Shown in pieces: positions 1 to 64,000 of a DNA stretch of 64,000 nucleotides. The DNA lies in contig CADAOF010000008.1 in assembly GCA_902789555.1 (NCBI GenBank), positions 1 to 64,000 of the forward strand, read 5' to 3'. The position numbers and the translations under genes are program-made. The stretch is from an uncultured Lachnospiraceae bacterium (GTDB lineage: Bacteria; Bacillota; Clostridia; Lachnospirales; Lachnospiraceae). Position 1 is the first letter of the stretch. Each line of letters starts with the position of its first letter. The notes under the pieces are model-generated. The model did no database searches, was not told where the DNA came from, and saw only the letters and a list, made by a program, of their open reading frames with translations.

Positions 1-491
1 TTTTTAACCTGACTCTCCGAAAACGCATACCGCTTTGCGATTTCTTCTATCGAATCAAAGAAGAAATACTTTCGGATAAATATGCCGCGTGTACTCTCTA
101 TTTCTGTTTTGAGAAAATCATTGATCAGTTTTCCCAGCTGTTCCGCGTCAGGATCCGGCATGCTGAAACTACCAGGCAGCACTTCTTCCAGTTCCTCTAT
201 CGACACTTCTGTCATGCGCGATCTTTTCTGCGCGGCTCCCTGCCGAAATCTTTTTAATGAAATATTCCTTGCAATTCGGCTGAGATAAGCCGGAAAGCAA
301 CGTGGCTTCACCGGCGGAATCTTTGTCCATAAACTCATATACGTATCATTTACGCATTCTTCCGCATCATATTCATTTCCAAGAATATTGAAAGCTATTC
401 CGAAGCAGAGTTTTCTGTATTTCGTGTCAGTTTCCCTTATTGCATCCTCATTTCTTTCCCAGAACATCTGGATCAATTTCTGATCGTCCAT
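1..491 (-). CDS. ECF-type RNA polymerase sigma factor, C-terminus cut by window edge
   Basis: Reading the minus strand from an ATG behind a GGAGG site (497-501) gives an open frame that runs off the window without a stop. The product starts MDDQKLIQMFWERNEDAI and contains a region-2-like stretch (LGNEYDAEECVNDTYMSLW), then a region-4-like helix (FDSIEEIAKRYAFSESQVKK) just before the edge. This is the layout of sigma-70 family ECF factors, which direct RNA polymerase to a small regulon. About 163 codons are present, so only the last few are missing. Its usual partner (anti-sigma or membrane protein) would lie beyond the edge. It resembles the second sigma factor ending at 6749 in architecture. 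Confidence 0.85.
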   Translation of the reverse strand, partial: MDDQKLIQMFWERNEDAIRETDTKYRKLCFGIAFNILGNEYDAEECVNDTYMSLWTKIPPVKPRCFPAYLSRIARNISLKRFRQGAAQKRSRMTEVSIEELEEVLPGSFSMPDPDAEQLGKLINDFLKTEIESTRGIFIRKYFFFDSIEEIAKRYAFSESQVK

Positions 492-528
492 GCGCCCCTC
501 CTTTCTTCGCGTTTTGAAAGGTCCTTTC

Positions 529-556
529 ACTATATATGTACCTTTTTTGAAATCAA
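529..556 (-). promoter_or_regulatory. Candidate sigma-A promoter of the sigma factor gene
   Basis: On the minus strand TTGATT is followed after 16 bases by TATAGT, about 35 bases upstream of the start codon. The match to -35/-10 consensus is moderate. Confidence 0.45.
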
Positions 557-660
557 GGTATCAAAAAATGCCGTTTGTTTAAATATATTTTTTTGCCTGT
601 AATATAGCATAACTATATTTCTTAATTTTTTCTTAAATCGCATCTAACTGGAATAATTTC

Positions 661-897
661 GCCTTTCTCGTGCTCTTGCCTTTGGAGGGGTAATCTGCCC
701 CGAGAAACATTGACAATTGAAGATGGATGATCCCTTGGGCATCAATGCTTGATCTTCTAAAAAAGGCACAAGGTTGCCTTTCCTTTTGAGATCGTTTTAG
801 CCCGTATGTGGATTATTTACAGAAGCTTGCTCCAGACCATTAATTTTTAGCTATTTTCACTGGCTATTTAGTGGAGGGGTTTTTACGAAGCACAAAG
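661..897 (+). repeat. Leader unit A, degenerate copy of the unit before virE
   Basis: This unit and the next at 933-1208 share three landmarks in the same order: the opening GCCTTTCTCGTGCTC, a central TTGACAA(T/C)(T/C)GAA, and a closing TCACTGGCTA...AGTGGAGG.GTTTTTA(T/C)GAAGCACAAA. Between the landmarks the copies have diverged. Unit A has ACG where unit B has the ATG of a small reading frame, so its peptide start is dead. An AAAGGCA/TGCCTTT hairpin followed by TTTCCTTTT (762-785) could act as a terminator. No protein gene is supported in 492-1195. Confidence 0.6.
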
Positions 898-932
898 TTT
901 TTCAAAAAAACTTCGCTGACCTGCATATTTTT

Positions 933-1208
933 GCCTTTCTCGTGCTCCAGCACTTGAGGGGATAAATACTGAGCCGCCCCTCCGGCACCTTGACAACCGA
1001 ATAGCTGACTGTAGCTGAAGATACGACATTGCGATGAAGCATAAGCCGAGCGATGCGACGCCGGGGTGAAACTCCCGGGCAGGAAACAAGGCCGCAGGCA
1101 GTGCAAAACAAAATACAACCCAAACATAAAAATATTTTTCCAAAACAGGGTTGTTTTTTTGGTCCTCTCACTGGCTACCAAGTGGAGGAGTTTTTATGAA
1201 GCACAAAA
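933..1208 (+). repeat. Leader unit B, intact copy directly before the leader peptide and virE
   Basis: Second copy of the unit described at 661-897. It contains a CCGGG/CCCGG hairpin at about 1061-1078 and, at 1118-1160, CAACCC...GGGTTG enclosing an AAAAATATTTTT palindrome and followed by seven T residues, which looks like an intrinsic terminator. The unit ends in a strong GGAGG site and the start of a 29-codon frame. The arrangement suggests a structured regulatory leader for the downstream gene, but no known riboswitch class was recognised. Confidence 0.55.
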
Positions 1209-1285
1209 GGAAAAACCATCAGGCTAAACAACACCAAAGAAAATACAACAAAAAGGAGGAAAAGAAAGATGGAAAAACAACTTGA
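1196..1285 (+). CDS. 29-residue basic leader peptide overlapping virE
   Basis: The frame starts ATG AAG CAC AAA seven bases after a perfect GGAGG (1184-1188) and encodes a 29-residue peptide rich in Lys, Arg, His and Gln (MKHKRKNHQAKQHQRKYNKK, then nine more). It stops inside the next gene, overlapping it by 17 bases, so translation of the two is likely coupled; the ribosome binding site of the next gene (AAGGAGG, 1253-1259) lies within this frame. The upstream repeat keeps the same ribosome binding site and AAGCACAAA but has ACG for ATG. No family is recognised; it may be a regulatory leader or a DNA/RNA-binding microprotein. Confidence 0.55.
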   Translation: MKHKRKNHQAKQHQRKYNKKEEKKDGKTT

Positions 1286-2579
1286 AACAACATATGAAGA
1301 TATTTTGGCTGCAATGGAAAGAACGAAAAACGGTGCAGTCAGACAAACAATGGTCAACTGCGCGAAGGCGCTGATGCTGGATCCGGATATCGGCGGCAAG
1401 CTGCGCTGGAACGTGCTCACCGGGCGGATCGACCTGGTGGGTGAGGTGCCCTGGCACAGAGAGCCCGGCTCGCCCTTTACGGATACGGACCTTCACGAGA
1501 TCGAAAGCCGTTTTGAGGCGAGGTATGAACTGAATCCCGGAAAAAAGATCCAGAACTCGATCGACGTGGTGGCAAACCAGCAGCGCTACCATCCGATCCT
1601 TGATCTGCTGCGCTCGCTCGTCTGGGACGGAAAGCCCCGCATCCGAAACATGCTGCACCATTTCCTTGGAGCAGAGAACAGCGAATATACGGAGGAAGTC
1701 ACGCTGCTGCTGATGCGGGCAGCCATCCGGCGGCTAGAGGTTCCGGGCTGCAAGTTCGACCAGATGGTCTGCTTCATCGGCGATCAGGGGGCAGGCAAAT
1801 CGACCTTTTTCCGCTTCCTGGCGCTGGAGGATGACTGGTTCTCCGATGACCTGAAGAAACTGGATGACACGAAGATCTATGAGAAACTCCAGGGGCATTG
1901 GATCATCGAGATGTCGGAAATGCTGACGCTTGCCAACGCCAGAAGCATCGAGGAGATCAAGTCTTTCCTGAGCCGGCAGAAGGAAACACACCGGATCGCC
2001 TATGACAAGTACCCGCAGGACCGCCGGCGGAAATGCGTCTTTGTCGGCACCACGAACAGCATGGAGTTCCTGCCTCTGGACCGCAGCGGGAACCGGCGCT
2101 TCATCCCGGTGGCGATCGATCCGGAAAAGGCAGAGGTACACATCCTGGACAACGAGGAGGAGTCGCGGGAGTACATCCGCCAGGCCTGGGCGGAAATGAT
2201 GCGGATCTATGAACAGGATAAGGAACGCCCGCTCTGCCTTCCGAAACCGATGGAGAAGCACCTGAAGGAGCTGCAGCAGCAGTTCATGCCGGAAGACAGC
2301 AAGGCCGGGATCATCCGCAGCTGGATGGAAACATCGGCGCCGGAATACATCTGCGGACTGATGGTCTGGCGGGAAGCCCTGAATGAGCTTGGTCAGCCAA
2401 AGTCCTACGAGCTCAAAGAAATCGGTGAAATCATCCGCCATACGCCCGGCTGGACGGCGGTAAGCACCCACCGCTTCGGCGGAGAGTACGGGATCCAGAG
2501 AGCCTACAGAAACCCCGGCGGAGGCTTTCACGACATCCCGAAAGAACTCGAAGCGGAGGTACCGTTCAATTTAAACTGA
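1269..2579 (+). CDS. VirE-type (virulence-associated E) superfamily 3-like helicase/ATPase of an integrative element
   Basis: The 436-residue protein carries a P-loop GDQGAGKST (residues 171-179), an acidic strand WIIEMSE (211-217), a sensor-like FVGTTN (258-263) and an arginine pair GNRRF (274-278) that fits an arginine finger. This order is typical of the VirE/D5-like replicative ATPases carried by phages and integrative elements, where the protein unwinds or primes element DNA for replication. There is no obvious primase domain in front, so it may depend on a host or separate primase. AAGGAGG precedes the ATG. It sits between a duplicated leader and an integrase; no relaxase is nearby. Confidence 0.85.
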   Translation: MEKQLETTYEDILAAMERTKNGAVRQTMVNCAKALMLDPDIGGKLRWNVLTGRIDLVGEVPWHREPGSPFTDTDLHEIESRFEARYELNPGKKIQNSIDVVANQQRYHPILDLLRSLVWDGKPRIRNMLHHFLGAENSEYTEEVTLLLMRAAIRRLEVPGCKFDQMVCFIGDQGAGKSTFFRFLALEDDWFSDDLKKLDDTKIYEKLQGHWIIEMSEMLTLANARSIEEIKSFLSRQKETHRIAYDKYPQDRRRKCVFVGTTNSMEFLPLDRSGNRRFIPVAIDPEKAEVHILDNEEESREYIRQAWAEMMRIYEQDKERPLCLPKPMEKHLKELQQQFMPEDSKAGIIRSWMETSAPEYICGLMVWREALNELGQPKSYELKEIGEIIRHTPGWTAVSTHRFGGEYGIQRAYRNPGGGFHDIPKELEAEVPFNLN

Positions 2580-2622
2580 CACCGTTTACAGTTTACTGCC
2601 CATTAAAAGCACCGGGGAGGTG

Positions 2623-2650
2623 TGAGCACCGCACTTTCCGGCGGTGCTCA
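2623..2650. repeat. Perfect 10-bp inverted repeat after virE
   Basis: TGAGCACCGC and GCGGTGCTCA are separated by eight bases. There is no following T-run, so it is either a weak transcription barrier or a protein/replication site of the element. A short open frame through it has no ribosome binding site worth the name and is not called. Confidence 0.5.
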
Positions 2651-2700
2651 TGTATGTAAACAGCGCGCGCTTCCCATACACGGAATTAATTTAGCAAGCA

Positions 2701-2747
2701 ACGTCTCCGTCCGGCAAAAACAAGTTTTGCCGGCCAGAGACAGACGT
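2701..2747. repeat. Nested palindrome upstream of the integrase
   Basis: CCGGCAAAA (2711-2719) pairs with TTTTGCCGG (2725-2733); the outer arms GTCTC (2703-2707) and GAGAC (2737-2741) also pair. It lies about 90 bases before the integrase start, where directionality factors or replication proteins often bind. Function is inferred from position only. Confidence 0.5.
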
Positions 2748-2838
2748 CAGGGAAGCGCCCTGAAACCCTTGCGTTATAAACCGCGTAAACGTAAACAGAC
2801 CGAACGGAAAAAGAACAGAGTAAATGACAGGAGTAGAA

Positions 2839-4077
2839 ATGAGTAATACTTATGATATAATGGACTGCGGAATCGCCGGAATCAATGAGAATTTGAAAAC
2901 GGCAGAATCAATTATCAGTCAGTATTGGATGAAGTACAACCCTAACGATGGGTATTGGTACGCAAAAGTACCGAACCCGAAGAAAGGAGGAAGAAAAACC
3001 GCAATAAAGCGGCGTAAAAAAGCAGACCTGGAAAAAGCTATTTTGGAGGCACACTACCGGAGGACCGGAGAAGTCGCTGCAGGTCCGACAATATCTTTCA
3101 AGGATCTGTATCCAATTTGGAGGGCTTACAAGATCAGAGTGAAGGAGCATATGGAGTCTACGGCGATCCGCAATGACTGCTGCTACAGGAAATATCTGAA
3201 GAATGCAGACTGGATCGAACAGGACATCAGTACGATCAGACCGAACGACATCCGCAAATGGATGAAGATCATGGTGGCGGACAAGGCGCCGACCAAACAT
3301 GATTTCACCAATCTGCACGGGATCGTCAACGGAGTGTTTCTGTATGCTCTTGATGAAGGGATCGTGGACACACCGATCACTCCATTCATCGCTGGGATCG
3401 GACGCAATGGCAAACTGTTTACGCCTATGCGCTCTCAGCTGCCCGAGTATGATGAAACACAGGTCTACAGCAAAGAAGAGGCGGAAAAGGTTCTGGAGCA
3501 ACTGCAGTGGGATCATCTTGTTGATCTGGGAATACGTCTGATTTTCTGGACAGGGCTTCGCATCGGGGAATTGCTTGCTCTGCGATGGGCAGACATTTCC
3601 GATGACTATTCCGAAATTCTGGTTCGCCGCAGAGTGACCAGCAGGAAGGTTGGAAACCGTTATATCCATCCGGTAGTTGACGGCACAAAGGGAAAAGGCA
3701 CATATCGACGGGTATTGGTTCCGCCGAATATGCTGGAACCGATCCTTCGAGCAGCGAGAAAACTGAATCCAAACGGAGAATATATTTTCTCCACAATGGA
3801 CGAGCCCATGACGCAGGCCTCATTTGCTTCGCGTCTGCGGCGGAACTGCCGCTGGGCAGGCGTAGAATTCAAGAGCCTGCACAAGATCCGGAAGACGGTC
3901 GTTACCGAACTCATGGACCATCATCTGCCCATGCCGCTGATCCAAAGCCAGGTCGGACATGCCAGTTCTGCAACGACTGAGAACTGTTATCACTTCAACA
4001 ATAAGACAAAAAAAGAAAACGGCAGGAAAGTCGCCTCTGCATTGACTGATTTCCTACCGTTAACTGTTGAAGCCTGA
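2839..4077 (+). CDS. Tyrosine recombinase (phage-type integrase) next to tRNA-Ala
   Basis: The 412-residue protein has the full tyrosine recombinase active site: Arg241 in TGLRIGELLAL, His348 and Arg351 in LHKIR, His374 in VGHASSATT and Tyr384 in ENCYHF. An N-terminal arm-binding segment (about 30-75, aromatic and basic) and a core-binding domain (about 87-180) precede it, as in Tn916-like and phage integrases. I chose the ATG at 2839 rather than 2824 because AGGAG lies five bases before it. The gene ends 64 bases from the 3' end of tRNA-Ala, the standard position for an enzyme that integrates its element into a tRNA 3' end. Confidence 0.92.
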   Translation: MSNTYDIMDCGIAGINENLKTAESIISQYWMKYNPNDGYWYAKVPNPKKGGRKTAIKRRKKADLEKAILEAHYRRTGEVAAGPTISFKDLYPIWRAYKIRVKEHMESTAIRNDCCYRKYLKNADWIEQDISTIRPNDIRKWMKIMVADKAPTKHDFTNLHGIVNGVFLYALDEGIVDTPITPFIAGIGRNGKLFTPMRSQLPEYDETQVYSKEEAEKVLEQLQWDHLVDLGIRLIFWTGLRIGELLALRWADISDDYSEILVRRRVTSRKVGNRYIHPVVDGTKGKGTYRRVLVPPNMLEPILRAARKLNPNGEYIFSTMDEPMTQASFASRLRRNCRWAGVEFKSLHKIRKTVVTELMDHHLPMPLIQSQVGHASSATTENCYHFNNKTKKENGRKVASALTDFLPLTVEA

Positions 4078-4110
4078 CGTAACTCGCGTAACTCGGCCCC
4101 AAAATGCACG

Positions 4111-4135
4111 AAAACCGTTGCCACACAACGGTTTT
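4111..4135. terminator. Bidirectional terminator between integrase and tRNA-Ala
   Basis: AAAACCGTTG and CAACGGTTTT form a perfect 10-bp stem with a five-base loop. It can end the integrase transcript on the plus strand and the tRNA transcript on the minus strand. Confidence 0.75.
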
Positions 4136-4140
4136 CTGCG

Positions 4141-4213
4141 TGGAGCATAGGGGATTCGAACCCCTGACCTCCACACTGCCAGTGTGGCGCGCTCCCAGCT
4201 GCGCTAATGCCCC
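4141..4213 (-). tRNA. tRNA-Ala (anticodon GGC)
   Basis: The minus strand folds into a full cloverleaf: acceptor GGGGCAT/ATGCTCC, anticodon stem CCACA/TGTGG around the loop CTGGCAG with anticodon GGC, and a T arm with GGTTCGAATCC. CCA is not encoded. The 3' end faces the integrase at 2839-4077 and is the probable attachment site of that element. Confidence 0.95.
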
Positions 4214-4224
4214 AGACGAGGAGT

Positions 4225-4252
4225 ATTGTATCACAGCCGAAAAAAAATGCAA
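4225..4252 (-). promoter_or_regulatory. Promoter of tRNA-Ala
   Basis: TTGCAT, a 16-base spacer and TACAAT lie on the minus strand, with the -10 box 12 bases before the tRNA 5' end. Confidence 0.65.
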
Positions 4253-4315
4253 GCACTTTTTTCCGAAATATTGTATATTATATTTACACGATTCTGACAA
4301 GTGAAAGGAGCCCCT

Positions 4316-5152
4316 ATGTTTCCCTCTTACAACATGGCTACGACGATGAAAAGTTCGACGATGGAGAACGATATCGTTCTCGCAGCGAAGGCCGGTTTCC
4401 GGCATATCGAGCTCCGGAAGGAAAAGTTGCTGAACTTCCTGCAGCGCGGCGGCACCCTGACCGGTCTGAAAACGCTGCTTGAAGATAACGACATCAAGCC
4501 AATGTGCATCAATGCGCTGGCGGACATCAGTTTCCATAAGGGGCAGGCCCGCATCACGGTGCAGGAGCTCTGCCATTTCCTCTGCTATGCGGGACAGTTC
4601 GTCGGCTGTCCGGACCTGGAGGTGATCGCTGCCTTCGGCGCACCGACCGATGACCGTGAGGAGGTCACGGCGGAGACGGCAGGCGTTCTGACCGAACTTG
4701 CGAAGATCGCGGCGGACTATCACATGCGCCTCGCCCTGGAATACATGGGCGTTCCGAAAAACAGCGTGCGGACCTATGCCCACGCCATGGAGATCGTGGA
4801 ACGGACCGGCGCGGACAACGTCGGCCTGCTGGTCGATACCTGGCATCACTTTGCCGGCGGCTCGAAGCCGGAGGAACTGCTCGGCCCCGGTTCGAATAAG
4901 ATTTTTACCGTCCATATCGGCGACGCGCCGGACAAGGCGCCTCTTACGCTTCGCCGGAATGAATGCATCTGGCCGGGCGACGGCGCCGCCCCCATCCCGG
5001 AAATGCTCCGGAACCTGCAAAAGGTCGGATACGAAGGCATCGTCTCCGTCGAGATCTTCGATCCGGGCGTGCAGGCGATGGATCCCGGGTTCTGCATCCC
5101 GCTTGCCTACGAGCGGACCGCACGGGCCATGAAGGAAGCCGGCGTGTTCTGA
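4316..5152 (+). CDS. Sugar phosphate isomerase/epimerase, xylose isomerase-like TIM barrel
   Basis: The 278-residue protein fits the AP-endonuclease-2/xylose-isomerase-like TIM barrel family that includes IolE, IolI and related keto-sugar epimerases. Visible barrel motifs are an early AAKAGFRHIELR strand, ALEYMGVP (metal-binding Glu), VGLLVDTWHHF, FTVHIGDAP and VSVEIFDP near the C-terminus, giving the usual Glu/Asp/His/Glu metal set. Members isomerise or epimerise sugars and cyclitols in the cytosol; the substrate here cannot be read from sequence. The ATG at 4316 was chosen because AAAGGAG (4304-4310) is correctly spaced; the GTG at 4301 is upstream of that site. It stands alone with its own terminator. 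Confidence 0.8.
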   Translation: MFPSYNMATTMKSSTMENDIVLAAKAGFRHIELRKEKLLNFLQRGGTLTGLKTLLEDNDIKPMCINALADISFHKGQARITVQELCHFLCYAGQFVGCPDLEVIAAFGAPTDDREEVTAETAGVLTELAKIAADYHMRLALEYMGVPKNSVRTYAHAMEIVERTGADNVGLLVDTWHHFAGGSKPEELLGPGSNKIFTVHIGDAPDKAPLTLRRNECIWPGDGAAPIPEMLRNLQKVGYEGIVSVEIFDPGVQAMDPGFCIPLAYERTARAMKEAGVF

Positions 5153-5205
5153 GCAGGGCAGGGACGGGTTTCCGTCCCGAATCTCACACCTGATATCGCA
5201 AAAAA

Positions 5206-5235
5206 GACCTCCTGTTCACAGCAGGAGGTCCTTTT
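5206..5235. terminator. Bidirectional terminator between isomerase and serpin genes
   Basis: GACCTCCTG and CAGGAGGTC form a perfect 9-bp stem flanked by A- and T-runs on both sides, serving the two convergent genes. Confidence 0.85.
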
Positions 5236-5255
5236 TGATGTGTATTTCGGCGGGA

Positions 5256-6752
5256 TCAGGGGGCATTCACCACGCCGGCAAGGAGCGGCAGGCCGTCGCG
5301 GCTTCGCAGCACGAAGAGGAAAGGCCTATCCAGAACGAAGTCGATGATGTCTCCGGAGGGCGGACCCGCACCGTACAACGGGATGGCCACATAGGCTGCC
5401 GCTTTTACCCCTTTTTCATCCACGATGATCCGGGCGCCCTGAAGCACATCGGACACATAAGCACCCTTTTCATGCGTGAGCAGGCCGCCAAGATCCGCCT
5501 GTCCGGCCTCAAAAACCTTCTGCACGCCCAGCGACTTCAGCACTTCACACAGTTTCCGGTCCTCGGCAATATCGAATTTCGGCACAGCCAGATTGATCCT
5601 GACTTCTGCCCTATGTACGGCCGTTTCATCGGTCAGGAAGGCCTGAAGCTGCCCGTCTTCCAGGAGTTCGTCCATGCTCACGCCTTCATCCGGAAGAATG
5701 AAATACATCACCGCGCCGGAATCTTTCAGCGTTTTGCCATATGCACTGAAGTGATCCACATAGAAATAGATGGCGTCATTATCTGTCTGATGCATGAATT
5801 CGACTTTTTTGTCGCCGGACGCCGCATGGAAAACGCGGGTTCTGGTCATGTCTTCTTTGAATTCACCCTTCCACATATCCTGGAAAAAGAGCGTGCTGAC
5901 GAGCTCGGCCGCCTGGTCCGGATCCATTTTCAGCTGAGACACACTGTCCTGCAGGAGGTCCCCCGTCTCTTCATTGATCCAGTTGTGGAGCATCTCGTCA
6001 TATTCGACAGAGCCCATTGTTCCGCGAAAAACAGAAGCAAAGCAGCTGTCGCTGATCGTATCGACACATTTCTGACGATAGGAACAGCTGTCCGAGAGCC
6101 AGAGAGAATCGGCCAGGATGCATTTGACGTAGCCGTTATCGTAATAATTCGCCAGCCAGACCTTCTTCACCTGCTCGCGCAGCGTCTTCTGACTGTCCGC
6201 GCCGATAAGATCCAGAATCTCCTGTCTGGTCTCTCCTTCTGCCGCCTCGGAGAGCATAGCCAGGGCAAAATAAAGATTAAGCGGAGCAGACAGTCGGTTT
6301 TCCCCTTTGCTTTCCTTCAGAGTCCCCACGATCGCTTTCTGCAGAAAGGGCTTCAGTGATGCTCCGTTTCCCTTGTTCGCGTCAAAACGCAGGTTGAACT
6401 CCTCTTTGGCCGCAGCATCTTCCGCGAACATCTTGTTTCGCTCTTGCTCAGTCAGATTTAGCCATTCTTCAAAACTTCCGACGTAATAACTGTCGCCGTT
6501 TGTCATGGCCGGATACTGCGCCTCGGCCAGTGCATAGGCATGGGCGACCTTGCCCGGTGAAACGCTGCCCGTATCCTTCGGCCAAAGGAGAATCGCCGCC
6601 AGAAAAACTGTGGCACAGGCCGCCGCGATCAGGGCCGGCTTTCGCCAGCCGACAGCGGGGCGCTTCTTTCTGCCCATGCTCTTCGGCAGGGCTTCGCCGA
6701 TCCACTCATCCTCCGTGTCGAGGATCGCATTTTTCAAGTCATCTTTCGTCAT
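5256..6752 (-). CDS. Membrane-anchored serpin co-encoded with an ECF sigma factor
   Basis: The 498-residue protein has a cytoplasmic N-terminal stretch (1-38, MTKDDLKNAILDTEDEWIGE), one membrane helix (about 39-57, ALIAAACATVFLAAILLW) and an outside serpin domain. The reactive-loop hinge VDEKGVKAAAYVA and the serpin signature DRPFLFVLRS...PLLAGVV are intact, so inhibitory loop insertion is plausible. Serpins trap serine or cysteine proteases. The ATG was chosen because it overlaps the sigma factor stop (ATGA), which implies translational coupling. The topology - short cytoplasmic segment, single helix, extracellular domain - is that of membrane anti-sigma factors, so the N-terminus may hold the sigma factor while the serpin senses proteases outside. 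That role is inference. Confidence 0.88.
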   Translation of the reverse strand: MTKDDLKNAILDTEDEWIGEALPKSMGRKKRPAVGWRKPALIAAACATVFLAAILLWPKDTGSVSPGKVAHAYALAEAQYPAMTNGDSYYVGSFEEWLNLTEQERNKMFAEDAAAKEEFNLRFDANKGNGASLKPFLQKAIVGTLKESKGENRLSAPLNLYFALAMLSEAAEGETRQEILDLIGADSQKTLREQVKKVWLANYYDNGYVKCILADSLWLSDSCSYRQKCVDTISDSCFASVFRGTMGSVEYDEMLHNWINEETGDLLQDSVSQLKMDPDQAAELVSTLFFQDMWKGEFKEDMTRTRVFHAASGDKKVEFMHQTDNDAIYFYVDHFSAYGKTLKDSGAVMYFILPDEGVSMDELLEDGQLQAFLTDETAVHRAEVRINLAVPKFDIAEDRKLCEVLKSLGVQKVFEAGQADLGGLLTHEKGAYVSDVLQGARIIVDEKGVKAAAYVAIPLYGAGPPSGDIIDFVLDRPFLFVLRSRDGLPLLAGVVNAP

Positions 6753-7306
6753 AGCGGTATTCCCTCTTTTTTCAGCTGTTCCTTCAGTTTTTCCCGCATC
6801 CGGTGCAGCGCCGTCTTGACCGCGCTCTCCTTCATGCCGAAATTCTCCATGCATTCCCGGATGCTCATGGCATACCAGTAACGGCAGAGAAAGAGCTGCC
6901 GGTCCCGGGCGCGAAGGCTTTTCAGGAAAGCACTCATGGCCTCCTTCAGGGCAAGGCGGTCTGCCGGGTCCCCGTTGCCGGGATCGGGGAGCACCTCTGA
7001 CAGTTCGTCCAGAGCCGTCTCATACTCGCGGCTTCCGCGTCTTGCCGCACTGATCCTGCGAAGCTGGTCGATGGCCGTCTGACGGCTCAACATGCCGAGA
7101 TAGCCCTTAAGGTCCCCCGGCAGCGCTTCCGCTTCGCTCCTCCACATCTTCAGATATACCGTATTTTCAACTTCTTCGGCATCCTGTTCACTGCGGAGAA
7201 CGGCGAAGGCGGTCTTCCGGATGTAAGCGCCGTATCGTCGTTTCACGGCTTCCAGCACGGCTTCATCGCGCCGTATCAGTGCCGCTTTTATCTCCTTCGG
7301 GTTCAT
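6749..7306 (-). CDS. ECF sigma factor coupled to serpin
   Basis: The 185-residue protein shows region 2 (VLRSEQDAEEVENTVYLKMW, then YLGMLSRQTAIDQLRR) and region 4 (DRQLFLCRYWYAMSIREC, MKESAVKTALHRMREKL), as in extracytoplasmic-function sigma factors. I moved the start to the ATG at 7306 because AAGGAG is seven bases upstream; a longer frame has no such site. It shares an ATGA overlap with the serpin gene. A near-perfect 11-bp inverted repeat (7323-7354) sits just before the ribosome binding site and may control transcription or translation of both genes. Confidence 0.88.
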   Translation of the reverse strand: MNPKEIKAALIRRDEAVLEAVKRRYGAYIRKTAFAVLRSEQDAEEVENTVYLKMWRSEAEALPGDLKGYLGMLSRQTAIDQLRRISAARRGSREYETALDELSEVLPDPGNGDPADRLALKEAMSAFLKSLRARDRQLFLCRYWYAMSIRECMENFGMKESAVKTALHRMREKLKEQLKKEGIPL

Positions 7307-7322
7307 AAAGGACTCCTTCCGG

Positions 7323-7354
7323 CAGTTTTCGCGGGAAAGAGGTCGCGAAAACTG
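7323..7354. promoter_or_regulatory. Inverted repeat in the sigma/serpin leader
   Basis: CAGTTTTCGCG (7323-7333) and CGCGAAAACTG (7344-7354) are exact complements with a 10-base loop, immediately upstream of the ribosome binding site. It can be an operator or an RNA hairpin. Confidence 0.55.
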
Positions 7355-7395
7355 TCTTCCTTTAGGCAGAGAAGCTCTTCTCTGTACCATATGAC

Positions 7396-7425
7396 GAAAA
7401 AAGGCAGCGGAAGGTTACCGCTGCC
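7396..7425 (-). terminator. Terminator of the ABC exporter operon
   Basis: GGCAGCGG/CCGCTGCC stem followed on the minus strand by six T residues, 69 bases after the last exporter gene. Confidence 0.8.
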
Positions 7426-7493
7426 CGAAGAATTTTTATTTTGCGGCAGTTCTCTGCAGCGGTCCTTACAGGGGATGAACTTGCCGCCTCCGT

Positions 7494-9308
7494 CTATTTC
7501 AGCACGTCGGCGGTCGCTTCGTCCTCGTACTGGCGGGTGTAGAGTTCCCGGTAATAGCCGTTCAGTGCGAGCAGTTCCGCATGCGTTCCCTGTTCGACGA
7601 TCTTTCCGCCCTTGACGACCAGGATGCAGTCCGCGTTCCGGACCGTGGACAGACGGTGCGCGACCATCACGCAGGTACGGCCCTTGATGATGGTGTCGAT
7701 CGCCTTCTGGATCTTCTGCTCGGTGATCGTATCGACCGAGGAGGTCGCTTCATCCAAGACCAGGATCTTGGGATCGGCCAGCACCGCCCGGGCAAAGCTG
7801 ATGAGCTGCTTTTCCCCGGTGGACAGGAGCGAGCCGTCCTCACCGACGTCGGTATCCAGGCCTTTTTCCAGTTTGGCGACCACGTCGTCTGCGGAAACCA
7901 GTTTCAGCGCCCGCTCGATATCCGCGTCCGACGCGTCGGGATTTCCGTAGAGCAGGTTCTCCCGTACGGTCCCCGAGAACAGGTGCGGGGTCTGCAGCAC
8001 GTAGCCGAGCGCGCTGTGCAGCCACAGCTGGCTGCGCTCTCTGGCGTCCCGTCCGTCGATCAGGACCTGCCCCTTCGTCGGTTCGTAAAAACGGCAGAGC
8101 AGGTTCACGAGCGTGGATTTGCCCGCGCCGGTCTCGCCGACGATCGCAATGCTGCTGCCGAAGGGGATCTTCAGGCTGAAATGCTCCAGCACTGTCTCCT
8201 CTCCGTCCGGGTATCTGAACGTCACATCCTTAAATTCAATGTCGCCGCGGATCTCTTCCCAGTTCTCCTTTTTCGGGTCGAAGGAGTCGCCGTAGATCTT
8301 CAGCACTTCTTCGCTGTCCGTGACGTCCGACTTCGTTCCCAGGAGTTTCGTCAGACGCTCGATGTTGACCTGCGTGGTGATGAAATCCGAGATGCAGTCG
8401 ATGACCCAGTGGACCGGCTCCATCATGCCTGTCGCGTAACTCATGAAGAGGGAGAAGGTACCGACATCTTCCGCCGCGAGCACCCCGCCCTTCCAGAGCA
8501 CGATGGCGAGCGCCAGCGACGAAGCCAGGCTGATCGTGGAGGCAAAGAGTCCCCGGTAGCGGGCAGCCCGCACCGCCCATCGGCGCATGTTGGCCGTCTC
8601 ATCGGTGAAATCCTTCCCGATTCGCTGTTCGACCGCGAGCGTCTTGATCGTCCGCGCACCGGTGATGCCTTCGTTGAAGTTGCCGGTGATGCGGGAGTTG
8701 ATCTCGCGCACCTCGCGGTTGGTCGAGATCAGTTTCGCCTGGAAGATGCCGAAGAATACTGCGATGAGCGGCAGTACCAGCAGGATGAGCAGGGCAAGTC
8801 GCGCGTTCACGATGAGCATGACGACGATCGCGCCGACCAGGTAAGCCATCTGCCAGCTGCCCTCGACGAGGGACCAGGAGAACAGAATGCCGATGCGGCC
8901 GGTGTCGCTCATGACCCGCGAATGGATGTAGCCGACGCTGTTCTGGTTGTAGTATGAGAAGGACAGCGTCTGCAGGTGCCGGAACGCGAGAGCCCGCAGG
9001 TCGCGGTTGATGGAGGATTCCAGCTTCTGCGCCAGGTATCCGTTGATGTAGTTGCCGACCGCGGTGACGAGAATGCTCGCCACGTAGATCAGGATGAACC
9101 AGGGCAGGGTATCCAGCGTGCGCTCTCCCACGAAATGGTTCAGTGCGTAGCGCTGGTAGAGGGGGATCAGGACGTCGATGATGCTCCCGAGCAGCCCCGT
9201 TGCGATCATGATGAGGATCTCCGGCCGGTAGCCTTTCACGTAAGGCAGGATCTTCGGGATCCCGAAAAACGGCAGGGAGACTTTTTCTTTCTTGTCATTA
9301 TCCGGCAT
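7494..9308 (-). CDS. ABC exporter half-transporter, catalytic partner (BmrD/TM288-like)
   Basis: The 604-residue protein has an N-terminal six-helix exporter domain and a C-terminal nucleotide-binding domain with GETGAGKST (Walker A), LSTGE in place of the LSGGQ signature, ILVLDEATSSVD (Walker B with catalytic Glu) and VAHRLS (H loop). It overlaps the upstream half-transporter by 11 bases and has AAGGAGG before its ATG. In heterodimeric exporters one site is consensus and one degenerate; the altered signature here would contribute to the degenerate site together with the partner's Walker B Asp. Likely exports drugs or lipophilic compounds; substrate unknown. Confidence 0.92.
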   Translation of the reverse strand: MPDNDKKEKVSLPFFGIPKILPYVKGYRPEILIMIATGLLGSIIDVLIPLYQRYALNHFVGERTLDTLPWFILIYVASILVTAVGNYINGYLAQKLESSINRDLRALAFRHLQTLSFSYYNQNSVGYIHSRVMSDTGRIGILFSWSLVEGSWQMAYLVGAIVVMLIVNARLALLILLVLPLIAVFFGIFQAKLISTNREVREINSRITGNFNEGITGARTIKTLAVEQRIGKDFTDETANMRRWAVRAARYRGLFASTISLASSLALAIVLWKGGVLAAEDVGTFSLFMSYATGMMEPVHWVIDCISDFITTQVNIERLTKLLGTKSDVTDSEEVLKIYGDSFDPKKENWEEIRGDIEFKDVTFRYPDGEETVLEHFSLKIPFGSSIAIVGETGAGKSTLVNLLCRFYEPTKGQVLIDGRDARERSQLWLHSALGYVLQTPHLFSGTVRENLLYGNPDASDADIERALKLVSADDVVAKLEKGLDTDVGEDGSLLSTGEKQLISFARAVLADPKILVLDEATSSVDTITEQKIQKAIDTIIKGRTCVMVAHRLSTVRNADCILVVKGGKIVEQGTHAELLALNGYYRELYTRQYEDEATADVLK

Positions 9309-11136
9309 GGGGACCTCCTTCCTGCAGTTCCGCGAGGCCCGTCTGGATCTCGTAGATCTGCTGATAGATGCCGCCGGCGCTTCTCAGTTCGTCAGGGGTG
9401 CCGAGCTCCGCAATGCGGCCCTTGTCCAGCACCAGCACCGTGTCCGCCTGGGACAGCGTGGTGATGCGGTGCGAGATCAGGATGACCGTGGAGCCGGCAA
9501 AATGCGTCTTCAGCGCGGCACGGATCTTCGCATCGGTTTCGGTGTCCACGGCGGACAGGGAGTCGTCGAAGATCATGATGGGCGTCTTCTGGGCCAGGGT
9601 CCGGGCAATGGCCGCCCGCTGTTTCTGTCCGCCGGAAAGCGTTACGCCGCGCTCGCCCACGAAGGTATCGTAGCCCTTCGCGAAATCCATGACCGTCTCG
9701 TCCAGACAGGCGGAACGGGAGACCTCCCGCACCTCTTCCAGATCCATTTCCGGTCTTGTAATGGCAATGTTGTCGCGGAGCGTCCGCGAGAACAGGAAGG
9801 GTTCCTGCAGGACCATGCCGATGTTCCTGCGGAGGTACCCGGTGTCGATGTCGCGGATGTCCACGTCGCCGACCGTGATCGTCCCGCCCGCTTCGGGCAG
9901 CGGATAGAGCTTGTTCAGGAGGGCCATCAGCGTCGATTTGCCGCTGCCGGTGCCGCCGAGGATCCCCAGGGTTTTCCCCGCGGGCAGGCGGAAGCTGATG
10001 TTATGCAGCATTTCCGGGCTGTCCTCGTAGGCGAAACTGACGTTGTCGAACTCGATCGTCCTGTCCAGAGGAGGCGTCAGTCCTTTTTCCGAAGGCTTTT
10101 CCTCTTCTGCGGACATGATGTAGGCGATGCGGTCCAGGGACACGCCGGCCTTGCTCATCTCCGCGATCATGCGGCCGAGCATGCGGATCGGCCAGATCAG
10201 CATGCCATTGTAGGTGATGAAGGCAACATATTCGCCGGCCAGCATCTCGCCGTTTATGCAGCGGACCGCGCCGAAGATCACGACCAGCATGACCTGGAGG
10301 CTTCCCAGTACGTCTGCGCTGCACCAGTAGCGCGCCATGACGCGGGCGAGCCTGATCCAGAGGTTCGTATAGGATTCATTCTGCTCGGTAAAGCGGTCCA
10401 TTTCGCGGCGCTCGCGGCCGAAGGCTCGCACCACGCGGACGCCCGTCAGATTTTCCTGCACTCTTGCGGACAGCACGCCTTCCGCCTCATCCGCCTCCTC
10501 AAAGCCCTTCTCGATCCTCTGCGAGAAAATGAAGGAATAGATCAGGATGACCGGCATGAGCGACAGGGCGATCAGAGTCAGCTTCACGTCCATGCGCAGC
10601 ATGAAAATGAGGGACAGCACCACCAGGATCACGATGCGGAAGACCTGCGTCAGCTGTTCGGAGACGAAGTTCTTCAGGGTATCGATGTCGGAGGTGCAGC
10701 GCTGGATGATGTCCCCGGTGCGGTTTTTGCCGTGCCAGGCGTAAGGCAGGCGTTCGATATGGTTGAACAGCGTGTCGCGCATGGTCTTGACAAGGGTCTC
10801 CGAGGCTTTCGTATCCGAGACCCGGAACAGGTACTGAGAGACAGCCTTGACGATCGCGACGATCACGATGGCGAGCGCCATGATCCATAGATGCTTCGCA
10901 AGGTAGGCCATGCCGCCGATGCGCTCCACCAGATCCAGCACGAACTTCGGCTGAGTGGGCTCCGCGCCGCCGAGCACGTTGTCGATGGCCATGCGGATGA
11001 TCTGCGGTCCCAGCATGTCCGCGAGCGCGCTCACGATGGCCGACAGGATGGCCGCAGCAAAGAGAAGCCAGCTTCCCTTAAGGAAGCGGCTTAAGATTTT
11101 CAGATTCAGCTTGGTGTTTTTCTTCCTGGTTTCCAT
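9298..11136 (-). CDS. ABC exporter half-transporter, degenerate-site partner (BmrC/TM287-like)
   Basis: The 612-residue protein has a membrane domain followed by GGTGSGKST, a canonical LSGGQKQR signature, and a Walker B IMIFDDSLSAVD in which Asp replaces the catalytic Glu. That substitution is the mark of the degenerate half of heterodimeric exporters. It is transcribed first in the operon. No ribosome binding site is visible before the ATG, which lies only about eight bases after the T-run of an intrinsic terminator; expression therefore probably depends on read-through of the leader described at 11144-11291. In B. subtilis the related bmrCD genes are controlled by a leader peptide (bmrB), which matches this layout. 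Confidence 0.92.
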   Translation of the reverse strand: METRKKNTKLNLKILSRFLKGSWLLFAAAILSAIVSALADMLGPQIIRMAIDNVLGGAEPTQPKFVLDLVERIGGMAYLAKHLWIMALAIVIVAIVKAVSQYLFRVSDTKASETLVKTMRDTLFNHIERLPYAWHGKNRTGDIIQRCTSDIDTLKNFVSEQLTQVFRIVILVVLSLIFMLRMDVKLTLIALSLMPVILIYSFIFSQRIEKGFEEADEAEGVLSARVQENLTGVRVVRAFGRERREMDRFTEQNESYTNLWIRLARVMARYWCSADVLGSLQVMLVVIFGAVRCINGEMLAGEYVAFITYNGMLIWPIRMLGRMIAEMSKAGVSLDRIAYIMSAEEEKPSEKGLTPPLDRTIEFDNVSFAYEDSPEMLHNISFRLPAGKTLGILGGTGSGKSTLMALLNKLYPLPEAGGTITVGDVDIRDIDTGYLRRNIGMVLQEPFLFSRTLRDNIAITRPEMDLEEVREVSRSACLDETVMDFAKGYDTFVGERGVTLSGGQKQRAAIARTLAQKTPIMIFDDSLSAVDTETDAKIRAALKTHFAGSTVILISHRITTLSQADTVLVLDKGRIAELGTPDELRSAGGIYQQIYEIQTGLAELQEGGPHAG

Positions 11137-11143
11137 TTTCGCA

Positions 11144-11171
11144 CAAAAAAAGCGCCGCCCAAAGGCACGCT
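11144..11171 (-). terminator. Attenuator terminator before the exporter genes
   Basis: On the minus strand AGCGTGCC and GGCGGCGCT form an eight-pair stem with one bulge and a TTTG loop, followed by seven T residues ending eight bases before the exporter start codon. Its place between a leader peptide and the first structural gene fits conditional termination. Confidence 0.75.
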
Positions 11172-11207
11172 TGCATCAAAAGGTTCAGAGGCCGTATGGG
11201 GTTTCAT

Positions 11208-11242
11208 GCAGACCGCAGCCCGATCCCACGGGCTCTGTCTGC
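11208..11242 (-). promoter_or_regulatory. Leader hairpin between leader peptide and attenuator
   Basis: GCAGAC/GTCTGC and AGCCCG/CGGGCT pair as two stacked 6-bp helices. It starts 11 bases after the leader-peptide stop, where a stalled ribosome would alter folding. Confidence 0.65.
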
Positions 11243-11252
11243 CGTATTCAGT

Positions 11253-11291
11253 TCAGCGGGAATGTCCCTCCCAAAGGATGCTGATGATCAT
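11253..11291 (-). CDS. 12-residue leader peptide of the ABC exporter operon
   Basis: A perfect AAAGGAGG (11299-11306) lies seven bases before an ATG that opens MIISILWEGHSR and then TGA. The quality of the ribosome binding site on so short a frame, the consensus promoter just upstream, and the hairpin plus terminator just downstream argue for a regulatory leader peptide. Ribosome stalling by translation-inhibiting antibiotics is the expected trigger in the BmrCD-type systems; this is inferred by analogy. Confidence 0.7.
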   Translation of the reverse strand: MIISILWEGHSR

Positions 11292-11334
11292 GATGCTGCC
11301 TCCTTTCCTGAATATTTATCATCAAACTGAACAT

Positions 11335-11363
11335 ACGTTACCATAAAGCCCCGTCCCTGTCAA
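11335..11363 (-). promoter_or_regulatory. Promoter of the exporter operon
   Basis: A perfect TTGACA is followed by a 17-base spacer and TAACGT on the minus strand. Transcription would start about 30-40 bases before the leader peptide. Confidence 0.75.
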
Positions 11364-11397
11364 GCGCTTCCCGCCGCCATAGACGTTAATTCCGAAC

Positions 11398-11430
11398 AAA
11401 AACCGGGCAGAAGGCTGTTTCCTCCTGCCC
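11398..11430 (-). terminator. Terminator after mscS
   Basis: On the minus strand GGGCAGGAGG pairs with CCTTCTGCCC around AAACAG, followed by GGTTTTT. Confidence 0.8.
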
Positions 11431-11445
11431 AGTCTTCCGTCCGGA

Positions 11446-12273
11446 TCACTCTCCGTCTTTTTCGTCTTCCTCGCCGACCAGTCTGACCGCGATGCGTTCC
11501 TCAGGATCGTCGATGCCGTTGTCTGCAAGCGACTTGCTGCAGGTCTCGATCAGGTCAAAGTAGGAATCCCAGTAAGTTTCGGTATTGCACCAACCCCTCA
11601 CCGTGAAGATGTAGGTGTCGTCGTCGACCGCTGACAGGCGTGCAAAGGGCGGCGGATCCGGAAGGATGCTTTCGCAGTTCTCCGCAGCCTTCAGCAGCAC
11701 GAGACGGACGAAATCCTGGTCGATGTCGTTCGTGATCTTGAAGTCCAGGTCGATCCGGCGGATCGGCTCCGCCGTCAGATTCGTCACGTTCGAACTCATC
11801 AGGTCGCCGTTCGGGATCAGGACCGTTTTGTTGTCCAGCGTCAGCAGCTTGGTATAGAAAATGCTGATGTCGCGGACGATACCTTCGGCATCCGCCGCGT
11901 TGATATAGTCGCCGACCTTGAAGGGCTTGAAGATGAGGATCAGGAAACCGCCGGCAAGGTTCGCAAGGGCCCCCTGAAAGCCGAGGCCGACAGCCAGACC
12001 GCCGGAAGCGATCAGCGCAGCCACGCTCGTCATCGGCACGCCGAGGATCTCGATCAGTCCGACCACAAGGACCACGTACAGGAGTATCTTCACCAGTTTG
12101 GTAACGATCAGTTTCACCGTCGGGTCCATTTTGGACTTCTCGACATGTCTGTTCACTCCCTTGGTGATCATTTTGATCAGCAGAAGGCCGACGATCAATA
12201 CGATGATCGCCAGTACGATCTTGCCTCCTGAGGTCGCACCGATATCAATGACTTTGTTCATGAATTCATCCAC
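11446..12273 (-). CDS. mscS: Small-conductance mechanosensitive channel (MscS family)
   Basis: The 275-residue protein has three N-terminal membrane helices, the last being the Gly/Ala-rich pore helix (AALIASGGLAVGLGFQGALA), followed by the beta domain (FKPFKVGDYI, TLDNKTVLIPNGDLMSSNVTN) and a mixed C-terminal domain. This is the minimal MscS architecture; the channel releases osmolytes on hypo-osmotic shock. Translation starts at a GTG with GGAGG eight bases upstream. The acidic tail (EEDEKDGE) is unremarkable. It is the last gene of a minus-strand series that may include the surface protein upstream. Confidence 0.93.
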   Translation of the reverse strand: MDEFMNKVIDIGATSGGKIVLAIIVLIVGLLLIKMITKGVNRHVEKSKMDPTVKLIVTKLVKILLYVVLVVGLIEILGVPMTSVAALIASGGLAVGLGFQGALANLAGGFLILIFKPFKVGDYINAADAEGIVRDISIFYTKLLTLDNKTVLIPNGDLMSSNVTNLTAEPIRRIDLDFKITNDIDQDFVRLVLLKAAENCESILPDPPPFARLSAVDDDTYIFTVRGWCNTETYWDSYFDLIETCSKSLADNGIDDPEERIAVRLVGEEDEKDGE

Positions 12274-12365
12274 TGTTATTTCCTCCGTTTCTGAATTCGT
12301 TTCGCTTTCATGCTTCGGGAGCCGCTTATTCTTTCCTTTTCGGGGCCGTCCTTACGGCCTCCTTC

Positions 12366-14120
12366 TCATTTGGAATTCTTTTCCTTGCTCCTTTTGCCGA
12401 TCAGGATGCCGCCCAGCAGGCCGGACACCACAGCCATCACGCCCAGGAGGACGTAAAGGATGGTATTGCCGCCTCCGCTCTTAGCCGGGGTCTCAGGATC
12501 AGTCGGCTTCGGTGCTTCGGTGGGTGCCTGGGGCGGCGCCTCGGTCGGCGCTGCTGTGGTCTCCGGCTCAGTCGGGGCTTCCGCAGTCGGGGCTTCCGTC
12601 GTTTCCGGTTCGGTCGGTGCTTCCGTTGTCGTTGCTTCCGTCGTTTCCGGTTCGGTCGGGGCTTCCGTGGTCGGTGCTTCCGTCGTCGGCGGCTCGGTCG
12701 GCGCTTCCGTGGTCGGTGCCTCCGTCGTCGGCGGCTCAGTCGGTGCTTCCGTGGTCGGTGCCTCCGTCGTCGGCGGCTCAGTCGGGGCTTCCGTGGTCGG
12801 TGCCTCCGTCGTCGGAGGCTCGGTCGGCGCCGGCGGAAGCTTCGGGATCGTTTCCTGCTCCTTATGGTTCCTGTTGTTGTAGCAGACGCGTTCTCTGATG
12901 CCCTCCTCCGTTTCCGTCGCTTCCTTTGCGACGTACCAGGCACTCCACTTGTGTCCCATTGCTTTCAGCGTGTAAAGGCTCTTGTTCGTGACCTTGGTCT
13001 TTCCTTCCGCATCCGCAAACCATTCGCCGCACTCCGTGCATTCCCAGTGCCATCTGTAACCGTCCTTCGTGCAGGTAGGCGCCTTGGCCTGGATGCCCTG
13101 GATCTTATGCCCGGAAGAGGATTTGGGGCAGTCCGAGTTCTTGGACCCCATGTTAAGCACGATCTTGGAGTACAGGTTGGTATGATAGTAATACCAATAA
13201 TCATCCTTATTGACATTGAATGTCCAGGTACCGTATACGCTCCTGCCAGGCATGGCCTTGATCATATATTCCATGCCGCTGTCACTTCGCGAGAGGTTAT
13301 TTTCGTAATCCCTCACTTCCAGATCAAGGGTCCCGTCCTTGTCAAGATCGATGTAGTAATACAAGAACGTCCCGCTTTGCGTTTCAGACCGGTAAGGTTC
13401 CGCATCATGAGAATAGTATCCGTTGCGCAATATGGAGTCGATCGCGTTACGGCTGCAGACATAGTCGCTCTTCTGGGAAGAGGCCGCGTTATGCTGCAGG
13501 GTCCCCAGATCCTTGGTCTTTTTCACGCATTGGATGGAAACATTTCTGGCGGGCATGGTAAAATAGTCATTACCTACCGGAATATCGAGTCCGGCGTCAT
13601 TCTTCCAGGAAACAACATATTCCGTAGACGCCAGATTATTCGGGACCAGCTTGACTGCGGAACCTGCCCGGCACTCCGTAAATTCTCCCCCCCAGTCCGG
13701 ATCCGTCGCGACGCAGCCTGTCAGCGTAAGTTTGTATGTTTGCCCGTAGGGACTGATGATCACCGTATACCAGGATGATGTGAGTGTTTTTCCCTGCACG
13801 GTGATAGCAGTGATCTTAAAGCTGTACGTACCGGCCTTCGTCGGCGTACCGGAGATAGTGACCCTGCTGTGACCGCTGTCATACCCTGCTGAATGATAGG
13901 AAAGCCCGGGCGGCAGGGTTCCGGAAGATACCGCAGCGGACTTGATCTTGTCCCCATACCCGTAATAATAGATGGCCGCTTCGTAACTAACACCCTCTGT
14001 CCCGTCATGAATATAATCCTTGTCATAAATAAAACTGGTCGCCGCTTCTGTCTTCAGTCCCCAGCATGACGCCATGATGACGAGCACCAGCAGCATCAGC
14101 AGGATGTTCCGTTTTTTCAT
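12366..14120 (-). CDS. Secreted, membrane-anchored surface protein with Ig-like and Pro/Thr/Glu-rich stalk
   Basis: The 584-residue protein begins with a signal sequence (MKKRNILLMLLVLVIMASC; a lipobox is possible but weak), followed by a putative Ig (He-PIG-like) domain with GTLPPGLSYH...ISGTPTKAGTYSF, a large region with paired Cys (CTKDGYRWHWECTECGEWF) and then a stalk of 14-residue repeats built on APTEPPTTEAPTTE. A C-terminal membrane helix (ILYVLLGVMAVVSGLLGGIL) and a Lys/Arg tail anchor it. I chose the ATG at 14120, preceded by AGGAGG, over a longer frame without a site. Ligand unknown; likely surface adhesion or sensing. Confidence 0.8.
   Translation of the reverse strand: MKKRNILLMLLVLVIMASCWGLKTEAATSFIYDKDYIHDGTEGVSYEAAIYYYGYGDKIKSAAVSSGTLPPGLSYHSAGYDSGHSRVTISGTPTKAGTYSFKITAITVQGKTLTSSWYTVIISPYGQTYKLTLTGCVATDPDWGGEFTECRAGSAVKLVPNNLASTEYVVSWKNDAGLDIPVGNDYFTMPARNVSIQCVKKTKDLGTLQHNAASSQKSDYVCSRNAIDSILRNGYYSHDAEPYRSETQSGTFLYYYIDLDKDGTLDLEVRDYENNLSRSDSGMEYMIKAMPGRSVYGTWTFNVNKDDYWYYYHTNLYSKIVLNMGSKNSDCPKSSSGHKIQGIQAKAPTCTKDGYRWHWECTECGEWFADAEGKTKVTNKSLYTLKAMGHKWSAWYVAKEATETEEGIRERVCYNNRNHKEQETIPKLPPAPTEPPTTEAPTTEAPTEPPTTEAPTTEAPTEPPTTEAPTTEAPTEPPTTEAPTTEAPTEPETTEATTTEAPTEPETTEAPTAEAPTEPETTAAPTEAPPQAPTEAPKPTDPETPAKSGGGNTILYVLLGVMAVVSGLLGGILIGKRSKEKNSK
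12540..12835 (-). repeat. 42-bp tandem repeats encoding the stalk
   Basis: About seven units of 42 bp encode APTEP(P/E)TTEAPTTE. The first four are nearly identical, the last three diverge (PETTEATTTE, PETTEAPTAE, PETTAAPTE). Copy number is likely to vary by slippage. Confidence 0.85.
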
Positions 14121-14159
14121 GATTCCTCCTCTTAATCGCTGTGACGTAAAAAAGATATA

Positions 14160-14180
14160 TGAAAACGATCCCGGATCGTT
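14160..14180 (-). terminator. Weak terminator overlapping the aldo/keto reductase stop
   Basis: AACGATC/GATCGTT stem followed by TTTTC on the minus strand. It may reduce transcription into the surface protein gene. Confidence 0.45.
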
Positions 14181-15321
14181 ATTCTTTCTTTTCAAACGTC
14201 TCAGCCGCCTTCGCCAGCAGATCGCGGATCGGAAGCTGCTGCGGGCAGACCCCTTCGCAGCCGCCGCAGCCGATGCATTCGGAGGCCTTGCCGTGTCCGT
14301 CGGCAGTCAGCGTACCGTGATAATAGCCGCGCATGCTCCAGCTGTGGAAGATCTCGTAGGCGTTGACCGCGCGGAAAATGTCCGGGATGAGGATGCCCAT
14401 CGGGCACTGGTTCTCTTCCACGCAGTAGCGGCAGCCGGTGCAGGGGATCTGCTTCGTTTCCCGGAAAATGCGGACGACCTCTGCGACCGCCGCCTGTTCC
14501 CTCTCATCCAGCGGTTTGAAATCCTTCATCGTGGTGACGTTGTCTTCCATCTGCGCCATGTCGCTCATGCCGGAAAGGACCATGGCCATCTGCGGGAAGC
14601 CTGCGGCATAGCGGACCGCGTAGCTCGCATTGCTGCCGCCGCCGAGCGCCCGCAGCACCTTGTCGGCCTCCTCGGGAAGATTCACGAGATTGCCGCCCTT
14701 GACCGGTTCCATGACGATGACCGGCTTGCCGTGCTTTTCGCAGACCTCATAGCAGCCGCGGCTGTCCACGGAAGGCTCGTCATAGTCGATGTAGTTGAAC
14801 TGGATCTGGACGATCTCGATCTCCGGATGCTCCGTGAGGATCATGTCCAGCACCTCGGGCTTGTCATGGAAGGAAATGCCGAAATGGCGGATCAGGCCTT
14901 CTTCCTTGAAAGCGTAAGCCGTCTCGTAGGCCTTGCAGGCCTTGAATTTCGGATAGTTCCGCGAACCCTGGGCATGCATCAGGTAGAAGTCAAAATAGTC
15001 GACGCCGCAGGCCTTCAGCTGCGATTCGATGAACGGGCGGATCTCCTCCTGCGAATTGAAGTAGGGTTCCGTCAGCTTGTTGGTGAGCAGGAATCTGCTC
15101 CTGTCATAGCGCTTCGCCACGCACTCGGCGATTGCTGTCTCGGACAGACCGTTGATGTAGCCGTGAGCCGTATCAAAATAGTTGAAGCCGGCCTCGATGA
15201 AGGCATCCGTCATGCGGCTGAACTGTTCCAGATCGACTGTCTTGTCGTCAAGCATGGGAAGGCGCATGCAGCCGAAGCCGAAGTTGCCGTGAATTTCAGG
15301 GAAAAATTTGTTTTCTTTCAT
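14179..15321 (-). CDS. Aldo/keto reductase with C-terminal 2[4Fe-4S] ferredoxin domain
   Basis: The 380-residue protein has the aldo/keto reductase barrel with FDTAHGY (catalytic Asp/Tyr region), LLTNKL (Lys) and YLMHAQG (His), and a ferredoxin-like tail with CTGCRYCVEENQCP and CIGCGGCEGVCP. This fused class is common in Clostridia, where it is annotated only as an Fe-S AKR; electrons may come from ferredoxin rather than, or together with, NAD(P)H. Its ATG overlaps the tadA stop (ATGA), with GGAGT nine bases upstream. Substrate unknown. Confidence 0.88.
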   Translation of the reverse strand: MKENKFFPEIHGNFGFGCMRLPMLDDKTVDLEQFSRMTDAFIEAGFNYFDTAHGYINGLSETAIAECVAKRYDRSRFLLTNKLTEPYFNSQEEIRPFIESQLKACGVDYFDFYLMHAQGSRNYPKFKACKAYETAYAFKEEGLIRHFGISFHDKPEVLDMILTEHPEIEIVQIQFNYIDYDEPSVDSRGCYEVCEKHGKPVIVMEPVKGGNLVNLPEEADKVLRALGGGSNASYAVRYAAGFPQMAMVLSGMSDMAQMEDNVTTMKDFKPLDEREQAAVAEVVRIFRETKQIPCTGCRYCVEENQCPMGILIPDIFRAVNAYEIFHSWSMRGYYHGTLTADGHGKASECIGCGGCEGVCPQQLPIRDLLAKAAETFEKKE

Positions 15322-15806
15322 GGGCCGTTACTCCTTTTCTTTTCTTCTTTTACTCTTATCCGCAGGTCCCTGAAAAAGTCCTGCAGGACGGCGCTGCACT
15401 CCTCCTGCAGGACACCGCCGGTGATCTCCACCTGGTGATTGAATTCGGGCATCCGCAGGATGTTGAGGATGGAGCCTGCGCAGCCCGCCTTGGGGTTCAT
15501 GGTCCCGATGACCACGCGGTCGATGCGGGACTGGACCAGCGCGCCGGAGCACATCTGGCAGGGTTCGAGCGTTACGTACATGGTGCAGCCTTCGAGCCGC
15601 CAGTCGCCGAGCTTTCGGCTCGCCCTGTCGATGGCGATCATTTCGGCATGCGCCAGGGTCGTCTTCCTGCTTCTTCTCTGGTTGAAGCCGCGGGCGATGA
15701 CCTTGCCGTCACGGACGATGACGCAGCCGATCGGTATCTCCCCGATCGCTGCCGCCCGCTTCGCCTGATGAAGGGCTTTTTTCATGAATCTTTCGTCTTC
15801 GGTCAT
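15318..15806 (-). CDS. tadA: tRNA-specific adenosine deaminase TadA
   Basis: The 162-residue protein carries HAE (His53, catalytic Glu55) and PCQMC (Cys83, Cys86), the zinc site of TadA, plus ALVQSRIDRVVIG and the typical C-terminal FFRDLR. TadA converts A34 of tRNA-Arg(ACG) to inosine. It is the first gene after a good promoter at 15852-15880 and is followed by the Fe-S reductase in a four-base overlap. Confidence 0.95.
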   Translation of the reverse strand: MTEDERFMKKALHQAKRAAAIGEIPIGCVIVRDGKVIARGFNQRRSRKTTLAHAEMIAIDRASRKLGDWRLEGCTMYVTLEPCQMCSGALVQSRIDRVVIGTMNPKAGCAGSILNILRMPEFNHQVEITGGVLQEECSAVLQDFFRDLRIRVKEEKKRSNGP

Positions 15807-15851
15807 CGCTGCTCCGCTGCTTCCGGCCGCGCCGTGCTATTGATTTGAATT

Positions 15852-15880
15852 ATTATAACATATGCGGAAACCAGCGGCAA
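15852..15880 (-). promoter_or_regulatory. Promoter of the tadA operon
   Basis: TTGCCG, 17-base spacer and a perfect TATAAT on the minus strand. Confidence 0.7.
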
Positions 15881-15903
15881 GAAGTCTGATGCGCCGAAAC
15901 AAC

Positions 15904-15932
15904 TGGAAAACACACTTTTCTTTTGCTATAAT
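15904..15932 (+). promoter_or_regulatory. Promoter of the TIR-domain gene
   Basis: TGGAAA, 17-base spacer and a perfect TATAAT lie about 65 bases before the start codon. Confidence 0.55.
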
Positions 15933-15995
15933 CGCTTTCGGATGCAACGTAAAATCAGGCTGCAGCAATGCTGCCGCAAACCAGCGAGGTACAGC

Positions 15996-18900
15996 ATGGA
16001 ACGAAAATACAAAGCCTTTATCAGCTATCGGCATCTGCCCCTGCAAATGGAGGTGGCCAAGGCGGTCCACCGGCGGATCGAACACTACACTGTCCCGAAA
16101 AACCTTCGAAAAAACAGTTCACGCAAAGTTGGCCTGGTTTTCCGTGATCAGGATGAGCTGCCGATCGCCGGAAGCCTGTCTGCCAATATCCAGACGGCGC
16201 TGGACAACTCGGAGTTTTTGATCGTCATCTGTACACCGGAGACATCGGGCTCGCAATGGGTGCTTCGGGAGATCAGCTATTTCCTGGAACATCACGACCA
16301 CGATCATGTACTGGCTGTGCTGGCAGACGGTGACCCGGACGAGGCATTTCCGAAGCAGATCACTGAGATTCGAAATGAAGACGGTGAAGTAACCGAGATC
16401 GTGGAACCTCTTGCCGCCAACATCGCAGCACCGACAAAAGCCAGGCGCCGCAAACTGTTTCAGACTGAATCCCTGCGCATCCTGGCGGCACTCATCGGCT
16501 GCCCTTATGACGCTTTATACCGCCGCGAGCAGCGCTACCGTTTCCGCCGCCTCGCTGTCGCCTCCGGCATCGTCCTCGGCCTCGCCGCTGCTTTTGTGGG
16601 CCTTTTGCTGAACCGCAACGCCAGGATCCAGGAGCAGCTGCGGGCCTCTCAGATCAATGAATCCAAAGCCCTGGCGGCGCTTGCCTACAACTCCTTTAAG
16701 AACGGCAATTACCGGGAAGCGCTGTCCTCTGCACTGGAAGCCCTGCCTTCCGAAGATAACGACCGTCCCTATGTGCCGGATGCGGAATATACCCTGACGC
16801 GGCAGCTGTCCGTTTACGGAAAGGACGGTATCCATTATGACCAGTCCATCGACCTGCCTTCCGCCGTATCGAAAATGCTGATGTCACACGACACTCGCTT
16901 TCTGGCAACGCTGGATGCCTACAACATGGTCCGTGTTTATGATACGTATTCCGGAAAGCTTCTTTGGGAAAAACAGCGTGAGCGGGATCTCGATTTTGAA
17001 TATGTCGATGCGCTTCAGGCTGTTTTTGCCGGCGGCGAACTGCTTGACGCGGCAACGGGAGAACGGCTCTGGAATCTGGAAACCGGCTATCACCGTTCGG
17101 CATTTTCCCGGAACGGGGCTTACTTGGCCTTAATGGTTTACACCGGAGGGAAAGACTATATTTGCATCGCGGATGCAAAGACCGGAACGACCTTGCAAAG
17201 CTGTGTTCTGGAAGGCGCTTTGTTTACTACGAATGCACTTGCCGTCAGTGACGACGGGCTGTGGGCAGCCGTGGCCACAGCTTCTTCCACACAACCGTAC
17301 GGCGTTCTGCAGGTTTACGACGTGCAGAACAAAAGACTCCTGACCGTTGACGATCAGATGACCGCCGGTGTCGACGTGGTACGCCAGCTGCTGTTTATGG
17401 ATAACGGCGATCTGATGACGGCATATGCCGGCACCGAAAAAGAACACGCCGGCATTGCCATATATGACAGCGGCAAAAACTGGCAGCGCCGGTTTGAAAC
17501 AAAGCTGGACCTGGAACAAAGTTCGGTTTATATGAACGGAAAGCTGATCATCGGCGGCAGTATCGATTTTCTTGATTATTCTGCAGACAGCATTATTTAT
17601 GGCAGCCTGAAAAAACTCTATCTGGTCGACAGGCAAAGCGGTGAGATCACCATGGATCTGCTTCTGCCGGACGTGATCTGCGGCGGTCTGCTCAACGAGA
17701 ACGACTCCTATGGCCTGATTCTGGAAAACGGGCTGATCACCGGCGGCATCTCCAGCGGGATCCTGACCAGCGACGTGAACATGTTCTACACTGATCTTGC
17801 TTATTCACTGTCCAAAGGCGTGATTGCGGGCGAATCCTACCGAAAAGGCGTATTTGCCGTCGTGAATGAAAACTATATGACAACAATCACCATCCTGCGC
17901 TGGCAGCAGGGCGAAGACATGGCAGCTGTTGTGTCAGGCGAAGCGGAAATGGATCTTGCAAAAGCCAGGATCTATGCAAGCCCTTCCGGAAAACTGATGG
18001 CGGCGATCCAATATGACTATACCGATAAAGTTCTGAACTGCATGCTGTGGCGCGAGACGGATCAGGCGCCGCAATATTACTCAGTACAATGTGACGCATC
18101 GTTTACTTATTCGCCTGCCGACATATCCCTGACCGAGGACGGAAAACTGATCGCAGAGGATGTTTATTTCGATCTCGCGGGCGGAACAGTCTCCGGTCTG
18201 ACGCCGTCCGGAAAAACGGTCAAAGAACTGGGGCTGTATTCATGGCAGCACAGCAGCTGTTCCGTCAATGACGCCCGTGACAACAGTGTGCTTTCGGCAA
18301 CACTGCTGCACACGGATGAAAAGGAACTGCCTCAGCTGAGCATCTGGAAAGACGGCAGCCAGCTGAAATCGGTCTCTTTGCCAAGTGAGTTGTATGCGCG
18401 GCAGCTCCGCTATTCGCTCTGTGCCGCAGGAAGCAATGACTGGGTGGTCCTGACGACGACCGTTCGCGAGGAAGGCGTTCCGGAAACGGTGCCGACCGCT
18501 TTTGCATACAGCATAAAGGAGGACCGTTTTACCGCACTGAAGCATCTTGCGCGGGAGTATGCTTCCGTGTGCGGCCTGGCGGAAAAAAGCCCGCTCCTTG
18601 CTGCTCTCGACGAAAACGGCAGCATCCTGCTCGTCAACATACCGGATGATACCGTAACGAAAACGCTGGAGACCGGCATGCCGTCTTCCGCAGTCGAAAA
18701 GCTGCTGTTTGCGAAAGATGACTCACTGCTGCTTGTGATGAGCGCATCCGGAGAGCTTCTGATCTATGATGTGCAGACGGGCGAACAGCTGAGCCGCGCT
18801 TATTTCGGCGACAGAAACTTCGATTTCCATAACGACGCCCGCTTTACTGCTATGCTTTCCGCAGACGGACGGCAGCTTCTGCTCATTGTCAACGACAATA

Positions 18901-19109
18901 CCTATACCGAATCGGCCATCATCTGTCTCGAAACGGAGAATTGGAACTGCGTCGGAATGCATATCAGTGCGGCGCATTATCTTCCTGACAGTAACCGCGT
19001 GATCATCAAGCCGTCACAGGACAGTGTATATTACGCGCCATTTTATTCCCGGGAGGAACTGATGGCAAAAGCCAGTGCCGTTCTGAACCGGGAGCCGCTC
19101 AAGCCTTAG
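15996..19109 (+). CDS. TIR domain - transmembrane helix - long repeat (beta-propeller-like) protein
   Basis: The 1,037-residue protein begins with a TIR-type domain (KYKAFISYRH at 4-13; FLIVICTPETSGSQWVLREI), in which Glu92 in SQWVLREIS aligns with the NADase glutamate of catalytic TIRs. A basic linker is followed by one membrane helix (about 186-206, RLAVASGIVLGLAAAFVGLLL), a short helical segment (NESKALAALAYNSFKNGNYREALSSALEALP) and about 750 residues of WD/PQQ-like beta repeats (RVYDTYSGKLLWEK, LQVYDVQNKRLLTV, LLIYDVQTGEQL). TIR inside, propeller outside is the likely topology. The ATG was chosen over an earlier one for its GAGG site and conserved N-terminus. Similar proteins occur in Clostridia without assigned function; NADase signalling or defence is possible. 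Confidence 0.85.
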   Translation: MERKYKAFISYRHLPLQMEVAKAVHRRIEHYTVPKNLRKNSSRKVGLVFRDQDELPIAGSLSANIQTALDNSEFLIVICTPETSGSQWVLREISYFLEHHDHDHVLAVLADGDPDEAFPKQITEIRNEDGEVTEIVEPLAANIAAPTKARRRKLFQTESLRILAALIGCPYDALYRREQRYRFRRLAVASGIVLGLAAAFVGLLLNRNARIQEQLRASQINESKALAALAYNSFKNGNYREALSSALEALPSEDNDRPYVPDAEYTLTRQLSVYGKDGIHYDQSIDLPSAVSKMLMSHDTRFLATLDAYNMVRVYDTYSGKLLWEKQRERDLDFEYVDALQAVFAGGELLDAATGERLWNLETGYHRSAFSRNGAYLALMVYTGGKDYICIADAKTGTTLQSCVLEGALFTTNALAVSDDGLWAAVATASSTQPYGVLQVYDVQNKRLLTVDDQMTAGVDVVRQLLFMDNGDLMTAYAGTEKEHAGIAIYDSGKNWQRRFETKLDLEQSSVYMNGKLIIGGSIDFLDYSADSIIYGSLKKLYLVDRQSGEITMDLLLPDVICGGLLNENDSYGLILENGLITGGISSGILTSDVNMFYTDLAYSLSKGVIAGESYRKGVFAVVNENYMTTITILRWQQGEDMAAVVSGEAEMDLAKARIYASPSGKLMAAIQYDYTDKVLNCMLWRETDQAPQYYSVQCDASFTYSPADISLTEDGKLIAEDVYFDLAGGTVSGLTPSGKTVKELGLYSWQHSSCSVNDARDNSVLSATLLHTDEKELPQLSIWKDGSQLKSVSLPSELYARQLRYSLCAAGSNDWVVLTTTVREEGVPETVPTAFAYSIKEDRFTALKHLAREYASVCGLAEKSPLLAALDENGSILLVNIPDDTVTKTLETGMPSSAVEKLLFAKDDSLLLVMSASGELLIYDVQTGEQLSRAYFGDRNFDFHNDARFTAMLSADGRQLLLIVNDNTYTESAIICLETENWNCVGMHISAAHYLPDSNRVIIKPSQDSVYYAPFYSREELMAKASAVLNREPLKP

Positions 19110-19132
19110 AAGAGGTCTTATTGGCCGATCTG

Positions 19133-19194
19133 CAAAAAAGTTCAATTTCCCCCTGAAATCAGCCCAAATATCGCTTTATTCTTGAACTTTTTTG
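19133..19194. promoter_or_regulatory. 13-bp perfect inverted repeat between the TIR gene and ald
   Basis: CAAAAAAGTTCAA (19133-19145) and TTGAACTTTTTTG (19182-19194) are exact complements 36 bases apart. The second arm ends in T residues (terminator-like for the TIR gene) and is followed by an extended -10 box TGCTATGCT (19195-19203) that probably serves ald, so the repeat may also be an operator. Confidence 0.55.
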
Positions 19195-19258
19195 TGCTAT
19201 GCTGAGGGCAGCGAAGCAGTTCGTAAAAACAATTTTCCGATAACAAGGAGGATTTATC

Positions 19259-20383
19259 ATGATTATTGGCTGCCCCACAGAAATCAAGGCCCAGGAAGGC
19301 CGTGTCGGCGTAACCCCTGCGATGGTCTATGCGTTCGTGAAAGCCGGCCACCGCGTACTCATTCAGAAAGGCGCGGGACTCGGAAGCGGCTTCCCGGATG
19401 AGGAATACGCCGCGAACGGCGCGGAGCTTCTGGATACTGCGAAGGAAGTCTTCGATGCGTCCGAGATGATCATCAAGGTCAAGGAACCGCTGCCGGCCGA
19501 ATACGACCTCTTCCACGAAGGCCAGATCCTGTTCACCTATCTGCACCTTGCGCCCGATCCCGAGCAGACCGAAGCCCTGCTGAAAAAGAAGGTCATCGGC
19601 ATCGCCTATGAGACCGTGCAGCTCGCGAACGGAGCCCTGCCGCTTCTTTCCTGCATGAGCGAGATCGCCGGCCGCATGGCGGTCCAGGTGGGCGCTCACC
19701 TGCTGGAGACTCCCGTTTCCGGCGGCCGCGGCATTCTGCTTTCCGGCGTCTCGGGCGTAGAGAAAGGGCACGTGGTCATCATCGGCGGCGGCACGGTCGG
19801 TACCAGTGCCGTGAAGATCGCCATCGGCATGGGCGCGAACGTGACGGTCATCGACATGAACGCGCAGCGCCTCGCCTACCTTGACGACATCTTCGGCAGC
19901 CGCATCCAGACGCTCATGAGCAACCCGTTCAACATCGCGAAAGCCGTGGAGAGCGCGGACGTCGTCATCGGCTGCGTGCTGGTGCCCGGACGCCGGACGC
20001 CCGTCCTTGTCACTAACGAGATGGTCTCCCACATGAAGCGCGGCAGCGTCCTTATCGACGTCGCCATCGACCAGGGCGGCTCCATCGAAGCCATCGACCG
20101 CATTACGACCCACGCGGATCCCTTCTATACCAAGGAAGACGGCATCATCCGCTACTCGGTCGCGAACATGCCCGGCGCCGTGCCGAGAACCTCCACGCTG
20201 GCGCTCACGAACGTCACCCTGCCGTATGCGCTGAAGATCGCGAACCTGGGCGCAGAAGGCGCCTGCAAGGCCGATCCCGCCATCATGAAGGGCCTGAACG
20301 TCTACAAAGGCCTGCTGACCTACAAGGGCGTTGCCGACGCGCAGAACCTGCCGTACACGCCTGCGGAAGAAGCGATCGGGTAA
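19259..20383 (+). CDS. ald: Alanine dehydrogenase
   Basis: The 374-residue protein matches the family length and motifs: MIIGCPTEIKAQEGRVGVTP, IIKVKEPL (catalytic Lys), FTYLHLAPD (His), and the NAD fold VVIIGGGTVGTSAVKIAIGM. It catalyses reversible reductive amination of pyruvate to L-alanine with NADH in the cytosol, letting fermenters dispose of ammonium and reducing power. AAGGAGG lies seven bases before the ATG. It is monocistronic with a strong terminator. Confidence 0.95.
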   Translation: MIIGCPTEIKAQEGRVGVTPAMVYAFVKAGHRVLIQKGAGLGSGFPDEEYAANGAELLDTAKEVFDASEMIIKVKEPLPAEYDLFHEGQILFTYLHLAPDPEQTEALLKKKVIGIAYETVQLANGALPLLSCMSEIAGRMAVQVGAHLLETPVSGGRGILLSGVSGVEKGHVVIIGGGTVGTSAVKIAIGMGANVTVIDMNAQRLAYLDDIFGSRIQTLMSNPFNIAKAVESADVVIGCVLVPGRRTPVLVTNEMVSHMKRGSVLIDVAIDQGGSIEAIDRITTHADPFYTKEDGIIRYSVANMPGAVPRTSTLALTNVTLPYALKIANLGAEGACKADPAIMKGLNVYKGLLTYKGVADAQNLPYTPAEEAIG

Positions 20384-20400
20384 AGATCGGATATCAAAAA

Positions 20401-20436
20401 GAGCGGTCCCCGTCATATCGGGGATCGCTCTTTTTT
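20401..20436. terminator. Bidirectional terminator between ald and uxaC
   Basis: A 12-bp stem GAGCGGTCCCCG/CGGGGATCGCTC (one G-T pair) followed by six T residues; A/T-runs on the other side also serve the convergent uxaC operon. Confidence 0.9.
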
Positions 20437-20494
20437 CGTGAAAAACAGGCCGGTCATCCAGGCCGAAGGCAGAGATTTCCGCGCGGCTCTGTCG

Positions 20495-21787
20495 TCATTC
20501 CGGCAGGAAAAATTCCACTGCATTCTGATAACAGATTGCCTTCACCATTTCTCCGAGGACTTCCGTATCCGCGGGATAAAGCCCTTCTTCCGCAACTCGC
20601 CCGAGCTTCGCGCAGAGGATGCGGCGGAAATATTCGTGCCGCACGAAAGCCGTGAAACTCCGCGAATCGGTCAGCATGCCGGGGAACAGGGCAAGTGCGC
20701 CGGTCTCCATCAGTTCCTCCAGCTGTCTTTCCATGCCGCGGATGTTGTCATTGAACCACCAGGCGGCGCCGTAGCGCACCGTCGGCGCGAAATTGACGGC
20801 CATCGTTGCGAAAAGCATGTTGTCGGCCGGATTCAGATTGTAGAGGATCGTCCGGGGAAGGGCGTTTTCCCGTTCCAGATCGGCGAGGAATGCCGCGACA
20901 GCTTCCGGATCCGCCGAGCGGCCGATGCTGTCTGCGCCGGCGTCATGTCCGATCCTCCTGAGCAGGCGCGGGGAGGTATCGCGGATGGGACCGAGATGCA
21001 GCTGCATGGCCATCCCTTCCTTCGCGTAAGCCCGGCCGAGCCTGCGGAAACGTTCCGCGAAGACCGGATCGGTAAGATACGGGAAGCCTGCGAAGCCGTG
21101 GTCGGCCAGAAGACAGCCGTTTTCGCGGAAAAAGCCGAGCGCTTTTTCGAGCGCCGTATCGAGGTCCGCCGCCCCGTACTTATCCATAAGAGCGTGCGCG
21201 GCCTCCCCTTCCGGGTCAAGGATATAGCGGTCCGGGCGGAAGCAGGGACGGACCTCAAACGGAATGCTCTTATCCGCCCTGATCTTTTCGTGCCATTCGA
21301 GAGGATCCGCGGGATCGTCCGTCGTGCAGAGGATCTTCACGTTCATCTTTTTCAGCAGGCTGACGCAGTCAAATCCCTCTCCCCGCATCATTTCCTGCGT
21401 TTTCTCCCAGATCTGCCCGGCTGTTTTCGGGCTCAGCAGTTCCGTGATTTCGAAATAGCGCTGCAGTTCCAAATGCGTCCAGTGATACAGGGGATTGCCG
21501 ATCAGTTTCGGGACCGTCGCCGCCCAGGCATCGAACTTTTCACGGTCAGAGGCATCTCCCGTAATGTATTTTTCCTCCACGCCGCAGGCACGCATCGCGC
21601 GCCACTTGTAGTGGTCGCCTTCCAGCCAGAGCTCGGTCAGATTCGCGAAACGGCGGTGCTCCGCCAGTTCCCGGGAAGAAAGGTGGTTATGGTAATCGAA
21701 AACCGGTTCCTTTTCGGCATACGCATGGTAGAGCTGCCTTGCCGTCCGGGTATCGAGCAGAAAATCTTCTCCGAATAACGTACTCAT
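20495..21787 (-). CDS. uxaC: Glucuronate isomerase
   Basis: The 430-residue protein carries the UxaC signatures VFDYHNHLSSREL (metal His33 and His35), LWLEGDHYKWRAMR, CGVEEKYITGDASDREKF and NPLYHWTHLELQRYF. It isomerises D-glucuronate to D-fructuronate (and galacturonate to tagaturonate). It is slightly shorter than the usual 465-470 residues but all core motifs remain. Its ATG overlaps the stop of the LarA-like gene (ATGA), and it is the last gene of a five-gene minus-strand operon. No uxuA or KDPG aldolase gene is present nearby. Confidence 0.95.
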   Translation of the reverse strand: MSTLFGEDFLLDTRTARQLYHAYAEKEPVFDYHNHLSSRELAEHRRFANLTELWLEGDHYKWRAMRACGVEEKYITGDASDREKFDAWAATVPKLIGNPLYHWTHLELQRYFEITELLSPKTAGQIWEKTQEMMRGEGFDCVSLLKKMNVKILCTTDDPADPLEWHEKIRADKSIPFEVRPCFRPDRYILDPEGEAAHALMDKYGAADLDTALEKALGFFRENGCLLADHGFAGFPYLTDPVFAERFRRLGRAYAKEGMAMQLHLGPIRDTSPRLLRRIGHDAGADSIGRSADPEAVAAFLADLERENALPRTILYNLNPADNMLFATMAVNFAPTVRYGAAWWFNDNIRGMERQLEELMETGALALFPGMLTDSRSFTAFVRHEYFRRILCAKLGRVAEEGLYPADTEVLGEMVKAICYQNAVEFFLPE

Positions 21788-23061
21788 GCTTCAAATCTCT
21801 CCTTGTCGATCCAGAGTCCGAGGGCCGGGTTCGGGATGTAAAAAATCTCTTCTCCGTCTATCTCGTTCATGCCGGGGCGAAGCGCGGCCGGATCGTATTT
21901 CCTGCAGGTTTCCGCAAAGTCCGCAGACCTGTAGCCGACGCTTTCGATTTCCTCGCGGGAGATGTCCCGTACGGCATAGGTCACGGAAAAGCGGCCGTCC
22001 GAAGAGCCATGGATCAGGTGCGCCGCCGCGCCCATGTTTGCCCTTAGGTCCTCATTTTCGGGTGCTTCAAAGGCCTTCAGCGTCTCCAGACGCCCGCGGT
22101 AGCCGTATTTTCGGATCAGGGCATCGCACTGCGCGTCCTCGCCGAAGCGGCGGACACCCGGCGCCAGAATGATCAGTTCCCCGCCGTCAGCCATGGCCAT
22201 GCGCGTGCGGTAGACCGCCTTGTTGCCGAGCCAGGTGCTCTTAAACTCTTCCGGATCCAGATAAACGACGCACTTTTTCAGCCCGTGCTCAACGAAATCG
22301 ATGTTCTTTAGCTGCGCGAGCCTCACGGCTTCGCTCAGGCACTCCCGTCCTTCACCGATGAAGAGGCCGTGCGTGCGGATGCGGCCCTGCGGCGCCGTGG
22401 TGACCGTCAGTACCCAGAGAATGGGGCGGTCCTTCAGGAAGTGCTCCGCGCCGTAGTCGAACATGGCGCGCACCGGCGTGTGGTCGCGGCCCATCATTCT
22501 TTCCATGCCGTAGACCGCCCCGATCATGTGCGAGCGGTTGATCATCTCACTTCCGCCCGTCCCCACGAAGAGGTTCTTCGCGTGGTTCGACATGCCGATC
22601 ACTTCATGCGGAACGACCTGGCCGGGAGAGATGATCAGATCGTAGCTTTCATCCATGATCAGGCGGTTGACCTCCGCGGCCACGGGTTCCTTCCAGAGCC
22701 CGTCCGTGATCTCCGCGAGAAAATCCCCGGGGATCTCGCCGATCTTCACCACATCCCGCCGCCAGTCATGTACAAGGAAAACCTCCTGCGGAATGTCGCC
22801 GAACATGGCCAAAAGCTGCGCGGGCGTCATGGGCTCATGCGTGCCGAGTGCCGGAAGGATATCCACCTTCACGCCTTTTTCCGTGAGCGTATGGTAATAC
22901 ACGTTCGTTATGAAGCCGGCGCCGGAGTGAAAGCGCGTAAAATCCGGCGGGAGGATCAGGACCTTCCGCAGATCCCTTCCCGAAAGCGACTGAAGAAGCG
23001 CGTCCCGGATCTCTTCCTGCGTGAGGCCGTCTTCGGTCTGCGCTCTGAGAAACAGATCCAT
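21784..23061 (-). CDS. LarA-family nickel-dependent 2-hydroxyacid epimerase, probable mannonate/gluconate 2-epimerase
   Basis: The 425-residue protein belongs to the lactate racemase LarA (DUF2088) family. All residues that bind or work with the nickel-pincer nucleotide in LarA are present at the right spacing: His75 in ALGTHEPMT, His152 in VVPHEV, Lys162 ten residues later (NHAKN), His178 26 residues after His152 (NRSH). The family inverts C2 of 2-hydroxyacids, and to my knowledge includes a D-gluconate 2-epimerase. Between uxaC and a mannonate-type SDR on one side and 6-phosphogluconate dehydrogenase on the other, D-mannonate/D-gluconate interconversion is the most economical role; that is inference. 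The start at 23061 follows the SDR stop by one base. Cofactor genes larB, larC and larE are not in this window. Confidence 0.85.
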   Translation of the reverse strand: MDLFLRAQTEDGLTQEEIRDALLQSLSGRDLRKVLILPPDFTRFHSGAGFITNVYYHTLTEKGVKVDILPALGTHEPMTPAQLLAMFGDIPQEVFLVHDWRRDVVKIGEIPGDFLAEITDGLWKEPVAAEVNRLIMDESYDLIISPGQVVPHEVIGMSNHAKNLFVGTGGSEMINRSHMIGAVYGMERMMGRDHTPVRAMFDYGAEHFLKDRPILWVLTVTTAPQGRIRTHGLFIGEGRECLSEAVRLAQLKNIDFVEHGLKKCVVYLDPEEFKSTWLGNKAVYRTRMAMADGGELIILAPGVRRFGEDAQCDALIRKYGYRGRLETLKAFEAPENEDLRANMGAAAHLIHGSSDGRFSVTYAVRDISREEIESVGYRSADFAETCRKYDPAALRPGMNEIDGEEIFYIPNPALGLWIDKERFEA

Positions 23062-23062
23062 C

Positions 23063-23914
23063 TCAGACCCCCGAATAGGCGCCGAAGCCGCCGTCCACCG
23101 GCAGGACCACACCGGTAATGAAGCCGGCGCTCGCGTCGTCCAGGAGGAACAGCGCCGCAGCAATCAGCTCTTCCGGCTGGCCGAAGCGTCCCATCGGCGT
23201 GCCTGCCAGGATCTTTTTCGTCCGCTCGGTAGGCGTGCCGTCTTCATTCCAGAGGAGCTTCGCGTTCTGCTGCGCCGAGAAGAAGCCGGGAGCGATCGCG
23301 TTGCAGCGGATGCCGCTCTTCGCGAAGTGCACCGCCAGCCACTCGGTGAAATTGGAGACGCCCGATTTCGCCGCCGAATAGGCGGGGATCTTCGTGAGCG
23401 GCGTCAGTGCGTTCATGGAGCTGATGTTCAGGATCGCGCCGCTGCCCTTTTTGGCCATGTCCAGCGCGAAGGCCTGCGTCGGCAGGAGCACGCCCATGAT
23501 GTTCTGGTCGAACACTTTCGTGAAGGCGCTCTGCTTCAGGTCGAAGAAGCTCTTCTTCTCGGGATCCAGCAGCGTTTCCATGGAGAAAAATTCGTCGTCC
23601 GCCGTGGCAGAGGCGTCGTTGCCGCCTGCCCCGTTGATCAGGATGTCGCAGGGGCCAAGGGCGGAAAGTACGGCCTCATGTGCCGCCTTCACGCTCTCTT
23701 CGACCGTGCAGTCCACCTGGAAAGCCCGGGCTTCGTATCCGGCTTCGCGGATCTCCTCCGCCAGTTTTTCCGCCTTTGACAGCGTCCGGTTCAGGATGGC
23801 AACCGAAGCGCCGCACTCCGCGAGCGCCCGGCAGAATCCGCTGCAGAGGACGCCGGCGCCGCCCGTAACGACGGCAACTTTTCCCTTAAGATCAGGCCGT
23901 ACCGACAGTTTCAT
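23063..23914 (-). CDS. SDR oxidoreductase, probable D-mannonate oxidoreductase (fructuronate reductase)
   Basis: The 283-residue protein is a classical short-chain dehydrogenase: TGGAGVLCSGF cofactor loop (17-27), NGAG (94-97), Ser166, Tyr179 and Lys183 of the catalytic triad, and a C-terminal VLPVDGGFGA. Insertions such as NDASATADDEFF are typical of the SDR-type UxuB of Bacillus, which reduces D-fructuronate to D-mannonate. A GGAGG site lies seven bases before the ATG. Its position between gnd and the LarA-like gene supports work on aldonates; a gluconate 5-dehydrogenase is the main alternative. Confidence 0.82.
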   Translation of the reverse strand: MKLSVRPDLKGKVAVVTGGAGVLCSGFCRALAECGASVAILNRTLSKAEKLAEEIREAGYEARAFQVDCTVEESVKAAHEAVLSALGPCDILINGAGGNDASATADDEFFSMETLLDPEKKSFFDLKQSAFTKVFDQNIMGVLLPTQAFALDMAKKGSGAILNISSMNALTPLTKIPAYSAAKSGVSNFTEWLAVHFAKSGIRCNAIAPGFFSAQQNAKLLWNEDGTPTERTKKILAGTPMGRFGQPEELIAAALFLLDDASAGFITGVVLPVDGGFGAYSGV

Positions 23915-23928
23915 CTTTTTTCCTCCTC

Positions 23929-25380
23929 TTACGCGTTGTAGTTGCCCGCGCTGGTCGAACCGCCCTGCCCGGTCCAGTTGGTATGGAAGAAGGTCCCGCG
24001 CGGCGCGTCGGTGCGTTCATAGGTATGCGCGCCGAAGTAGTCGCGCTGCGCCTGCAGAAGGTTGGCCGGCAGGTTTTCCGTGGTATAGCCGTCGAACCAG
24101 GCGAGGGCCGAGCTGAAGGTCGGCATGGGGATGCCCGCTCTGATCCCGTAGGAAACGACCTCGCGCCAGGCGTCTTCCAGCGTCAGCATGACGCCGCGGA
24201 AGTAATCGTCCATCAGCAGGTTTTCCAGATCCGGGTTTTTGTCGTAGGCTTCCTTGATCTTGCCGAGGAAGACGCTGCGGATGATGCAGCCGCCGCGCCA
24301 CATCAGCGCGATGCCGCCGTAGTTCAGGTTCCAGCCGTAGGTTGCGGCCGCCGCACGCATCAGGCTGTAGCCCTGCGCGTAGGAAACGATCTTGCTGGCA
24401 TACAGGGCCTTGCGGATGCTTTCAATGAAGGCAGCCTTATCGCCGGTAAATGCCGGGATGCGGTGCGGATAGGCCGCCGCTGCCTTCACGCGTTCGTCCT
24501 TCATGGCGCTCAGGCATCTGGCGAAAACAGCTTCGGTGATCAGCGTGAGCGGGACCGCCTCGTCAAGCGCCGCGATGCCCGTCCACTTGCCGGTGCCCTT
24601 CTGGCCGGCGCGGTCGAGGATATGCTCCACGGTCCTCTCACCGTTTTCATCCTTATAGCCGAAAATGTCGCGGGTGATCTGGATCAGATAACTGTCAAGT
24701 TCGGTCTCGTTCCAGGCCGCAAAGATCTCATGGAGTTCTTCGGCAGAAAGGCCGAGGCCGTCCCGCATCAGCTGATAGGCTTCGCAGATCAGCTGCATGT
24801 CGCCGTACTCGATGCCGTTGTGCACCATCTTGACGAAGTGGCCGGCGCCGTTCTCCCCGACGTAATCGCAGCAGGGGGAACCGTCCTCGACCTTTGCACA
24901 GATGGTCTGCAGGATCGGCTTGACCGCTTCCCAGGCGGCGCGGGATCCTCCCGGCATCATGCTGGGGCCGTGCAGGGCGCCTTCTTCGCCGCCGGAAACA
25001 CCGCAGCCCATGTACAGGAGGCCTTTTCCCTCCACGTACTTTGCCCGGCGGATCGTATCCGGGAAATGACTGTTGCCGCCGTCGATGATGATGTCGCCGG
25101 GTTCCAGAACCGCAAGGAGCTGTTCGATGAAATCATCCACGGCCTGTCCGGCCTTGACCATCAGAAAGACCTTGCGCGGGACCGAAAGATTCTCCTTCAG
25201 TTCTTCGATGCTCCGGCAGCCGATGATGTTTTTTCCGGCCGCGCGGCCATTCACGAAGCGGTCCACCTTCTCCACGGTGCGGTTGTAGACCGCTACGATG
25301 AAGCCCTTGGACTCCATGTTCATGACCAGGTTTTCGCCCATGACGGCTAAGCCGATGAGACCGATATCTGCTTTTTTCAT
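23929..25380 (-). CDS. gnd: 6-phosphogluconate dehydrogenase, decarboxylating
   Basis: The 483-residue protein has the long-type 6PGDH layout: GLIGLAVMGENLVMNM cofactor loop, NRTVEKVDRF (Arg typical of NADP use), IIDGGNSHFPDT, GVSGGEEGA, and the catalytic GAGHFVKMVHNGIEYGDMQ with Lys and Glu; the C-terminal tail reaches into the partner active site (AHTYERTDAPRGTFFHTNW). It converts 6-phosphogluconate to ribulose 5-phosphate, CO2 and NAD(P)H. The ATG after GGAGG was chosen over an upstream frame. Its presence inside a uronate operon instead of the usual 2-keto-3-deoxygluconate genes is unusual. Confidence 0.95.
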   Translation of the reverse strand: MKKADIGLIGLAVMGENLVMNMESKGFIVAVYNRTVEKVDRFVNGRAAGKNIIGCRSIEELKENLSVPRKVFLMVKAGQAVDDFIEQLLAVLEPGDIIIDGGNSHFPDTIRRAKYVEGKGLLYMGCGVSGGEEGALHGPSMMPGGSRAAWEAVKPILQTICAKVEDGSPCCDYVGENGAGHFVKMVHNGIEYGDMQLICEAYQLMRDGLGLSAEELHEIFAAWNETELDSYLIQITRDIFGYKDENGERTVEHILDRAGQKGTGKWTGIAALDEAVPLTLITEAVFARCLSAMKDERVKAAAAYPHRIPAFTGDKAAFIESIRKALYASKIVSYAQGYSLMRAAAATYGWNLNYGGIALMWRGGCIIRSVFLGKIKEAYDKNPDLENLLMDDYFRGVMLTLEDAWREVVSYGIRAGIPMPTFSSALAWFDGYTTENLPANLLQAQRDYFGAHTYERTDAPRGTFFHTNWTGQGGSTSAGNYNA

Positions 25381-25396
25381 CTCTTTTCCTCCCCTC

Positions 25397-26476
25397 TCAG
25401 CGCTGGACTCTCGCATTTCCTGCGTAGATGTCCCAGACCTGCTTTTCGTCGGCAGGTTCTGCGTAATCGTTCAGGCTCGATGCCGCAAGCACACCGCTCG
25501 CCCAGCCGAACTGCAGGCACTTTTCCGGATCCCATCCGTTCAGGATACCGTACAGCAGGCCGCCCGAGAAACCGTCGCCGCCGCCGATACGGTCCATGAC
25601 CGGGATCGGGCGGGGTTCTTCCGTGAACCATCTGCCGTCCGCCCATAAAATCGCGCCCCAGAGGTGCTCGTTTGCCGAAACGACCTGGCGGAGCGTCGTG
25701 GCGTAAGCCTTCGCGTTCGGGTACTTCGCGCGTACCTGATCGATCATCCCCTTGAAGCTCTCGATCTTTGCGGCAAGATCCTTTCCGCCTGCTTCAGGCC
25801 CCTTGAAGCCCAGGCAGAGCTGGAAGTCTTCCTCGTTGCCTACCAGAACGTCCGCTGCCTGCGCGATGCGGTGGAATGCCTCCCGCAGTTCCTCCTCGCG
25901 GCCTTTCCAGAAGGAAGCCCGGTAGTTCAGGTCGAAACTGACCAGGGTCCCGTGTGCCTTCGCCGCTTCGACCGCCTTCAGGCAGCATTCCGTCGTCTCG
26001 GGGCTCATGGCAGCGATCAGGCCGGACAGGTGCAGGATGCCGACGCCCTCCTGCCCGAAGATCTTTTCCATGTCAAAGTCTTCCGCCGAAAGCGTTCTGC
26101 CGACCTCGCCGGCACGGTCGTTCCACACACGCGGCGCTCTCAGCCCGAAGCCGGAGTCGGCAATGTTGAACTGATGGCGGTAACCCCACGGTCCGCCCTG
26201 CGGGACTTCTTTCCCTACATAGGCAATGTTCCGCGCGCGGAGCTCGGACTTGATGAAGGCCGCAACAGGACTGCCTTCCACGAATTTCGTCATGGCGAGG
26301 CATTCCCTGCCGAGGCTCGAAGCCACGTTCAGCACGTTGGTCTCGGCGCTGGTCGCCTGCATCATGAAACACTTGCTGTTCTGGACCGCCATGCGGTCTT
26401 CGGGGGTGATACGGACACCCATGCTGGTCACGCAGGCAATGGCATGAGCAGCATCGGAACGAAGGGTAATATTCAT
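25397..26476 (-). CDS. PfkB-family sugar(-acid) kinase, first gene of the uronate operon
   Basis: The 359-residue protein is a ribokinase-fold (PfkB) kinase with the anion-hole motif IGGGDGFSGGLLYG and the central VSFDLNYRASFW found in 2-keto-3-deoxygluconate kinases. Its N-terminus departs from the common GE(I/L)L start, instead reading ITLRSDAAHAIACVTSMG. Homologs are usually annotated as KDG kinase. Beside 6-phosphogluconate dehydrogenase and without a dehydratase or aldolase, phosphorylation of gluconate to 6-phosphogluconate would complete the pathway; this is inference and KDG kinase remains the alternative. AAGGAG seven bases upstream fixes the ATG at 26476. Confidence 0.8.
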   Translation of the reverse strand: MNITLRSDAAHAIACVTSMGVRITPEDRMAVQNSKCFMMQATSAETNVLNVASSLGRECLAMTKFVEGSPVAAFIKSELRARNIAYVGKEVPQGGPWGYRHQFNIADSGFGLRAPRVWNDRAGEVGRTLSAEDFDMEKIFGQEGVGILHLSGLIAAMSPETTECCLKAVEAAKAHGTLVSFDLNYRASFWKGREEELREAFHRIAQAADVLVGNEEDFQLCLGFKGPEAGGKDLAAKIESFKGMIDQVRAKYPNAKAYATTLRQVVSANEHLWGAILWADGRWFTEEPRPIPVMDRIGGGDGFSGGLLYGILNGWDPEKCLQFGWASGVLAASSLNDYAEPADEKQVWDIYAGNARVQR

Positions 26477-26509
26477 CGGACTTCTCCTTATTCTGCTGAT
26501 TCTGTCCCC

Positions 26510-26568
26510 ATTATACACGATTGTTTTTACAATGGAATTGCATAAATCATCTTTTCACATTGCAATTC
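26510..26568. promoter_or_regulatory. Divergent control region of the uronate operon and araC-type gene
   Basis: A perfect TATAAT (26510-26515, minus strand) precedes the kinase gene. ATTGT-TTTT-ACAAT (26520-26533) sits just upstream of it, and a perfect 8-bp inverted repeat GAATTGCA (26535-26542)/TGCAATTC (26561-26568) lies between the two genes. These are good candidates for AraC-type operator sites. Confidence 0.6.
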
Positions 26569-26604
26569 TGCGCATAATTTGTTATGTTTTTTGCGGAGGT
26601 GCCT

Positions 26605-27405
26605 ATGACGAAACTTTTTTCCTTCCAGGAAGGCAGCCTGTACTGCCACAGATCCCTGGACGAGCATCCGCAGCCGGAGGCCTTTCCGATCCATGCCCAT
26701 GAAACGCCTGAGATCTACCTCTTTCTTTCCGGGCACGGTGAATACCTCGTTGAGGGCAGCCGTTATCCGCTGCGGCCGGGGGATCTCCTTCTGATGCGTC
26801 CGGCCGAGACCCACAAACTGCTCATCGAGCCGGATGAGCCCTATCTCCGCTTGGCCGTGCATTTTGCCGCCGATCAGTTCGCCGCTCTCGATCCGGAAGG
26901 GCAGCTCCTCCGGCCGTTTTTCGGCCGCGCGCTCGGGGCGCGGAACCATTATCCCGCGGCGCAGTATCCTGGACTCGCCGGGATCCTGAACGGTCTCGAT
27001 CCCGCCCCCGGGGCGGAGCGCCTGATGATCCTTTCCCGGGTCCTGGTGCTCCTTGCCGAGCTCTCCTCCCTTCACTCTGCCGATGAAAAAGAGACCGTTC
27101 CCGGAGGTCCTGCCCCGGAACTGGTCTCCTATGTGAACCGTCATCTGTTTGAACCGCTGTCGCTCGGCAGCGTCAGCCGGAGGTTTGCCTTAAGCATGTC
27201 GCAGGTCAGCCGCCTGTTCAAGGAGGCCACCGGAACGTCGCTGTGGGATTACGTCAGCATGAAGCGCCTGCTCTCTGCGCGGGCAAGGATCCTGCGGGGT
27301 GACAGTGCGCAGGCAGCCTGTCTGGCCTGCGGATTTGCCGATTACTCTGCCTTCTACCGGGCTTATAAGAAACGATTCGGCCGTGCGCCGAGCGATGACC
27401 GCTGA
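26605..27405 (+). CDS. AraC-family transcriptional regulator of the uronate operon
   Basis: The 266-residue protein has an N-terminal cupin sensor domain (HAHETPEIYLFLSGHGEYLVEG, LRPGDLLLMRPAETHKL) and a C-terminal double helix-turn-helix (LSLGSVSRRFALSMSQVSRLFKEATG, ACLACGFADYSAFYRAYKKRFG). The layout is that of sugar-responsive AraC activators. GGAGG five bases before the ATG at 26605 sets the start. It is divergent from the operon and shares the intergenic operators, so a sugar acid such as glucuronate or mannonate is the likely inducer. Confidence 0.9.
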   Translation: MTKLFSFQEGSLYCHRSLDEHPQPEAFPIHAHETPEIYLFLSGHGEYLVEGSRYPLRPGDLLLMRPAETHKLLIEPDEPYLRLAVHFAADQFAALDPEGQLLRPFFGRALGARNHYPAAQYPGLAGILNGLDPAPGAERLMILSRVLVLLAELSSLHSADEKETVPGGPAPELVSYVNRHLFEPLSLGSVSRRFALSMSQVSRLFKEATGTSLWDYVSMKRLLSARARILRGDSAQAACLACGFADYSAFYRAYKKRFGRAPSDDR

Positions 27406-27436
27406 GCGAGGCCGACCGTTTCCTCCTCCAAAGAAG

Positions 27437-27468
27437 AACAGGACCGCCGGTTTCCCGGCGGTCCTGTT
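27437..27468. terminator. Bidirectional terminator between araC-type gene and nfnB
   Basis: A perfect 14-bp stem AACAGGACCGCCGG/CCGGCGGTCCTGTT with a TTTC loop, followed by TCCTTTTTA. Confidence 0.92.
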
Positions 27469-27487
27469 TCCTTTTTATGCGTATGTC

Positions 27488-28897
27488 TTATTTCCCGGAC
27501 AGGTACTCGTCGATGGCCTTCGCGGCAACCTTGCCGGCGCCCATGGCGGAAATGACGGTGGCCGCACCGGTCACGGCGTCGCCGCCGGCGTAGATGCCCT
27601 TGCGGGAGGTCAGGCCGTCTTCATTCACCACGAAGCCGCCGTGGCTGTTCACTTCAAGGCCTTCGGTGGTATCCTTGATCAGCGGGTTCGGCGAGGTGCC
27701 GATGGCGATGATCACGGTATCCGCTTCCATCTCGTAGATGGCTCCGGGAATCGGAACAGGGCGTCTTCTGCCCTTCGCATCCGGTTCGCCCAGTTCCATT
27801 TCCTGAATGCGGGCGCCGATGACGAAACCGTTCCGCTCGTCACGGGGGTTGTCCGGGTTCTTGTATCCGAGGATCTCAACGGGGTTCCTCAGCAGCTGGA
27901 AGTCGATGCCTTCTTCGATGGCATGTTCCACTTCCTCGCGTCTTGCCGGCAGTTCCTCCATGGAACGGCGGTAGACGATGGAGACCTTCTCGGCGCCGAG
28001 ACGGAGTGCGGTACGGGCCGCGTCCATGGCCACGTTGCCGCCGCCGACCACGATCACCTTGCCGCCCTTCATGACCGGGGTATCCGGATCGGCGTTGTAT
28101 GCCTTCATGAGGTTGTTGCGGGTCAGGAATTCGTTGGCGGAGTACACGCCCTTGAAGGACTCGCCGGGGATGTTCATGAAGTTCGGAAGGCCGGCGCCGG
28201 AACCGACAAAGACCGCTTCATAGCCGTCTTCAAAGAGTTCGTCGATGGTCAGGGTCTTGCCGATGACGACGTTGGTCTCCAGATCAACGCCGAGTTCCTT
28301 TAAGGTCTCGACTTCCTTGGCAACGATGGCCTTCGGCAGACGGAATTCGGGAATGCCGTAGACCAGCACGCCGCCCGCCTTGTGCAGGGCTTCGAAGATG
28401 CTCACGCTGTAGCCCTTCTTGGCCAGGTCGCCGGCGCAGGTAAGGCCGGAAGGACCGGAGCCGACGATGGCTACGCGGTGGCCGTTCGGGGCAGGCGCTT
28501 TCGCCTTTTCCGTGGCGTTTGCATTGTGCCAGTCAGCCACGAAGCGCTCCACGCGGCCGATGCCGACCGGTTCGAAGCGGATGCCCATGGTGCACTTGCT
28601 CTCGCACTGGGTCTCCTGCGGGCACACACGGCCGCAGACGGCGGGCAGGGAGGAGGTCTTGTTGATCACCTGGTAGGCGCCTTCGAAATCGCCGGTCTTG
28701 GCAAGGGACAGGAAAGCGGGGATATCGATATTCACCGGGCAGCCGGCAATGCAGGGTTTATTCTTGCAGTTGAGGCAGCGGTTCGCTTCCGCGACGGCCA
28801 GCTCGGCGGTATAGCCGAGAGCAACCTCGTTAAAGTTGTGCGCACGGACCTCGGGGGCCTGGCTGGGCATCTCATGTTTTTTCGGATCAAGTGCCAT
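27488..28897 (-). CDS. nfnB: NfnB, NADPH-binding subunit of bifurcating transhydrogenase (glutamate synthase small-subunit homolog)
   Basis: The 469-residue protein has an N-terminal [4Fe-4S] region (CLNCKNKPCIAGCPVNIDIP; CGRVCPQETQCESKC) and two nucleotide folds (VAIVGSGPSGLTCAGDLAKKG; VIVVGGGNVAMDAARTALRLG). Alone it looks like GltD, but the gene directly upstream encodes the NfnA homolog, and this pair is the NADH-dependent reduced ferredoxin:NADP+ oxidoreductase. It couples ferredoxin, NADH and NADP pools in the cytosol. GGAGG precedes the ATG. Confidence 0.9.
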   Translation of the reverse strand: MALDPKKHEMPSQAPEVRAHNFNEVALGYTAELAVAEANRCLNCKNKPCIAGCPVNIDIPAFLSLAKTGDFEGAYQVINKTSSLPAVCGRVCPQETQCESKCTMGIRFEPVGIGRVERFVADWHNANATEKAKAPAPNGHRVAIVGSGPSGLTCAGDLAKKGYSVSIFEALHKAGGVLVYGIPEFRLPKAIVAKEVETLKELGVDLETNVVIGKTLTIDELFEDGYEAVFVGSGAGLPNFMNIPGESFKGVYSANEFLTRNNLMKAYNADPDTPVMKGGKVIVVGGGNVAMDAARTALRLGAEKVSIVYRRSMEELPARREEVEHAIEEGIDFQLLRNPVEILGYKNPDNPRDERNGFVIGARIQEMELGEPDAKGRRRPVPIPGAIYEMEADTVIIAIGTSPNPLIKDTTEGLEVNSHGGFVVNEDGLTSRKGIYAGGDAVTGAATVISAMGAGKVAAKAIDEYLSGK

Positions 28898-28909
28898 AAC
28901 TTACCTCCT

Positions 28910-29767
28910 TCAGGCCTTGGCCTGCTTGAACAGGTTGCAGGCTTCGTCATATGCGTGGCGTTCCTCGGGGATATACATGCGGCCGCGGGACATGGCTTCG
29001 TCAAAGTCGACCTCGTAGGCGTCAAATTCGGGGCCGTCCACGCAGGCGAACTTCGTCACGCGCGTGCCGTCTTCCTTCTGAAGGGTCAGGCGGCAGCCGC
29101 CGCACATACCGGTGCCGTCGATCATGATCGGGTTCATGGACACGCGGCAGGGCACGCCGTAAGGCTTCGCCGTCAGGGCGGTGAACTTCATCATGACGCC
29201 GGGGCCGATGGCCAGGACCAGGTCGAAGCGTTCGCCGGCTTCCAGCATTTCCTTCAGCGGTACGGTCACGTTGCCCTGGCGGGCGTAGGAACCGTCGTCG
29301 GTCATGACGATCAGCTTATCGGAGCAGGCACGGAACTCGTCTTCGAGGATCAGGAGGTCAACGGAACGGAAACCGATGATCGAAGTGACTTCGATGCCCT
29401 GCCTGTGCATCTCTTCCGCGACGGGCAGAGCGATCGCGCAGCCCACGCCGCCGCCGACGATGCAGACCTTCTTCAGGCCTTCCATTTCGGTCGGGCGTCC
29501 CAGAGGACCTACGAAATCGGCAATGCTGTCGCCGGCTTCTTTCTGACCGAGCACGAAGGTCGTCTTGCCGACGATCTGGAAGATGATCTTCACCGCGCCG
29601 CGCTCGGGATCGGTCCCGGCAACGGTCAGCGGGATCCGTTCGCCTTCATCATCGACTCTGAGGATGATGAACTGGCCGGGCTTTGCTTTTCTTGCCACGA
29701 GCGGCGCTTTGATCTCCATCTGAGTCACATTCGGATTCAGTACCTTTTTGGAAAGGATCTGATACAT
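28910..29767 (-). CDS. nfnA: NfnA, ferredoxin-NADP+ reductase-like subunit of the transhydrogenase
   Basis: The 285-residue protein shows the FAD-binding barrel of the ferredoxin reductase family (KPGQFIILRVDDEGERIPLT), an NAD region (VCIVGGGVGCAIALPVAEEM) and a [2Fe-2S]-binding tail MCGGCRLTL...FACVDGPEFDA. The start at 29767 is preferred because AAGGAG is seven bases upstream; an ATG six bases earlier is too close to that site. Gap to nfnB is 12 bases. The same family includes sulfide dehydrogenase subunit B, but the neighbour supports Nfn. Confidence 0.9.
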   Translation of the reverse strand: MYQILSKKVLNPNVTQMEIKAPLVARKAKPGQFIILRVDDEGERIPLTVAGTDPERGAVKIIFQIVGKTTFVLGQKEAGDSIADFVGPLGRPTEMEGLKKVCIVGGGVGCAIALPVAEEMHRQGIEVTSIIGFRSVDLLILEDEFRACSDKLIVMTDDGSYARQGNVTVPLKEMLEAGERFDLVLAIGPGVMMKFTALTAKPYGVPCRVSMNPIMIDGTGMCGGCRLTLQKEDGTRVTKFACVDGPEFDAYEVDFDEAMSRGRMYIPEERHAYDEACNLFKQAKA

Positions 29768-29918
29768 AAGCATTCTCCTTTTGTGATTTTGCTGCAGAAT
29801 ACAACAAAATTGATTATAACGCAGCTTTCGGAAAAAGTACAGCCCATCCGCGCAGAATCCACGTGCACGGCAGATAAAAATATGTTATGATAGCCGGGTA
29901 ATCATAAGGAGACATGTC

Positions 29919-30866
29919 ATGTTTGAATCAGTCATGGCCGGGATCCGCGATGCCGGCACCATTATCCTCCACCGGCATAACAATCCGGACGGCGACGCGC
30001 TCGGGAGCCAGATCGGCCTGTGGTCCCTGCTTAAGAACACCTTCCCGGAAAAAAAGGTGTATAAAGTCGGCGACGGCGCCGGCCGCTACGCTTTCATGAA
30101 GGAAAGCACCATGGACGAAGTGCCGGACGAAGCCTTCGAAGGCGCGCTCTGCATCATCCTGGACTGCGGGTCCGAGCATCTGGTCTCGGATAAGCGTTAT
30201 CAGAAGGCCGCGCACACGGTGCGGATCGACCACCATCTCTTCTGCGGAAAATTCTGCGATGAGGAGGTCATCGACTCCTCTTTCGAGAGCTGCTGCGGCA
30301 TGATCGCGCTGATGGCCGAGGAGCAGGGCCTTTCCCTGACGCCGCTTGCCGCGGAATCGCTTTATACGGGCATGGTCACGGACTCCGGACGCTTCCGCTT
30401 CGACAGCGTGGGTGCGCGTACGCTCCGCCTGGCCGCCGGACTCCGCGAAATCCCCTTCGATACCAACGCGATGTACAGGAACCTCTACAGTGAGGACCTT
30501 GCCGCCCTTAAGCGCCGCTCCGCCTTCATCGACCGCATTCAGCTGACGGAGCACCGGGTCGCCTGGGTCTATACGGACAAGGCCGGCGTGGAAGCCATGG
30601 GCGTTACCCCCTTTGACGTATCCCGCGGGATGGTCAACACGATGGCCGACCTTAAGGGCGTGCGCGTGTGGGTGAACTTCGCCGAAGCGCCGGAGGGCGT
30701 ATTCTGCGAACTGCGCGGCAGCGGCGTCAACGTGAACCCCATTGCCGTGAGATACGGCGGCGGCGGACATGCGGCAGCCTCAGGCGCGACCGTTGCCGAC
30801 CGTAAAACCGCCATGGCCATGCTGGCCGATCTCGATACTCTGGCAAAGGAGACGGAAGAACAATGA
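29919..30866 (+). CDS. DHH/DHHA1 phosphoesterase, NrnA-like (first paralog)
   Basis: The 315-residue protein has HNNPDGDALGSQ and RIDHHLF metal motifs of the DHH domain and the DHHA1 motif RYGGGGHAAASGA. NrnA-type enzymes degrade nanoRNA and pAp; some relatives hydrolyse cyclic dinucleotide products such as pApA. AAGGAG lies seven bases before the ATG. It overlaps the next gene, a diverged paralog, by four bases. Confidence 0.9.
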   Translation: MFESVMAGIRDAGTIILHRHNNPDGDALGSQIGLWSLLKNTFPEKKVYKVGDGAGRYAFMKESTMDEVPDEAFEGALCIILDCGSEHLVSDKRYQKAAHTVRIDHHLFCGKFCDEEVIDSSFESCCGMIALMAEEQGLSLTPLAAESLYTGMVTDSGRFRFDSVGARTLRLAAGLREIPFDTNAMYRNLYSEDLAALKRRSAFIDRIQLTEHRVAWVYTDKAGVEAMGVTPFDVSRGMVNTMADLKGVRVWVNFAEAPEGVFCELRGSGVNVNPIAVRYGGGGHAAASGATVADRKTAMAMLADLDTLAKETEEQ

Positions 30867-31840
30867 CGAAAGAACTGGCACTTGCCGTTTTGGAAAAGAT
30901 AGAGGCCTACGACAGGATCATCCTGACGAGGCACCTCAGGCCGGACGGGGACGCCGTCGGCTCCACCAAGGGTCTCCAGGCGATACTCAAGGCGAGCTTC
31001 CCGGAAAAGGAAGTGCTGTGCATCAACGAAGACTATGCGGATCAGACCGCCTTCCTGGGTCCTGAGGACGCGCAGCTTCCCGAAGAGGAATACAGGAATG
31101 CCCTCGTCATCGTGCTGGACAGCGCGGAAAAGGGCCGCGTTTCCAATAAGAACATCGGTGCAGCGAAGGAGCTCATCTGCTTCGACCATCACGTGGAGGA
31201 AACGCCCTACGGCGACATTTCCGTGGTGGAGCCGGAGCTTTCGAGCGCCTGCGAGCTGGTCGTCAACTGGTACCGCCTGCTCGAGGACCGCCTGGTGCTG
31301 ACCAAAGAGGCAGCCACTTATCTGTATGCCGGCATGGTCACGGATTCGGGTCGTTTCCGCTTCGATTCGACGACCGGCGAGACCCTGCGCGACGCCGCTC
31401 TCCTGCTCGATCAGGGCGTTGAGACCGAACCGCTCTACGCGAACCTCTACATGGAGGATTTCGACATCCTGAAATATCAGGCCTACGCCTACGGGCAGAT
31501 GAAGCGCACCGAAAACGGCGTCGCCTATCTCTTCGTTGACAAGGCCATGAAGGAGCAGTTCCACCTGACGCCCGAGCAGGCCTCCAACTCCGTCAATCTG
31601 ATGGATACCATCAAGGGAAGCCTCATTTGGCTGGCTTTCATCCAGTATGACAAGTTTATCCGGGTAAGGCTGCGCTCCCGCTTCGTGCCGATCCGCGAAC
31701 TCGCGGCCGAGTATAACGGCGGCGGCCATGACATGGCTGCCGGCGCGACCATCTACAGCGAGGAAGACATGCGGGAAATGATCCGCAAGGCGGATGCGAT
31801 CCTGAAGGAATACAAGGAGACGCACACGGGCTGGCTGTGA
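30863..31840 (+). CDS. DHH/DHHA1 phosphoesterase (second paralog)
   Basis: The 325-residue protein repeats the family motifs (TRHLRPDGDAVGST, CFDHHVEE, EYNGGGHDMAAGA) with clear differences from its neighbour: the DHHA1 box has Asp-Met in place of Ala-Ala. Start overlaps the upstream stop (ATGA). Two adjacent paralogs suggest divided substrates, for example nanoRNA versus pAp or cyclic dinucleotide products; not decidable here. Confidence 0.9.
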   Translation: MTKELALAVLEKIEAYDRIILTRHLRPDGDAVGSTKGLQAILKASFPEKEVLCINEDYADQTAFLGPEDAQLPEEEYRNALVIVLDSAEKGRVSNKNIGAAKELICFDHHVEETPYGDISVVEPELSSACELVVNWYRLLEDRLVLTKEAATYLYAGMVTDSGRFRFDSTTGETLRDAALLLDQGVETEPLYANLYMEDFDILKYQAYAYGQMKRTENGVAYLFVDKAMKEQFHLTPEQASNSVNLMDTIKGSLIWLAFIQYDKFIRVRLRSRFVPIRELAAEYNGGGHDMAAGATIYSEEDMREMIRKADAILKEYKETHTGWL

Positions 31841-31868
31841 TCCGCCGGACAAAAGCCGAATACAAAAA

Positions 31869-31905
31869 GAGCCCCGAAGCCATAAGGCTCCGGGGTTCTT
31901 TCTTT
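31869..31905. terminator. Bidirectional terminator after the DHH genes
   Basis: GAGCCCCG...CGGGGTTC with an inner AGCC/GGCT, followed by TTTCTTTATT; A-run on the other side. Confidence 0.8.
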
Positions 31906-31922
31906 ATTGCTGCGTGATCCGC

Positions 31923-33314
31923 TTATTCGCCCTTGACGACGGCGTCGAGCGTGCAGCCCTTGCCGAATTCGCGGGTGTCCTTATAGCGGGTCAGGGTACC
32001 GGTCACGGTGACGGTGTCGCCGACAGCCAGATCCTTCGCGCCTTCGCCGGACAGGCGGTAGGCTTCCATCGGATATTCCTCAAGGCCAGCCACCACGAAG
32101 TCAACGGTGATGTTCTGGTACTCATCGCTCCACGCGGACGGGATATTAATGATGGTACCGGTCAGGGTCTTCAGGCCTTCGAAGGATTCGCCGTCTTCCA
32201 GCTGATACGCGTCGAGAACGGTCTTGACGTCCGCAAGCGCTTCCACAGGGATCAGCTTGCAGCCTTTGTCAAATTCGATGGTGCCCTTGTAGTTCTTGAT
32301 GGTACCGAAGACGGCGATTTCATCGCCGACAGCCAGTTTTTCCGCGCCTTCGCCGGACAGGCGGTAGCACTGGATGGGCTTGTCGTCCAGACCGGCTACG
32401 ACCATGTTCACGGTGATGTTCTTGTATTCGTCGCTCCAGGCGGTCGGGATCTCAGTGATCGTTCCGCACAGCACGGTCGGGGCGTTCTGAGCCTGGCCGT
32501 CTTCCAGCGTATAGGCTTCTTCCACGGTCTTCGCAAGGTTCAGGATCTCGCCCATGCCGATCAGCTGGCAGCCCTTGTCAAATTCGATGGTGCCCTTGTA
32601 ATTCTTGATAACGCCTTCCACGGTGATCCTGTCGCCGACAGCCAGCTTGTCTGCGCCTTCGCCGGACAGGCGGTAGCACTGGATGGGCTTTTCCGTCAGA
32701 CCGTCCACGATCATATTCACGGTGATGTTCTTGTATTCGTCGCTCCAGGCGGTCGGGATCTCAGAGATCACGCCGCAAAGACGGAAGGCATCCTTGGTCG
32801 CTTCGCCGTCTTCCAGGCCGTAGGCCATGTTGACGATCTGGTCATAACGGGTGATGACCACGCCCTTCGGCAGCATGTGCGGGAATTCCACGCTCAGCTT
32901 GTTGCCGGCGGCGTCTTCCACGGTACCGGTCAGGATGTACTCGGTATCGGCTGCCGCGGACTTGTTCACGACCACGGTCCAAGTCTTGCCGTCTTCGGCC
33001 TTGGTCGGGACGGCGTCTTCGGTGTTGGTTTCCCAGGTGACGGGATATTCGTCGGTCCCGATCCTGACCACGCCGCTTAAGACGTAGTCATCGGCGGTCT
33101 TCACCGGGGCGTCCTTGTAGATCGCCCGCAGATATTTCTGAGCAGCGGTCACGCCTTCCAGCGGATCAGCCGTGGTAGGGGCCTGTGTCGGTGCCGCCGT
33201 GGGCGCTTCCGTGGTCACGGGCGCTTCGGTGGTTGACGGCGCCGGCTGCTCACCGCAGGCGGCGAGGCTAAGGCACATTACCGCAGCCATCAGAAATGCA
33301 ATAATTTTCTTCAT
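31923..33314 (-). CDS. Lipoprotein with three ~100-residue OB-like repeats
   Basis: The 463-residue protein has a lipobox (LSLAAC, Cys20), a Thr/Ala/Pro linker (23-50), a unique domain (about 51-165) and three repeats from residue 167, each LEDG...CG.I.EIPTAWSDEYKNITVN...YRLSGEGA..LAVGD.I.V.G.IKNYKGTIEFDKGC. The repeat looks like the OB-fold/BOF-type domains of extracellular nucleases such as YhcR. It is the last gene of a seven-gene minus-strand operon headed by an RDD protein and a CUT1 transporter. Binding of nucleic acid or oligosaccharide at the cell surface is possible; function unknown. Confidence 0.8.
   Translation of the reverse strand: MKKIIAFLMAAVMCLSLAACGEQPAPSTTEAPVTTEAPTAAPTQAPTTADPLEGVTAAQKYLRAIYKDAPVKTADDYVLSGVVRIGTDEYPVTWETNTEDAVPTKAEDGKTWTVVVNKSAAADTEYILTGTVEDAAGNKLSVEFPHMLPKGVVITRYDQIVNMAYGLEDGEATKDAFRLCGVISEIPTAWSDEYKNITVNMIVDGLTEKPIQCYRLSGEGADKLAVGDRITVEGVIKNYKGTIEFDKGCQLIGMGEILNLAKTVEEAYTLEDGQAQNAPTVLCGTITEIPTAWSDEYKNITVNMVVAGLDDKPIQCYRLSGEGAEKLAVGDEIAVFGTIKNYKGTIEFDKGCKLIPVEALADVKTVLDAYQLEDGESFEGLKTLTGTIINIPSAWSDEYQNITVDFVVAGLEEYPMEAYRLSGEGAKDLAVGDTVTVTGTLTRYKDTREFGKGCTLDAVVKGE
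31926..32816 (-). repeat. Three ~300-bp direct repeats within the OB-like lipoprotein gene
   Basis: The first two repeats are nearly identical at DNA level around AIPTAWSDEYKN- and YKGTIEFDKGC-coding parts (e.g. 32410-32455 and 32710-32755); the third is diverged. Recent internal duplication or gene conversion is likely. Confidence 0.8.
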
Positions 33315-33329
33315 GATTTGCTCCTTTTA

Positions 33330-34727
33330 TCAGTCGCTGATAATGATATTGTTCGCGCTGAAAACAACGATCTGCCATTCGCCGTCATAACTGCCGGCCA
33401 GGCCCTTCACGCTGATCGTTTTTCCCTCGTAGGCGTCAGCCGTGATCAGTTCATTGTTCTCATCATGCAGTACTTTGGTGCGGACGGTGACCGCGGTCCC
33501 GCCGCAGTCGCAGGTAAGCGTCATCGCGCCCTTCTGCGAGCTGTCCGGATCTGTCGTGGTACGTACCGAAACAACTTTGAGATCCTTCATCTCCAGAGAG
33601 CTGTCGATCACATACGCGGCATAGGGGAAGGTCTCGCTGCCGCCGTCTGTTTCCACCGTTACCTCGCCTTCGGCGAAGGTCTTCGCATCGGTCAGAACAT
33701 AGGCTGCTTCAAAGCCATCTCCCAGCTTCCGGAGATTGCCGGGATCATCCGGCCTCATCTCCCGGTACTTGACGTCGGCGATCTGCCAGACGCCGGCCGC
33801 CTCGTAATACTGGACCGTACCGACGACGCGGACCCGGTTGCCGGCCGAAAGGATCTCAAGCCCGCCGCCGGACAGATTATAACCGAAAAAGATCGAAATG
33901 CCGTTGTACAGGCCGGTTTCGGGATCCGGCTCCTCAACGTAGGCCGAGCTACCGCTCACCTGCGAGACGACGCCTTCAAACGCGACCTTTTTCCCCTCGT
34001 ATTCCTTCGGGTGGCGCCGCAGCTCGCTTAAGCTGAGCTCGATCGCGTCGCCGTAGAAGAAATCGGGATCCGGCTGCCCGGAATACAGGTTCAGCTTCAG
34101 TGCGCGCGCCTGATTCAGCGCCGCCATAGCTGCGTCACCGTAGCGGTTCTGCGCGGTGCTGTTGGAGATCGCGAGGCCGTTCTGGAGTATCTCAATATTA
34201 AGGTTCCTCCAGCTGCCGTCTTCTGTTTCCTTGTACCAGACCCAGACGAGATAGCGGTCGCCCGTGGAATCCACGTTCCAGTGCTCGTCATCGGATTCGA
34301 TCAGGATCGACGCGGCATTTTCCAGCTTTTCATGCGTAAAGCGGGACGCTGCCTTGCCGTACTCTTCGATCTTTCCGGTCGACTCGGGCGTATTGAGGGC
34401 AAGGAACCTTGCCTTTAACTCTCCGTCCCCGGTCATGTTCGCGGGCACATTGAAATGTACGGTATCACCGTCCACGAAGTTTCTGACCGTCACCTCCTGC
34501 TTCGCGCTGTTTGAGTGCATTTCCAGCGTGATCTCGCCGGCGTAGTCATGTTCTTCAAGAGCTTCCGCCGTCGTCGCTGGAGGATCGGTCTCCTTCGTGC
34601 TTTCCGGAAGGCTTTCCGCGGAAGAGGCAGGGGCCGGTTCCGCGGAGCTTCCGTCCGGGGCTGCCGGCGTCTGCGCGCACCCGGCAAGCAGGCACAGCGC
34701 GAGGAGAACTGCCGACAGTCTCTTCAT
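33330..34727 (-). CDS. Lipoprotein with thermonuclease (SNase)-like and OB-like domains
   Basis: The 465-residue protein has a lipobox (LLAGC, Cys17), a Ser/Pro/Glu linker, an SNase-like domain (about 76-215) and an OB-like domain (about 225-330, EGKKVAFEGVVSQV...VRVVGTVQYYEAAGVWQI). SNase positions map as VDGDT (Asp86, Asp88), Arg107, Asn112 in LNTPES where most enzymes have Asp, and Glu115, so activity is uncertain. Start: the ATG at 34727 is one base after the stop of the solute-binding protein gene, giving coupled translation; a GTG at 34736 is the alternative. The next lipoprotein also carries OB-like repeats. Confidence 0.82.
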   Translation of the reverse strand: MKRLSAVLLALCLLAGCAQTPAAPDGSSAEPAPASSAESLPESTKETDPPATTAEALEEHDYAGEITLEMHSNSAKQEVTVRNFVDGDTVHFNVPANMTGDGELKARFLALNTPESTGKIEEYGKAASRFTHEKLENAASILIESDDEHWNVDSTGDRYLVWVWYKETEDGSWRNLNIEILQNGLAISNSTAQNRYGDAAMAALNQARALKLNLYSGQPDPDFFYGDAIELSLSELRRHPKEYEGKKVAFEGVVSQVSGSSAYVEEPDPETGLYNGISIFFGYNLSGGGLEILSAGNRVRVVGTVQYYEAAGVWQIADVKYREMRPDDPGNLRKLGDGFEAAYVLTDAKTFAEGEVTVETDGGSETFPYAAYVIDSSLEMKDLKVVSVRTTTDPDSSQKGAMTLTCDCGGTAVTVRTKVLHDENNELITADAYEGKTISVKGLAGSYDGEWQIVVFSANNIIISD

Positions 34728-34728
34728 C

Positions 34729-36201
34729 TTATTCACTGTATTCGCACTCGTCTACGGCTTCTTCAAAAGCGGCTTCGATCTGATTATCAATGTCAGACGT
34801 AAGGACCAGGCACTTCTTCATCAGAGCGCCCACCTGATCGCGGGCAGTGGAGGAACCGTTGAAGGCAGGGGAAACATAGTAAGCGTCAGCCTGTTCAAGG
34901 CACACCTTGGCAGACAGGAAGGCAATGTTGTCATAGCCGTCGGCATTCGCCAGCTTTTCGGCATAGAACGCATTGTCCTTCGCGGATTTCAGTACGGGGA
35001 CGTAGCCGGAGGAGGCAGCGTATTCCGCCTGGAAATCGGCGTTGGTGGTCAGGTACTTCACCAGCAGCCAGGAAGCGATCACTTCCTGAGGGTTTTCCTT
35101 CATGAAGACGCAGACGTCGGGTCCCTGGGAAATGACCTTCGGGGAAGCGGGATCGACCTGAGGGATCATGGCGATGCCGACCTCAAACGGGTACTTGCCG
35201 TCGTCGCCCTTGGCGGGACGCTGATAGGTCGCGCCGGCGGAGGAGCCGATGGACATGTAGCTGTGAACTTCATCGGTCGTGGTGAACAGACCGGAAGTGT
35301 AGGCGCCGAGCAAGCCCTGAGTGGTCAGGTAGCCCTTGTTGTACCAGTCGTTGAATTCCTTCACGAAGGCACGGTTGGTCTCATTGTTGAACAGGTAGTG
35401 GTCGCCGGTCGCGCTGGTGTACGGGCTCTTGTACTGTTCGCACATGGTGATGAACCAGTTGCTCTCGGAGTCATAGCCGAGCGGGATGCACTTCGGTTCG
35501 ATCTCCTTGATCTTCGCGCAGAGAGCTTTCATCTCGTCCCAGGTCTTGGGAACGGTCAGGCCGTTCGCGTCAAAGAAGGTCTTGTTGTAGTACAGGACTT
35601 CGGTGGATTTGGAGAAAGGCATGGTGTACATCAGACCGTCGCCGAAGGAGGCGCCTGCCGTGTAGTAACCGCCGATAAAGTCGGCGATCTGCGCTTCGGT
35701 AAGGCCAAGCTGTCCGCCGGCACCGTCGGATTCGGTGCTTTCGATCAGGCTGTCAAGCTGAACGGTCGCCTTCGCCATGTTGTACAGGGCAACGTGGTCC
35801 GGATAGCAGAACGCAATGTTCGGCTGAGAGCCGACATTGATCTCTGTCTTGATCTGGTCGCGGATATCGTCGTAGCTGCCCAGCACCGTCGAGGTGAAGT
35901 CAACCGTGATATTCGGATAGATCTTGTTGAACTCATCGATGTACTCTTTGAGCAGATTCTGCTTTTCCTGGCTCATGTTGTGGTAGAACCGGATGGTCAC
36001 GGCACTGCCGTCATAGCCGCCGGCCGGAACCTTGAAGTTGGTCTCCTTCGCAGGGGCCGCCGTGGATTCCGCAGGAGCCTGGCTTTCCGCGGGGGTCGAA
36101 GCCGCGGGGGTGGACGTGGACGGGTTGCTGCCGCAGCCGGCAAGAAGGCCCATGACCATCATGCCTGCCAGCAGCACTGCCGCAAGTTTCTTCATTTTCA
36201 T
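34729..36201 (-). CDS. CUT1 ABC transporter solute-binding lipoprotein
   Basis: The 490-residue protein has a lipobox (LLAGC, Cys23), a Ser/Ala/Pro linker and a family-1 solute-binding fold (VTIRFYHNMSQEKQNLLKEYIDEFNKIYPNITVDF; GLMYTMPFSKSTEVLYYNKTFFDANGLTVPKTWDE). Such proteins deliver oligosaccharides or glycerol-phosphate-type ligands to two permeases, encoded directly upstream. Substrate cannot be read; the association with nuclease-like and OB-like lipoproteins hints at nucleosides or nucleic acid sugars, but that is only context. Confidence 0.92.
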   Translation of the reverse strand: MKMKKLAAVLLAGMMVMGLLAGCGSNPSTSTPAASTPAESQAPAESTAAPAKETNFKVPAGGYDGSAVTIRFYHNMSQEKQNLLKEYIDEFNKIYPNITVDFTSTVLGSYDDIRDQIKTEINVGSQPNIAFCYPDHVALYNMAKATVQLDSLIESTESDGAGGQLGLTEAQIADFIGGYYTAGASFGDGLMYTMPFSKSTEVLYYNKTFFDANGLTVPKTWDEMKALCAKIKEIEPKCIPLGYDSESNWFITMCEQYKSPYTSATGDHYLFNNETNRAFVKEFNDWYNKGYLTTQGLLGAYTSGLFTTTDEVHSYMSIGSSAGATYQRPAKGDDGKYPFEVGIAMIPQVDPASPKVISQGPDVCVFMKENPQEVIASWLLVKYLTTNADFQAEYAASSGYVPVLKSAKDNAFYAEKLANADGYDNIAFLSAKVCLEQADAYYVSPAFNGSSTARDQVGALMKKCLVLTSDIDNQIEAAFEEAVDECEYSE

Positions 36202-36241
36202 CTTTTGCTTCCTTCCTTTATATGGTTTTGATATAAAGCAC

Positions 36242-37129
36242 TTAACCTTTGATGCCGCTCCGGCTCACGCCCTTCATAATGTACTTGCGAAGGAACACGA
36301 AAACCAGGAAAAGCGGCAGGGAGACCAGGGCGACGGCAGCCATCTGCACGGGATAGTTGATGTCGCCGGAGGCTTCGGTGAAGGCGTTGCGCAGACCGTT
36401 GGTGATGAGGCGGTGGGCTTCATCGTTCGCGACCAGGCGCGGCCAGATATAAGAGTTCCAAGCCCCCATCATCTTCAGGATGGTGATGGAAATGAGGGTC
36501 GGAAGGGACAGCGGGATCATGACCGTCCAAAGGTACTTCAGATCCGAGGTGCCGTCCACCTTCGCGGCCAGATACAGCTCATCCGGGATCTGAAGGAAAT
36601 TCTGGCGCAGCAGGTAGATGTAGAAAACGCTCACCAGAAACGGTACGATCAGGACCGTATAGGTGTTGATCCAGCCGAAGTTCGTCACGGTGGAGTAGTT
36701 CGTGATCGTGAAGAGTTCGCCGGGAATCATCATGGTTGCGAGGAGCCCTGCGAAGAGGATGCCTTTTCCCTTGAATTCCAGACGGGCAAAGGCGAAGGCC
36801 GAGAGCACCGTGATGACCAGGGAAAGGATGGTGGAGACGACGCCGACGTAGAGCGTGTTCAGGAACAGGCGTCCGAGCTGAGCGGTCGTGAACGCGTCAC
36901 GGTAGTTCGTCCACAGGATGTGTCTGGGCCAGAAGGTAGGCATGCTCAGACGGTATTCTTCCAGGCTCTTTAAGGACGAGTTGATCATCCAGTAGAAGGG
37001 GAACAGGACGACGACCGCCATGACGGCCAGGAAAAGGTAGATCAGGATCTTGCCGACGACGCGTGCGACTCTCTGCTTCGAGGTCACATCGTTCATGTCC
37101 TTTTCCTTCATGGTTTTGATTTCTTCCAT
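36242..37129 (-). CDS. CUT1 ABC transporter permease, MalG/UgpE type
   Basis: The 295-residue protein has six membrane helices and the inner-membrane EAA loop (ELYLAAKVDGTSDLKYLWTV) typical of MalG-like permeases, plus the conserved LFPFYWMINSSLKS start. Together with the next gene it forms the membrane channel. AAGGAGG precedes the ATG at 37129. Confidence 0.93.
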   Translation of the reverse strand: MEEIKTMKEKDMNDVTSKQRVARVVGKILIYLFLAVMAVVVLFPFYWMINSSLKSLEEYRLSMPTFWPRHILWTNYRDAFTTAQLGRLFLNTLYVGVVSTILSLVITVLSAFAFARLEFKGKGILFAGLLATMMIPGELFTITNYSTVTNFGWINTYTVLIVPFLVSVFYIYLLRQNFLQIPDELYLAAKVDGTSDLKYLWTVMIPLSLPTLISITILKMMGAWNSYIWPRLVANDEAHRLITNGLRNAFTEASGDINYPVQMAAVALVSLPLFLVFVFLRKYIMKGVSRSGIKG

Positions 37130-37139
37130 GTCGCCCTCC

Positions 37140-38084
37140 TTAATAATGCACCTTCTTGTTGGAGACCCGCAGATTGATGAGAGTCACCACAAGGATGATG
37201 CCGAAGAGGATGATGGCCGCCGCCGAAGCACGGCCCTGCTGGTTGGAGGCCAGAGCGTCATAAATGAATCCGACCATGGTGTTCAGGCGCTTCGCGTCGT
37301 GGGCCGGGCCCATGCTGGCGCCGAAAATACCGACGATGCTGGTGTATTCCTTGAAGCCGCCGATGAAGCCGGTGATGATGACGTAAGCCAGCATCGGGCC
37401 GAGCAGCGGCACGGTGATGCGCCAGAAGATCCGGCTCTTGCTGGAGCCGTCCACCTTCGCGGCGTCATAGTACTGCTTGTTGATGCTCTGCAGGCCGGAC
37501 AGGAGGATCAGGATCTTGAACGGCAGGGCGTTCCAAACGATGTAGATGACCATGACGGTCATGTTCGCGAGGTACGTCGAACCGTAGTTGATCCAGTTGA
37601 CTCTGGTCCCGCCGAAGAATTCGATCACGTTATTTACGATGCCCGCGGTGACCACGATCTCGTTTTCCGTACCGTAGAAGCTGCCGACGATGTTGAACAT
37701 GGCCGCGAAGACCATGCCGATGGCGATGGAGTTCGTGACATAGGGCAGGAAGAAAATGGTCTGCAGGGGCTTCTGCAGGAACTTGATGGAGTTCAGAGCC
37801 ACGGAGATCAGCAGCGCGAGGAAGGTCGAGACCGGGACCGTGATCACGCACAGCAGCATGGTCGTTTTCAGGCACTGCAGGAATTTCTTGTACTCAAGGA
37901 CCTTGGTAAAGTTGGCCACCCCGAAGCGGAAGGTCTCACCGCCCGCTTCCTTCAGTCCGCTGTAGTTCTCCAGGAAGGCCATTCTCACCGTGTTGATGAT
38001 GGGCCAGACCGTGAAGATGGCTAAGAGGACAAGGCAGGGAAGCAGGTAGACCCAGGCTTTCCATTGCTGTTTGCTTTCAACCAT
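37140..38084 (-). CDS. CUT1 ABC transporter permease, MalF/UgpA type
   Basis: The 314-residue protein has six membrane helices, the YLLPCLVLLAIFTVWPIINT start and an EAA loop (QYYDAAKVDGSSKSRIFWRI). It pairs with the MalG-type permease 10 bases downstream. GAGGG precedes the ATG, which lies three bases after the ATPase gene. Confidence 0.93.
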   Translation of the reverse strand: MVESKQQWKAWVYLLPCLVLLAIFTVWPIINTVRMAFLENYSGLKEAGGETFRFGVANFTKVLEYKKFLQCLKTTMLLCVITVPVSTFLALLISVALNSIKFLQKPLQTIFFLPYVTNSIAIGMVFAAMFNIVGSFYGTENEIVVTAGIVNNVIEFFGGTRVNWINYGSTYLANMTVMVIYIVWNALPFKILILLSGLQSINKQYYDAAKVDGSSKSRIFWRITVPLLGPMLAYVIITGFIGGFKEYTSIVGIFGASMGPAHDAKRLNTMVGFIYDALASNQQGRASAAAIILFGIILVVTLINLRVSNKKVHY

Positions 38085-38087
38085 AGC

Positions 38088-39215
38088 TTAACCCTCGATG
38101 GCTTCGGCGATCTTATCCTGACCGGGGAGCACGATGCGTTCTTCATTCTCCTTATCAAAGATGAAGATCTTGTTCGGCTTGACCGCGAAGCGGACGACGT
38201 CGCCGTTCATGTTCTTTCTCTGGTCGGCGTCAATAATGGAGCGGACCTGCTCAGCCGTGCAGTTCGCATTGGTCGAAACGACAGACACGTCGCGGCCCAT
38301 GACTTCCACAGCCCGCAGATCGCAGTGGAGCGGGCCGTTCGGATCCAGGATGAAGCCTTCGGGACGGATGCCGACAAAGACCTTCCGGTCCGCGATGCCT
38401 TCCGCATCCGCAACGGCATCTTCACCGATCCAGACCTTGCCGCCCTTTACTTCGCCTTCAAACACGTTGATGGGCGGCGTGCCGAGGAACTTCGCGACGA
38501 ACAGGTTTGCCGGGCTGTCATAGACGGCCTGCGGCGCGCCGATCTGCTGGACCACGCCCTTCTTCATCACAACGATCATATCGGAGATGCTCATGGCTTC
38601 TTCCTGGTCATGGGTAACGAAAACGGTGGTGATCCCGGTCTTTCTCTGGATGCGGCGGATCTCCTCACGGGTCTGCAGGCGCAGGCGCGCGTCCAGGTTG
38701 GACAGCGGTTCATCGAGGAGCAGGACTCTGGGCATTTTCGCCAGGGCCCGCGCGATCGCGACGCGCTGCTGCTGGCCGCCGGACAGTTCGTGAGGCTTGC
38801 GTTCCAGCAGTTCGTCGATCTGCACGATCTTCGCGACCTCAACGGCGCGTTCCAGCATCTGTTCCTTCGTCATCTTGTCGCTGCCCTTCAGGTTCTGCAG
38901 GGGGTACAAGATGTTCTGCTTGACGGTCATGTGCGGATACAGGGCATAGTTCTGGAAAACCAGGCCTACGCCGCGGCTCTCCGGTTCCAGCGCCGTCACG
39001 TCGATGTCGCCGAAGAAGATCTTTCCGCTCGTCGGCTTCTGCAGTCCGCAGATCATATACAGGCTCGTGCTCTTGCCGCAGCCGGAAGGCCCCAGCAGGC
39101 CGACCAGCTTGCCGTCGGGGATCTCAAAGCTGAAATCGTTGACGGCAACGACATCGTCTCCTCCCTTTTTCCGGTTCGGGAAGATCTTGGTCAGGTTTTG
39201 TAAGACTACTTTCAT
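38088..39215 (-). CDS. ABC transporter ATP-binding protein, MsmK/UgpC type
   Basis: The 375-residue protein has GPSGCGKST, LSGGQQQRVAIARAL, LLLDEPLSNLDARLR and VFVTHDQEEAM, followed by the C-terminal regulatory OB domain of sugar importers (VFVGIRPEGF, HCDLRAVEVMGRDV). Many Firmicutes share one MsmX-type ATPase among several importers; here the ATPase is encoded with its own permeases. Confidence 0.95.
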   Translation of the reverse strand: MKVVLQNLTKIFPNRKKGGDDVVAVNDFSFEIPDGKLVGLLGPSGCGKSTSLYMICGLQKPTSGKIFFGDIDVTALEPESRGVGLVFQNYALYPHMTVKQNILYPLQNLKGSDKMTKEQMLERAVEVAKIVQIDELLERKPHELSGGQQQRVAIARALAKMPRVLLLDEPLSNLDARLRLQTREEIRRIQRKTGITTVFVTHDQEEAMSISDMIVVMKKGVVQQIGAPQAVYDSPANLFVAKFLGTPPINVFEGEVKGGKVWIGEDAVADAEGIADRKVFVGIRPEGFILDPNGPLHCDLRAVEVMGRDVSVVSTNANCTAEQVRSIIDADQRKNMNGDVVRFAVKPNKIFIFDKENEERIVLPGQDKIAEAIEG

Positions 39216-39247
39216 GGCTCTCTTCTTTCTTTATTGCTGTGTTTTGG

Positions 39248-40012
39248 TCAGTCGTAAGGAGTGAGTCTGGCACTTTCAGCCGCCTTGCGGGCCTTTGCCT
39301 GGTTCAGTTCGTCCAGCGTCGCATAGATCGGCTGGCTCTGGTAATCCGCCACGGCGCTCTGCGCCAGCAGATCGTGGATGAGTTGGTTGTTCTGGGTCGC
39401 GGCCAGCAGGATGAGCTGGGCCATGACGAGAACGATCAGCAGTGCCGTCCCTGCCAGGCCGATCGCGCTGAAATAGAGCAGGATCAGAACCAGCACGGGC
39501 ACCATGGTCTCCAGCGTGCATTTCCCCAGCATGCTTCGGATGAAGATCGCGCCGGGTTCCATGCGCACGCAGTTCGTATGCACGACGCAGAGGCCGAAGA
39601 CCTTCTTGCCGAGCGTGCGGCCTTCCTTCAGGAGCAGCGGTACGAGGAATTCCAGGACCGCGTAGGCGAGGAAGATGCTGATGGTGATGTCCAGCAGGGA
39701 AAGCTTGATCACCTGATGGTAGGTCTCCAGCGCTTCCCTGTCCTCGGTCAGCGCCTTGTAGGCGGCCATGTAGCGTTCCTGCGCCTCTTTCGGCAGCGTG
39801 TTGTACTCCTCTTCGCTCATGCCGAGGTTCGTGTCGTATTCGGCACTGTAGGCATCGTACTTTGCCTGCAGCAGATCCGACTTCCGGTCGTAGCCGGTCA
39901 CGGCGGACAGCAGCGTAAGGAGGCCTACGACGAGGATTCCCCGAAGGATGATGTCAAGCAAAAAAGCAGAAGCCCGCTTCCACAATCCTGCTTTCTGAAT
40001 CTCAAAGCCCAT
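39248..40012 (-). CDS. RDD-family membrane protein with a large outside loop
   Basis: The 254-residue protein begins with the RDD signature (LWKRASAFLLDIILRG), then a helix pair separated by a charged insertion of about 65 residues (about 45-110), and ends with further helices and a soluble tail. GRTLGKKVFGLCVV is the second family motif. RDD proteins are often transporters (some act as Na+/H+ antiporters). It is the first gene after the operon promoter. Confidence 0.85.
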   Translation of the reverse strand: MGFEIQKAGLWKRASAFLLDIILRGILVVGLLTLLSAVTGYDRKSDLLQAKYDAYSAEYDTNLGMSEEEYNTLPKEAQERYMAAYKALTEDREALETYHQVIKLSLLDITISIFLAYAVLEFLVPLLLKEGRTLGKKVFGLCVVHTNCVRMEPGAIFIRSMLGKCTLETMVPVLVLILLYFSAIGLAGTALLIVLVMAQLILLAATQNNQLIHDLLAQSAVADYQSQPIYATLDELNQAKARKAAESARLTPYD

Positions 40013-40090
40013 GCCGATGCTCCTGCCTTTTCTTCATGTTTGTCTCCCGGTGTTCCGCAGCAAAATTCCGACACCTTTTGCCCTATGGTA

Positions 40091-40121
40091 ATTATATCAA
40101 TTTTCCGTTTAAAGTAAACGG
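40091..40121 (-). promoter_or_regulatory. Promoter and operator of the RDD-CUT1-lipoprotein operon
   Basis: A perfect TATAAT with TTTACT 16 bases upstream on the minus strand. CCGTTTA-AAG-TAAACGG (40105-40121), a perfect palindrome, covers the -35 region and is a strong repressor-site candidate. Confidence 0.6.
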
Positions 40122-40243
40122 AGAAAACGCATTTTCCTGCTTTTTCACGTTTTCCCGACGCCGTGCCTTTCAGCCCGCTTCGTTATGACGAACGGTGGAA
40201 ATTTTCTTTCGCCTGTTTCCTGTTCCGCGCTTTGCGGACACCA

Positions 40244-40269
40244 AAAAAGCACGCCGCAGCGTGCTTTTT
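40244..40269. terminator. Bidirectional terminator after the M16C peptidase gene
   Basis: A perfect 11-bp stem AAAAAGCACGC/GCGTGCTTTTT with a CGCA loop. Confidence 0.9.
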
Positions 40270-40292
40270 CGGTGCAGTCTTCAAACCGGCAC

Positions 40293-43200
40293 TTACTCTT
40301 CCGTGTAGAAGATGTATTCCATCCACGCGAGTTCCGCGCGGGTGATCAGCGTTTTCGCGTCTGCCCACAGTTTGCCGTTTTCATCCGCATGAGGCTTCAG
40401 GTAACCGTGGCCCAGTGCCCAGGCAAGCGGTTTGGGAAGCGCATCGCCGTCTTCCAGTGTCTCCGTCGGCTTGGCGTCATCCACTTCGACCTGAGCCGCC
40501 TTCAGCAGTTTCGTCAGTGCCTGCGCCGCATCGGCACGGGTCAGTTCGTCCGACACCTTATTCCTCGCCGGGAAAATGAGATAACTCTGCATGAAGCTCA
40601 GCGCTTCCTCTTCGTTGTAGTCTCCGCCGACCAGCATGTAAAGATAGGCAGCGAGCTCGCCTACACGGGCGTGTTCATCCGGACCGAAAACACCCTCTTC
40701 AAGCGGCATCATCGTCCCTTCTTCATAGACGAAGCGGATCGCGTCGTAGTCTTCCCGGTCTTCGGAAACGTCCGTAAACGCCATTTCGGACTTGTCCTGC
40801 GCACCGAAAGGATTCAGGATCTCATCATACATGTCCGCGTTGTCATTGATCCCGGACATGCCGCCGGCCGTATAGCGGACACCTTTTTCGATCAGTTTTC
40901 CGTACAGATCCAGACATTCGGCGATGATTTCCGGCGTCAGCGTTTTCAGTGCCTTCATCTGCTCCACGATCTCCTGCTGATCGGTCCCGGAAAGGACGTA
41001 TCCCGCAGCAGTCATCGCACCCGTCAGTTCACCGGCCGGTTCCGCCAGCAGGGAATATTCCGACAGGATATAACCGTCCAGATCCTCCTGCGTCAGTGCC
41101 AGTTTCCCGATCTGTTCCGGCAGGCTCTCATAGATCTCGAACGTTTCCTTCACGTTCGGATCACGGTAAGTGCAGAGGTAAACACCGGCATCGGAGGCGT
41201 TGTGGATGATACTGTAAACGCCCTTGCCGTCACGCAGCTGCGGGATCAGATATTTATCCGTAACGATCTGCGACAGCACTTCCGCCGCCATCAGCTTAAC
41301 GGTCGTTTCGAACGATTCGTCGTCCTTATCGATCCCCAGATCCTCATAAGAAGCTGAGATCCCGTTGTAATACACGCTGCTGTCCGTCACGATCGCTTCG
41401 TTCCGTTCATAGACCGGAATCCTGCGTTCCGCCTTTTCCCGTGCCTCTCCTGCCAGACGTGCCATCCAGGCATCTGCCTGTTTCCGGTTCACCGCCGCAC
41501 TCTCCGCGCTTCCGGCAAACTCGATCACGGCGCCGTCACGCGAAGCCACCTTGTTCCGCAGGGACAGCAGGCTGTCGGTGAGTGCCTTCGGATCGTTCTC
41601 CAGCTGTTCGGCCACCTTCGTCAGGAATTCGTAATACGAAACGCCGCCGAGGTAAGCTGAATAGGCATACACCTCGGACATGCCGGTCATGGAGCGGCGG
41701 ATCACCTCAGAATAAGGTGCATCGTACACTTCGGACCGGGCAGCGGTCAGCAGGGCGTTCACGCCGTCTTTCACGCGGCCCGTATCATTCAGTTTCGCCT
41801 TGAAGAACATTTCCTCCATCAAGCCGTAACCGGCTTCCAGATCCTCATCGCGCGCCGTCCAGGTGAACTGCAGATACGGGTTGGCGCTCTTATCCGGCAT
41901 CTGCTGCAGCATGAGATAGATATGGCCGTCACTCAGATAACGGGTGGCAAGCGTTGAGATCTCATTGCGGCTGTGCACTTCGGTATCCAGATACGACACC
42001 AGATCCTTATAGAATTTAAGATACAGCAGTTCTTCTTCGTTCAGGCAGGAAACGTCCAGATTGACTGCCGTGCGTCCGACACCGGACACCCCGGCTTCCG
42101 CTTCGATGTAACGGACGCCCTGCTCATTCGTTTCGTCTTTTACTTCGTAGATCCGGACCTCTTCGGGAAGTGAGGCAGTGTCGACCACCGTCAGTGCTTT
42201 CACCATTTCCGCAGTAGCAGGATCTTCCTGTGCTTCTCTCTTGCTTTCCTTAACCAGCGCATCGATCTCTTCTGCCGACAGGGCTTCCTTGACCTTCGCC
42301 AGCTTTTCTTCCAGCGCCGCATCCTTTTCTTCCTTAAGGCCGGGCTCGGGATAGGTCACGGTCAGGGCGGTAACGGCATCCTTGCCGAAATACTTCGCGC
42401 AGATCGACGCGTAAGTGCCGTCTTCGTTCCAGCTGACGAGGTTCCCGGCCTGTTCCTCATAGTCGAAATAGTGCCAGACATCGCCGAAGGTATGCGCATC
42501 GTATCCCACGGAAGTAATGATGTTTTCACCGACGGAGCTGTTTTCCCGCACGAGCAGTTCACTCAGTTCAAAGGAAGAGGCGTAGCTGTCCAGCATCTCC
42601 TTTTTCATCCCGTTTTTCGCGATATCCTCAAGCGCTGCATCGATTTCCCTGCGGAATGCTTCCGCGTTTTCGGGATTCGCGTTATCCAGTTCGAACACCG
42701 CGACCGGTACCGGTCCGGCGATCTCCAGCCCGCTGCTGAAAGATGCCGACGGGAAGAGCGATCTCAGTTTCCCCGCAAGTTCCGTGCCCTCTGCCGTTAC
42801 GAAACCCGTCAAATAGGAAAGCACCGTGCCGTCCGCCCAGGCTTCCTCCGGAAGCACGAATGAATAAATGACCGTGGATTTATCCTGTGTGGAAGAGTTC
42901 TTCTCCGCCGGGAAAGCGTAACGTTTTTCGGTGCTTTCCGCAAGAGGCTTGTAAGCCGGATCTTCCACGTTAAATTCGCGGGCTTCATAATTCCGGTATT
43001 CCGCATTCAGAAGACGGAGAAACTCCGTATAATTGTCCAGCTGCCCGTAAAGCAGCGCCAGGCAGTTCGAAGGATGGTAATACAGATCATGGTAAGCCTT
43101 CAGGCTTTCATAGGTCATGTTCGGGATCGCATCCGGATTGCCGCCGTAGCTCCAGCCCAGGAAGGAGCCGGGCAGGGCATCCTGCATCGCGTTCAGGTAG

Positions 43201-43961
43201 GCCTGACTTTCCAGGGTGGTTGCGCCGAGCATTTCGCTGTAGACCGTTCCTTCGATCGTCAGCTTCGCGTCCGCGTCAGTCAGATTGTAGCGCCATGCTT
43301 CGGTCCGGTAGATGCTTTCATCTTTCATGATCATCGGATGGTAGCAGGAATCGATGTAATAATCGGCGAGAGCCAGCAGCTGGTCCTGTGACATGCTTCC
43401 GAGCGGGAACATCGTCATCCTGTCCATCGTGTATGCATTCATCAGCGTGTTGTAGGACTGATAGGCCAGGTTCATGAACAGATCTGCGCTGGGATAGCGC
43501 TCGGATCCGCTTAACGTAGCATGTTCAAACACGTGCGGCAGTCCGGTATCGTCGATCGGCTGCGTTCCGAACGTAAGGGCAAAGTAGCGGTTCATGTCGT
43601 CGTTGGAGATATACATCACGCCTGCCCCGGTCTTCCGGTGCACGAGATATACGACTGAGGCGCCGAAGATCGGTTCCTCACGGATCTCTTTGACTTCAAA
43701 GCCGCAGATCACGTCTCCGACTGCAGGCAGTGCGCCGGCAGCAAGATCCGCAGGGATCTCGTCTTCCTGCCCGGGGTCTTCGGAGGCAGATTCCGACACG
43801 CTCTCTGCAGGTTCCGATATGCTTTCCGCAGGTGCCGGCTGCGTGGCTGCCGTGCTCTCCGGGACCGTGGTGTTTTCTGCCGAAGCCGCCGGAGACCCGC
43901 CGCAGGCAGCAAGTGACAGTATTAAAACAAATGTCAGGATCAGACTTGTGATCTTTCGCAT
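40293..43961 (-). CDS. M16C-family metallopeptidase lipoprotein with C-terminal SLH-like domains
   Basis: The 1,222-residue protein has a lipobox (LSLAAC, Cys20), a Ser/Glu/Pro linker and a PreP-type M16C peptidase. The inverted zinc motif HVFEH (143-147) and the distal Glu in TVYSEMLGA are intact, as are downstream inactive repeats. M16C enzymes degrade oligopeptides in a closed chamber. The last ~200 residues (FTDVSEDREDYDAIRFVYEEG, DEHARVGELAAYLYMLV, TRADAAQALTKLL) resemble S-layer-homology domains, an uncommon addition that would bind wall polymer. GGAGGG before the ATG at 43961 sets the start; an upstream extension lacks a site and would displace the signal. Confidence 0.88.
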   Translation of the reverse strand: MRKITSLILTFVLILSLAACGGSPAASAENTTVPESTAATQPAPAESISEPAESVSESASEDPGQEDEIPADLAAGALPAVGDVICGFEVKEIREEPIFGASVVYLVHRKTGAGVMYISNDDMNRYFALTFGTQPIDDTGLPHVFEHATLSGSERYPSADLFMNLAYQSYNTLMNAYTMDRMTMFPLGSMSQDQLLALADYYIDSCYHPMIMKDESIYRTEAWRYNLTDADAKLTIEGTVYSEMLGATTLESQAYLNAMQDALPGSFLGWSYGGNPDAIPNMTYESLKAYHDLYYHPSNCLALLYGQLDNYTEFLRLLNAEYRNYEAREFNVEDPAYKPLAESTEKRYAFPAEKNSSTQDKSTVIYSFVLPEEAWADGTVLSYLTGFVTAEGTELAGKLRSLFPSASFSSGLEIAGPVPVAVFELDNANPENAEAFRREIDAALEDIAKNGMKKEMLDSYASSFELSELLVRENSSVGENIITSVGYDAHTFGDVWHYFDYEEQAGNLVSWNEDGTYASICAKYFGKDAVTALTVTYPEPGLKEEKDAALEEKLAKVKEALSAEEIDALVKESKREAQEDPATAEMVKALTVVDTASLPEEVRIYEVKDETNEQGVRYIEAEAGVSGVGRTAVNLDVSCLNEEELLYLKFYKDLVSYLDTEVHSRNEISTLATRYLSDGHIYLMLQQMPDKSANPYLQFTWTARDEDLEAGYGLMEEMFFKAKLNDTGRVKDGVNALLTAARSEVYDAPYSEVIRRSMTGMSEVYAYSAYLGGVSYYEFLTKVAEQLENDPKALTDSLLSLRNKVASRDGAVIEFAGSAESAAVNRKQADAWMARLAGEAREKAERRIPVYERNEAIVTDSSVYYNGISASYEDLGIDKDDESFETTVKLMAAEVLSQIVTDKYLIPQLRDGKGVYSIIHNASDAGVYLCTYRDPNVKETFEIYESLPEQIGKLALTQEDLDGYILSEYSLLAEPAGELTGAMTAAGYVLSGTDQQEIVEQMKALKTLTPEIIAECLDLYGKLIEKGVRYTAGGMSGINDNADMYDEILNPFGAQDKSEMAFTDVSEDREDYDAIRFVYEEGTMMPLEEGVFGPDEHARVGELAAYLYMLVGGDYNEEEALSFMQSYLIFPARNKVSDELTRADAAQALTKLLKAAQVEVDDAKPTETLEDGDALPKPLAWALGHGYLKPHADENGKLWADAKTLITRAELAWMEYIFYTEE

Positions 43962-44025
43962 AACATTCCCTCCCCAAAAGTTCATTGTCCACATTATACT
44001 CTGCGCGGTGCTGAGATTCAAGGAC

Positions 44026-44050
44026 AAAAAAACCGGGGAAGCATCCCCGG
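44026..44050 (-). terminator. Ancestral tRNA-Thr terminator, displaced by the element
   Basis: CCGGGGA/TCCCCGG stem followed on the minus strand by seven T residues, six bases beyond the left copy of the tRNA-Thr 3' end. Before insertion this would have ended the tRNA-Thr transcript. Confidence 0.75.
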
Positions 44051-44056
44051 AGCAAT

Positions 44057-44103
44057 CAAAAAGCTGCTGACCGGATTTGAACCGGTGACCTCATCCTTAC
44101 CAA
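44057..44103. repeat. Left 47-bp direct repeat (attachment site, tRNA-Thr 3' remnant)
   Basis: Identical over 47 bases to 50515-50561, which holds the 3' part of the intact tRNA-Thr. Sequence diverges right after the T-loop/anticodon-side end (ATGC here, AGGATG there). Confidence 0.95.
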
Positions 44104-44216
44104 TGCAGGAAAAGGCATTTTCGGCGGCTTTCGCTGTGTGTGTCTGTTGCTGCGCGTTCCATTGATTTCACAAGGGTTCCCGCTATTTCTGTTGCTGTTC
44201 GTTGCTGTGCGTTTCG

Positions 44217-44240
44217 GGGTGGGCAAAACCGCCCTTTTTT
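44217..44240 (+). terminator. Terminator near the left end of the tRNA-Thr element
   Basis: GGGTGG/CCGCCC stem (one G-T pair), GCAAAA loop and six T residues. It would block transcription entering the element from the left. Confidence 0.65.
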
Positions 44241-44246
44241 GTTTGC

Positions 44247-44268
44247 GTTCGGCTAAATCGTTCGGCTA
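44247..44268 (+). promoter_or_regulatory. Left pair of GTTCGGCTA sites (candidate integrase arm sites)
   Basis: GTTCGGCTA at 44247 and 44260, a 13-base period, in direct orientation. The same pair with the same period is found near the right end (50412, 50425). Confidence 0.6.
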
Positions 44269-44379
44269 TGCCGTTAGCCGTACGCTATGCCCTGAGGAAA
44301 ATTGAACTTTCGGCAGCAGTACCGGCAGGAGGTGCGGCAAATGTTCAATAAATCGGCGGTATGTTCAATAATCGGGCGG

Positions 44380-45606
44380 TTATTTGCCTTTTTCCTCTTT
44401 CTTCTTCGGTTCGAGTGCGTCAAGAAATATGCTGCCGGTGCGCTTCATTGCTTCCGGGTTCGTGTGGGTATATATCCGCATTGTTGTAGCCGGGTTCGCA
44501 TGGCCGAGGATCGCGGCGGTTGACGGTATATCTGCGCCGTTCTCAATAGCGACCGAAGCGAAAGTGTGCCGAAGCTTGTGAGGGTGCAGACCCTTGAAGC
44601 CATGATTTGAACCGAAGCTTTCAAGCTTCCTTGTCACGGTGTCCGGCCTGATCGCCCCGCCCCTTGCATCTGTTTGAAAGACGAAATCATTATTTCCGCT
44701 GTGCGGTTTGATCCCGGGGAAGCCGTCGCCGGTTTCGGCCTCCTGCTCCTGCCGGAGATCATCGAACAGCTTCAGCAGCTGCGGGGAAACGTACACGGTG
44801 CGGCCTCTGCCGTTCTTCGGGGGCTTTTCAAAAAATCCGTCCTTGTCTGTATAGCCGAGAGATCGCACGAAAGAAACGGTTCCCGCCTCCTGCTCAATGT
44901 TTCCCCATTTCAGGCCGAGGGCTTCACCTCTGCGGCAGCCGGTTTCGCAAAGAAGCAGGAACAGGGTGCGCCATTTGACCGGCAGGGCTTCGGCTGCGTC
45001 CATAATTGCCTTGACCTCTTCGGCGGTATAGGCAGGAGGTGCGGTTTTTATGCCCTCTTCGGCTGTGGGCTTCGGCCTCTTTACCCGGTGCATAGGGTTG
45101 ACCGTCAAAACCTCTTCATCAAATGCCAGGCCGAAAACCCCTTGTAGGATCGTATAAACCTTGACGCACGTTGCGACCTTGTACCCTTTCCCCTGCATAT
45201 CGAGCAGGAGGGCTTTAATTTGCGCCGGGGTGATTTCGTCAAGCGGCAGCTGCCCGAGAATCGGGAAAACCTGATTTTTCAAATACCTTTCGTAATTGTC
45301 AAGGGTATATTTCGAAGCCCTGACAAGCTGAGGCAAATACACGTTTTCGGCATACCCTTTCAGGGTGCGGGTGTCTTTCGGTTCTTCGACCTCCTGCCGG
45401 TTCCGCTTCGGCTTCACCTTTCCCGCCTTGCAGTCCGCTTCGAACTCTTCAGCGACTTTTGCCGCCCTTTTCAATGCGGTTTCATTTCCCCATGTTTGCG
45501 GGAAATCAAAAACCTTTGTGAACTCCTGCCCGCCCCGGTGAGGCTTGCAGCGGATTTTTATATACCTTTCGCCGGTCTTTCGGCTGAGTACGGTACAAGT
45601 GGCCAT
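44380..45606 (-). CDS. Tyrosine recombinase (integrase) of the tRNA-Thr element
   Basis: The 408-residue protein has Arg225 (TGCRRGEAL), His343/Arg346 (HPHKLRHTF), His369 (LGHANPATT) and Tyr379 (MRIYTHT), a complete catalytic set, plus an N-terminal arm-binding domain and a SAM-like core-binding domain (KYTLDNYERYLKNQVFPILG). It integrates and, with an excision factor, excises the element at tRNA-Thr. Start overlaps the stop of the repressor gene by one base (TAATG). Confidence 0.95.
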   Translation of the reverse strand: MATCTVLSRKTGERYIKIRCKPHRGGQEFTKVFDFPQTWGNETALKRAAKVAEEFEADCKAGKVKPKRNRQEVEEPKDTRTLKGYAENVYLPQLVRASKYTLDNYERYLKNQVFPILGQLPLDEITPAQIKALLLDMQGKGYKVATCVKVYTILQGVFGLAFDEEVLTVNPMHRVKRPKPTAEEGIKTAPPAYTAEEVKAIMDAAEALPVKWRTLFLLLCETGCRRGEALGLKWGNIEQEAGTVSFVRSLGYTDKDGFFEKPPKNGRGRTVYVSPQLLKLFDDLRQEQEAETGDGFPGIKPHSGNNDFVFQTDARGGAIRPDTVTRKLESFGSNHGFKGLHPHKLRHTFASVAIENGADIPSTAAILGHANPATTMRIYTHTNPEAMKRTGSIFLDALEPKKKEEKGK

Positions 45607-46304
45607 TATTCGCTTTCCTCTTCATCGTCATCGGGTTCGTTTTCCATGCGTTCGTATTCGATTTCCTGCAAAGCCTCTGTTTGCTTCATTGTTTCGGCAA
45701 AGGTTCCGTCCTGCTCTGCTATATCTTCAAGAATAGCTTTCAGGCGGGAAAAACATAATTCGCGGAAAATATCATCTTTCCTTGCCGTATGCTCCCCGAT
45801 CTTTATTTCTTCGGGATCTCCTGTGCCTGTGATCCATGCCTCTAACGGTGAGAAAACCGGCTCAACCCTGTTTATATATTCCTCAACCAAATGTGGATTA
45901 ACGCATTTGAGCATTTCATAATAATGCCCCAAGCCCCTATTGATGAACGAAAGAGCAGGGGCGACGACTTCATAGGTGGGAGAGTTAAACGGTGCATTTT
46001 TGATATAGTGCAAAGCCTCGACGCTTTCAGGTGATAGCCCTGAATATTCGCATATTTCCCTGATCGACGGATCGCTTGCCGGTGACGGTGCCAGGCCGAG
46101 CAGATAGTCAATCGAAAGCCCGGTTGCTTTTCTTATATCCGCGAGGTTTTCAGCCGAGGGGGTGCGTTCCCCACGTAGCCAAAAGCCGAGAGAGTTTCGG
46201 GAAACGCCTATTTCGTCCGCGAACTCTTGAACGGAAAGCCCTTTTTCGCCCTGATATTTCAAAAGGTTGCCCCGGATCGTTTCTTTCGTTGTCCTGTTGT
46301 CCAT
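45606..46304 (-). CDS. XRE-family (CI-like) repressor
   Basis: The 232-residue protein has an N-terminal helix-turn-helix (GLSVQEFADEIGVSRNSLGFWLRGERTPSAENLADIRKATG, residues about 20-60) and a longer C-terminal region without a recognised peptidase motif, so SOS-type autocleavage is not evident. AGGAGG seven bases before the ATG at 46304 was used to choose the start. It is divergent from a small cro-like gene, a typical lysogeny-type switch that would keep integrase and excision genes silent. Confidence 0.85.
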   Translation of the reverse strand: MDNRTTKETIRGNLLKYQGEKGLSVQEFADEIGVSRNSLGFWLRGERTPSAENLADIRKATGLSIDYLLGLAPSPASDPSIREICEYSGLSPESVEALHYIKNAPFNSPTYEVVAPALSFINRGLGHYYEMLKCVNPHLVEEYINRVEPVFSPLEAWITGTGDPEEIKIGEHTARKDDIFRELCFSRLKAILEDIAEQDGTFAETMKQTEALQEIEYERMENEPDDDEEESE

Positions 46305-46461
46305 GTTTCGCCCTCCTACGTTCGCTTTGTGTGCAAAGTGCCGGTAAAGGCAAATAAATAGCACAAAAGCCCTTGTTTTTCTCTTTGTGTCTATTGTATA
46401 ATGCAATTGCAACAAATGCAACAATAATTTAACAGAAAGCAGGAGGAAACGAAAAACAACA

Positions 46462-46659
46462 ATGAACCACGGCAAAGAAAACAAGAAAATCAGGGAAGCG
46501 GCAAAGGCTGCGGGGGTGTATCTTTGGCAAGTGGCCTATGCAATGGGCATTGACGATCAAGTATTTTCCCGAAAGCTGCGGCTGCCGCTGCCGGAAGAGG
46601 AAGAGGCGAAGATCCTTTTTGTTATCGAACAGCTGAAGCAGCAGGAGGGCGGTGCGTAA
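46462..46659 (+). CDS. Small cro-like DNA-binding protein
   Basis: The 65-residue protein (IREAAKAAGVYLWQVAYAMG...FSRKLRLPLPEEEEAKIL) looks like a minimal helix-turn-helix of the kind opposite phage repressors. The nearest AGGAGG is 15 bases before the ATG, longer than ideal. It overlaps the next gene (TAATG). Role as antirepressor or early regulator is inferred from position. Confidence 0.7.
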   Translation: MNHGKENKKIREAAKAAGVYLWQVAYAMGIDDQVFSRKLRLPLPEEEEAKILFVIEQLKQQEGGA

Positions 46660-46859
46660 TGGATTACAGCGGCAAAATGTTTATCACGATGAAAGAAGCG
46701 GCGAAGATCACCGGGGTGCCATATGGGCAGCTGCGCCGGGGGTGCCATGCCGGAACGGTGCCATATATTCAAAGCGGACAAAGGTTTTTAATCAATATGC
46801 CCGCCCTCATTGAGCAGCTGAACAGAGAGAGCAAGAAAGAGAGGAAAACGACGGCATGA
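46659..46859 (+). CDS. Excisionase-like small HTH protein
   Basis: The 66-residue protein (MFITMKEAAKITGVPYGQLRRGCHAGTVPYIQSGQRFLIN) has the MerR/excisionase-type winged helix followed by a basic tail. Such proteins act as recombination directionality factors that bend attachment DNA. It is coupled to the genes on both sides by overlaps, so a single transcript is likely. Confidence 0.78.
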   Translation: MDYSGKMFITMKEAAKITGVPYGQLRRGCHAGTVPYIQSGQRFLINMPALIEQLNRESKKERKTTA

Positions 46860-47068
46860 GCGAAAAACTCCTTACACCTTTACAGGCAATCAGGAAAGCT
46901 TGCCTTGAATGTGTATGCGGCAGCGCGAACGAAGTAAAGCTTTGCACAATGGGCGAACGGTGCGCCTTGTTCCCTTATCGCTTCGGGAAACGCCCCGCGA
47001 CGGCAGAAAGACAAGCTGCAAAGAGGGCAGCAAAGAAAGCAGCTGAAGCAGCAGGAGGGCGCGAGTAA
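46856..47068 (+). CDS. Small Cys-rich protein of the element
   Basis: The 70-residue protein has four Cys in two pairs (ACLECVCGS, LCTMGERCALFPYR) that could bind zinc, and a basic Ala/Lys tail. Similar small proteins are common in Clostridial phages and integrative elements without assigned function. ATGA overlap with the gene before, TAATG with the gene after. Confidence 0.7.
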   Translation: MSEKLLTPLQAIRKACLECVCGSANEVKLCTMGERCALFPYRFGKRPATAERQAAKRAAKKAAEAAGGRE

Positions 47069-47391
47069 TGGCAGACCTCACGAAAGAACCGCCCGGCCTG
47101 ATGATATACGATCACCGGCTTTTGCAACACTTAGCGAAGCAACTAAACCAACAGCAGATCGGGCTTGTGCATGAGCGATTTTGGCAGAATTATTGGCCTA
47201 ACGAAGAGGAACAAGCAGAGATGGAAGCGGATATTAAAAAACGGTGCAAGGCTGCCGGTTATGAAGCAGATGTTGCTTGCATGATGTATACAATGCTTGT
47301 CCGCTCTTCTCTGCGTTCGCTTGAGCAGTACAGAGCAAAACAGCAGATCGGGATTGAAGCAGCGAACAAACAACACAACAAAGAGGCATAG
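47068..47391 (+). CDS. Hypothetical element protein, 107 residues
   Basis: A helical, charged protein (LLQHLAKQLNQQQIGLVHERFWQNYWPNEEEQAEMEADIKKRC) with no family recognised. It is the last of four overlapping plus-strand genes and ends exactly where the repeat array begins. Confidence 0.65.
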   Translation: MADLTKEPPGLMIYDHRLLQHLAKQLNQQQIGLVHERFWQNYWPNEEEQAEMEADIKKRCKAAGYEADVACMMYTMLVRSSLRSLEQYRAKQQIGIEAANKQHNKEA

Positions 47392-47625
47392 GGTACCCAA
47401 GGGGAGCCAAGGGTACCCAAGGGGAGCCAAGGGTATTTGAGGTAACAGTAACGAATAGTAAATAATATAAACTGTATCTGTACCCTGTAGCTGAAGCCTG
47501 TAGCTGTATCTGTAGCAGGAAAGAAGCTGTAGCTGTATCTGTACCTTGTAACGGTATCAGTAACGGAAAGAAGCTGTAGCTGTACACTGTACCGTAACAG
47601 TATTGGAAAGAAAAGAAAATAATAT
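47391..47625 (+). repeat. Direct-repeat/iteron-like array, candidate replication origin
   Basis: GGGTACCCAAGGGGAGCCAA occurs twice in tandem (47391-47430), followed by a partial third copy. Then CTGTAGCTGTATCTGTA-type units recur at about 47499, 47526 and, degenerate, 47572, two of them within a longer GGAAAGAAGCTGTAGCTGTA unit; an AT-rich segment AATAATATTATC follows. The arrangement resembles plasmid or satellite iterons, although no Rep gene is seen. Confidence 0.55.
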
Positions 47626-47642
47626 TATCTGTATGAGAGAGA

Positions 47643-47663
47643 GGGCCGCCCTTAAGGCGGCCC
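47643..47663. repeat. GC-rich hairpin after the repeat array
   Basis: GGGCCGCC/GGCGGCCC around CTTAA. No T-run follows, so a structural or origin role is as likely as termination. Confidence 0.55.
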
Positions 47664-47945
47664 GAGAGAGAAACAAAAGACCGCCGGTGCAAGGGGTGTT
47701 AGCTTTTACATATCCCCCCGGCCGCCTCAAAACGGTAGACCTGTAACGTGCGAACCGTGCGGGAAGTGTGATTTTACACAAGCCCCACCCCGTTCCCCGG
47801 AGGAAAGGCGAAGCAAGCCACAATTTGACAAAGTGACGGAAAGCCTATATGCGCACGCGATACGCGCGACCCCGGGGGGCTACCCATCACACGGCAGGAG
47901 GCGACCCAGCACGCCGTCCGTCGCCATTTACACACATGAAAAAAC
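47664..47945. other. Gene-free stretch of the element
   Basis: About 280 bases between the repeat array and the PC4-type gene. It holds short GC-rich palindromic parts but no convincing frame. A transfer origin would fit here, but I recognise no nic consensus. Confidence 0.4.
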
Positions 47946-47964
47946 AGCCAGGAGGAAAAGATCA

Positions 47965-48204
47965 TTGAAAGAATTTAGCTATGAAATCAAAGAACACCTT
48001 GCCACCTTGTCAACGGTGCAGGGAGAAAAAAGGGAAATCACCCTTGAACTGAACCTTATAAGCTTCGGGGATCGTCCGGCAAAGTACGATTTGCGCACAT
48101 GGGATCGCACGAATGGCAAAATGCTGAAAGGTGTGACCCTGACCCGGGAGGAAGCCGAAGCCCTGACGAAAGCCCTTACGGATCACCTGAAAAAGAACGC
48201 CTGA
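47965..48204 (+). CDS. YdbC/PC4-family ssDNA-binding protein
   Basis: The 79-residue protein (FSYEIKEHLATLSTVQGEKREITLELNLISFGDRPAKYDLRTWD...GVTLTREEAEALTKAL) matches the bacterial PC4/YdbC family that binds single-stranded DNA as a dimer. Translation probably starts at TTG, nine bases after AGGAGG; a longer frame reading upstream has no support. Likely protects or organises element DNA during replication. Confidence 0.75.
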   Translation: MKEFSYEIKEHLATLSTVQGEKREITLELNLISFGDRPAKYDLRTWDRTNGKMLKGVTLTREEAEALTKALTDHLKKNA

Positions 48205-48381
48205 CCTCCTGCCCTCCTGCCGGTGATCCTGATTGAAGCGGCGAGGAAGCGGAGAGAAACAAGCCAACAGCAGGGGGAAACGGAAGAAATAGGGGGGCAT
48301 ATCCCCCGAAGCTTTGCAGAGTAACAACAATGCCGCCCGCACTGTTTAAAAAACACACGTAGACCCCGCCCCCAAGAGAAA

Positions 48382-48404
48382 GCCGCCCTTGTGGGCGGCC
48401 TCTT
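48382..48404. terminator. Terminator between the PC4-type gene and the convergent small operon
   Basis: GCCGCCC/GGGCGGC stem with TTGT loop, followed by CTCTTTCG on the plus strand. Confidence 0.6.
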
Positions 48405-48441
48405 TCGTTCGGCTATTTGCCCTCCTGCGTTCGGCTATTGC

Positions 48442-48645
48442 CTACACGGTGAGCAAACGGCAGATTGTTTCGATATGCTCTTGAAGGGCAAACAAGGCTT
48501 TTCCTGTGTCTGCGTCCGTGGGCATGAGTGCCTTATCCTCATAGGCGGCAGCCATGACCCGCACAAGGGCGGCGACGGCTTCAAGCTGTATATACGCCTC
48601 ATCAATCCTTTCACGGATCAAGGCGACCTGTTCTTCTGTTTTCAT
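48442..48645 (-). CDS. Small helical element protein, 67 residues
   Basis: Predominantly helical (MKTEEQVALIRERIDEAYIQLEAVAALVRVMAAAYEDKAL); no family recognised. AGGAGG seven bases upstream sets the start, which overlaps the stop of the gene before it (ATGA). Last gene of a three-gene minus operon. Confidence 0.65.
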   Translation of the reverse strand: MKTEEQVALIRERIDEAYIQLEAVAALVRVMAAAYEDKALMPTDADTGKALFALQEHIETICRLLTV

Positions 48646-48962
48646 GCTGTGACCTCCTGCGTCTGTAAAATGATCCCTTTCGCGGAAAGATAATCGACCG
48701 CGCCCACAAAGCCCCAAAACATAGAATTTACGGCATAAAGCGCATGAATACTTTCGAACTTTCCCCCGAGTATGCTTTCAAAGTGCAGCTGCGAAAACTC
48801 CTGATCGAAGCGGAACCGATCCGGGGCTTTTTCGTTCGTCTGCTGATCGTTCAGCCAGGCGGCGAAAGCTTCCGTTACCGGCGACATATAGGGCGGGGCT
48901 TCGGTGACCGTCGCCTTTTGGATTTCGTCAAAGACCTCCTGCGTGATCGTGAACTTTGCCAT
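48642..48962 (-). CDS. Hypothetical element protein, 106 residues
   Basis: Soluble protein (MAKFTITQEVFDEIQKATVTEAPPYMSPV...SILGGKFESIHALYAVNSMFWGFVGAVDYLSAKG) with no family recognised. The ribosome binding site is weak. Coupled to the next gene by ATGA. Confidence 0.6.
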   Translation of the reverse strand: MAKFTITQEVFDEIQKATVTEAPPYMSPVTEAFAAWLNDQQTNEKAPDRFRFDQEFSQLHFESILGGKFESIHALYAVNSMFWGFVGAVDYLSAKGIILQTQEVTA

Positions 48963-49007
48963 GATATTTTGCGGGGAGGTTTCCGGCCTCCCCGCTTCCC
49001 CCTTTCT

Positions 49008-49301
49008 TTACGCGATAGAAAACCGGCGGGCGGTTGTGGTCTTTGTGAACTGTGCTGCGATTTCCGGCAGGGCTTTTTTCAGGGCTGCACCGTCAAGACG
49101 GCTTGCGGTGTACGTTGTCCACCTGATTTTGTGGGCATATCCGGCGACCTCGTCGAAAATACTGATTTCGTCGGCCTCCTGCGCCGTCATTTCGGCTTTG
49201 ATCGCGTCCTCTGCTGCGGTGATTTCCGCTTGCAGCTGTTCGGCAAGGTTGCGGAGGTCTTTCAGGTTGCGGATCGTTGCGGTTAATTCTGCGTGCGTCA
49301 T
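49008..49301 (-). CDS. Phage-type coiled-coil protein, 97 residues
   Basis: A helical N-terminus (LTATIRNLKDLRNLAEQLQAEITAAEDAIKAEM) followed by IRWTTYTASRLDGAALKKALPEIAAQFTKTTTARRFSIA. The closing pattern (SRxDxxxxKKxxPEIxxxFTKxTxxRRF) is common in uncharacterised phage and element proteins. First gene of the minus operon, behind the promoter at 49425-49453. Confidence 0.7.
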   Translation of the reverse strand: MTHAELTATIRNLKDLRNLAEQLQAEITAAEDAIKAEMTAQEADEISIFDEVAGYAHKIRWTTYTASRLDGAALKKALPEIAAQFTKTTTARRFSIA

Positions 49302-49369
49302 TGTGTTTCCCCTTTCTTTTTCCGGGCGGCTGCGCTATACTTGCCTTGCAGCCTGACCCTTTCGGCTGC

Positions 49370-49409
49370 GCCCCTGCCGGTTGTGGAAGATTTGCAGGGG
49401 CTTTTCTTT
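49370..49409. terminator. Hairpin with T-rich tail in the minus-operon leader
   Basis: GCCCCTGC (49370-49377)/GCAGGGGC (49394-49401) then TTTTCTTTTC on the plus strand. It lies within the probable 5' leader of the minus operon, where it may affect its mRNA, or it blocks plus-strand transcription. Confidence 0.5.
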
Positions 49410-49424
49410 TCTCTTTCTGATATT

Positions 49425-49453
49425 AGTATACACTCATACAGAGAGAAAGTCAA
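49425..49453 (-). promoter_or_regulatory. Promoter of the element's minus operon
   Basis: TTGACT, 17-base spacer, TATACT on the minus strand. The -10 region reads GTGTATACT, identical to that of the divergent promoter at 49500-49528. Confidence 0.75.
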
Positions 49454-49499
49454 GCACTTTTTCAAGGATTTTCAAAAATATATTTTTCCCGGGAAAGGG

Positions 49500-49528
49500 T
49501 TGACATATTGCAAATAAAGGTGTATACT
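49500..49528 (+). promoter_or_regulatory. Promoter of the RHH-type gene
   Basis: A perfect TTGACA, 17-base spacer and TATACT. GTGTATACT and the following ATATCA are shared with the divergent promoter, suggesting a common operator. Confidence 0.8.
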
Positions 49529-49554
49529 CATATCATAGGAAAGGAGGGCTTCCA

Positions 49555-49755
49555 ATGGGCAAGGAAACGGAAGCACAAAAGAGGGCACGGGTGAAATATG
49601 AGGCAGCGAACACGGTGCAGCTGCATTTAAAGCTTAACCTAAAGACCGACGCCGATATTTTGCGGAAGCTTGAAACGGTGCCGAGCAAACAAGGCTATAT
49701 AAAAGACCTGATCCGGGCAGACATTGAGGAAGAGCAGGAGGGGGCGACCGGCTGA
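49555..49755 (+). CDS. Ribbon-helix-helix-like small regulator
   Basis: The 66-residue protein (VQLHLKLNLKTDADILRKLETVPSKQGYIKDLIRADIEEE) has the beta strand-helix-helix pattern of CopG/Arc-type repressors; VQLHLKLN is the likely DNA-contact strand. AAAGGAGGG seven bases before the ATG. Small copies of this kind often control copy number or their own promoter in mobile elements. Confidence 0.7.
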   Translation: MGKETEAQKRARVKYEAANTVQLHLKLNLKTDADILRKLETVPSKQGYIKDLIRADIEEEQEGATG

Positions 49756-49857
49756 AAGCAGGGGGCAAAATATCACCTTTCAACCTCCTGCCCTCCTGCC
49801 GGGTATCTTCCCCGCTTCAAACATGGCCTTTTTTGTCATTCTGTGCGGGGCTACGTC

Positions 49858-49926
49858 GCCATTTTTCAATTCTAAAGGCTTCGGCGGTAAATTATGCCCC
49901 GGAGATAGCAAAGGCCGAAAAATGGC
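49858..49926. repeat. Inverted repeat between the RHH-type and KGG-type genes
   Basis: GCCATTTTTC (49858-49867) and GAAAAATGGC (49917-49926), perfect over 10 bases, with partly matching ACGT flanks. The 225 bases between the two genes otherwise hold only a tandem CCTCCTGC pair and no gene. Confidence 0.5.
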
Positions 49927-49982
49927 GTCCTACGTGCGTATTTTTGGCATAACTTTAGCAGACTAAAGCAGGAGGGCAAACA

Positions 49983-50324
49983 ATGCCGAGGAACCCGAAG
50001 CAAAATGAAAATCTTGAGCAGGGGAAAAAATACCGTTTTCGTCCAGGCGACCAAGCAACGCGAGAGGCCGGACAAAAAGGCGGGATCGCGTCCGGCAAGG
50101 CGCGACGGTTTACCACGATAGCAAGGGAACTGCTGACCGAAGAGGAAAAGCGGCAGATGATCCTTGCGCAAATGGAAAAGGGGAAGCAGGGCGACCCGGC
50201 AGCCTTTAGGATCATGTTGTCTTTCGATACAGAAGAAGAGCAGGAGGGTGCGACGGTTGACGGTTTATCAAAGAGCCTTGAAGAGATCGCGGCAAGCATG
50301 GATGAACCGCCCGAAGAGCCTTGA
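49983..50324 (+). CDS. Phage-type protein with KGG-like motif, 113 residues
   Basis: The protein opens MPRNPKQNENL and has FRPGDQATREAGQKGGIASG, a Gly-rich motif seen in small phage proteins including some near terminase genes, then a helical acidic region. AGGAGGG precedes the ATG. Function unknown; a DNA-binding or packaging-related role cannot be shown. Confidence 0.65.
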   Translation: MPRNPKQNENLEQGKKYRFRPGDQATREAGQKGGIASGKARRFTTIARELLTEEEKRQMILAQMEKGKQGDPAAFRIMLSFDTEEEQEGATVDGLSKSLEEIAASMDEPPEEP

Positions 50325-50411
50325 AAGCCCTCTTGCAGCCTCCTGCCGGGACTCATTTGCCTATCATTTGCCGGTAAATTACAGGGGGTAAATCGGCCAT
50401 TTTTGGCAAGC

Positions 50412-50433
50412 GTTCGGCTAAAATGTTCGGCTA
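50412..50433 (+). promoter_or_regulatory. Right pair of GTTCGGCTA sites (candidate integrase arm sites)
   Basis: GTTCGGCTA at 50412 and 50425, same orientation and 13-base period as the left pair. A third, wider-spaced pair lies at 48407 and 48429. Confidence 0.6.
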
Positions 50434-50473
50434 TTGCGAAAATGAGCATAAAAACGGCCTGATTTTTGACAAA

Positions 50474-50509
50474 CAAAAAAGCCCCGAAATCCCTTGTATT
50501 TCAAGGCTT
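50474..50509 (-). terminator. Element-borne terminator for tRNA-Thr
   Basis: On the minus strand AGCC..GAAAT pairs with ATTTC..GGCT, followed by six T residues. It lies inside the element just beyond the intact tRNA-Thr and replaces the native terminator now at 44026-44050. Confidence 0.65.
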
Positions 50510-50514
50510 CCACG

Positions 50515-50592
<78 letters not shown>

Positions 50593-50625
50593 TTATGCAG
50601 CGGCGCTTTTCGCCGCGCAAGGTGT

Positions 50626-50654
50626 AATATACAATAATCTTTTCTGCTTGTCAA
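50626..50654 (-). promoter_or_regulatory. Promoter of tRNA-Thr
   Basis: TTGACA, 17-base spacer, TATATT on the minus strand. Confidence 0.8.
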
Positions 50655-50676
50655 CACATTTTTCAGGAAAAATCAG

Positions 50677-50705
50677 TTGACAGTGACAACCTTTTATTGT
50701 ACAAT
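50677..50705 (+). promoter_or_regulatory. Promoter of the plus-strand tRNA cluster
   Basis: TTGACA, 17-base spacer, TACAAT, 25 bases before tRNA-Gly. Confidence 0.85.
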
Positions 50706-50729
50706 CTCCCTTGCGCTGTTTAAGGACGC

Positions 50730-50800
50730 GCGGGTGTAGTTCAATGGTAGAACACCAGCCTTCCAAGCTGGACACGTGGGTTCGATTCCCATCACCCGCT
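50730..50800 (+). tRNA. tRNA-Gly (anticodon TCC)
   Basis: Acceptor GCGGGTG/CACCCGC, anticodon stem CCAGC/GCTGG with loop CTTCCAA, T arm GGTTCGATTCC. Confidence 0.96.
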
Positions 50801-50827
50801 TATCCGCAGCGCCGGCGTGGACCGCAT

Positions 50828-50901
50828 GGTGGGTTTAGCACAGTTGGCAGGGCGTCAGATTGTGGTTCTGAAGGTCGTGGGTTCGAGCCCCACAACCCAC
50901 C
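50828..50901 (+). tRNA. tRNA-His (anticodon GTG)
   Basis: Anticodon stem TCAGA/TCTGA with loop TTGTGGT. The extra G at -1 pairs with C73, as required for histidyl-tRNA. Confidence 0.96.
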
Positions 50902-50905
50902 CTAT

Positions 50906-50977
50906 TGGGCTATAGCCAAGCGGTAAGGCACAGGACTTTGACTCCTGCATTCGTTGGTCCGAATCCAACTAGCCCAG
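50906..50977 (+). tRNA. tRNA-Gln (anticodon TTG)
   Basis: Acceptor TGGGCTA/TAGCCCA, anticodon stem CAGGA/TCCTG with loop CTTTGAC. Confidence 0.96.
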
Positions 50978-51018
50978 CTGGTCTCGGACAACGCGGAAGC
51001 CTGGCCCAAGACAAAAAC

Positions 51019-51091
51019 GGGCGATTAGCTCAGTCGGTAGAGCACTTGACTTTTAATCAAGTTGTCGGGGGTTCAAATCCCCCATCGCTCA
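51019..51091 (+). tRNA. tRNA-Lys (anticodon TTT)
   Basis: Acceptor GGGCGAT/ATCGCTC (one G-T pair), anticodon stem CTTGA/TCAAG with loop CTTTTAA. Confidence 0.96.
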
Positions 51092-51092
51092 G

Positions 51093-51125
51093 AAAAAACG
51101 ACCTCCGTCAGGAAGCCGTTTTTTT
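51093..51125 (+). terminator. Terminator of the tRNA cluster
   Basis: AAAAAACG...CGTTTTTT arms with an imperfect inner stem and a seven-T tail directly after tRNA-Lys. Confidence 0.6.
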
Positions 51126-51183
51126 GTTTCATAAAAGCCTTAACTGTTCCTGCTTAAATGAAAGGGTCAGCAGCTTTTTTCAT

Positions 51184-51209
51184 GCCCGGGGTCTTCACCC
51201 GGGCTTTTT
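51184..51209 (+). terminator. Second terminator after the tRNA cluster
   Basis: Perfect GCCCGGG/CCCGGGC stem, seven-base loop, TTTTT tail. Confidence 0.85.
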
Positions 51210-51320
51210 CTTTTCTTTGCGGCTTCTTAATGCCGCTCTCTTCTTTCTTAACGCCTTCTTGGCTGATTATTTTTCCGTCCGGGTCTACAATCAAATCAGT
51301 ATTTTCAAGGAGGAACGGCC

Positions 51321-51539
51321 ATGCGTTCGATCATTATCTTTCTGCTGTATTTTGCAGCTGCTGCTCTTTGTTTTTTCCTGATCAATTCCAGAAAGAAGGA
51401 CTGGGAGATCGGCCTGTCCGATACGGTCGGCCTGAGCATCCTCTGGCCGTTGTTTCTTCTCATGGTCGTCGACTGGGGAACCGGCTATCTGTTCGACGTC
51501 ATCAGCGACAGAATCGGCAGACTTTTCCAAAAAAACTGA
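51321..51539 (+). CDS. Small two-helix membrane protein, 72 residues
   Basis: Two hydrophobic segments (IIIFLLYFAAAALCFFLI and VGLSILWPLFLLMVVDWGTGYL) with a short charged loop. AAGGAGG seven bases before the ATG makes it a real gene. No family recognised; monocistronic between the tRNA cluster and hydC. Confidence 0.75.
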   Translation: MRSIIIFLLYFAAAALCFFLINSRKKDWEIGLSDTVGLSILWPLFLLMVVDWGTGYLFDVISDRIGRLFQKN

Positions 51540-51606
51540 TAAAGGCGGAACACAAAAGAATCGAAAGTCTTTCAGGTTTTTTCTGCCGTTTCACAAGTCA
51601 CAACTC

Positions 51607-51635
51607 TGTACAAATCGTGACATTTCGTATAAAAT
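51607..51635 (+). promoter_or_regulatory. Candidate promoter of hydCBA
   Basis: TGTACA, 17-base spacer, TAAAAT. The leader that follows holds a GGCAGAG/CTCTGCC hairpin (51671-51695). Confidence 0.45.
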
Positions 51636-51749
51636 ATCCCCGAAGTACCGAAATTGCATATTGCACCTCAGGCAGAGCGGCTTATTCACTCTGCCGGGGC
51701 GTTTTGTGGCTTTTCGGCAGTTTTTTGCAGCAAGGGAGGATTAGCACCA

Positions 51750-52244
51750 ATGGATGCAAGCAATGCGATGCTGCAGCGCGTAGAGGAAATCATCGATTCC
51801 TACGGCTGCAAACGTGAAAACATCATCGCGATCATGCAGGACATTCAGGCCGAATACAAGTATCTGAGCCGTGAGACCCTGGAAAAGATCGCGGAAAAAC
51901 TCGGCATCGGTGTTGCCAAGGTCTACAGCGTAGCCACGTTCTATGAGAACTTCTCGCTGGAAGCCAAGGGAAAGTACATCGTCAAGGTGTGCAACGGCAC
52001 GGCCTGCCACGTCCGCAAGTCCCAGCCGATCTACGACGGCCTGCGTGAGTATCTGCAGCTGGAAGGCAAGCAGAAAACTTCCGCCGATCAGCTTTTCACG
52101 CTGGAGACCGTTGCCTGTCTGGGCGCCTGTTCGCTGGCTCCGGCCATGACGATCAACGATGAAGTTCATGCAAAGATGACGCCTGAGTCGGCGATCGCTC
52201 TGCTGGAGGACATCCGCAGGAAGGAGGCCGTGCAAAATGCCTGA
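51750..52244 (+). CDS. hydC: Bifurcating hydrogenase subunit HydC (NuoE-like)
   Basis: The 164-residue protein is the NuoE/24-kDa thioredoxin-like [2Fe-2S] subunit: YLSRETLEKIAEKLGIGVAKVYSVATFY, then the cluster ligands VCNGTACHV and VACLGACSLAP. In trimeric [FeFe] hydrogenases it passes electrons between HydB and HydA. A longer upstream frame was rejected because GGGAGG precedes this ATG. Overlaps hydB by eight bases. Confidence 0.93.
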   Translation: MDASNAMLQRVEEIIDSYGCKRENIIAIMQDIQAEYKYLSRETLEKIAEKLGIGVAKVYSVATFYENFSLEAKGKYIVKVCNGTACHVRKSQPIYDGLREYLQLEGKQKTSADQLFTLETVACLGACSLAPAMTINDEVHAKMTPESAIALLEDIRRKEAVQNA

Positions 52245-54129
52245 ATGCGCTCTGACCCGTACGCAGTTCCATCTTCTGCAGACGGAGTCGAAGGATCTTC
52301 TGGCTGCCCAGAAGCTTAAGGTTCTTGTCTGTGCCGGGACCGGCTGCGTTGCCAACGGTTCCATGAAAGTCTACGATACCCTGAAGGCCGCCTGTGAAAC
52401 CCGCGGCCTGAACGTGTGCGTCGCCCTGCGTGAGGAAGGCGGGGAGAACAGCGTTCACTTAAAGAAAAGCGGCTGCCACGGCTTCTGCGAGATCGGCCCG
52501 CTCGTCAGCATTGAACCGCTTGACATTCTCTATACCCACGTCCATCCGGAAGACTGTGAAGAGATCATTGAAAAGACGCTGCTCGGCGGAGAAGTCATCG
52601 ACCGCCTGCTGTACCACAAGGACGGCCAGGCCTATCAGAGACGCGACGACATCCCCTTCTACAAGCTGCAGCACCGCATCGTTCTGCGGGACAGCGGCAA
52701 GAGCGACGCCGAAGAGATCCTGGAATACATTGCGAACGGCGGCTATTCCGCTTTTGAGAAAGCGCTGTTTGAGATGAACGGCGAAGAGATCTGCAAGACG
52801 ATCTCCGATTCCGGCCTGCGCGGACGCGGCGGCGGCGGATTCCCGGCCGGCCGCAAGTGGGAAAGCGTGCGCCGGAACGTTTCCGACGTCAAGTACGTCG
52901 TCTGCAACGGTGACGAGGGTGACCCCGGCGCTTTCATGGACCAGGGCGTCATGGAAGGCAATCCCCACAGCGTGATCGAAGGCATGCTGATCGCGGGCGT
53001 TGCCACCGGCGCCACCGAAGGCTACATCTACGTTCGCGCGGAATATCCTCTCGCGGTGAAGCGTCTGCGGATCGCCATCGCGAAGGCCGAAGAACTGGGC
53101 CTTCTGGGCGACAACATCATGGGCAGCGGCTTCAGCTTCCACATGCACATCAACCGCGGCGCAGGCGCGTTCGTCTGCGGCGAAGGCAGCGCGCTGACCT
53201 CTTCCATCGAAGGCAAGCGCGGCATGCCGCGTGTCAAACCGCCCCGCACCGTGGACAAGGGCCTCTGGGCGAAGCCTACCGTTCTGAACAACGTCGAGAC
53301 CTACGCCAACGTGCCGCAGATCGTGCTGAACGGCGCCGGCTGGTACCGCAGCGTGGGCACGGAGAACTCCCCGGGCACGAAGACCTTTGCCCTGACGGGC
53401 AACGTGGTCAATACCGGCCTCGTTGAAGTCCCCATGGGCACGACGCTCCGCCAGGTCATCTACGACATCGGCGGCGGCATCAAGGACGGCAAGAAGTTCA
53501 AGGCCGTGCAGATCGGCGGTCCCTCCGGCGGCTGCCTTACCGAGGAACATCTGGACCTGCCCCTTGATTTCGACTCCCTGAAGAAGGTCGGCGCGATCAT
53601 CGGCTCCGGCGGCATGGTCGTCATGGACGAGGATACCTGCATGGTCGAAGTGGCCCGCTTCTTCATGAATTTCACCCAGAACGAAAGCTGCGGCAAGTGC
53701 GTTCCCTGCCGGGAAGGCACCAAGCGCATGCTGGAGATCCTGGAACGCATCATCCGCAATGAAGGCGAACTGGAAGATCTGGATACGCTGGAAAGCCTGG
53801 CGAATACCATTACGGAAGCGTCTCTGTGCGGTCTGGGGCAGACGGCCTGCAAGCCCGTTCTCAGCACCCTGAAGTATTTCCGCAACGAATATCTTGCTCA
53901 CGTTGTCGATAAGCACTGCCCGCACTGCAACGGCCGGAAGCGTCACCTGGAGATCAATCCGAAGCTGTGCCGCGGCTGCGGCAAGTGCAAGCGGAACTGC
54001 CCGATGGAAGCCATCTCCGGCGAACTCAGGCAGCCGCATACCATTGACGTCACGAAGTGCATCCACTGCGGCGCCTGCTGGGGCGCCTGCCCGTTCGGTG
54101 CCATCGACGCCATTGAAGAGGAGGGTTAA
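52237..54129 (+). CDS. hydB: Bifurcating hydrogenase subunit HydB (NuoF-like, NADH/FMN-binding)
   Basis: The 630-residue protein has an N-terminal [2Fe-2S] thioredoxin-like domain (VCAGTGCVANGS), the NADH/FMN core (LRGRGGGGFPAGRKW; CNGDEGDPGAFMD), the N3-type cluster ESCGKCVPCREGT and a C-terminal two-cluster ferredoxin (CRGCGKCKRNCP; CIHCGACWGACP). This extended form is diagnostic of electron-bifurcating hydrogenase or formate dehydrogenase modules and holds the flavin where NADH and ferredoxin electrons meet. Confidence 0.95.
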   Translation: MPECALTRTQFHLLQTESKDLLAAQKLKVLVCAGTGCVANGSMKVYDTLKAACETRGLNVCVALREEGGENSVHLKKSGCHGFCEIGPLVSIEPLDILYTHVHPEDCEEIIEKTLLGGEVIDRLLYHKDGQAYQRRDDIPFYKLQHRIVLRDSGKSDAEEILEYIANGGYSAFEKALFEMNGEEICKTISDSGLRGRGGGGFPAGRKWESVRRNVSDVKYVVCNGDEGDPGAFMDQGVMEGNPHSVIEGMLIAGVATGATEGYIYVRAEYPLAVKRLRIAIAKAEELGLLGDNIMGSGFSFHMHINRGAGAFVCGEGSALTSSIEGKRGMPRVKPPRTVDKGLWAKPTVLNNVETYANVPQIVLNGAGWYRSVGTENSPGTKTFALTGNVVNTGLVEVPMGTTLRQVIYDIGGGIKDGKKFKAVQIGGPSGGCLTEEHLDLPLDFDSLKKVGAIIGSGGMVVMDEDTCMVEVARFFMNFTQNESCGKCVPCREGTKRMLEILERIIRNEGELEDLDTLESLANTITEASLCGLGQTACKPVLSTLKYFRNEYLAHVVDKHCPHCNGRKRHLEINPKLCRGCGKCKRNCPMEAISGELRQPHTIDVTKCIHCGACWGACPFGAIDAIEEEG

Positions 54130-54133
54130 GGCC

Positions 54134-55831
54134 ATGGCTAAAGGTGTAATGATCATTGACGGACAGCGCGTACCTTTCGACGGAGAAAAGAACGTTCTCG
54201 CCGTCATCCGCAAAGCCGGCATCGAAATGCCTACCTTCTGCTATCACTCCGACCTGTCCACCTACGGCGCCTGCCGCATGTGCATCGTGGAAGACGAGCG
54301 GGGCAAGATCGACGCCTCCTGCTCGCTGGAGCCCCGCAACGGGATGGTGATCAAGACCAATTCCGCCCGCCTGCTGAAACACCGCCGCACCATTCTGGAA
54401 CTGCTGCTGGCCTCTCACAACTGCAACTGCACGACCTGCGAAAAGAGCGGCAAGTGCCATCTGCAGGCCCTGGCGCATCAGTTCGGCGTCCGGCACGTCC
54501 GCTTCACCGATACCCGCGAAGCCGCTAAGATCGACAGTTCATCTCCCGCCGTCGTGCGCGACCCGAACAAGTGCATCCTCTGCGGCGACTGCGTGCGCGT
54601 CTGCGAAGAGATGCAGGGCATGAACATCATCGACTTCGTGAACCGCGGCTCCCAGATGCGGGTCGCGCCCCCCTTCGGACGCATGCTCAGTGAGACCAAC
54701 TGCATCAGCTGCGGTCAGTGTGCGGCTGTGTGCCCGGTCGGCGCCATCACCGTAAAGAACGAGATCGGCGACGCCTGGCGCGCCATCCACGACCCGAAGC
54801 TGCGGACCGTGGTCCAGATCGCTCCCGCCGTGCGTGTTGCGGTCGGCGAAGCCTTCGGCCTGCCGGCCGGGGACAACGTGCTGCACCGCCTGGTCACCGC
54901 CCTGAAGCTGATGGGCGTGGACGAGGTCTACGACACCACCTTCGGTGCGGACTTCACCACCATCTCCGAGGCGGAGGAATTCAAGGCACGCCTTCAGGCT
55001 GGCGGCCCGTTCCCGATGTTCACCTCCTGCTGCCCTGCCTGGGTCAAGTATCTGGAGAAGGAAAATCCGAAGTATCTGCACAACATTTCCACCTGCAAGT
55101 CCCCGATGGAAATGTTCGCCGCCATCCTCCGCGACAAGTATGCCGCCAAGGACGCCGAAGACGGCAAGCGCACCTATCATATCGCGATCATGCCCTGCAC
55201 GGCCAAGAAAATGGAAGCCGCCCGTGAGGAATTCAAGCATGACGGCCGGCCCGACGTCGACCTGGTCCTGACCACCCGCGAGATCGTCGACATGATCAAT
55301 GAAAGCGGCATCCGTCTGGAAGAACTGGACATGGAAGCGCCCGATCTGCCGTTCGGCATGGGATCCGGCTCCGCCAATATCTACGGCGTGACCGGCGGCG
55401 TGGCCGAAGCGGTCGTCCGCCACTGTGTCCCGGACAAGTCCAGGAATGCCCTGCGTGAGATCGCCGAGCTCGGTCTGCGCGGCGACGAAGCCCGCAAGGA
55501 AGTCACCGTCCACCTGGGCGATCAGGAACTGAAGATCGCCGTGGTCCACGGCCTCGTGAACGCCCGTAAACTGCTCAAGGAAATGGACGAGGGCAAGGCC
55601 TTCTTCCACCTGGTCGAAGTCATGACCTGCCACGGCGGCTGCGTTGGCGGTGCTGGACAGCCCGACGGCCTGAATGCCGTCAAGATCAGACGCGGCGAAG
55701 GCCTGCACGCGATCGACGACGCTTCCCTTGTGAAGCGCGCGGAACGCAACCCGGTGGTCAGCGCCCTCTTAAACGAGATGGGTGAACACAAGGCTCACGA
55801 GCTGCTGCACGTCAGCTACGTCAAGGATTAA
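54134..55831 (+). CDS. hydA: [FeFe] hydrogenase catalytic subunit HydA
   Basis: The 565-residue protein has an N-terminal [2Fe-2S] domain (CYHSDLSTYGACRMC), a His-type cluster region (HNCNCTTCEKSGKC, 96-108), two [4Fe-4S] motifs (CILCGDCVRVC; CISCGQCAAVC) and the complete H-cluster signatures TSCCPAW (297-303), MPCTAKK (353-359) and MTCHGGC (497-503). It makes or consumes H2, coupled through HydBC to NADH and ferredoxin. The ATG at 54134 follows the hydB stop by four bases; a frame opening inside hydB was rejected. Maturases HydEFG are not in the window. Confidence 0.96.
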   Translation: MAKGVMIIDGQRVPFDGEKNVLAVIRKAGIEMPTFCYHSDLSTYGACRMCIVEDERGKIDASCSLEPRNGMVIKTNSARLLKHRRTILELLLASHNCNCTTCEKSGKCHLQALAHQFGVRHVRFTDTREAAKIDSSSPAVVRDPNKCILCGDCVRVCEEMQGMNIIDFVNRGSQMRVAPPFGRMLSETNCISCGQCAAVCPVGAITVKNEIGDAWRAIHDPKLRTVVQIAPAVRVAVGEAFGLPAGDNVLHRLVTALKLMGVDEVYDTTFGADFTTISEAEEFKARLQAGGPFPMFTSCCPAWVKYLEKENPKYLHNISTCKSPMEMFAAILRDKYAAKDAEDGKRTYHIAIMPCTAKKMEAAREEFKHDGRPDVDLVLTTREIVDMINESGIRLEELDMEAPDLPFGMGSGSANIYGVTGGVAEAVVRHCVPDKSRNALREIAELGLRGDEARKEVTVHLGDQELKIAVVHGLVNARKLLKEMDEGKAFFHLVEVMTCHGGCVGGAGQPDGLNAVKIRRGEGLHAIDDASLVKRAERNPVVSALLNEMGEHKAHELLHVSYVKD

Positions 55832-55866
55832 GGCGCAAAAGCGCATTTCCGAAACACATGAAAAGA

Positions 55867-55898
55867 GGGTCCTGCATCCGGTGATGCAGGGCCCTTTT
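55867..55898 (+). terminator. Terminator of hydCBA
   Basis: 12-bp stem GGGTCCTGCATC/GATGCAGGGCCC (one T-G pair), CGGT loop, TTTT tail. Confidence 0.9.
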
Positions 55899-55959
55899 GA
55901 TATCCCGCTGCTTGGGCCCCTGTTTTGCGAAAGCTCCGCAAGGGGCGGCATCCGCTTTT

Positions 55960-56439
55960 TTACACACCAGTCCCGGTGTGCGGTTCCTCCTCGTTTAGTA
56001 TTTCCGAGGCTTTCCTTATGGCAAAGCAGACGGCGTCCGTACAGGTCTGGTGAAACAGATCCTGTTCAATGATCTTCGGCCGGTCCTCTTCCACGGAAGG
56101 ATCCAGACCGCCCAGGATCTCCGGGCAGCGGATGCTGCCGAATTCCGCGGCAAAATCGCGCTCAAAGGCCTTGATCTTTTCTTTCAGAAGCACGGCCTTA
56201 TCGCCATCGCCGAGCCGGCTCGGACCGTATTTCAGCCCGAGCGCCATCTTGGCGCCGGAGACGCAGCCGCAGAAATTGTTCCGTTCATAGTGGCCGCAGA
56301 AACCGGATGCGATCTTCCGCGCCGTTTCCTTATCCATGCCCGTCCACCATTCGGCGAGTTCGCCGAACACGGACATGGCGCAGCAGACACCGTGCCCGAA
56401 GCGTCCGCGGATCTCTTCAATATTCGGTTCAAGCCCCAT
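55960..56439 (-). CDS. C_GCAxxG_C_C family Cys-rich protein
   Basis: The 159-residue protein keeps the family's Cys pattern: HGVCCAMSV, FCGHYERNNFCGCVSGAKMALGL, CPEILG and QTCTDAVCFAIRKA. These proteins are thought to bind a redox or metal cofactor; function is not established. GGAAGGAG before the ATG at 56439 was used instead of an earlier ATG that would overlap the neighbouring stop. Last of three minus-strand genes with the transporter and NAGPA-type gene. Confidence 0.85.
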   Translation of the reverse strand: MGLEPNIEEIRGRFGHGVCCAMSVFGELAEWWTGMDKETARKIASGFCGHYERNNFCGCVSGAKMALGLKYGPSRLGDGDKAVLLKEKIKAFERDFAAEFGSIRCPEILGGLDPSVEEDRPKIIEQDLFHQTCTDAVCFAIRKASEILNEEEPHTGTGV

Positions 56440-56468
56440 GGCATGCACTCCTTCCCGTGTAATGTGCT

Positions 56469-57800
56469 TCACCGTACGGTCAGTCCCAGCGGGACAGGCC
56501 GTTCCTGTTCGCTGCCGTCTTCTTTCCGGTCGGACAGTTCCAGATACCTCTTCCCGTGCAGAAGGATCTGGGCCGAGCCGCCCCCGTCCAGGTTAACGGC
56601 GTTCACCATGCCGGCAGTCATGCAGTATTCTTCCGTCTCAGACAGCGACGCGCCGCAGCTGGTCACTCCTTTTCGGGCGCCGACTTTCGGCGCGCCTTCC
56701 GCCCACAGGAGAACGGGGCAGCCTTCCTTATCCGCCCCGAGCGCGATCCGCGCGGCGCGGTCTTTCTCATAGTTCAGCGGGTACAGGCTCGGCGGAAAGG
56801 CGGTCCGCCTGAGGCCGCGGACATTGTAGAACGGAGAGAGAAATCCTCCGCTCCGGACGCCGTCCCTGAGGAGGCTGCTCCCGGCCTGGATGCCGAAAAT
56901 GACATCTTCCTGCCCGTGATACCGGACCTCGGTGCCTTCGGAGATTCCGGCAAGCTCCGGGCTCCGCAGAACGAATCCCGCCGCGGGGACCGGAAGACCG
57001 CCGCAGCTGCTGACCGCAATTACTTTCCGGCCGATGACCACCGCCTCCGCTTCTTTTCCGCGCACCGTCCGACGGCAGGCAGGACGCGTCAGGATCTCCG
57101 CATTTTTTCCCTCGCGGAACGTCTTCCCGCCGATCCCGATCACCAGATCCCGCAGCGAAGGTTTTTCCACGCTTACCCGGCCGCTTCCCCGGACAAGCAG
57201 TGCCTCCCGCCCGTAAAGCGGCGGACTCAGGATCTCACCGTTCTTTACGCACAGCCCGAAGGGCGTGCCGACACTGTCGTAAGGGCTCGCACAGTCGAAG
57301 GGATCCATGATGAAGAACGAGGCGTTGACCTTCAGCCGTGCTGTGTCTTCGCTCTCAGAAAGAAATCCCATGTTCTCCGAGACCGGGATGATCTGCGTAA
57401 ACGGAAGCTTCCCGCAGGCCGTACCGAGGAAGCCTTCCCTTTCAAGTTCCTTCCACAGAAGCCGCGCTTCTTCCGTACGGAAGCGTGGCTCTCCGCGGAC
57501 GAGCAGCAGCCCTTTCCGAAGCGTTTCAGCCGCGGCAAGGAGCCGCGCCTCCGGATCCGAAAGACCTCCGTCTGCCGGTCCCTGCCGCCTCTCCGGCATC
57601 CTCACCAGTACCATCTGCCGGAAGATCCAGGGGAAGGCCGGCACGATGAACTGCCGGTAGATCCGCAGAAGACCGGGCAGAGGGTCTTCCGCGGGCTGCG
57701 GACGGAAAAACTCCAGACATTCCCAGTCCGGAAGCCTTACCGTCTGCAGCCGTTCGGTCTCTCCGTCCGGCCTTTTTACGATTATTATCTCAGTATCCAT
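56469..57800 (-). CDS. NAGPA-type phosphodiester glycosidase domain protein
   Basis: The 443-residue protein has no signal peptide, a helical N-terminal half of unknown class and a C-terminal domain of the phosphodiester glycosidase (NAGPA/DUF2233) type with SFFIMDPFDCAS (early strand), GTPFGLCVKNGE and AVNLDGGGSAQILLHG (catalytic loop). NAGPA removes GlcNAc from phosphodiester-linked glycans; bacterial homologs act on wall or exopolysaccharide. Start overlaps the transporter stop (TAATG), tying it to sugar uptake. Cytosolic location is unusual. Confidence 0.75.
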   Translation of the reverse strand: MDTEIIIVKRPDGETERLQTVRLPDWECLEFFRPQPAEDPLPGLLRIYRQFIVPAFPWIFRQMVLVRMPERRQGPADGGLSDPEARLLAAAETLRKGLLLVRGEPRFRTEEARLLWKELEREGFLGTACGKLPFTQIIPVSENMGFLSESEDTARLKVNASFFIMDPFDCASPYDSVGTPFGLCVKNGEILSPPLYGREALLVRGSGRVSVEKPSLRDLVIGIGGKTFREGKNAEILTRPACRRTVRGKEAEAVVIGRKVIAVSSCGGLPVPAAGFVLRSPELAGISEGTEVRYHGQEDVIFGIQAGSSLLRDGVRSGGFLSPFYNVRGLRRTAFPPSLYPLNYEKDRAARIALGADKEGCPVLLWAEGAPKVGARKGVTSCGASLSETEEYCMTAGMVNAVNLDGGGSAQILLHGKRYLELSDRKEDGSEQERPVPLGLTVR

Positions 57801-59209
57801 TATTTCGCGGGTGCGCCGTAGCGTTTGCCGAGCAGTTCTTCCGCTTCCTCGCGGCTGATCTCGCCGTTGTTGTAGCGGGACATCGTCTGCACGTCCTTGC
57901 TGCGCAGCTTATAGAACAGCAGCAGGATGAGCAGCGCCAGCGTGAAGCCCGCCGCAGGCAGCAGATTGAACAGGCCCCAGACGCCTTCCGCGACGCCGGC
58001 CGGCTGCACGGCGTTCTCGCCTTCCACGAAGTGGACGGCGGCGAGGCTCATCAGCACGATGCTGCCGATCAGGGCGTTTTTCAGCTTCGCCACGAAGGCC
58101 TGCAGGCTGAAGGTCACGCCGGCCGCGCGGGTCCCGGACTTATAGGTCCCGTACTCGACCGTATCGGCGATCAGCATGTAGATGATGACCTGCCAGAAGC
58201 CGAGGCCGGTGCATTTGAGCATGATCAGGACCAGCGCCACGTAAAGGTTGCTGTAGCCGACAAAGTAGCAGACCAGGTCCATCACGATGGCAAAAGCGAT
58301 GCCGGCGCAGAGAACGTCGAACTTATCCCATTTCTTGGAGAGCGTCGGCACCAGCGCGCAGACCGCGATCACGGCCACCGCGACACCGCCGGCGACCAGC
58401 GTCGCCATGCTCTCCTGTCCGAGGCAGATGCGGCCCATGTAGATGGCCATCTTCTGCTCCACGGAGGAAAGGCCGAGCAGCAGCATCGCGAGCAGCACGA
58501 AAAGCAGGTATTTGTTGCTCTTCAGATACTTCAGCATTTCCTTAAAGGTGGGGTTCTCGGTAGCCAGCACCTCGTCGGAATGCCGTTCCTTTACGGTAAA
58601 GAGCATCGGGATCATCAGGATGATCGAGACGACCACAAAGACGATGCAGGCTGTCAGCCACCCCAGCTTCGGGCGGATCATCGGGATGATCACGGTCGAA
58701 ACCACGCCGCCTACCATGGACCAGAGCTTGCCGCCGGCGATGATCCCCGTGCGCTCCTGCACGTTGGAAGTCATGACCGTGGTCACGGCAAAGGCCGGGG
58801 CATCCAGAATCGTATAGCACAGGTCAAAAAGGATGTAGGCGACCAGGAACCAGACGATCTTTCCGGTGTCCGACATGTCCTTCGGGATCGCGAAAAGCGC
58901 GACCGTGGTGATGCCGACCGCCGAGGTGCCGATGCGGACCCAGGGCATGAATTTCTGGCCGTTCTTGAACATGTGCCGGTCAACGATGTAGCCGAACAGT
59001 ACGTCGTTGACGGCATCCCAGATCTTTGGGACGATCAGGATCGCCGCCGCGGTCGCGGCAACGATGCCGATATCCGTCAGGAAGGTCTCAATGTAGCCGG
59101 CATAGCCCCAGAGCAGGTTCTGCCCCAGGAAAAAGAGGCAGTAGGCAACATATTCCTTTCTCGTGGACTGATAGCCTGGCTTCAGCATAGGTGTTTTTTT
59201 CTCTTTCAT
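57800..59209 (-). CDS. GPH-family sugar:cation symporter
   Basis: The 469-residue protein has 12 predicted helices and the family features (NLLWGYAGYIETFLTDIGI, PKIWDAVNDVLFGYIVDRH, LIADTVEYGTYKSGTRAAGV). Glycoside-pentoside-hexuronide symporters import glycosides, pentoses or uronides with Na+ or H+. Followed by the NAGPA-type gene, so the substrate may be a glycan phosphodiester or its product; hexuronide import for the distant uronate operon is also possible. Confidence 0.88.
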   Translation of the reverse strand: MKEKKTPMLKPGYQSTRKEYVAYCLFFLGQNLLWGYAGYIETFLTDIGIVAATAAAILIVPKIWDAVNDVLFGYIVDRHMFKNGQKFMPWVRIGTSAVGITTVALFAIPKDMSDTGKIVWFLVAYILFDLCYTILDAPAFAVTTVMTSNVQERTGIIAGGKLWSMVGGVVSTVIIPMIRPKLGWLTACIVFVVVSIILMIPMLFTVKERHSDEVLATENPTFKEMLKYLKSNKYLLFVLLAMLLLGLSSVEQKMAIYMGRICLGQESMATLVAGGVAVAVIAVCALVPTLSKKWDKFDVLCAGIAFAIVMDLVCYFVGYSNLYVALVLIMLKCTGLGFWQVIIYMLIADTVEYGTYKSGTRAAGVTFSLQAFVAKLKNALIGSIVLMSLAAVHFVEGENAVQPAGVAEGVWGLFNLLPAAGFTLALLILLLFYKLRSKDVQTMSRYNNGEISREEAEELLGKRYGAPAK

Positions 59210-59268
59210 CTTTACGAACCTCCGCTTAACAGGGATCTCAGGAAAATTATACCGCAGGCGGCCGCGCT

Positions 59269-59297
59269 TTGCAATCGGCGCTTTGCCATGTTATAAT
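59269..59297 (+). promoter_or_regulatory. Promoter of truA
   Basis: TTGCAA, 17-base spacer, perfect TATAAT, 32 bases before the start codon. Confidence 0.75.
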
Positions 59298-59329
59298 GTC
59301 TGCAAATCGGGAAGGCAGGGCAAGGTTTC

Positions 59330-60064
59330 ATGCTGAATTACAAACTGACGATACGCTACGACGGAAGCCGCTATTACGGCTGGGAACGCCAGCCCGGCCG
59401 TGAGACCATTCAGGGAAAGCTTGAGGCGGTCCTTTCGGAAATGGCCGGCGAGCCTGCGGAAGTGATCGGTGCAGGCCGGACGGACGCCGGCGTGCACGCT
59501 GCCGCCATGGTCGCCAACGTCCGGCTGAGCACGAAACTCATGCCGGATGAGATCCGGGATTATCTGAATCACTATCTCCCGGACGACATTGCCGTGGATG
59601 AGGTGAAGACTGCGGCTGACGGCTTCCACGCCCGCTATAAGGCCGTTGGAAAGCTTTATACCTATACCTGCCACGTCGGCAGCGTGAAGCCTGTTTTTGA
59701 CAGAAAATACCTTACGGTCCTCGATTACGAGCCCGACGTCGGCCGCATGCAGGCTGCTGCCGCCTACCTTGTCGGCGAGCATGATTTCCGCAGTTTCTGC
59801 ACCAATCCGAAGATGAAGAAGTCCACCGTAAGAACCGTGGACTCCGTCGAGATCGTGCGGAAAAAGGACCGCATCTTCTTCCGCGTCCACGGAAACGGCT
59901 TCCTGCAGAACATGGTCCGCGTCATCGTGGGAACGCTCCTTGAAGTCGGGCAGGGAAAGCGTGCGCCGGAGGACATTCCCGGGATCCTGGAAGCCCGCGA
60001 CCGCACGAAAGCCGGCTGTACCGCGCCGGCAAAGGGTCTCTGCCTCACGCGTGTCGATTACTGA
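59330..60064 (+). CDS. truA: tRNA pseudouridine(38-40) synthase TruA
   Basis: The 244-residue protein has the catalytic Asp52 in GAGRTDAGVHA, the RYKAVGKLYTYTCHVG strand and the C-terminal RVHGNGFLQNMVRVIVGTLLEVG of TruA. It modifies the anticodon arm of many tRNAs. The ribosome binding site is weak (AAGG). Monocistronic. Confidence 0.95.
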   Translation: MLNYKLTIRYDGSRYYGWERQPGRETIQGKLEAVLSEMAGEPAEVIGAGRTDAGVHAAAMVANVRLSTKLMPDEIRDYLNHYLPDDIAVDEVKTAADGFHARYKAVGKLYTYTCHVGSVKPVFDRKYLTVLDYEPDVGRMQAAAAYLVGEHDFRSFCTNPKMKKSTVRTVDSVEIVRKKDRIFFRVHGNGFLQNMVRVIVGTLLEVGQGKRAPEDIPGILEARDRTKAGCTAPAKGLCLTRVDY

Positions 60065-60086
60065 AAACCATCTGCCGCAGTCACGG

Positions 60087-60130
60087 AAAACAGCAAAAGA
60101 CGGCCTTTTCAGGCCGTCTTTTGCTGTTTT
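60087..60130. terminator. Bidirectional terminator after truA
   Basis: A perfect 20-bp stem (60087-60106 with 60111-60130) and TTTC loop; also ends the convergent solute-binding protein gene. Confidence 0.93.
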
Positions 60131-60144
60131 GACGTTTTTTCTTT

Positions 60145-62526
60145 TCAGTGCACGAAGGTTCCGGCTTCGCTTTCCGTCAGCTCTCCGCTGTCGACTGATT
60201 CAGTTTCCTCAGCGGGCAGGGTCCGCTCGTGCAGCCAATGGATGTCCGCAGGATCCTTCAGGAAGTAGCAGCTCAGATCGTCGAAGATCTCCGGATCGAT
60301 CGTCAGGTTGAAGGAGTAATCGTACATCGGCGAATCCAGTTTCGTCGAGAACACGAACGCGTCGTATGTCGGAACGCCTTCATAAGCACCGAAGATCGCT
60401 TTCTGGTACAGTTCCTCCTGCAGCGTTTCAATGGATCCGAGTTCGCCGCCCACAGCAAAGCCGCAGCGCGCAAAGCTGGTTTTCTTTTCCAGGTAAGGCT
60501 TCAGATAATCGGTAAAATCACTCGGCGTCACGCCGAACCAGTTGATGACCAGCGGCATGTAGCAGTAATCGCCGATCTTCGTGATCAGATACGCACCGTC
60601 GAGAGACGCCAGGTCATCCTCATACGGATCAAGAAGCTCAGCAGGGATCCTCTTGTAGCGGACGCCTTCCGTATAAGGATTGCCGTCCTTATCGAAGACC
60701 CAGCCGCCTTCTTCCAGCAGCGCGACAGCTTTTTCCTCGGAAAACGCGTAGGAATTCAGTTTCATCCCCTGTTCCTTCGCGGATTTCGTCATCCATGCCG
60801 TCTCATAGTAAGGGCCGTCCACCAGTCCGCCGTAACCGCCGGTATATTCCTTCGCAATTGCTGCACGGTCCAACAGATAGGCAATGGCCTGCCGGACTTC
60901 GGTAAACTGAGCCGGACCGTAGTCACAGCGGAAACCGAGTTTGCCGTAACCGGCACGCCGGTAGCTGATCGTATCCAGCTTTTTTTCTTTCCCTGCCGTC
61001 TCGACAGCATCCGCGATCGCTGCCTCGCCGGAAATATTGCCGGCAAAGTCCAGGGTACCTTCCTGCAGTTCGATCATTTCCTTCTCTGCGGTAAGCAGCT
61101 TATAGGTGATCTTTCCGATGCCGGGCTGCGTTCCTTCGTAATTGCCCTTGAAGAAGGCGTTTTTCGCCAGCGTGACCGTACCGCTCGATTCGTTGTAGGA
61201 CATGATGAAATACGGTCCCGAATAAGGATATTCCGCATAAGCCTTGCCGCTCGTATCAGCGGCGACGTACCTGATATGCTCTACCAGCGCGTAGGAGCCG
61301 TCATATGCTCTTTCGTAGAAGTCATCGGTCAGGTAGCAGCCCTCTCCGTCATCTTTGATATCGGCACTGCCCAGCCACATCTTCGCATAGGAAGGCTGCA
61401 GCGAGATCATGGCCAGATCGTAGAAGGAAGGAATGTATTCCTTACGCACCGTCAGGGAGAAGGTGTAATCATCCAGCAGGCGCAGGCCGGTAAAGACCTT
61501 GCTGCCTTTTTCGCTGCCGGGGCCGGTATAAGCCACGTAGTCGTCCCAGCCGACATAGATGGTTCCGGAATCCTGGCGGTTCGAAGCCGCCTCGGACATC
61601 GGGCTGTAGAAGACCATCGGGAAGACAAGATAGTCCTTCGCCGTGATCCTGCTGCCGTCGGAGAACTTCAGGTCATCGTGGATCGTTACCGTATAGGTCA
61701 TCGAACCGTCTTCGTTCAGCGTTTCGCTGTGCTGTTTGACGACAGTGGGGTTCCAGGCGTAACCGGCTTCCTTCGTGTGGGAAACGGTCTCCAGACCGTT
61801 TACGAGCTGGGAAACGGCAATATCCGCGGAATTGGTCGCTTCGTTGCCGTAGTAGGCATAGCGGAACTGGCCGCTCGCCTTCGTCGAACTGCCGATCGTG
61901 ATCGTACCGTCCGAAGAATTCCACTCGATCAGCGCGTCAAGCAGGGACCAGGCCGCAGTGACCGGGTGCTCCTTGACGCCGCTCAGCTTCGTGTTGTACA
62001 CGCAGTAATAGTCGTTGGCATACAGCGGGATCTCAGGCATCAGGTAATTCCAGCGCTGGACGTAAAGCCTCCACCAGGCAGCGTAAACGTCTTCCGGAGT
62101 CGTATAACCGCCGACGGGTTCCGTGTTGTAGATCATCGCCATGGACAGGAAATCCAGTCCCAGGAGATACTGTTCATCTCCAACCTCGAGATAGGCAAAA
62201 CCGGTCTCGGGATCCTCCGTAACGTCCGCGATCGTCACGTCGCGGCCGAAACTTTCGTACAGCGACTCATAGTCTTTTCCGTAGACATACCGGTCAAGGG
62301 CCATCGCAGCGAACTCACTGTCCCAGTAGATCTCGAACGGGTCCGGTTCGGGCTCAGTCGTCTCCTCTTCAGTGGTCGTCTCGGTTTCTTTCTGCGTCGT
62401 GGTTTCCGCTTCGGTGCTCACCGGGCGGGTGGTTTCCGCCTCGGAAGTATTACCGGGCTTATTCCCGCAGGCAGCGAGCTGCAGGATCAGCAGCAATGTC
62501 AGTACAGCCGCAAAGAATCTCTTCAT
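60145..62526 (-). CDS. Family-5 solute-binding lipoprotein, apparently circularly permuted
   Basis: The 793-residue protein has a lipobox (LQLAAC, Cys20), a long Thr/Glu linker, then a segment (about 150-200, YVQRWNYLMPEIPLYANDYYCVYN) that normally sits at the very C-terminus of peptide/nickel-type binding proteins. The usual N-terminal and central parts follow (FRYAYYGNEATNSADIAVSQLVNGLE; VTIHDDLKFSDGSRITAKDY; FTEVRQAIAYLLDRAAIAKEYTGGYGG) and the protein ends without a second such segment. This order suggests a circular permutation or swap. Ligand unknown. AAGGAG precedes the ATG. Confidence 0.82.
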   Translation of the reverse strand: MKRFFAAVLTLLLILQLAACGNKPGNTSEAETTRPVSTEAETTTQKETETTTEEETTEPEPDPFEIYWDSEFAAMALDRYVYGKDYESLYESFGRDVTIADVTEDPETGFAYLEVGDEQYLLGLDFLSMAMIYNTEPVGGYTTPEDVYAAWWRLYVQRWNYLMPEIPLYANDYYCVYNTKLSGVKEHPVTAAWSLLDALIEWNSSDGTITIGSSTKASGQFRYAYYGNEATNSADIAVSQLVNGLETVSHTKEAGYAWNPTVVKQHSETLNEDGSMTYTVTIHDDLKFSDGSRITAKDYLVFPMVFYSPMSEAASNRQDSGTIYVGWDDYVAYTGPGSEKGSKVFTGLRLLDDYTFSLTVRKEYIPSFYDLAMISLQPSYAKMWLGSADIKDDGEGCYLTDDFYERAYDGSYALVEHIRYVAADTSGKAYAEYPYSGPYFIMSYNESSGTVTLAKNAFFKGNYEGTQPGIGKITYKLLTAEKEMIELQEGTLDFAGNISGEAAIADAVETAGKEKKLDTISYRRAGYGKLGFRCDYGPAQFTEVRQAIAYLLDRAAIAKEYTGGYGGLVDGPYYETAWMTKSAKEQGMKLNSYAFSEEKAVALLEEGGWVFDKDGNPYTEGVRYKRIPAELLDPYEDDLASLDGAYLITKIGDYCYMPLVINWFGVTPSDFTDYLKPYLEKKTSFARCGFAVGGELGSIETLQEELYQKAIFGAYEGVPTYDAFVFSTKLDSPMYDYSFNLTIDPEIFDDLSCYFLKDPADIHWLHERTLPAEETESVDSGELTESEAGTFVH

Positions 62527-62623
62527 GGCGTCTCCTTTTTTCTTTATCTAAGCACGGATCCGGCCTCTTTTTCAAAGTCGGGGCCGTCAATCATTCTCTC
62601 CGCATGTGCGGGGCTTTCGCGGA

Positions 62624-64000
62624 TCAGTAGATGCCGCAGGCCCTGATCATGCCGCCGGAAACAGGGAGCATCGTCGCCAGGTAGGCCTCGGGATCGCCGT
62701 AATAAGGGCTCCGCCCGAACGCATCCATGAAGTCGGCATTCATGTCATGGCCGAATTCCGGATAATAGCCGGCATTGCGCCAGCCCCTGGTATCTCCGCA
62801 GTCGTTCAGAACGACCTTCACATAGCCTTTGAACGTCTTTTCAATGCTTTCCTTCAGCACGTTCGCGCGGCCTTCGTGCAGCTGGCTGTTGCCGGCATAG
62901 GGGATCTCGATGACGATCGGATCGTCGGTAGAGACCGTGATGCCCTGCTCCTGCATTTCATCCATGGCTTTCCGGAATTCACTGAAGGCGTAATCGGGAT
63001 CATACCAGCCGTCAAAGCCGTCGCCGGAGCCGATTCCGCCCTGTGCTTTCGGATCCCAGACGGTGATCCTGAAGCCTTCGGCATCGAGCTGTGCCTGCAC
63101 GATCTCGCCGTAGAAGGTCCCGGCCGGGAAGGTGACGGTCCTGCCGTCGACCTCCACGGTCACGTCCTTAAGCAGCTGCACGAAGTTCCCGGGTACGTAG
63201 CTGTTGCGAAGGTTGCTTAATTTCAGTTCTTCGCCTGCAGACAGGGCATTGTAGCTGCCGCGGTCAACGGAAGTCACCAGCGCATGACGGAAATGGATGT
63301 TCCGCATGAACGCGTTGTAAGCTATTGCCTGGCCGACGGTCTTTGCAGACACGCCGACGGAAGGATCGTTCAGGTTCGCGTAGCGGTTGCGCATGACATT
63401 GAAGAAAGCCACGCAGGACGCTGCATCGGTACCGGCGGCACACGCATATTTTTCAAACAGGCCGTCCGTCACGGCTTCCGACAAGGCTGCAGGCGTACTC
63501 AGGCGGCAGCCGTCGAGTTCGCCGGCCTTGGTCCTGCCGTAATCACTCAGTTCATCGGAATTGTCCCTGAACCGCCAGGTGACAGTCTTCAGCCGGACAT
63601 TATCCTTATTCCAGTAGTTGGGATTCTGTTCGAACACGATACTGCTTCTCTCCGTCAGGCTGCTGACGAGATAAGGGCCGCAGTACACGATGTGCCCGGG
63701 ATCTTTGCCGTACAGGTACTCAGGATCCGCAGGATCGAATTCGGCGCCGAACTTTCCGCCCTGGGATTCGTAGAAGGCACGGTTCATCGGGAAGAACAGT
63801 GTGCTGCCCAGGAGCGTTCCGAACCACGGGCAGGGTTCTTCCAGCGTATAGCGTACGGTGTAGCGGTCAAGGGCTCTGACACCGACTTTCCTGAAATCGG
63901 TCTCTTCCCCCTTAAGGTAGGCAGCAGCCCCCTTGATCTTCACGCCTTCATCGCCGGCAAGACCTTCCAGGCCGCCTCTCGCATCCAGCAGGTGCTGCAG
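62624..64000 (-). CDS. Family-5 solute-binding protein, N-terminus beyond window edge
   Basis: The frame stays open to the window edge, so the start lies outside. The visible 458 residues cover the central and late parts of the SBP_bac_5 fold (VGVRALDRYTVRYTLEEPCPWF, DPGHIVYCGPYLVSSL, FRHALVTSVDRGSYNAL) and end ...GDPEAYLATMLPVSGGMI. As in the downstream gene, the expected C-terminal IPLY segment is missing at the end. Probably part of a peptide/sugar ABC importer whose permeases lie to the right. Confidence 0.85.
   Translation of the reverse strand: MQHLLDARGGLEGLAGDEGVKIKGAAAYLKGEETDFRKVGVRALDRYTVRYTLEEPCPWFGTLLGSTLFFPMNRAFYESQGGKFGAEFDPADPEYLYGKDPGHIVYCGPYLVSSLTERSSIVFEQNPNYWNKDNVRLKTVTWRFRDNSDELSDYGRTKAGELDGCRLSTPAALSEAVTDGLFEKYACAAGTDAASCVAFFNVMRNRYANLNDPSVGVSAKTVGQAIAYNAFMRNIHFRHALVTSVDRGSYNALSAGEELKLSNLRNSYVPGNFVQLLKDVTVEVDGRTVTFPAGTFYGEIVQAQLDAEGFRITVWDPKAQGGIGSGDGFDGWYDPDYAFSEFRKAMDEMQEQGITVSTDDPIVIEIPYAGNSQLHEGRANVLKESIEKTFKGYVKVVLNDCGDTRGWRNAGYYPEFGHDMNADFMDAFGRSPYYGDPEAYLATMLPVSGGMIRACGIY

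Follow-up and report, generated by a model that had tools for sequence, protein, structure and literature searches.

The five-gene locus described here raises the question of how a gut bacterium might degrade D-glucuronate, a sugar acid of plants, with a gene set that combines uronate enzymes, a LarA-type epimerase and 6-phosphogluconate dehydrogenase (Gnd). The locus lies in a stretch of 64,000 nucleotides (the window) from an uncultured Lachnospiraceae bacterium. We consider it fairly probable, on the basis of sequence and comparative data, that the operon degrades D-glucuronate via an epimerase, phosphorylation of gluconate and Gnd into the pentose phosphate pathway. A uronate-to-pentose-phosphate route of this kind is already known as a proposal and is not new here. 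The elements that appear to be new are evidence bearing on the substrate of group-18 LarA homologues (LarA18), a PfkB-type kinase in the hexonate phosphorylation step, its substrate being predicted, and a host genome that apparently has neither the UxuA nor the KDPG aldolase family.

Gene organization of the operon

Five genes on the minus strand occupy positions 20495–26476, in the order PfkB kinase, Gnd, SDR, LarA homologue and UxaC. The first gene (25397–26476) encodes a PfkB-family protein of 359 residues (PF00294, 71.7 bits), a predicted hexonate (gluconate) kinase. It is followed after 16 nt by the gene for a decarboxylating NADP-type Gnd (23929–25380; 483 residues; TIGR00873, 747 bits, cut-off 427; PF00393 and PF03446), with conserved family motifs and NRT at residues 33–35, and after another 14 nt by that for an SDR-type D-mannonate oxidoreductase, i.e. 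a fructuronate reductase (23063–23914; 283 residues; NF006132, 402 bits, cut-off 281), in which NRT occupies residues 42–44. A single nucleotide separates the latter from the gene for the LarA homologue (21784–23061; 425 residues), the stop of which is overlapped by 4 nt by the start of the gene for the glucuronate isomerase UxaC (20495–21787; 430 residues; NF002794, 475 bits, cut-off 387; PF02614, 519 bits). Gene starts were chosen by comparison with those of relatives, and on this basis a TTG start of the LarA homologue at 23163 was dropped in favour of the ATG at 23061. Coordinates and family matches thus confirm the gene set of the original prediction (uxaC, a UxuB-like SDR, a LarA homologue, Gnd and PfkB), and the tight packing is operon-like and suggests co-transcription.

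A divergent gene on the plus strand (26584–27405) encodes an AraC-family regulator (PF12833 and PF02311) that is likely to control the operon. Of the 46 loci with full flanks among the best 80 of at least 546, 12 have an AraC gene of the same cluster close to the LarA homologue. Directly past uxaC lies a weak terminator-like hairpin with a T-rich tail (20407–20424, minus strand), for which only its position speaks, since the whole window holds eight such sites against 6.1 expected in shuffles. A promoter scan of 20380–26600 gave no match.

The LarA homologue belongs to group 18

The LarA homologue passes the model NF052594, 'nickel-dependent putative hexonate epimerase', with 619 bits (curated cut-off 500), and its closest solved structure is 4nar (116 bits). 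In an alignment of the window protein with 89 others, residues D40, R43, H75, H152, E153, K162, H178, W277 and K281 are invariant in all 90 sequences (425-residue numbering; the alignment output runs 34 higher). The reference residues of LarA are D72, R75, H108, H174, K184, H200 and K298, onto which they were mapped by residue spacing. The pincer residues named originally, His75, His152, Lys162 and His178, are therefore correct in this numbering. All nickel-pincer and catalytic residues are present, as are the Glu-Val loop and the Trp signature of groups 18–20. Group 18 has been described as a hypothesized hexonate epimerase group of the LarA superfamily, and our literature searches found no assay of any of its proteins. 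LarA18 exceeds the cut-off in only nine of 299 genomes of the family, and the sole genome of the same genus among these (G238) has none over the cut-off.

Presence and absence of pathway genes in the host genome

The host genome is 96.55% complete. Genome-wide searches gave no matches to the UxuA family (PF03786) or the KDPG aldolase family (PF01081), while the same searches were positive in five and eight of 14 control genomes, respectively. For the UxuA and KDPG aldolase families, the absence claimed originally is thus supported by search of the whole genome. The larB, larC and larE genes, for which a genome search had been suggested, were found together (L125), each above its cut-off.

The glucose-6-phosphate dehydrogenase (G6PD) family (PF02781) also had no matches in this genome, and was absent from all 70 genomes searched, so that no feeding of Gnd from glucose 6-phosphate could be detected in any of them. 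A role of Gnd in an ordinary oxidative pentose phosphate pathway was rejected on this ground. The absence of G6PD was likewise rejected as a hallmark of operon carriers, since the 70 include 14 control genomes of the family in which LarA18 does not exceed the cut-off; the absence is a background trait. Given the absence of the UxuA, KDPG aldolase and G6PD families and the presence of larB, larC and larE, conversion of mannonate to gluconate, followed by phosphorylation and Gnd, would be the best fit.

Gene neighbourhoods and co-occurrence in relatives

The loci compared are the closest 80 of at least 546, and hence share ancestry; a gene was counted as near LarA18 when it lay on the same strand at a distance of at most 6 kb. 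In the 46 of these 80 loci that have full flanks, LarA18 has Gnd nearby in 37, both Gnd and PfkB in 35, the SDR in 22 and UxaC in 18, and eight have no partner gene. One locus of a relative (L043) carries larB, larC and larE together with LarA18, Gnd and PfkB. UxaE is present in seven of 88 loci.

At the genome level (presence at E <= 0.001), the 43 genomes that hold a LarA18+Gnd locus include 40 with UxaC and six with UxuA. When only UxaC-positive genomes are counted, UxuA occurs in 5/40 of those with this locus versus 10/13 of those among the 27 further genomes searched (p 3e-5 by Fisher test, phylogeny ignored). A KDPG-aldolase-family gene is kept in 19 of the 43 genomes, and in three loci (L098, L119 and L229) it lies inside the LarA18 gene run. 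Searches for LarC were negative in 16 of the 43, including one that is 97% complete (G220), versus 1/13 and 2/14 genomes of the other sets; the 27 positives include one match below the curated cut-off (G319).

The loci without partner genes could indicate that LarA18 acts on another aldonate (e.g. altronate/allonate or gulonate/idonate) and serves a different sugar acid. In line with this, a paralogue in the host genome lies in a different gene set (L114), and groups 18–20 have been suggested to act on hexonates generally, the native substrate of group 19 being uncertain. We nevertheless regard this as very improbable for the operon, since mannonate and gluconate are the only C2 epimer pair that joins fructuronate reductase to Gnd, and natural fusions with gluconokinase and with Gnd (see below) point to gluconate.

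A distinct PfkB subfamily

No NCBIfam model matched the kinase above its cut-off, and its assignment to PfkB is by Pfam only. Among NCBIfam models, the protein scores best against a KDPG aldolase/sugar kinase fusion, in its kinase portion (179 bits, cut-off 700), and next best against KDG kinase models, none of which it passed (best 92 bits, cut-off 440); the nearest solved structures are 4gm6 and the KDG kinase 2afb. These top matches would agree with a KDG kinase that feeds an Entner-Doudoroff-type branch, with LarA and Gnd as side activities. Such a function is very improbable, as the genome has no match for the two families, UxuA and KDPG aldolase, which that branch involves, and the kinase keeps company with LarA18 and Gnd across genomes. 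Moreover, the GGAEAN stretch of 2afb is TSAETN in the window kinase, of which T42, S43, A44 and E45 are invariant in 34 aligned sequences (the window protein and 33 of 41 listed kinases). An ordinary KDG kinase was thus rejected by model scores, structure comparison, this altered stretch and membership of a separate subfamily.

The subfamily is set apart by score, with members at 495 bits or more, one second copy at 398 and all others listed at 231 or less. Among 391 genomes of the class, 37 contain it, all but one (36) together with LarA18 (Fisher p 1e-33, phylogeny ignored); 60 of the 391 have LarA18, 58 of them over the cut-off. In 13 of these 36 genomes the two genes are clearly separated on the chromosome: automatic counting gave 17 in which they are not within 10 kb, and inspection showed that contig ends prevent a decision in three of these (G372, G391 and G697) and that the genes are actually linked in one (G470, locus L222). 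The PfkB match of one genome (G617) holds an internal stop. No assay of this subfamily was found in literature searches.

Kinase replacement and natural fusions

LarA18 genomes without the PfkB subfamily were examined in 22 of 24 cases (G588 and G607 were left out), with genes called by a custom codon-score script. An FGGY kinase shares the run with Gnd and LarA18 in five of these 22 loci (L190, L194, L201, L203 and L225), and is found without Gnd in two; three of the five were scanned, and the top-scoring model was gluconokinase, although its cut-off was not reached. Six other loci have Gnd but no recognized kinase, and four have neither near LarA. The remaining five (L192, L197, L198, L200 and L202) contain a PPi-phosphofructokinase-like gene. 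The three of these genes that were scanned (L192, L197 and L202) score above the threshold for a PPi-PFK subfamily, so that they may simply be glycolytic, or may represent a further kinase replacement.

In Saccharobesus litoralis a GntK-type gluconokinase and LarA18 form one natural fusion, with larE, larB, tagaturonate epimerase, gnd and uxaC as neighbours, and in Catenovulum a separate GntK lies beside LarA18. A Gnd-LarA18 fusion, in which active-site residues are kept, occurs in one assembly (L205). PMC7953866 reports no growth on saturated galacturonate for CCB-QB4, the strain with the GntK fusion.

Proposed route and order of steps

We propose that UxaC converts D-glucuronate to D-fructuronate, which the SDR would reduce to D-mannonate. 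The LarA homologue, with the nickel-pincer nucleotide supplied by LarB, LarC and LarE encoded elsewhere in the genome, would then invert C2 to give D-gluconate, which would be phosphorylated by the PfkB kinase to 6-phosphogluconate and decarboxylated by Gnd to ribulose 5-phosphate. The route would take the place of the classical UxuA-KdgK-KdgA branch, two parts of which, UxuA and the KDPG aldolase family, gave no matches in the genome; where relatives carry UxaE, D-galacturonate is probably degraded in this way as well. The glucuronate-to-ribulose 5-phosphate route predicted originally is supported by the absent uxuA and KDPG aldolase families, by larB/C/E and by the comparative linkage of epimerase, kinase and Gnd, though activities, specificities and the order of epimerization and phosphorylation are all deduced from sequence. 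Against it speak the genomes in which LarC was missed, the KDPG-aldolase-family genes that some LarA18 genomes and gene runs retain, the loci lacking all partner genes, the rarity of LarA18 in the family, the resemblance of the kinase to KDG kinases, and the negative growth results for CCB-QB4 and Thermotoga maritima. The NAD(P)H yield that had been claimed with it does not hold: glucuronate and ATP would give ribulose 5-phosphate and CO2 in a redox-neutral way, because fructuronate reduction uses up what Gnd returns.

The last steps could also run in the other order, with PfkB as D-mannonate kinase and the LarA homologue epimerizing 6-phosphomannonate to 6-phosphogluconate. Both activities occur in extracts of Lactobacillus suebicus, which phosphorylate mannonate first (PMC6978723). 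The near-confinement of PfkB to LarA18 genomes (36/37) fits this order, as a plain gluconate kinase could serve without the epimerase, and the Gnd-LarA18 fusion would join consecutive steps. However, the GntK-LarA18 fusion and the Catenovulum gene pair involve the gluconokinase family, E. coli GntK is quoted as unable to use mannonate (PMC6978723), and T. maritima GntE2 (group 20) epimerizes free D-mannonate. In addition, the LarA18 relatives of L120 and L121 (46 and 47% identical) come after genes for UxuA and a UxuB-like protein, in runs where the codon-score script gave no recognized kinase or Gnd, and the only PfkB-subfamily genome without LarA18 (G474, 88% complete) has PfkB adjoining Gnd. 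We therefore regard the other order as a minor possibility. Slightly less probable still is its extension, that this operon type provides the missing L. suebicus genes, i.e. a PfkB D-mannonate kinase and a group-18 nickel-pincer epimerase of a phosphorylated aldonate, in place of an Entner-Doudoroff-type branch for uronates, in those gut and rumen Clostridia where searches for G6PD were negative; the available parts of the literature found do not name phosphorylated aldonates as a LarA-enzyme substrate class.

The proposed pathway would provide a specific, testable substrate for group-18 nickel-pincer enzymes, name a PfkB subfamily without curated function as likely gluconate (or mannonate) kinases, and explain a role for Gnd in the examined genomes that gave no G6PD match. 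If the pathway operates, the supply of nickel may affect the use of uronates, and hence of plant cell walls, by gut and rumen Clostridia, and the redox-neutral route would be of interest for pectin-rich feedstocks.

Comparison with known systems

Rodionova (2012) proposed this route for Thermotoga (as cited in PMC3750489, PMC6978723 and PMC7953866), and Desguin (2020) measured the Thermotoga epimerase. As in the Thermotoga type, Gnd, fructuronate reductase, a LarA-family epimerase and a sugar-acid kinase, here of predicted substrate, share one gene run. The UxaR-regulated T. maritima locus aldH-pelB-gnd-uxaRED-gntEK has been proposed to feed the pentose phosphate pathway in the same way, but its GntE is of group 20, whereas the LarA homologue here is of group 18. 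A kdgA-kdgK-uxuB-uxuA operon is present in T. maritima as well, whereas no UxuA or KDPG aldolase family was found here, and the organism failed to grow when given gluconate, glucuronate or galacturonate (both PMC3750489). The present operon further differs in having uxaC inside it and a kinase of the PfkB type. We take T. maritima GntK to be an FGGY-type kinase and uxaD to encode an SDR.

The D-gluconate 2-epimerases GntE1 and GntE2 (LarAH19/20) have the nickel-pincer and catalytic residues, Glu-Val loop and Trp signature in common with the LarA homologue, but group 18 is separate and its hexonate substrate is only hypothesized. KdgK kinases (2afb and 1v19) belong to the same PfkB family with recognizable sequence similarity, whereas the window kinase falls in a separate subfamily tied to LarA18 and Gnd, in a genome where the KDPG aldolase family was not found. 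Finally, the L. suebicus galacturonate pathway, with mannonate kinase and 6-phosphomannonate 2-epimerase, likewise leads from the upper isomerase pathway, via 6-phosphogluconate, to Gnd, and is likewise redox-neutral to ribulose 5-phosphate. Phosphorylation precedes epimerization there and the activities come from extracts without assigned genes, whereas candidate genes are at hand here.

Organization of the uronate operon

On the minus strand, positions 26476 to 20495 encode, in this order, a PfkB-family kinase, 6-phosphogluconate dehydrogenase (Gnd), a putative D-mannonate oxidoreductase (SDR), a LarA homologue and UxaC, with intergenic spacings of 16, 14 and 1 nt and an overlap of 4 nt between the last pair. 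An AraC-type regulator starts divergently at 26584, and a terminator-like hairpin, of a kind almost as common in shuffled sequence, lies at 20424-20407. The SDR scores above the cut-off of the D-mannonate oxidoreductase model, and Gnd and UxaC each exceed the cut-offs of their own family models. The LarA homologue matches NF052594 ('nickel-dependent putative hexonate epimerase'; group 18, hereafter LarA18) with 619 bits at a cut-off of 500. By coordinates and family matches the original prediction described this five-gene operon correctly in detail, including its residue numbers for LarA18 if the protein starts at 23061.

Glucuronate is predicted to be converted via fructuronate, mannonate, gluconate and 6-phosphogluconate to ribulose 5-phosphate. 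This route through free gluconate is the simplest reading, and we consider it fairly probable. The gain of NAD(P)H that was also foreseen is not a net gain from glucuronate, as the one equivalent returned by Gnd is spent on fructuronate reduction. The cofactor site of Gnd reads NRT in 46 of 50 relatives; that of the SDR reads NRT in the window protein and 11 of 35 relatives, and in 18 of the 35 the first residue of this motif is Asp. Since Asp at this position favours NADH, relatives with such an SDR would shift electrons from NADH to NADPH.

By eye, the window also encodes a 1055-residue protein with a TIR-type domain, a membrane segment and beta-propeller-like repeats (15942-19109), a tandem pair of similar, putative DHH-family phosphoesterases (29919-31840) and a protein resembling a lipoprotein that contains three internal repeats (31923-33314).

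Classical uronate genes across genomes

Family searches of the genome to which the window belongs gave no match to UxuA, KDPG aldolase or glucose-6-phosphate dehydrogenase (G6PD); the same searches gave matches in 5, 8 and 9 of 14 control genomes, respectively. The predicted absence of uxuA and kdgA is thus borne out as far as the UxuA and KDPG aldolase families go. G6PD was found in none of 70 genomes, including 14 family members without LarA18 above cut-off; its lack is therefore a background trait. In none of the 70 did the search reveal a feed from glucose 6-phosphate into Gnd.

Among 43 genomes with a LarA18 and Gnd locus, 40 gave a match to UxaC, 6 to UxuA, 19 to KDPG aldolase and 27 to LarC. 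The comparison set for UxuA comprised 27 genomes (14 controls and 13 whose LarA18 locus lacks Gnd), 13 of which have UxaC. When only UxaC-positive genomes are considered, 5 of 40 with the locus have UxuA, versus 10 of 13 others (Fisher p = 3e-5, kinship ignored).

The LarA homologue and its cofactor

Residues D40, R43, H75, H152, E153, K162, H178, W277 and K281 (425-residue numbering) are invariant across 90 aligned sequences, and their spacing agrees with that of the catalytic and cofactor-binding residues and of the signature of groups 18-20. The best solved relative, 4nar (116 bits), was deposited as a putative uronate isomerase; we take it to be the Thermotoga epimerase. The genome carries LarB, LarC and LarE, the nickel-pincer nucleotide makers that were to be expected from the original prediction, together in one locus (L125), each above its cut-off, with an adjoining CbiM-like gene that stays below the cut-offs of its models. 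An argument against the proposed pathway is that 16 of the 43 locus-bearing genomes (among them the 97% complete G220) gave no match to LarC, versus 1 of the 13 without Gnd in the locus and 2 of the 14 controls. This is unexpected for a nickel-pincer enzyme whose pincer lysine is invariant in all 90 sequences aligned. The gaps could stem from contigs absent from the assemblies, from a LarC that has diverged or from a cofactor obtained from another source.

Two further LarA homologues were seen in the same genome. A second group-18 member, 43% identical to that of the window (L114, C15:10001-29000), lies by eye among putative tripartite tricarboxylate transporter genes, thiolases, a DapA-family aldolase and a 3-hydroxyacyl-CoA-dehydrogenase-like protein, a set that looks like another sugar-acid pathway. 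A malate-racemase-type homologue of the LarAH6 family (L115:3664-9957, contig C4) has as neighbours type II GAPDH, a phosphoglycerate kinase homologue and phosphoglycerate mutase, followed by putative inositol-catabolism genes (by eye).

Gene neighbourhoods of LarA18

A contig scan yielded at least 546 LarA relatives, of which the best 80 loci were kept. In the 46 of these 80 with complete flanking sequence, Gnd occurs close to the LarA homologue (within 6 kb, same strand) in 37, PfkB together with Gnd in 35, SDR in 22, UxaC in 18 and UxuA in 1; UxaC is the only partner in 1 locus, and 8 have no partner gene. The remaining 34 loci of the 80, which are truncated and were tallied separately, have Gnd in 20 and PfkB in 10 cases. 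A Cof-type HAD phosphatase near Gnd and the LarA homologue in 20 of the 46 loci (e.g. L097:6279-7115 and L036:7159-7998) is perhaps a repair enzyme for wrongly phosphorylated hexonate. When 8 loci from family genomes are added to the best 80, UxaE occurs in 7 of 88, as does a mannitol-dehydrogenase-type, fructuronate-reductase-like gene, whose representative scores below the cut-offs of its models. One locus (L118) has UxaE, Gnd, PfkB, LarA and this reductase in a single run; its genome has UxuA and gave no match to UxaC.

LarA18 is found above cut-off in 9 of 299 family genomes, and the one genome of the same genus (G238) lacks it. Three LarA18 runs contain KDPG-aldolase-family and 2-hydroxyacid-dehydrogenase-like genes (L098:4025-6221, L119:10474-13501, L229:7507-12236); L098 and L119 also carry an FGGY kinase, and L229 has a PfkB at a distance. 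These aldolase genes are a point against the proposed route: LarA18 may act in more than a single pathway, the three runs perhaps representing a different aldonate pathway.

The kinase step and the order of reactions

No NCBIfam model scores above cut-off for the window kinase, and its best-scoring models, a KDPG aldolase/kinase fusion and KDG kinases, speak against a gluconate-phosphorylating role. The kinase belongs to a sharply bounded PfkB subfamily, present at 495 bits or more in 37 of 391 class genomes, with a second copy at 398 bits; all other PfkB matches listed score at most 231 bits. In the same draw LarA18 occurs in 60 genomes (58 above cut-off), and 36 of the 37 PfkB genomes have both. 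The sole exception, G474, is 88% complete, and its PfkB adjoins Gnd. In the 36 genomes the two genes are linked in 20 (G470 included), clearly apart in 13 and undecidable at contig ends in 3; in the 17 genomes at first tallied as unlinked, LarA18 has Gnd nearby in 9 and SDR in 12.

This near-confinement of PfkB to LarA18 genomes would also fit phosphorylation before epimerization, LarA18 then acting on the phosphorylated acid. The same order is consistent with a protein from an assembly of the same taxonomic class (L205:6643-9345) in which Gnd (residues 4-479) and LarA18 (490-899) are fused in one frame of 900 residues with active-site residues kept, a single example. Kinase-first order is reported for Lactobacillus suebicus extracts by Valk et al. 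(2020, PMC6978723), the only paper in which our literature search found the terms 'mannonate kinase' and '6-phosphomannonate'. Given these fits and this precedent, we retain it as the main rival.

Against it stand the variants of marine Gammaproteobacteria, where a GntK/IdnK-type gluconokinase takes the place of the kinase. Catenovulum adriaticum carries it as a separate gene, in the same run as uxaC, a TRAP transporter, larC and larB. A Saccharobesus litoralis protein fuses GntK (residues 3-157; 185 bits, cut-off 114) to LarA (171-581; 619 bits), and its gene has larE, larB, an annotated tagaturonate epimerase, gnd and uxaC close by. This GntK fusion speaks for free gluconate as what the kinase phosphorylates, and hence for epimerization first. 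No report of a GntK-LarA or Gnd-LarA18 fusion was found in the literature searched. The paper on strain CCB-QB4, a carrier of the GntK fusion, lists plasmid-borne uxaC and tagaturonate epimerase, and the words gluconokinase and racemase are absent from its main text (PMC7953866). An observation against the proposed route, from the same paper, is that this strain did not grow on saturated galacturonate.

Among 22 loci from LarA18 genomes without the PfkB subfamily, 5 (L190, L194, L201, L203, L225) have an FGGY kinase in the same gene run as Gnd and LarA, and 6 have Gnd but no recognised kinase. The three of these FGGY kinases that were scanned match a gluconokinase model best, at 240-245 bits, far under its cut-off of 649. 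In other PfkB-lacking genomes a PPi-phosphofructokinase-like gene and a HAD protein accompany Gnd, SDR and LarA (L197:676-1956, L192:7472-8758, L198, L200, L202); this gene may encode either a glycolytic enzyme or an unusual hexonate kinase.

Comparison with known systems

According to PMC6978723 and PMC3750489, Rodionova et al. (2012) had already proposed for Thermotoga maritima the uronate route put forward here for the window operon. In 2020 the T. maritima enzyme GntE2 was shown to act on D-mannonate (PMC7583248), so the route itself is not new; a further GntE, LarAH15, followed in 2024 (PMC11770544). According to PMC3750489, most genes of the T. maritima uronate locus are up-regulated 2- to 5-fold on pectin, but gluconate, glucuronate and galacturonate each failed to support growth of the organism, which argues against the proposed route. 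Among the groups into which LarA homologues have been sorted, D-gluconate 2-epimerase activity was found in 19 and 20, and a hexonate substrate was only hypothesized for group 18 (Desguin et al. 2020, PMC7583248). What is new here is a genome in which UxuA and KDPG aldolase were not found, two natural fusions, the candidate PfkB subfamily for the kinase step, and sequence-based evidence for the putative substrate of group 18.
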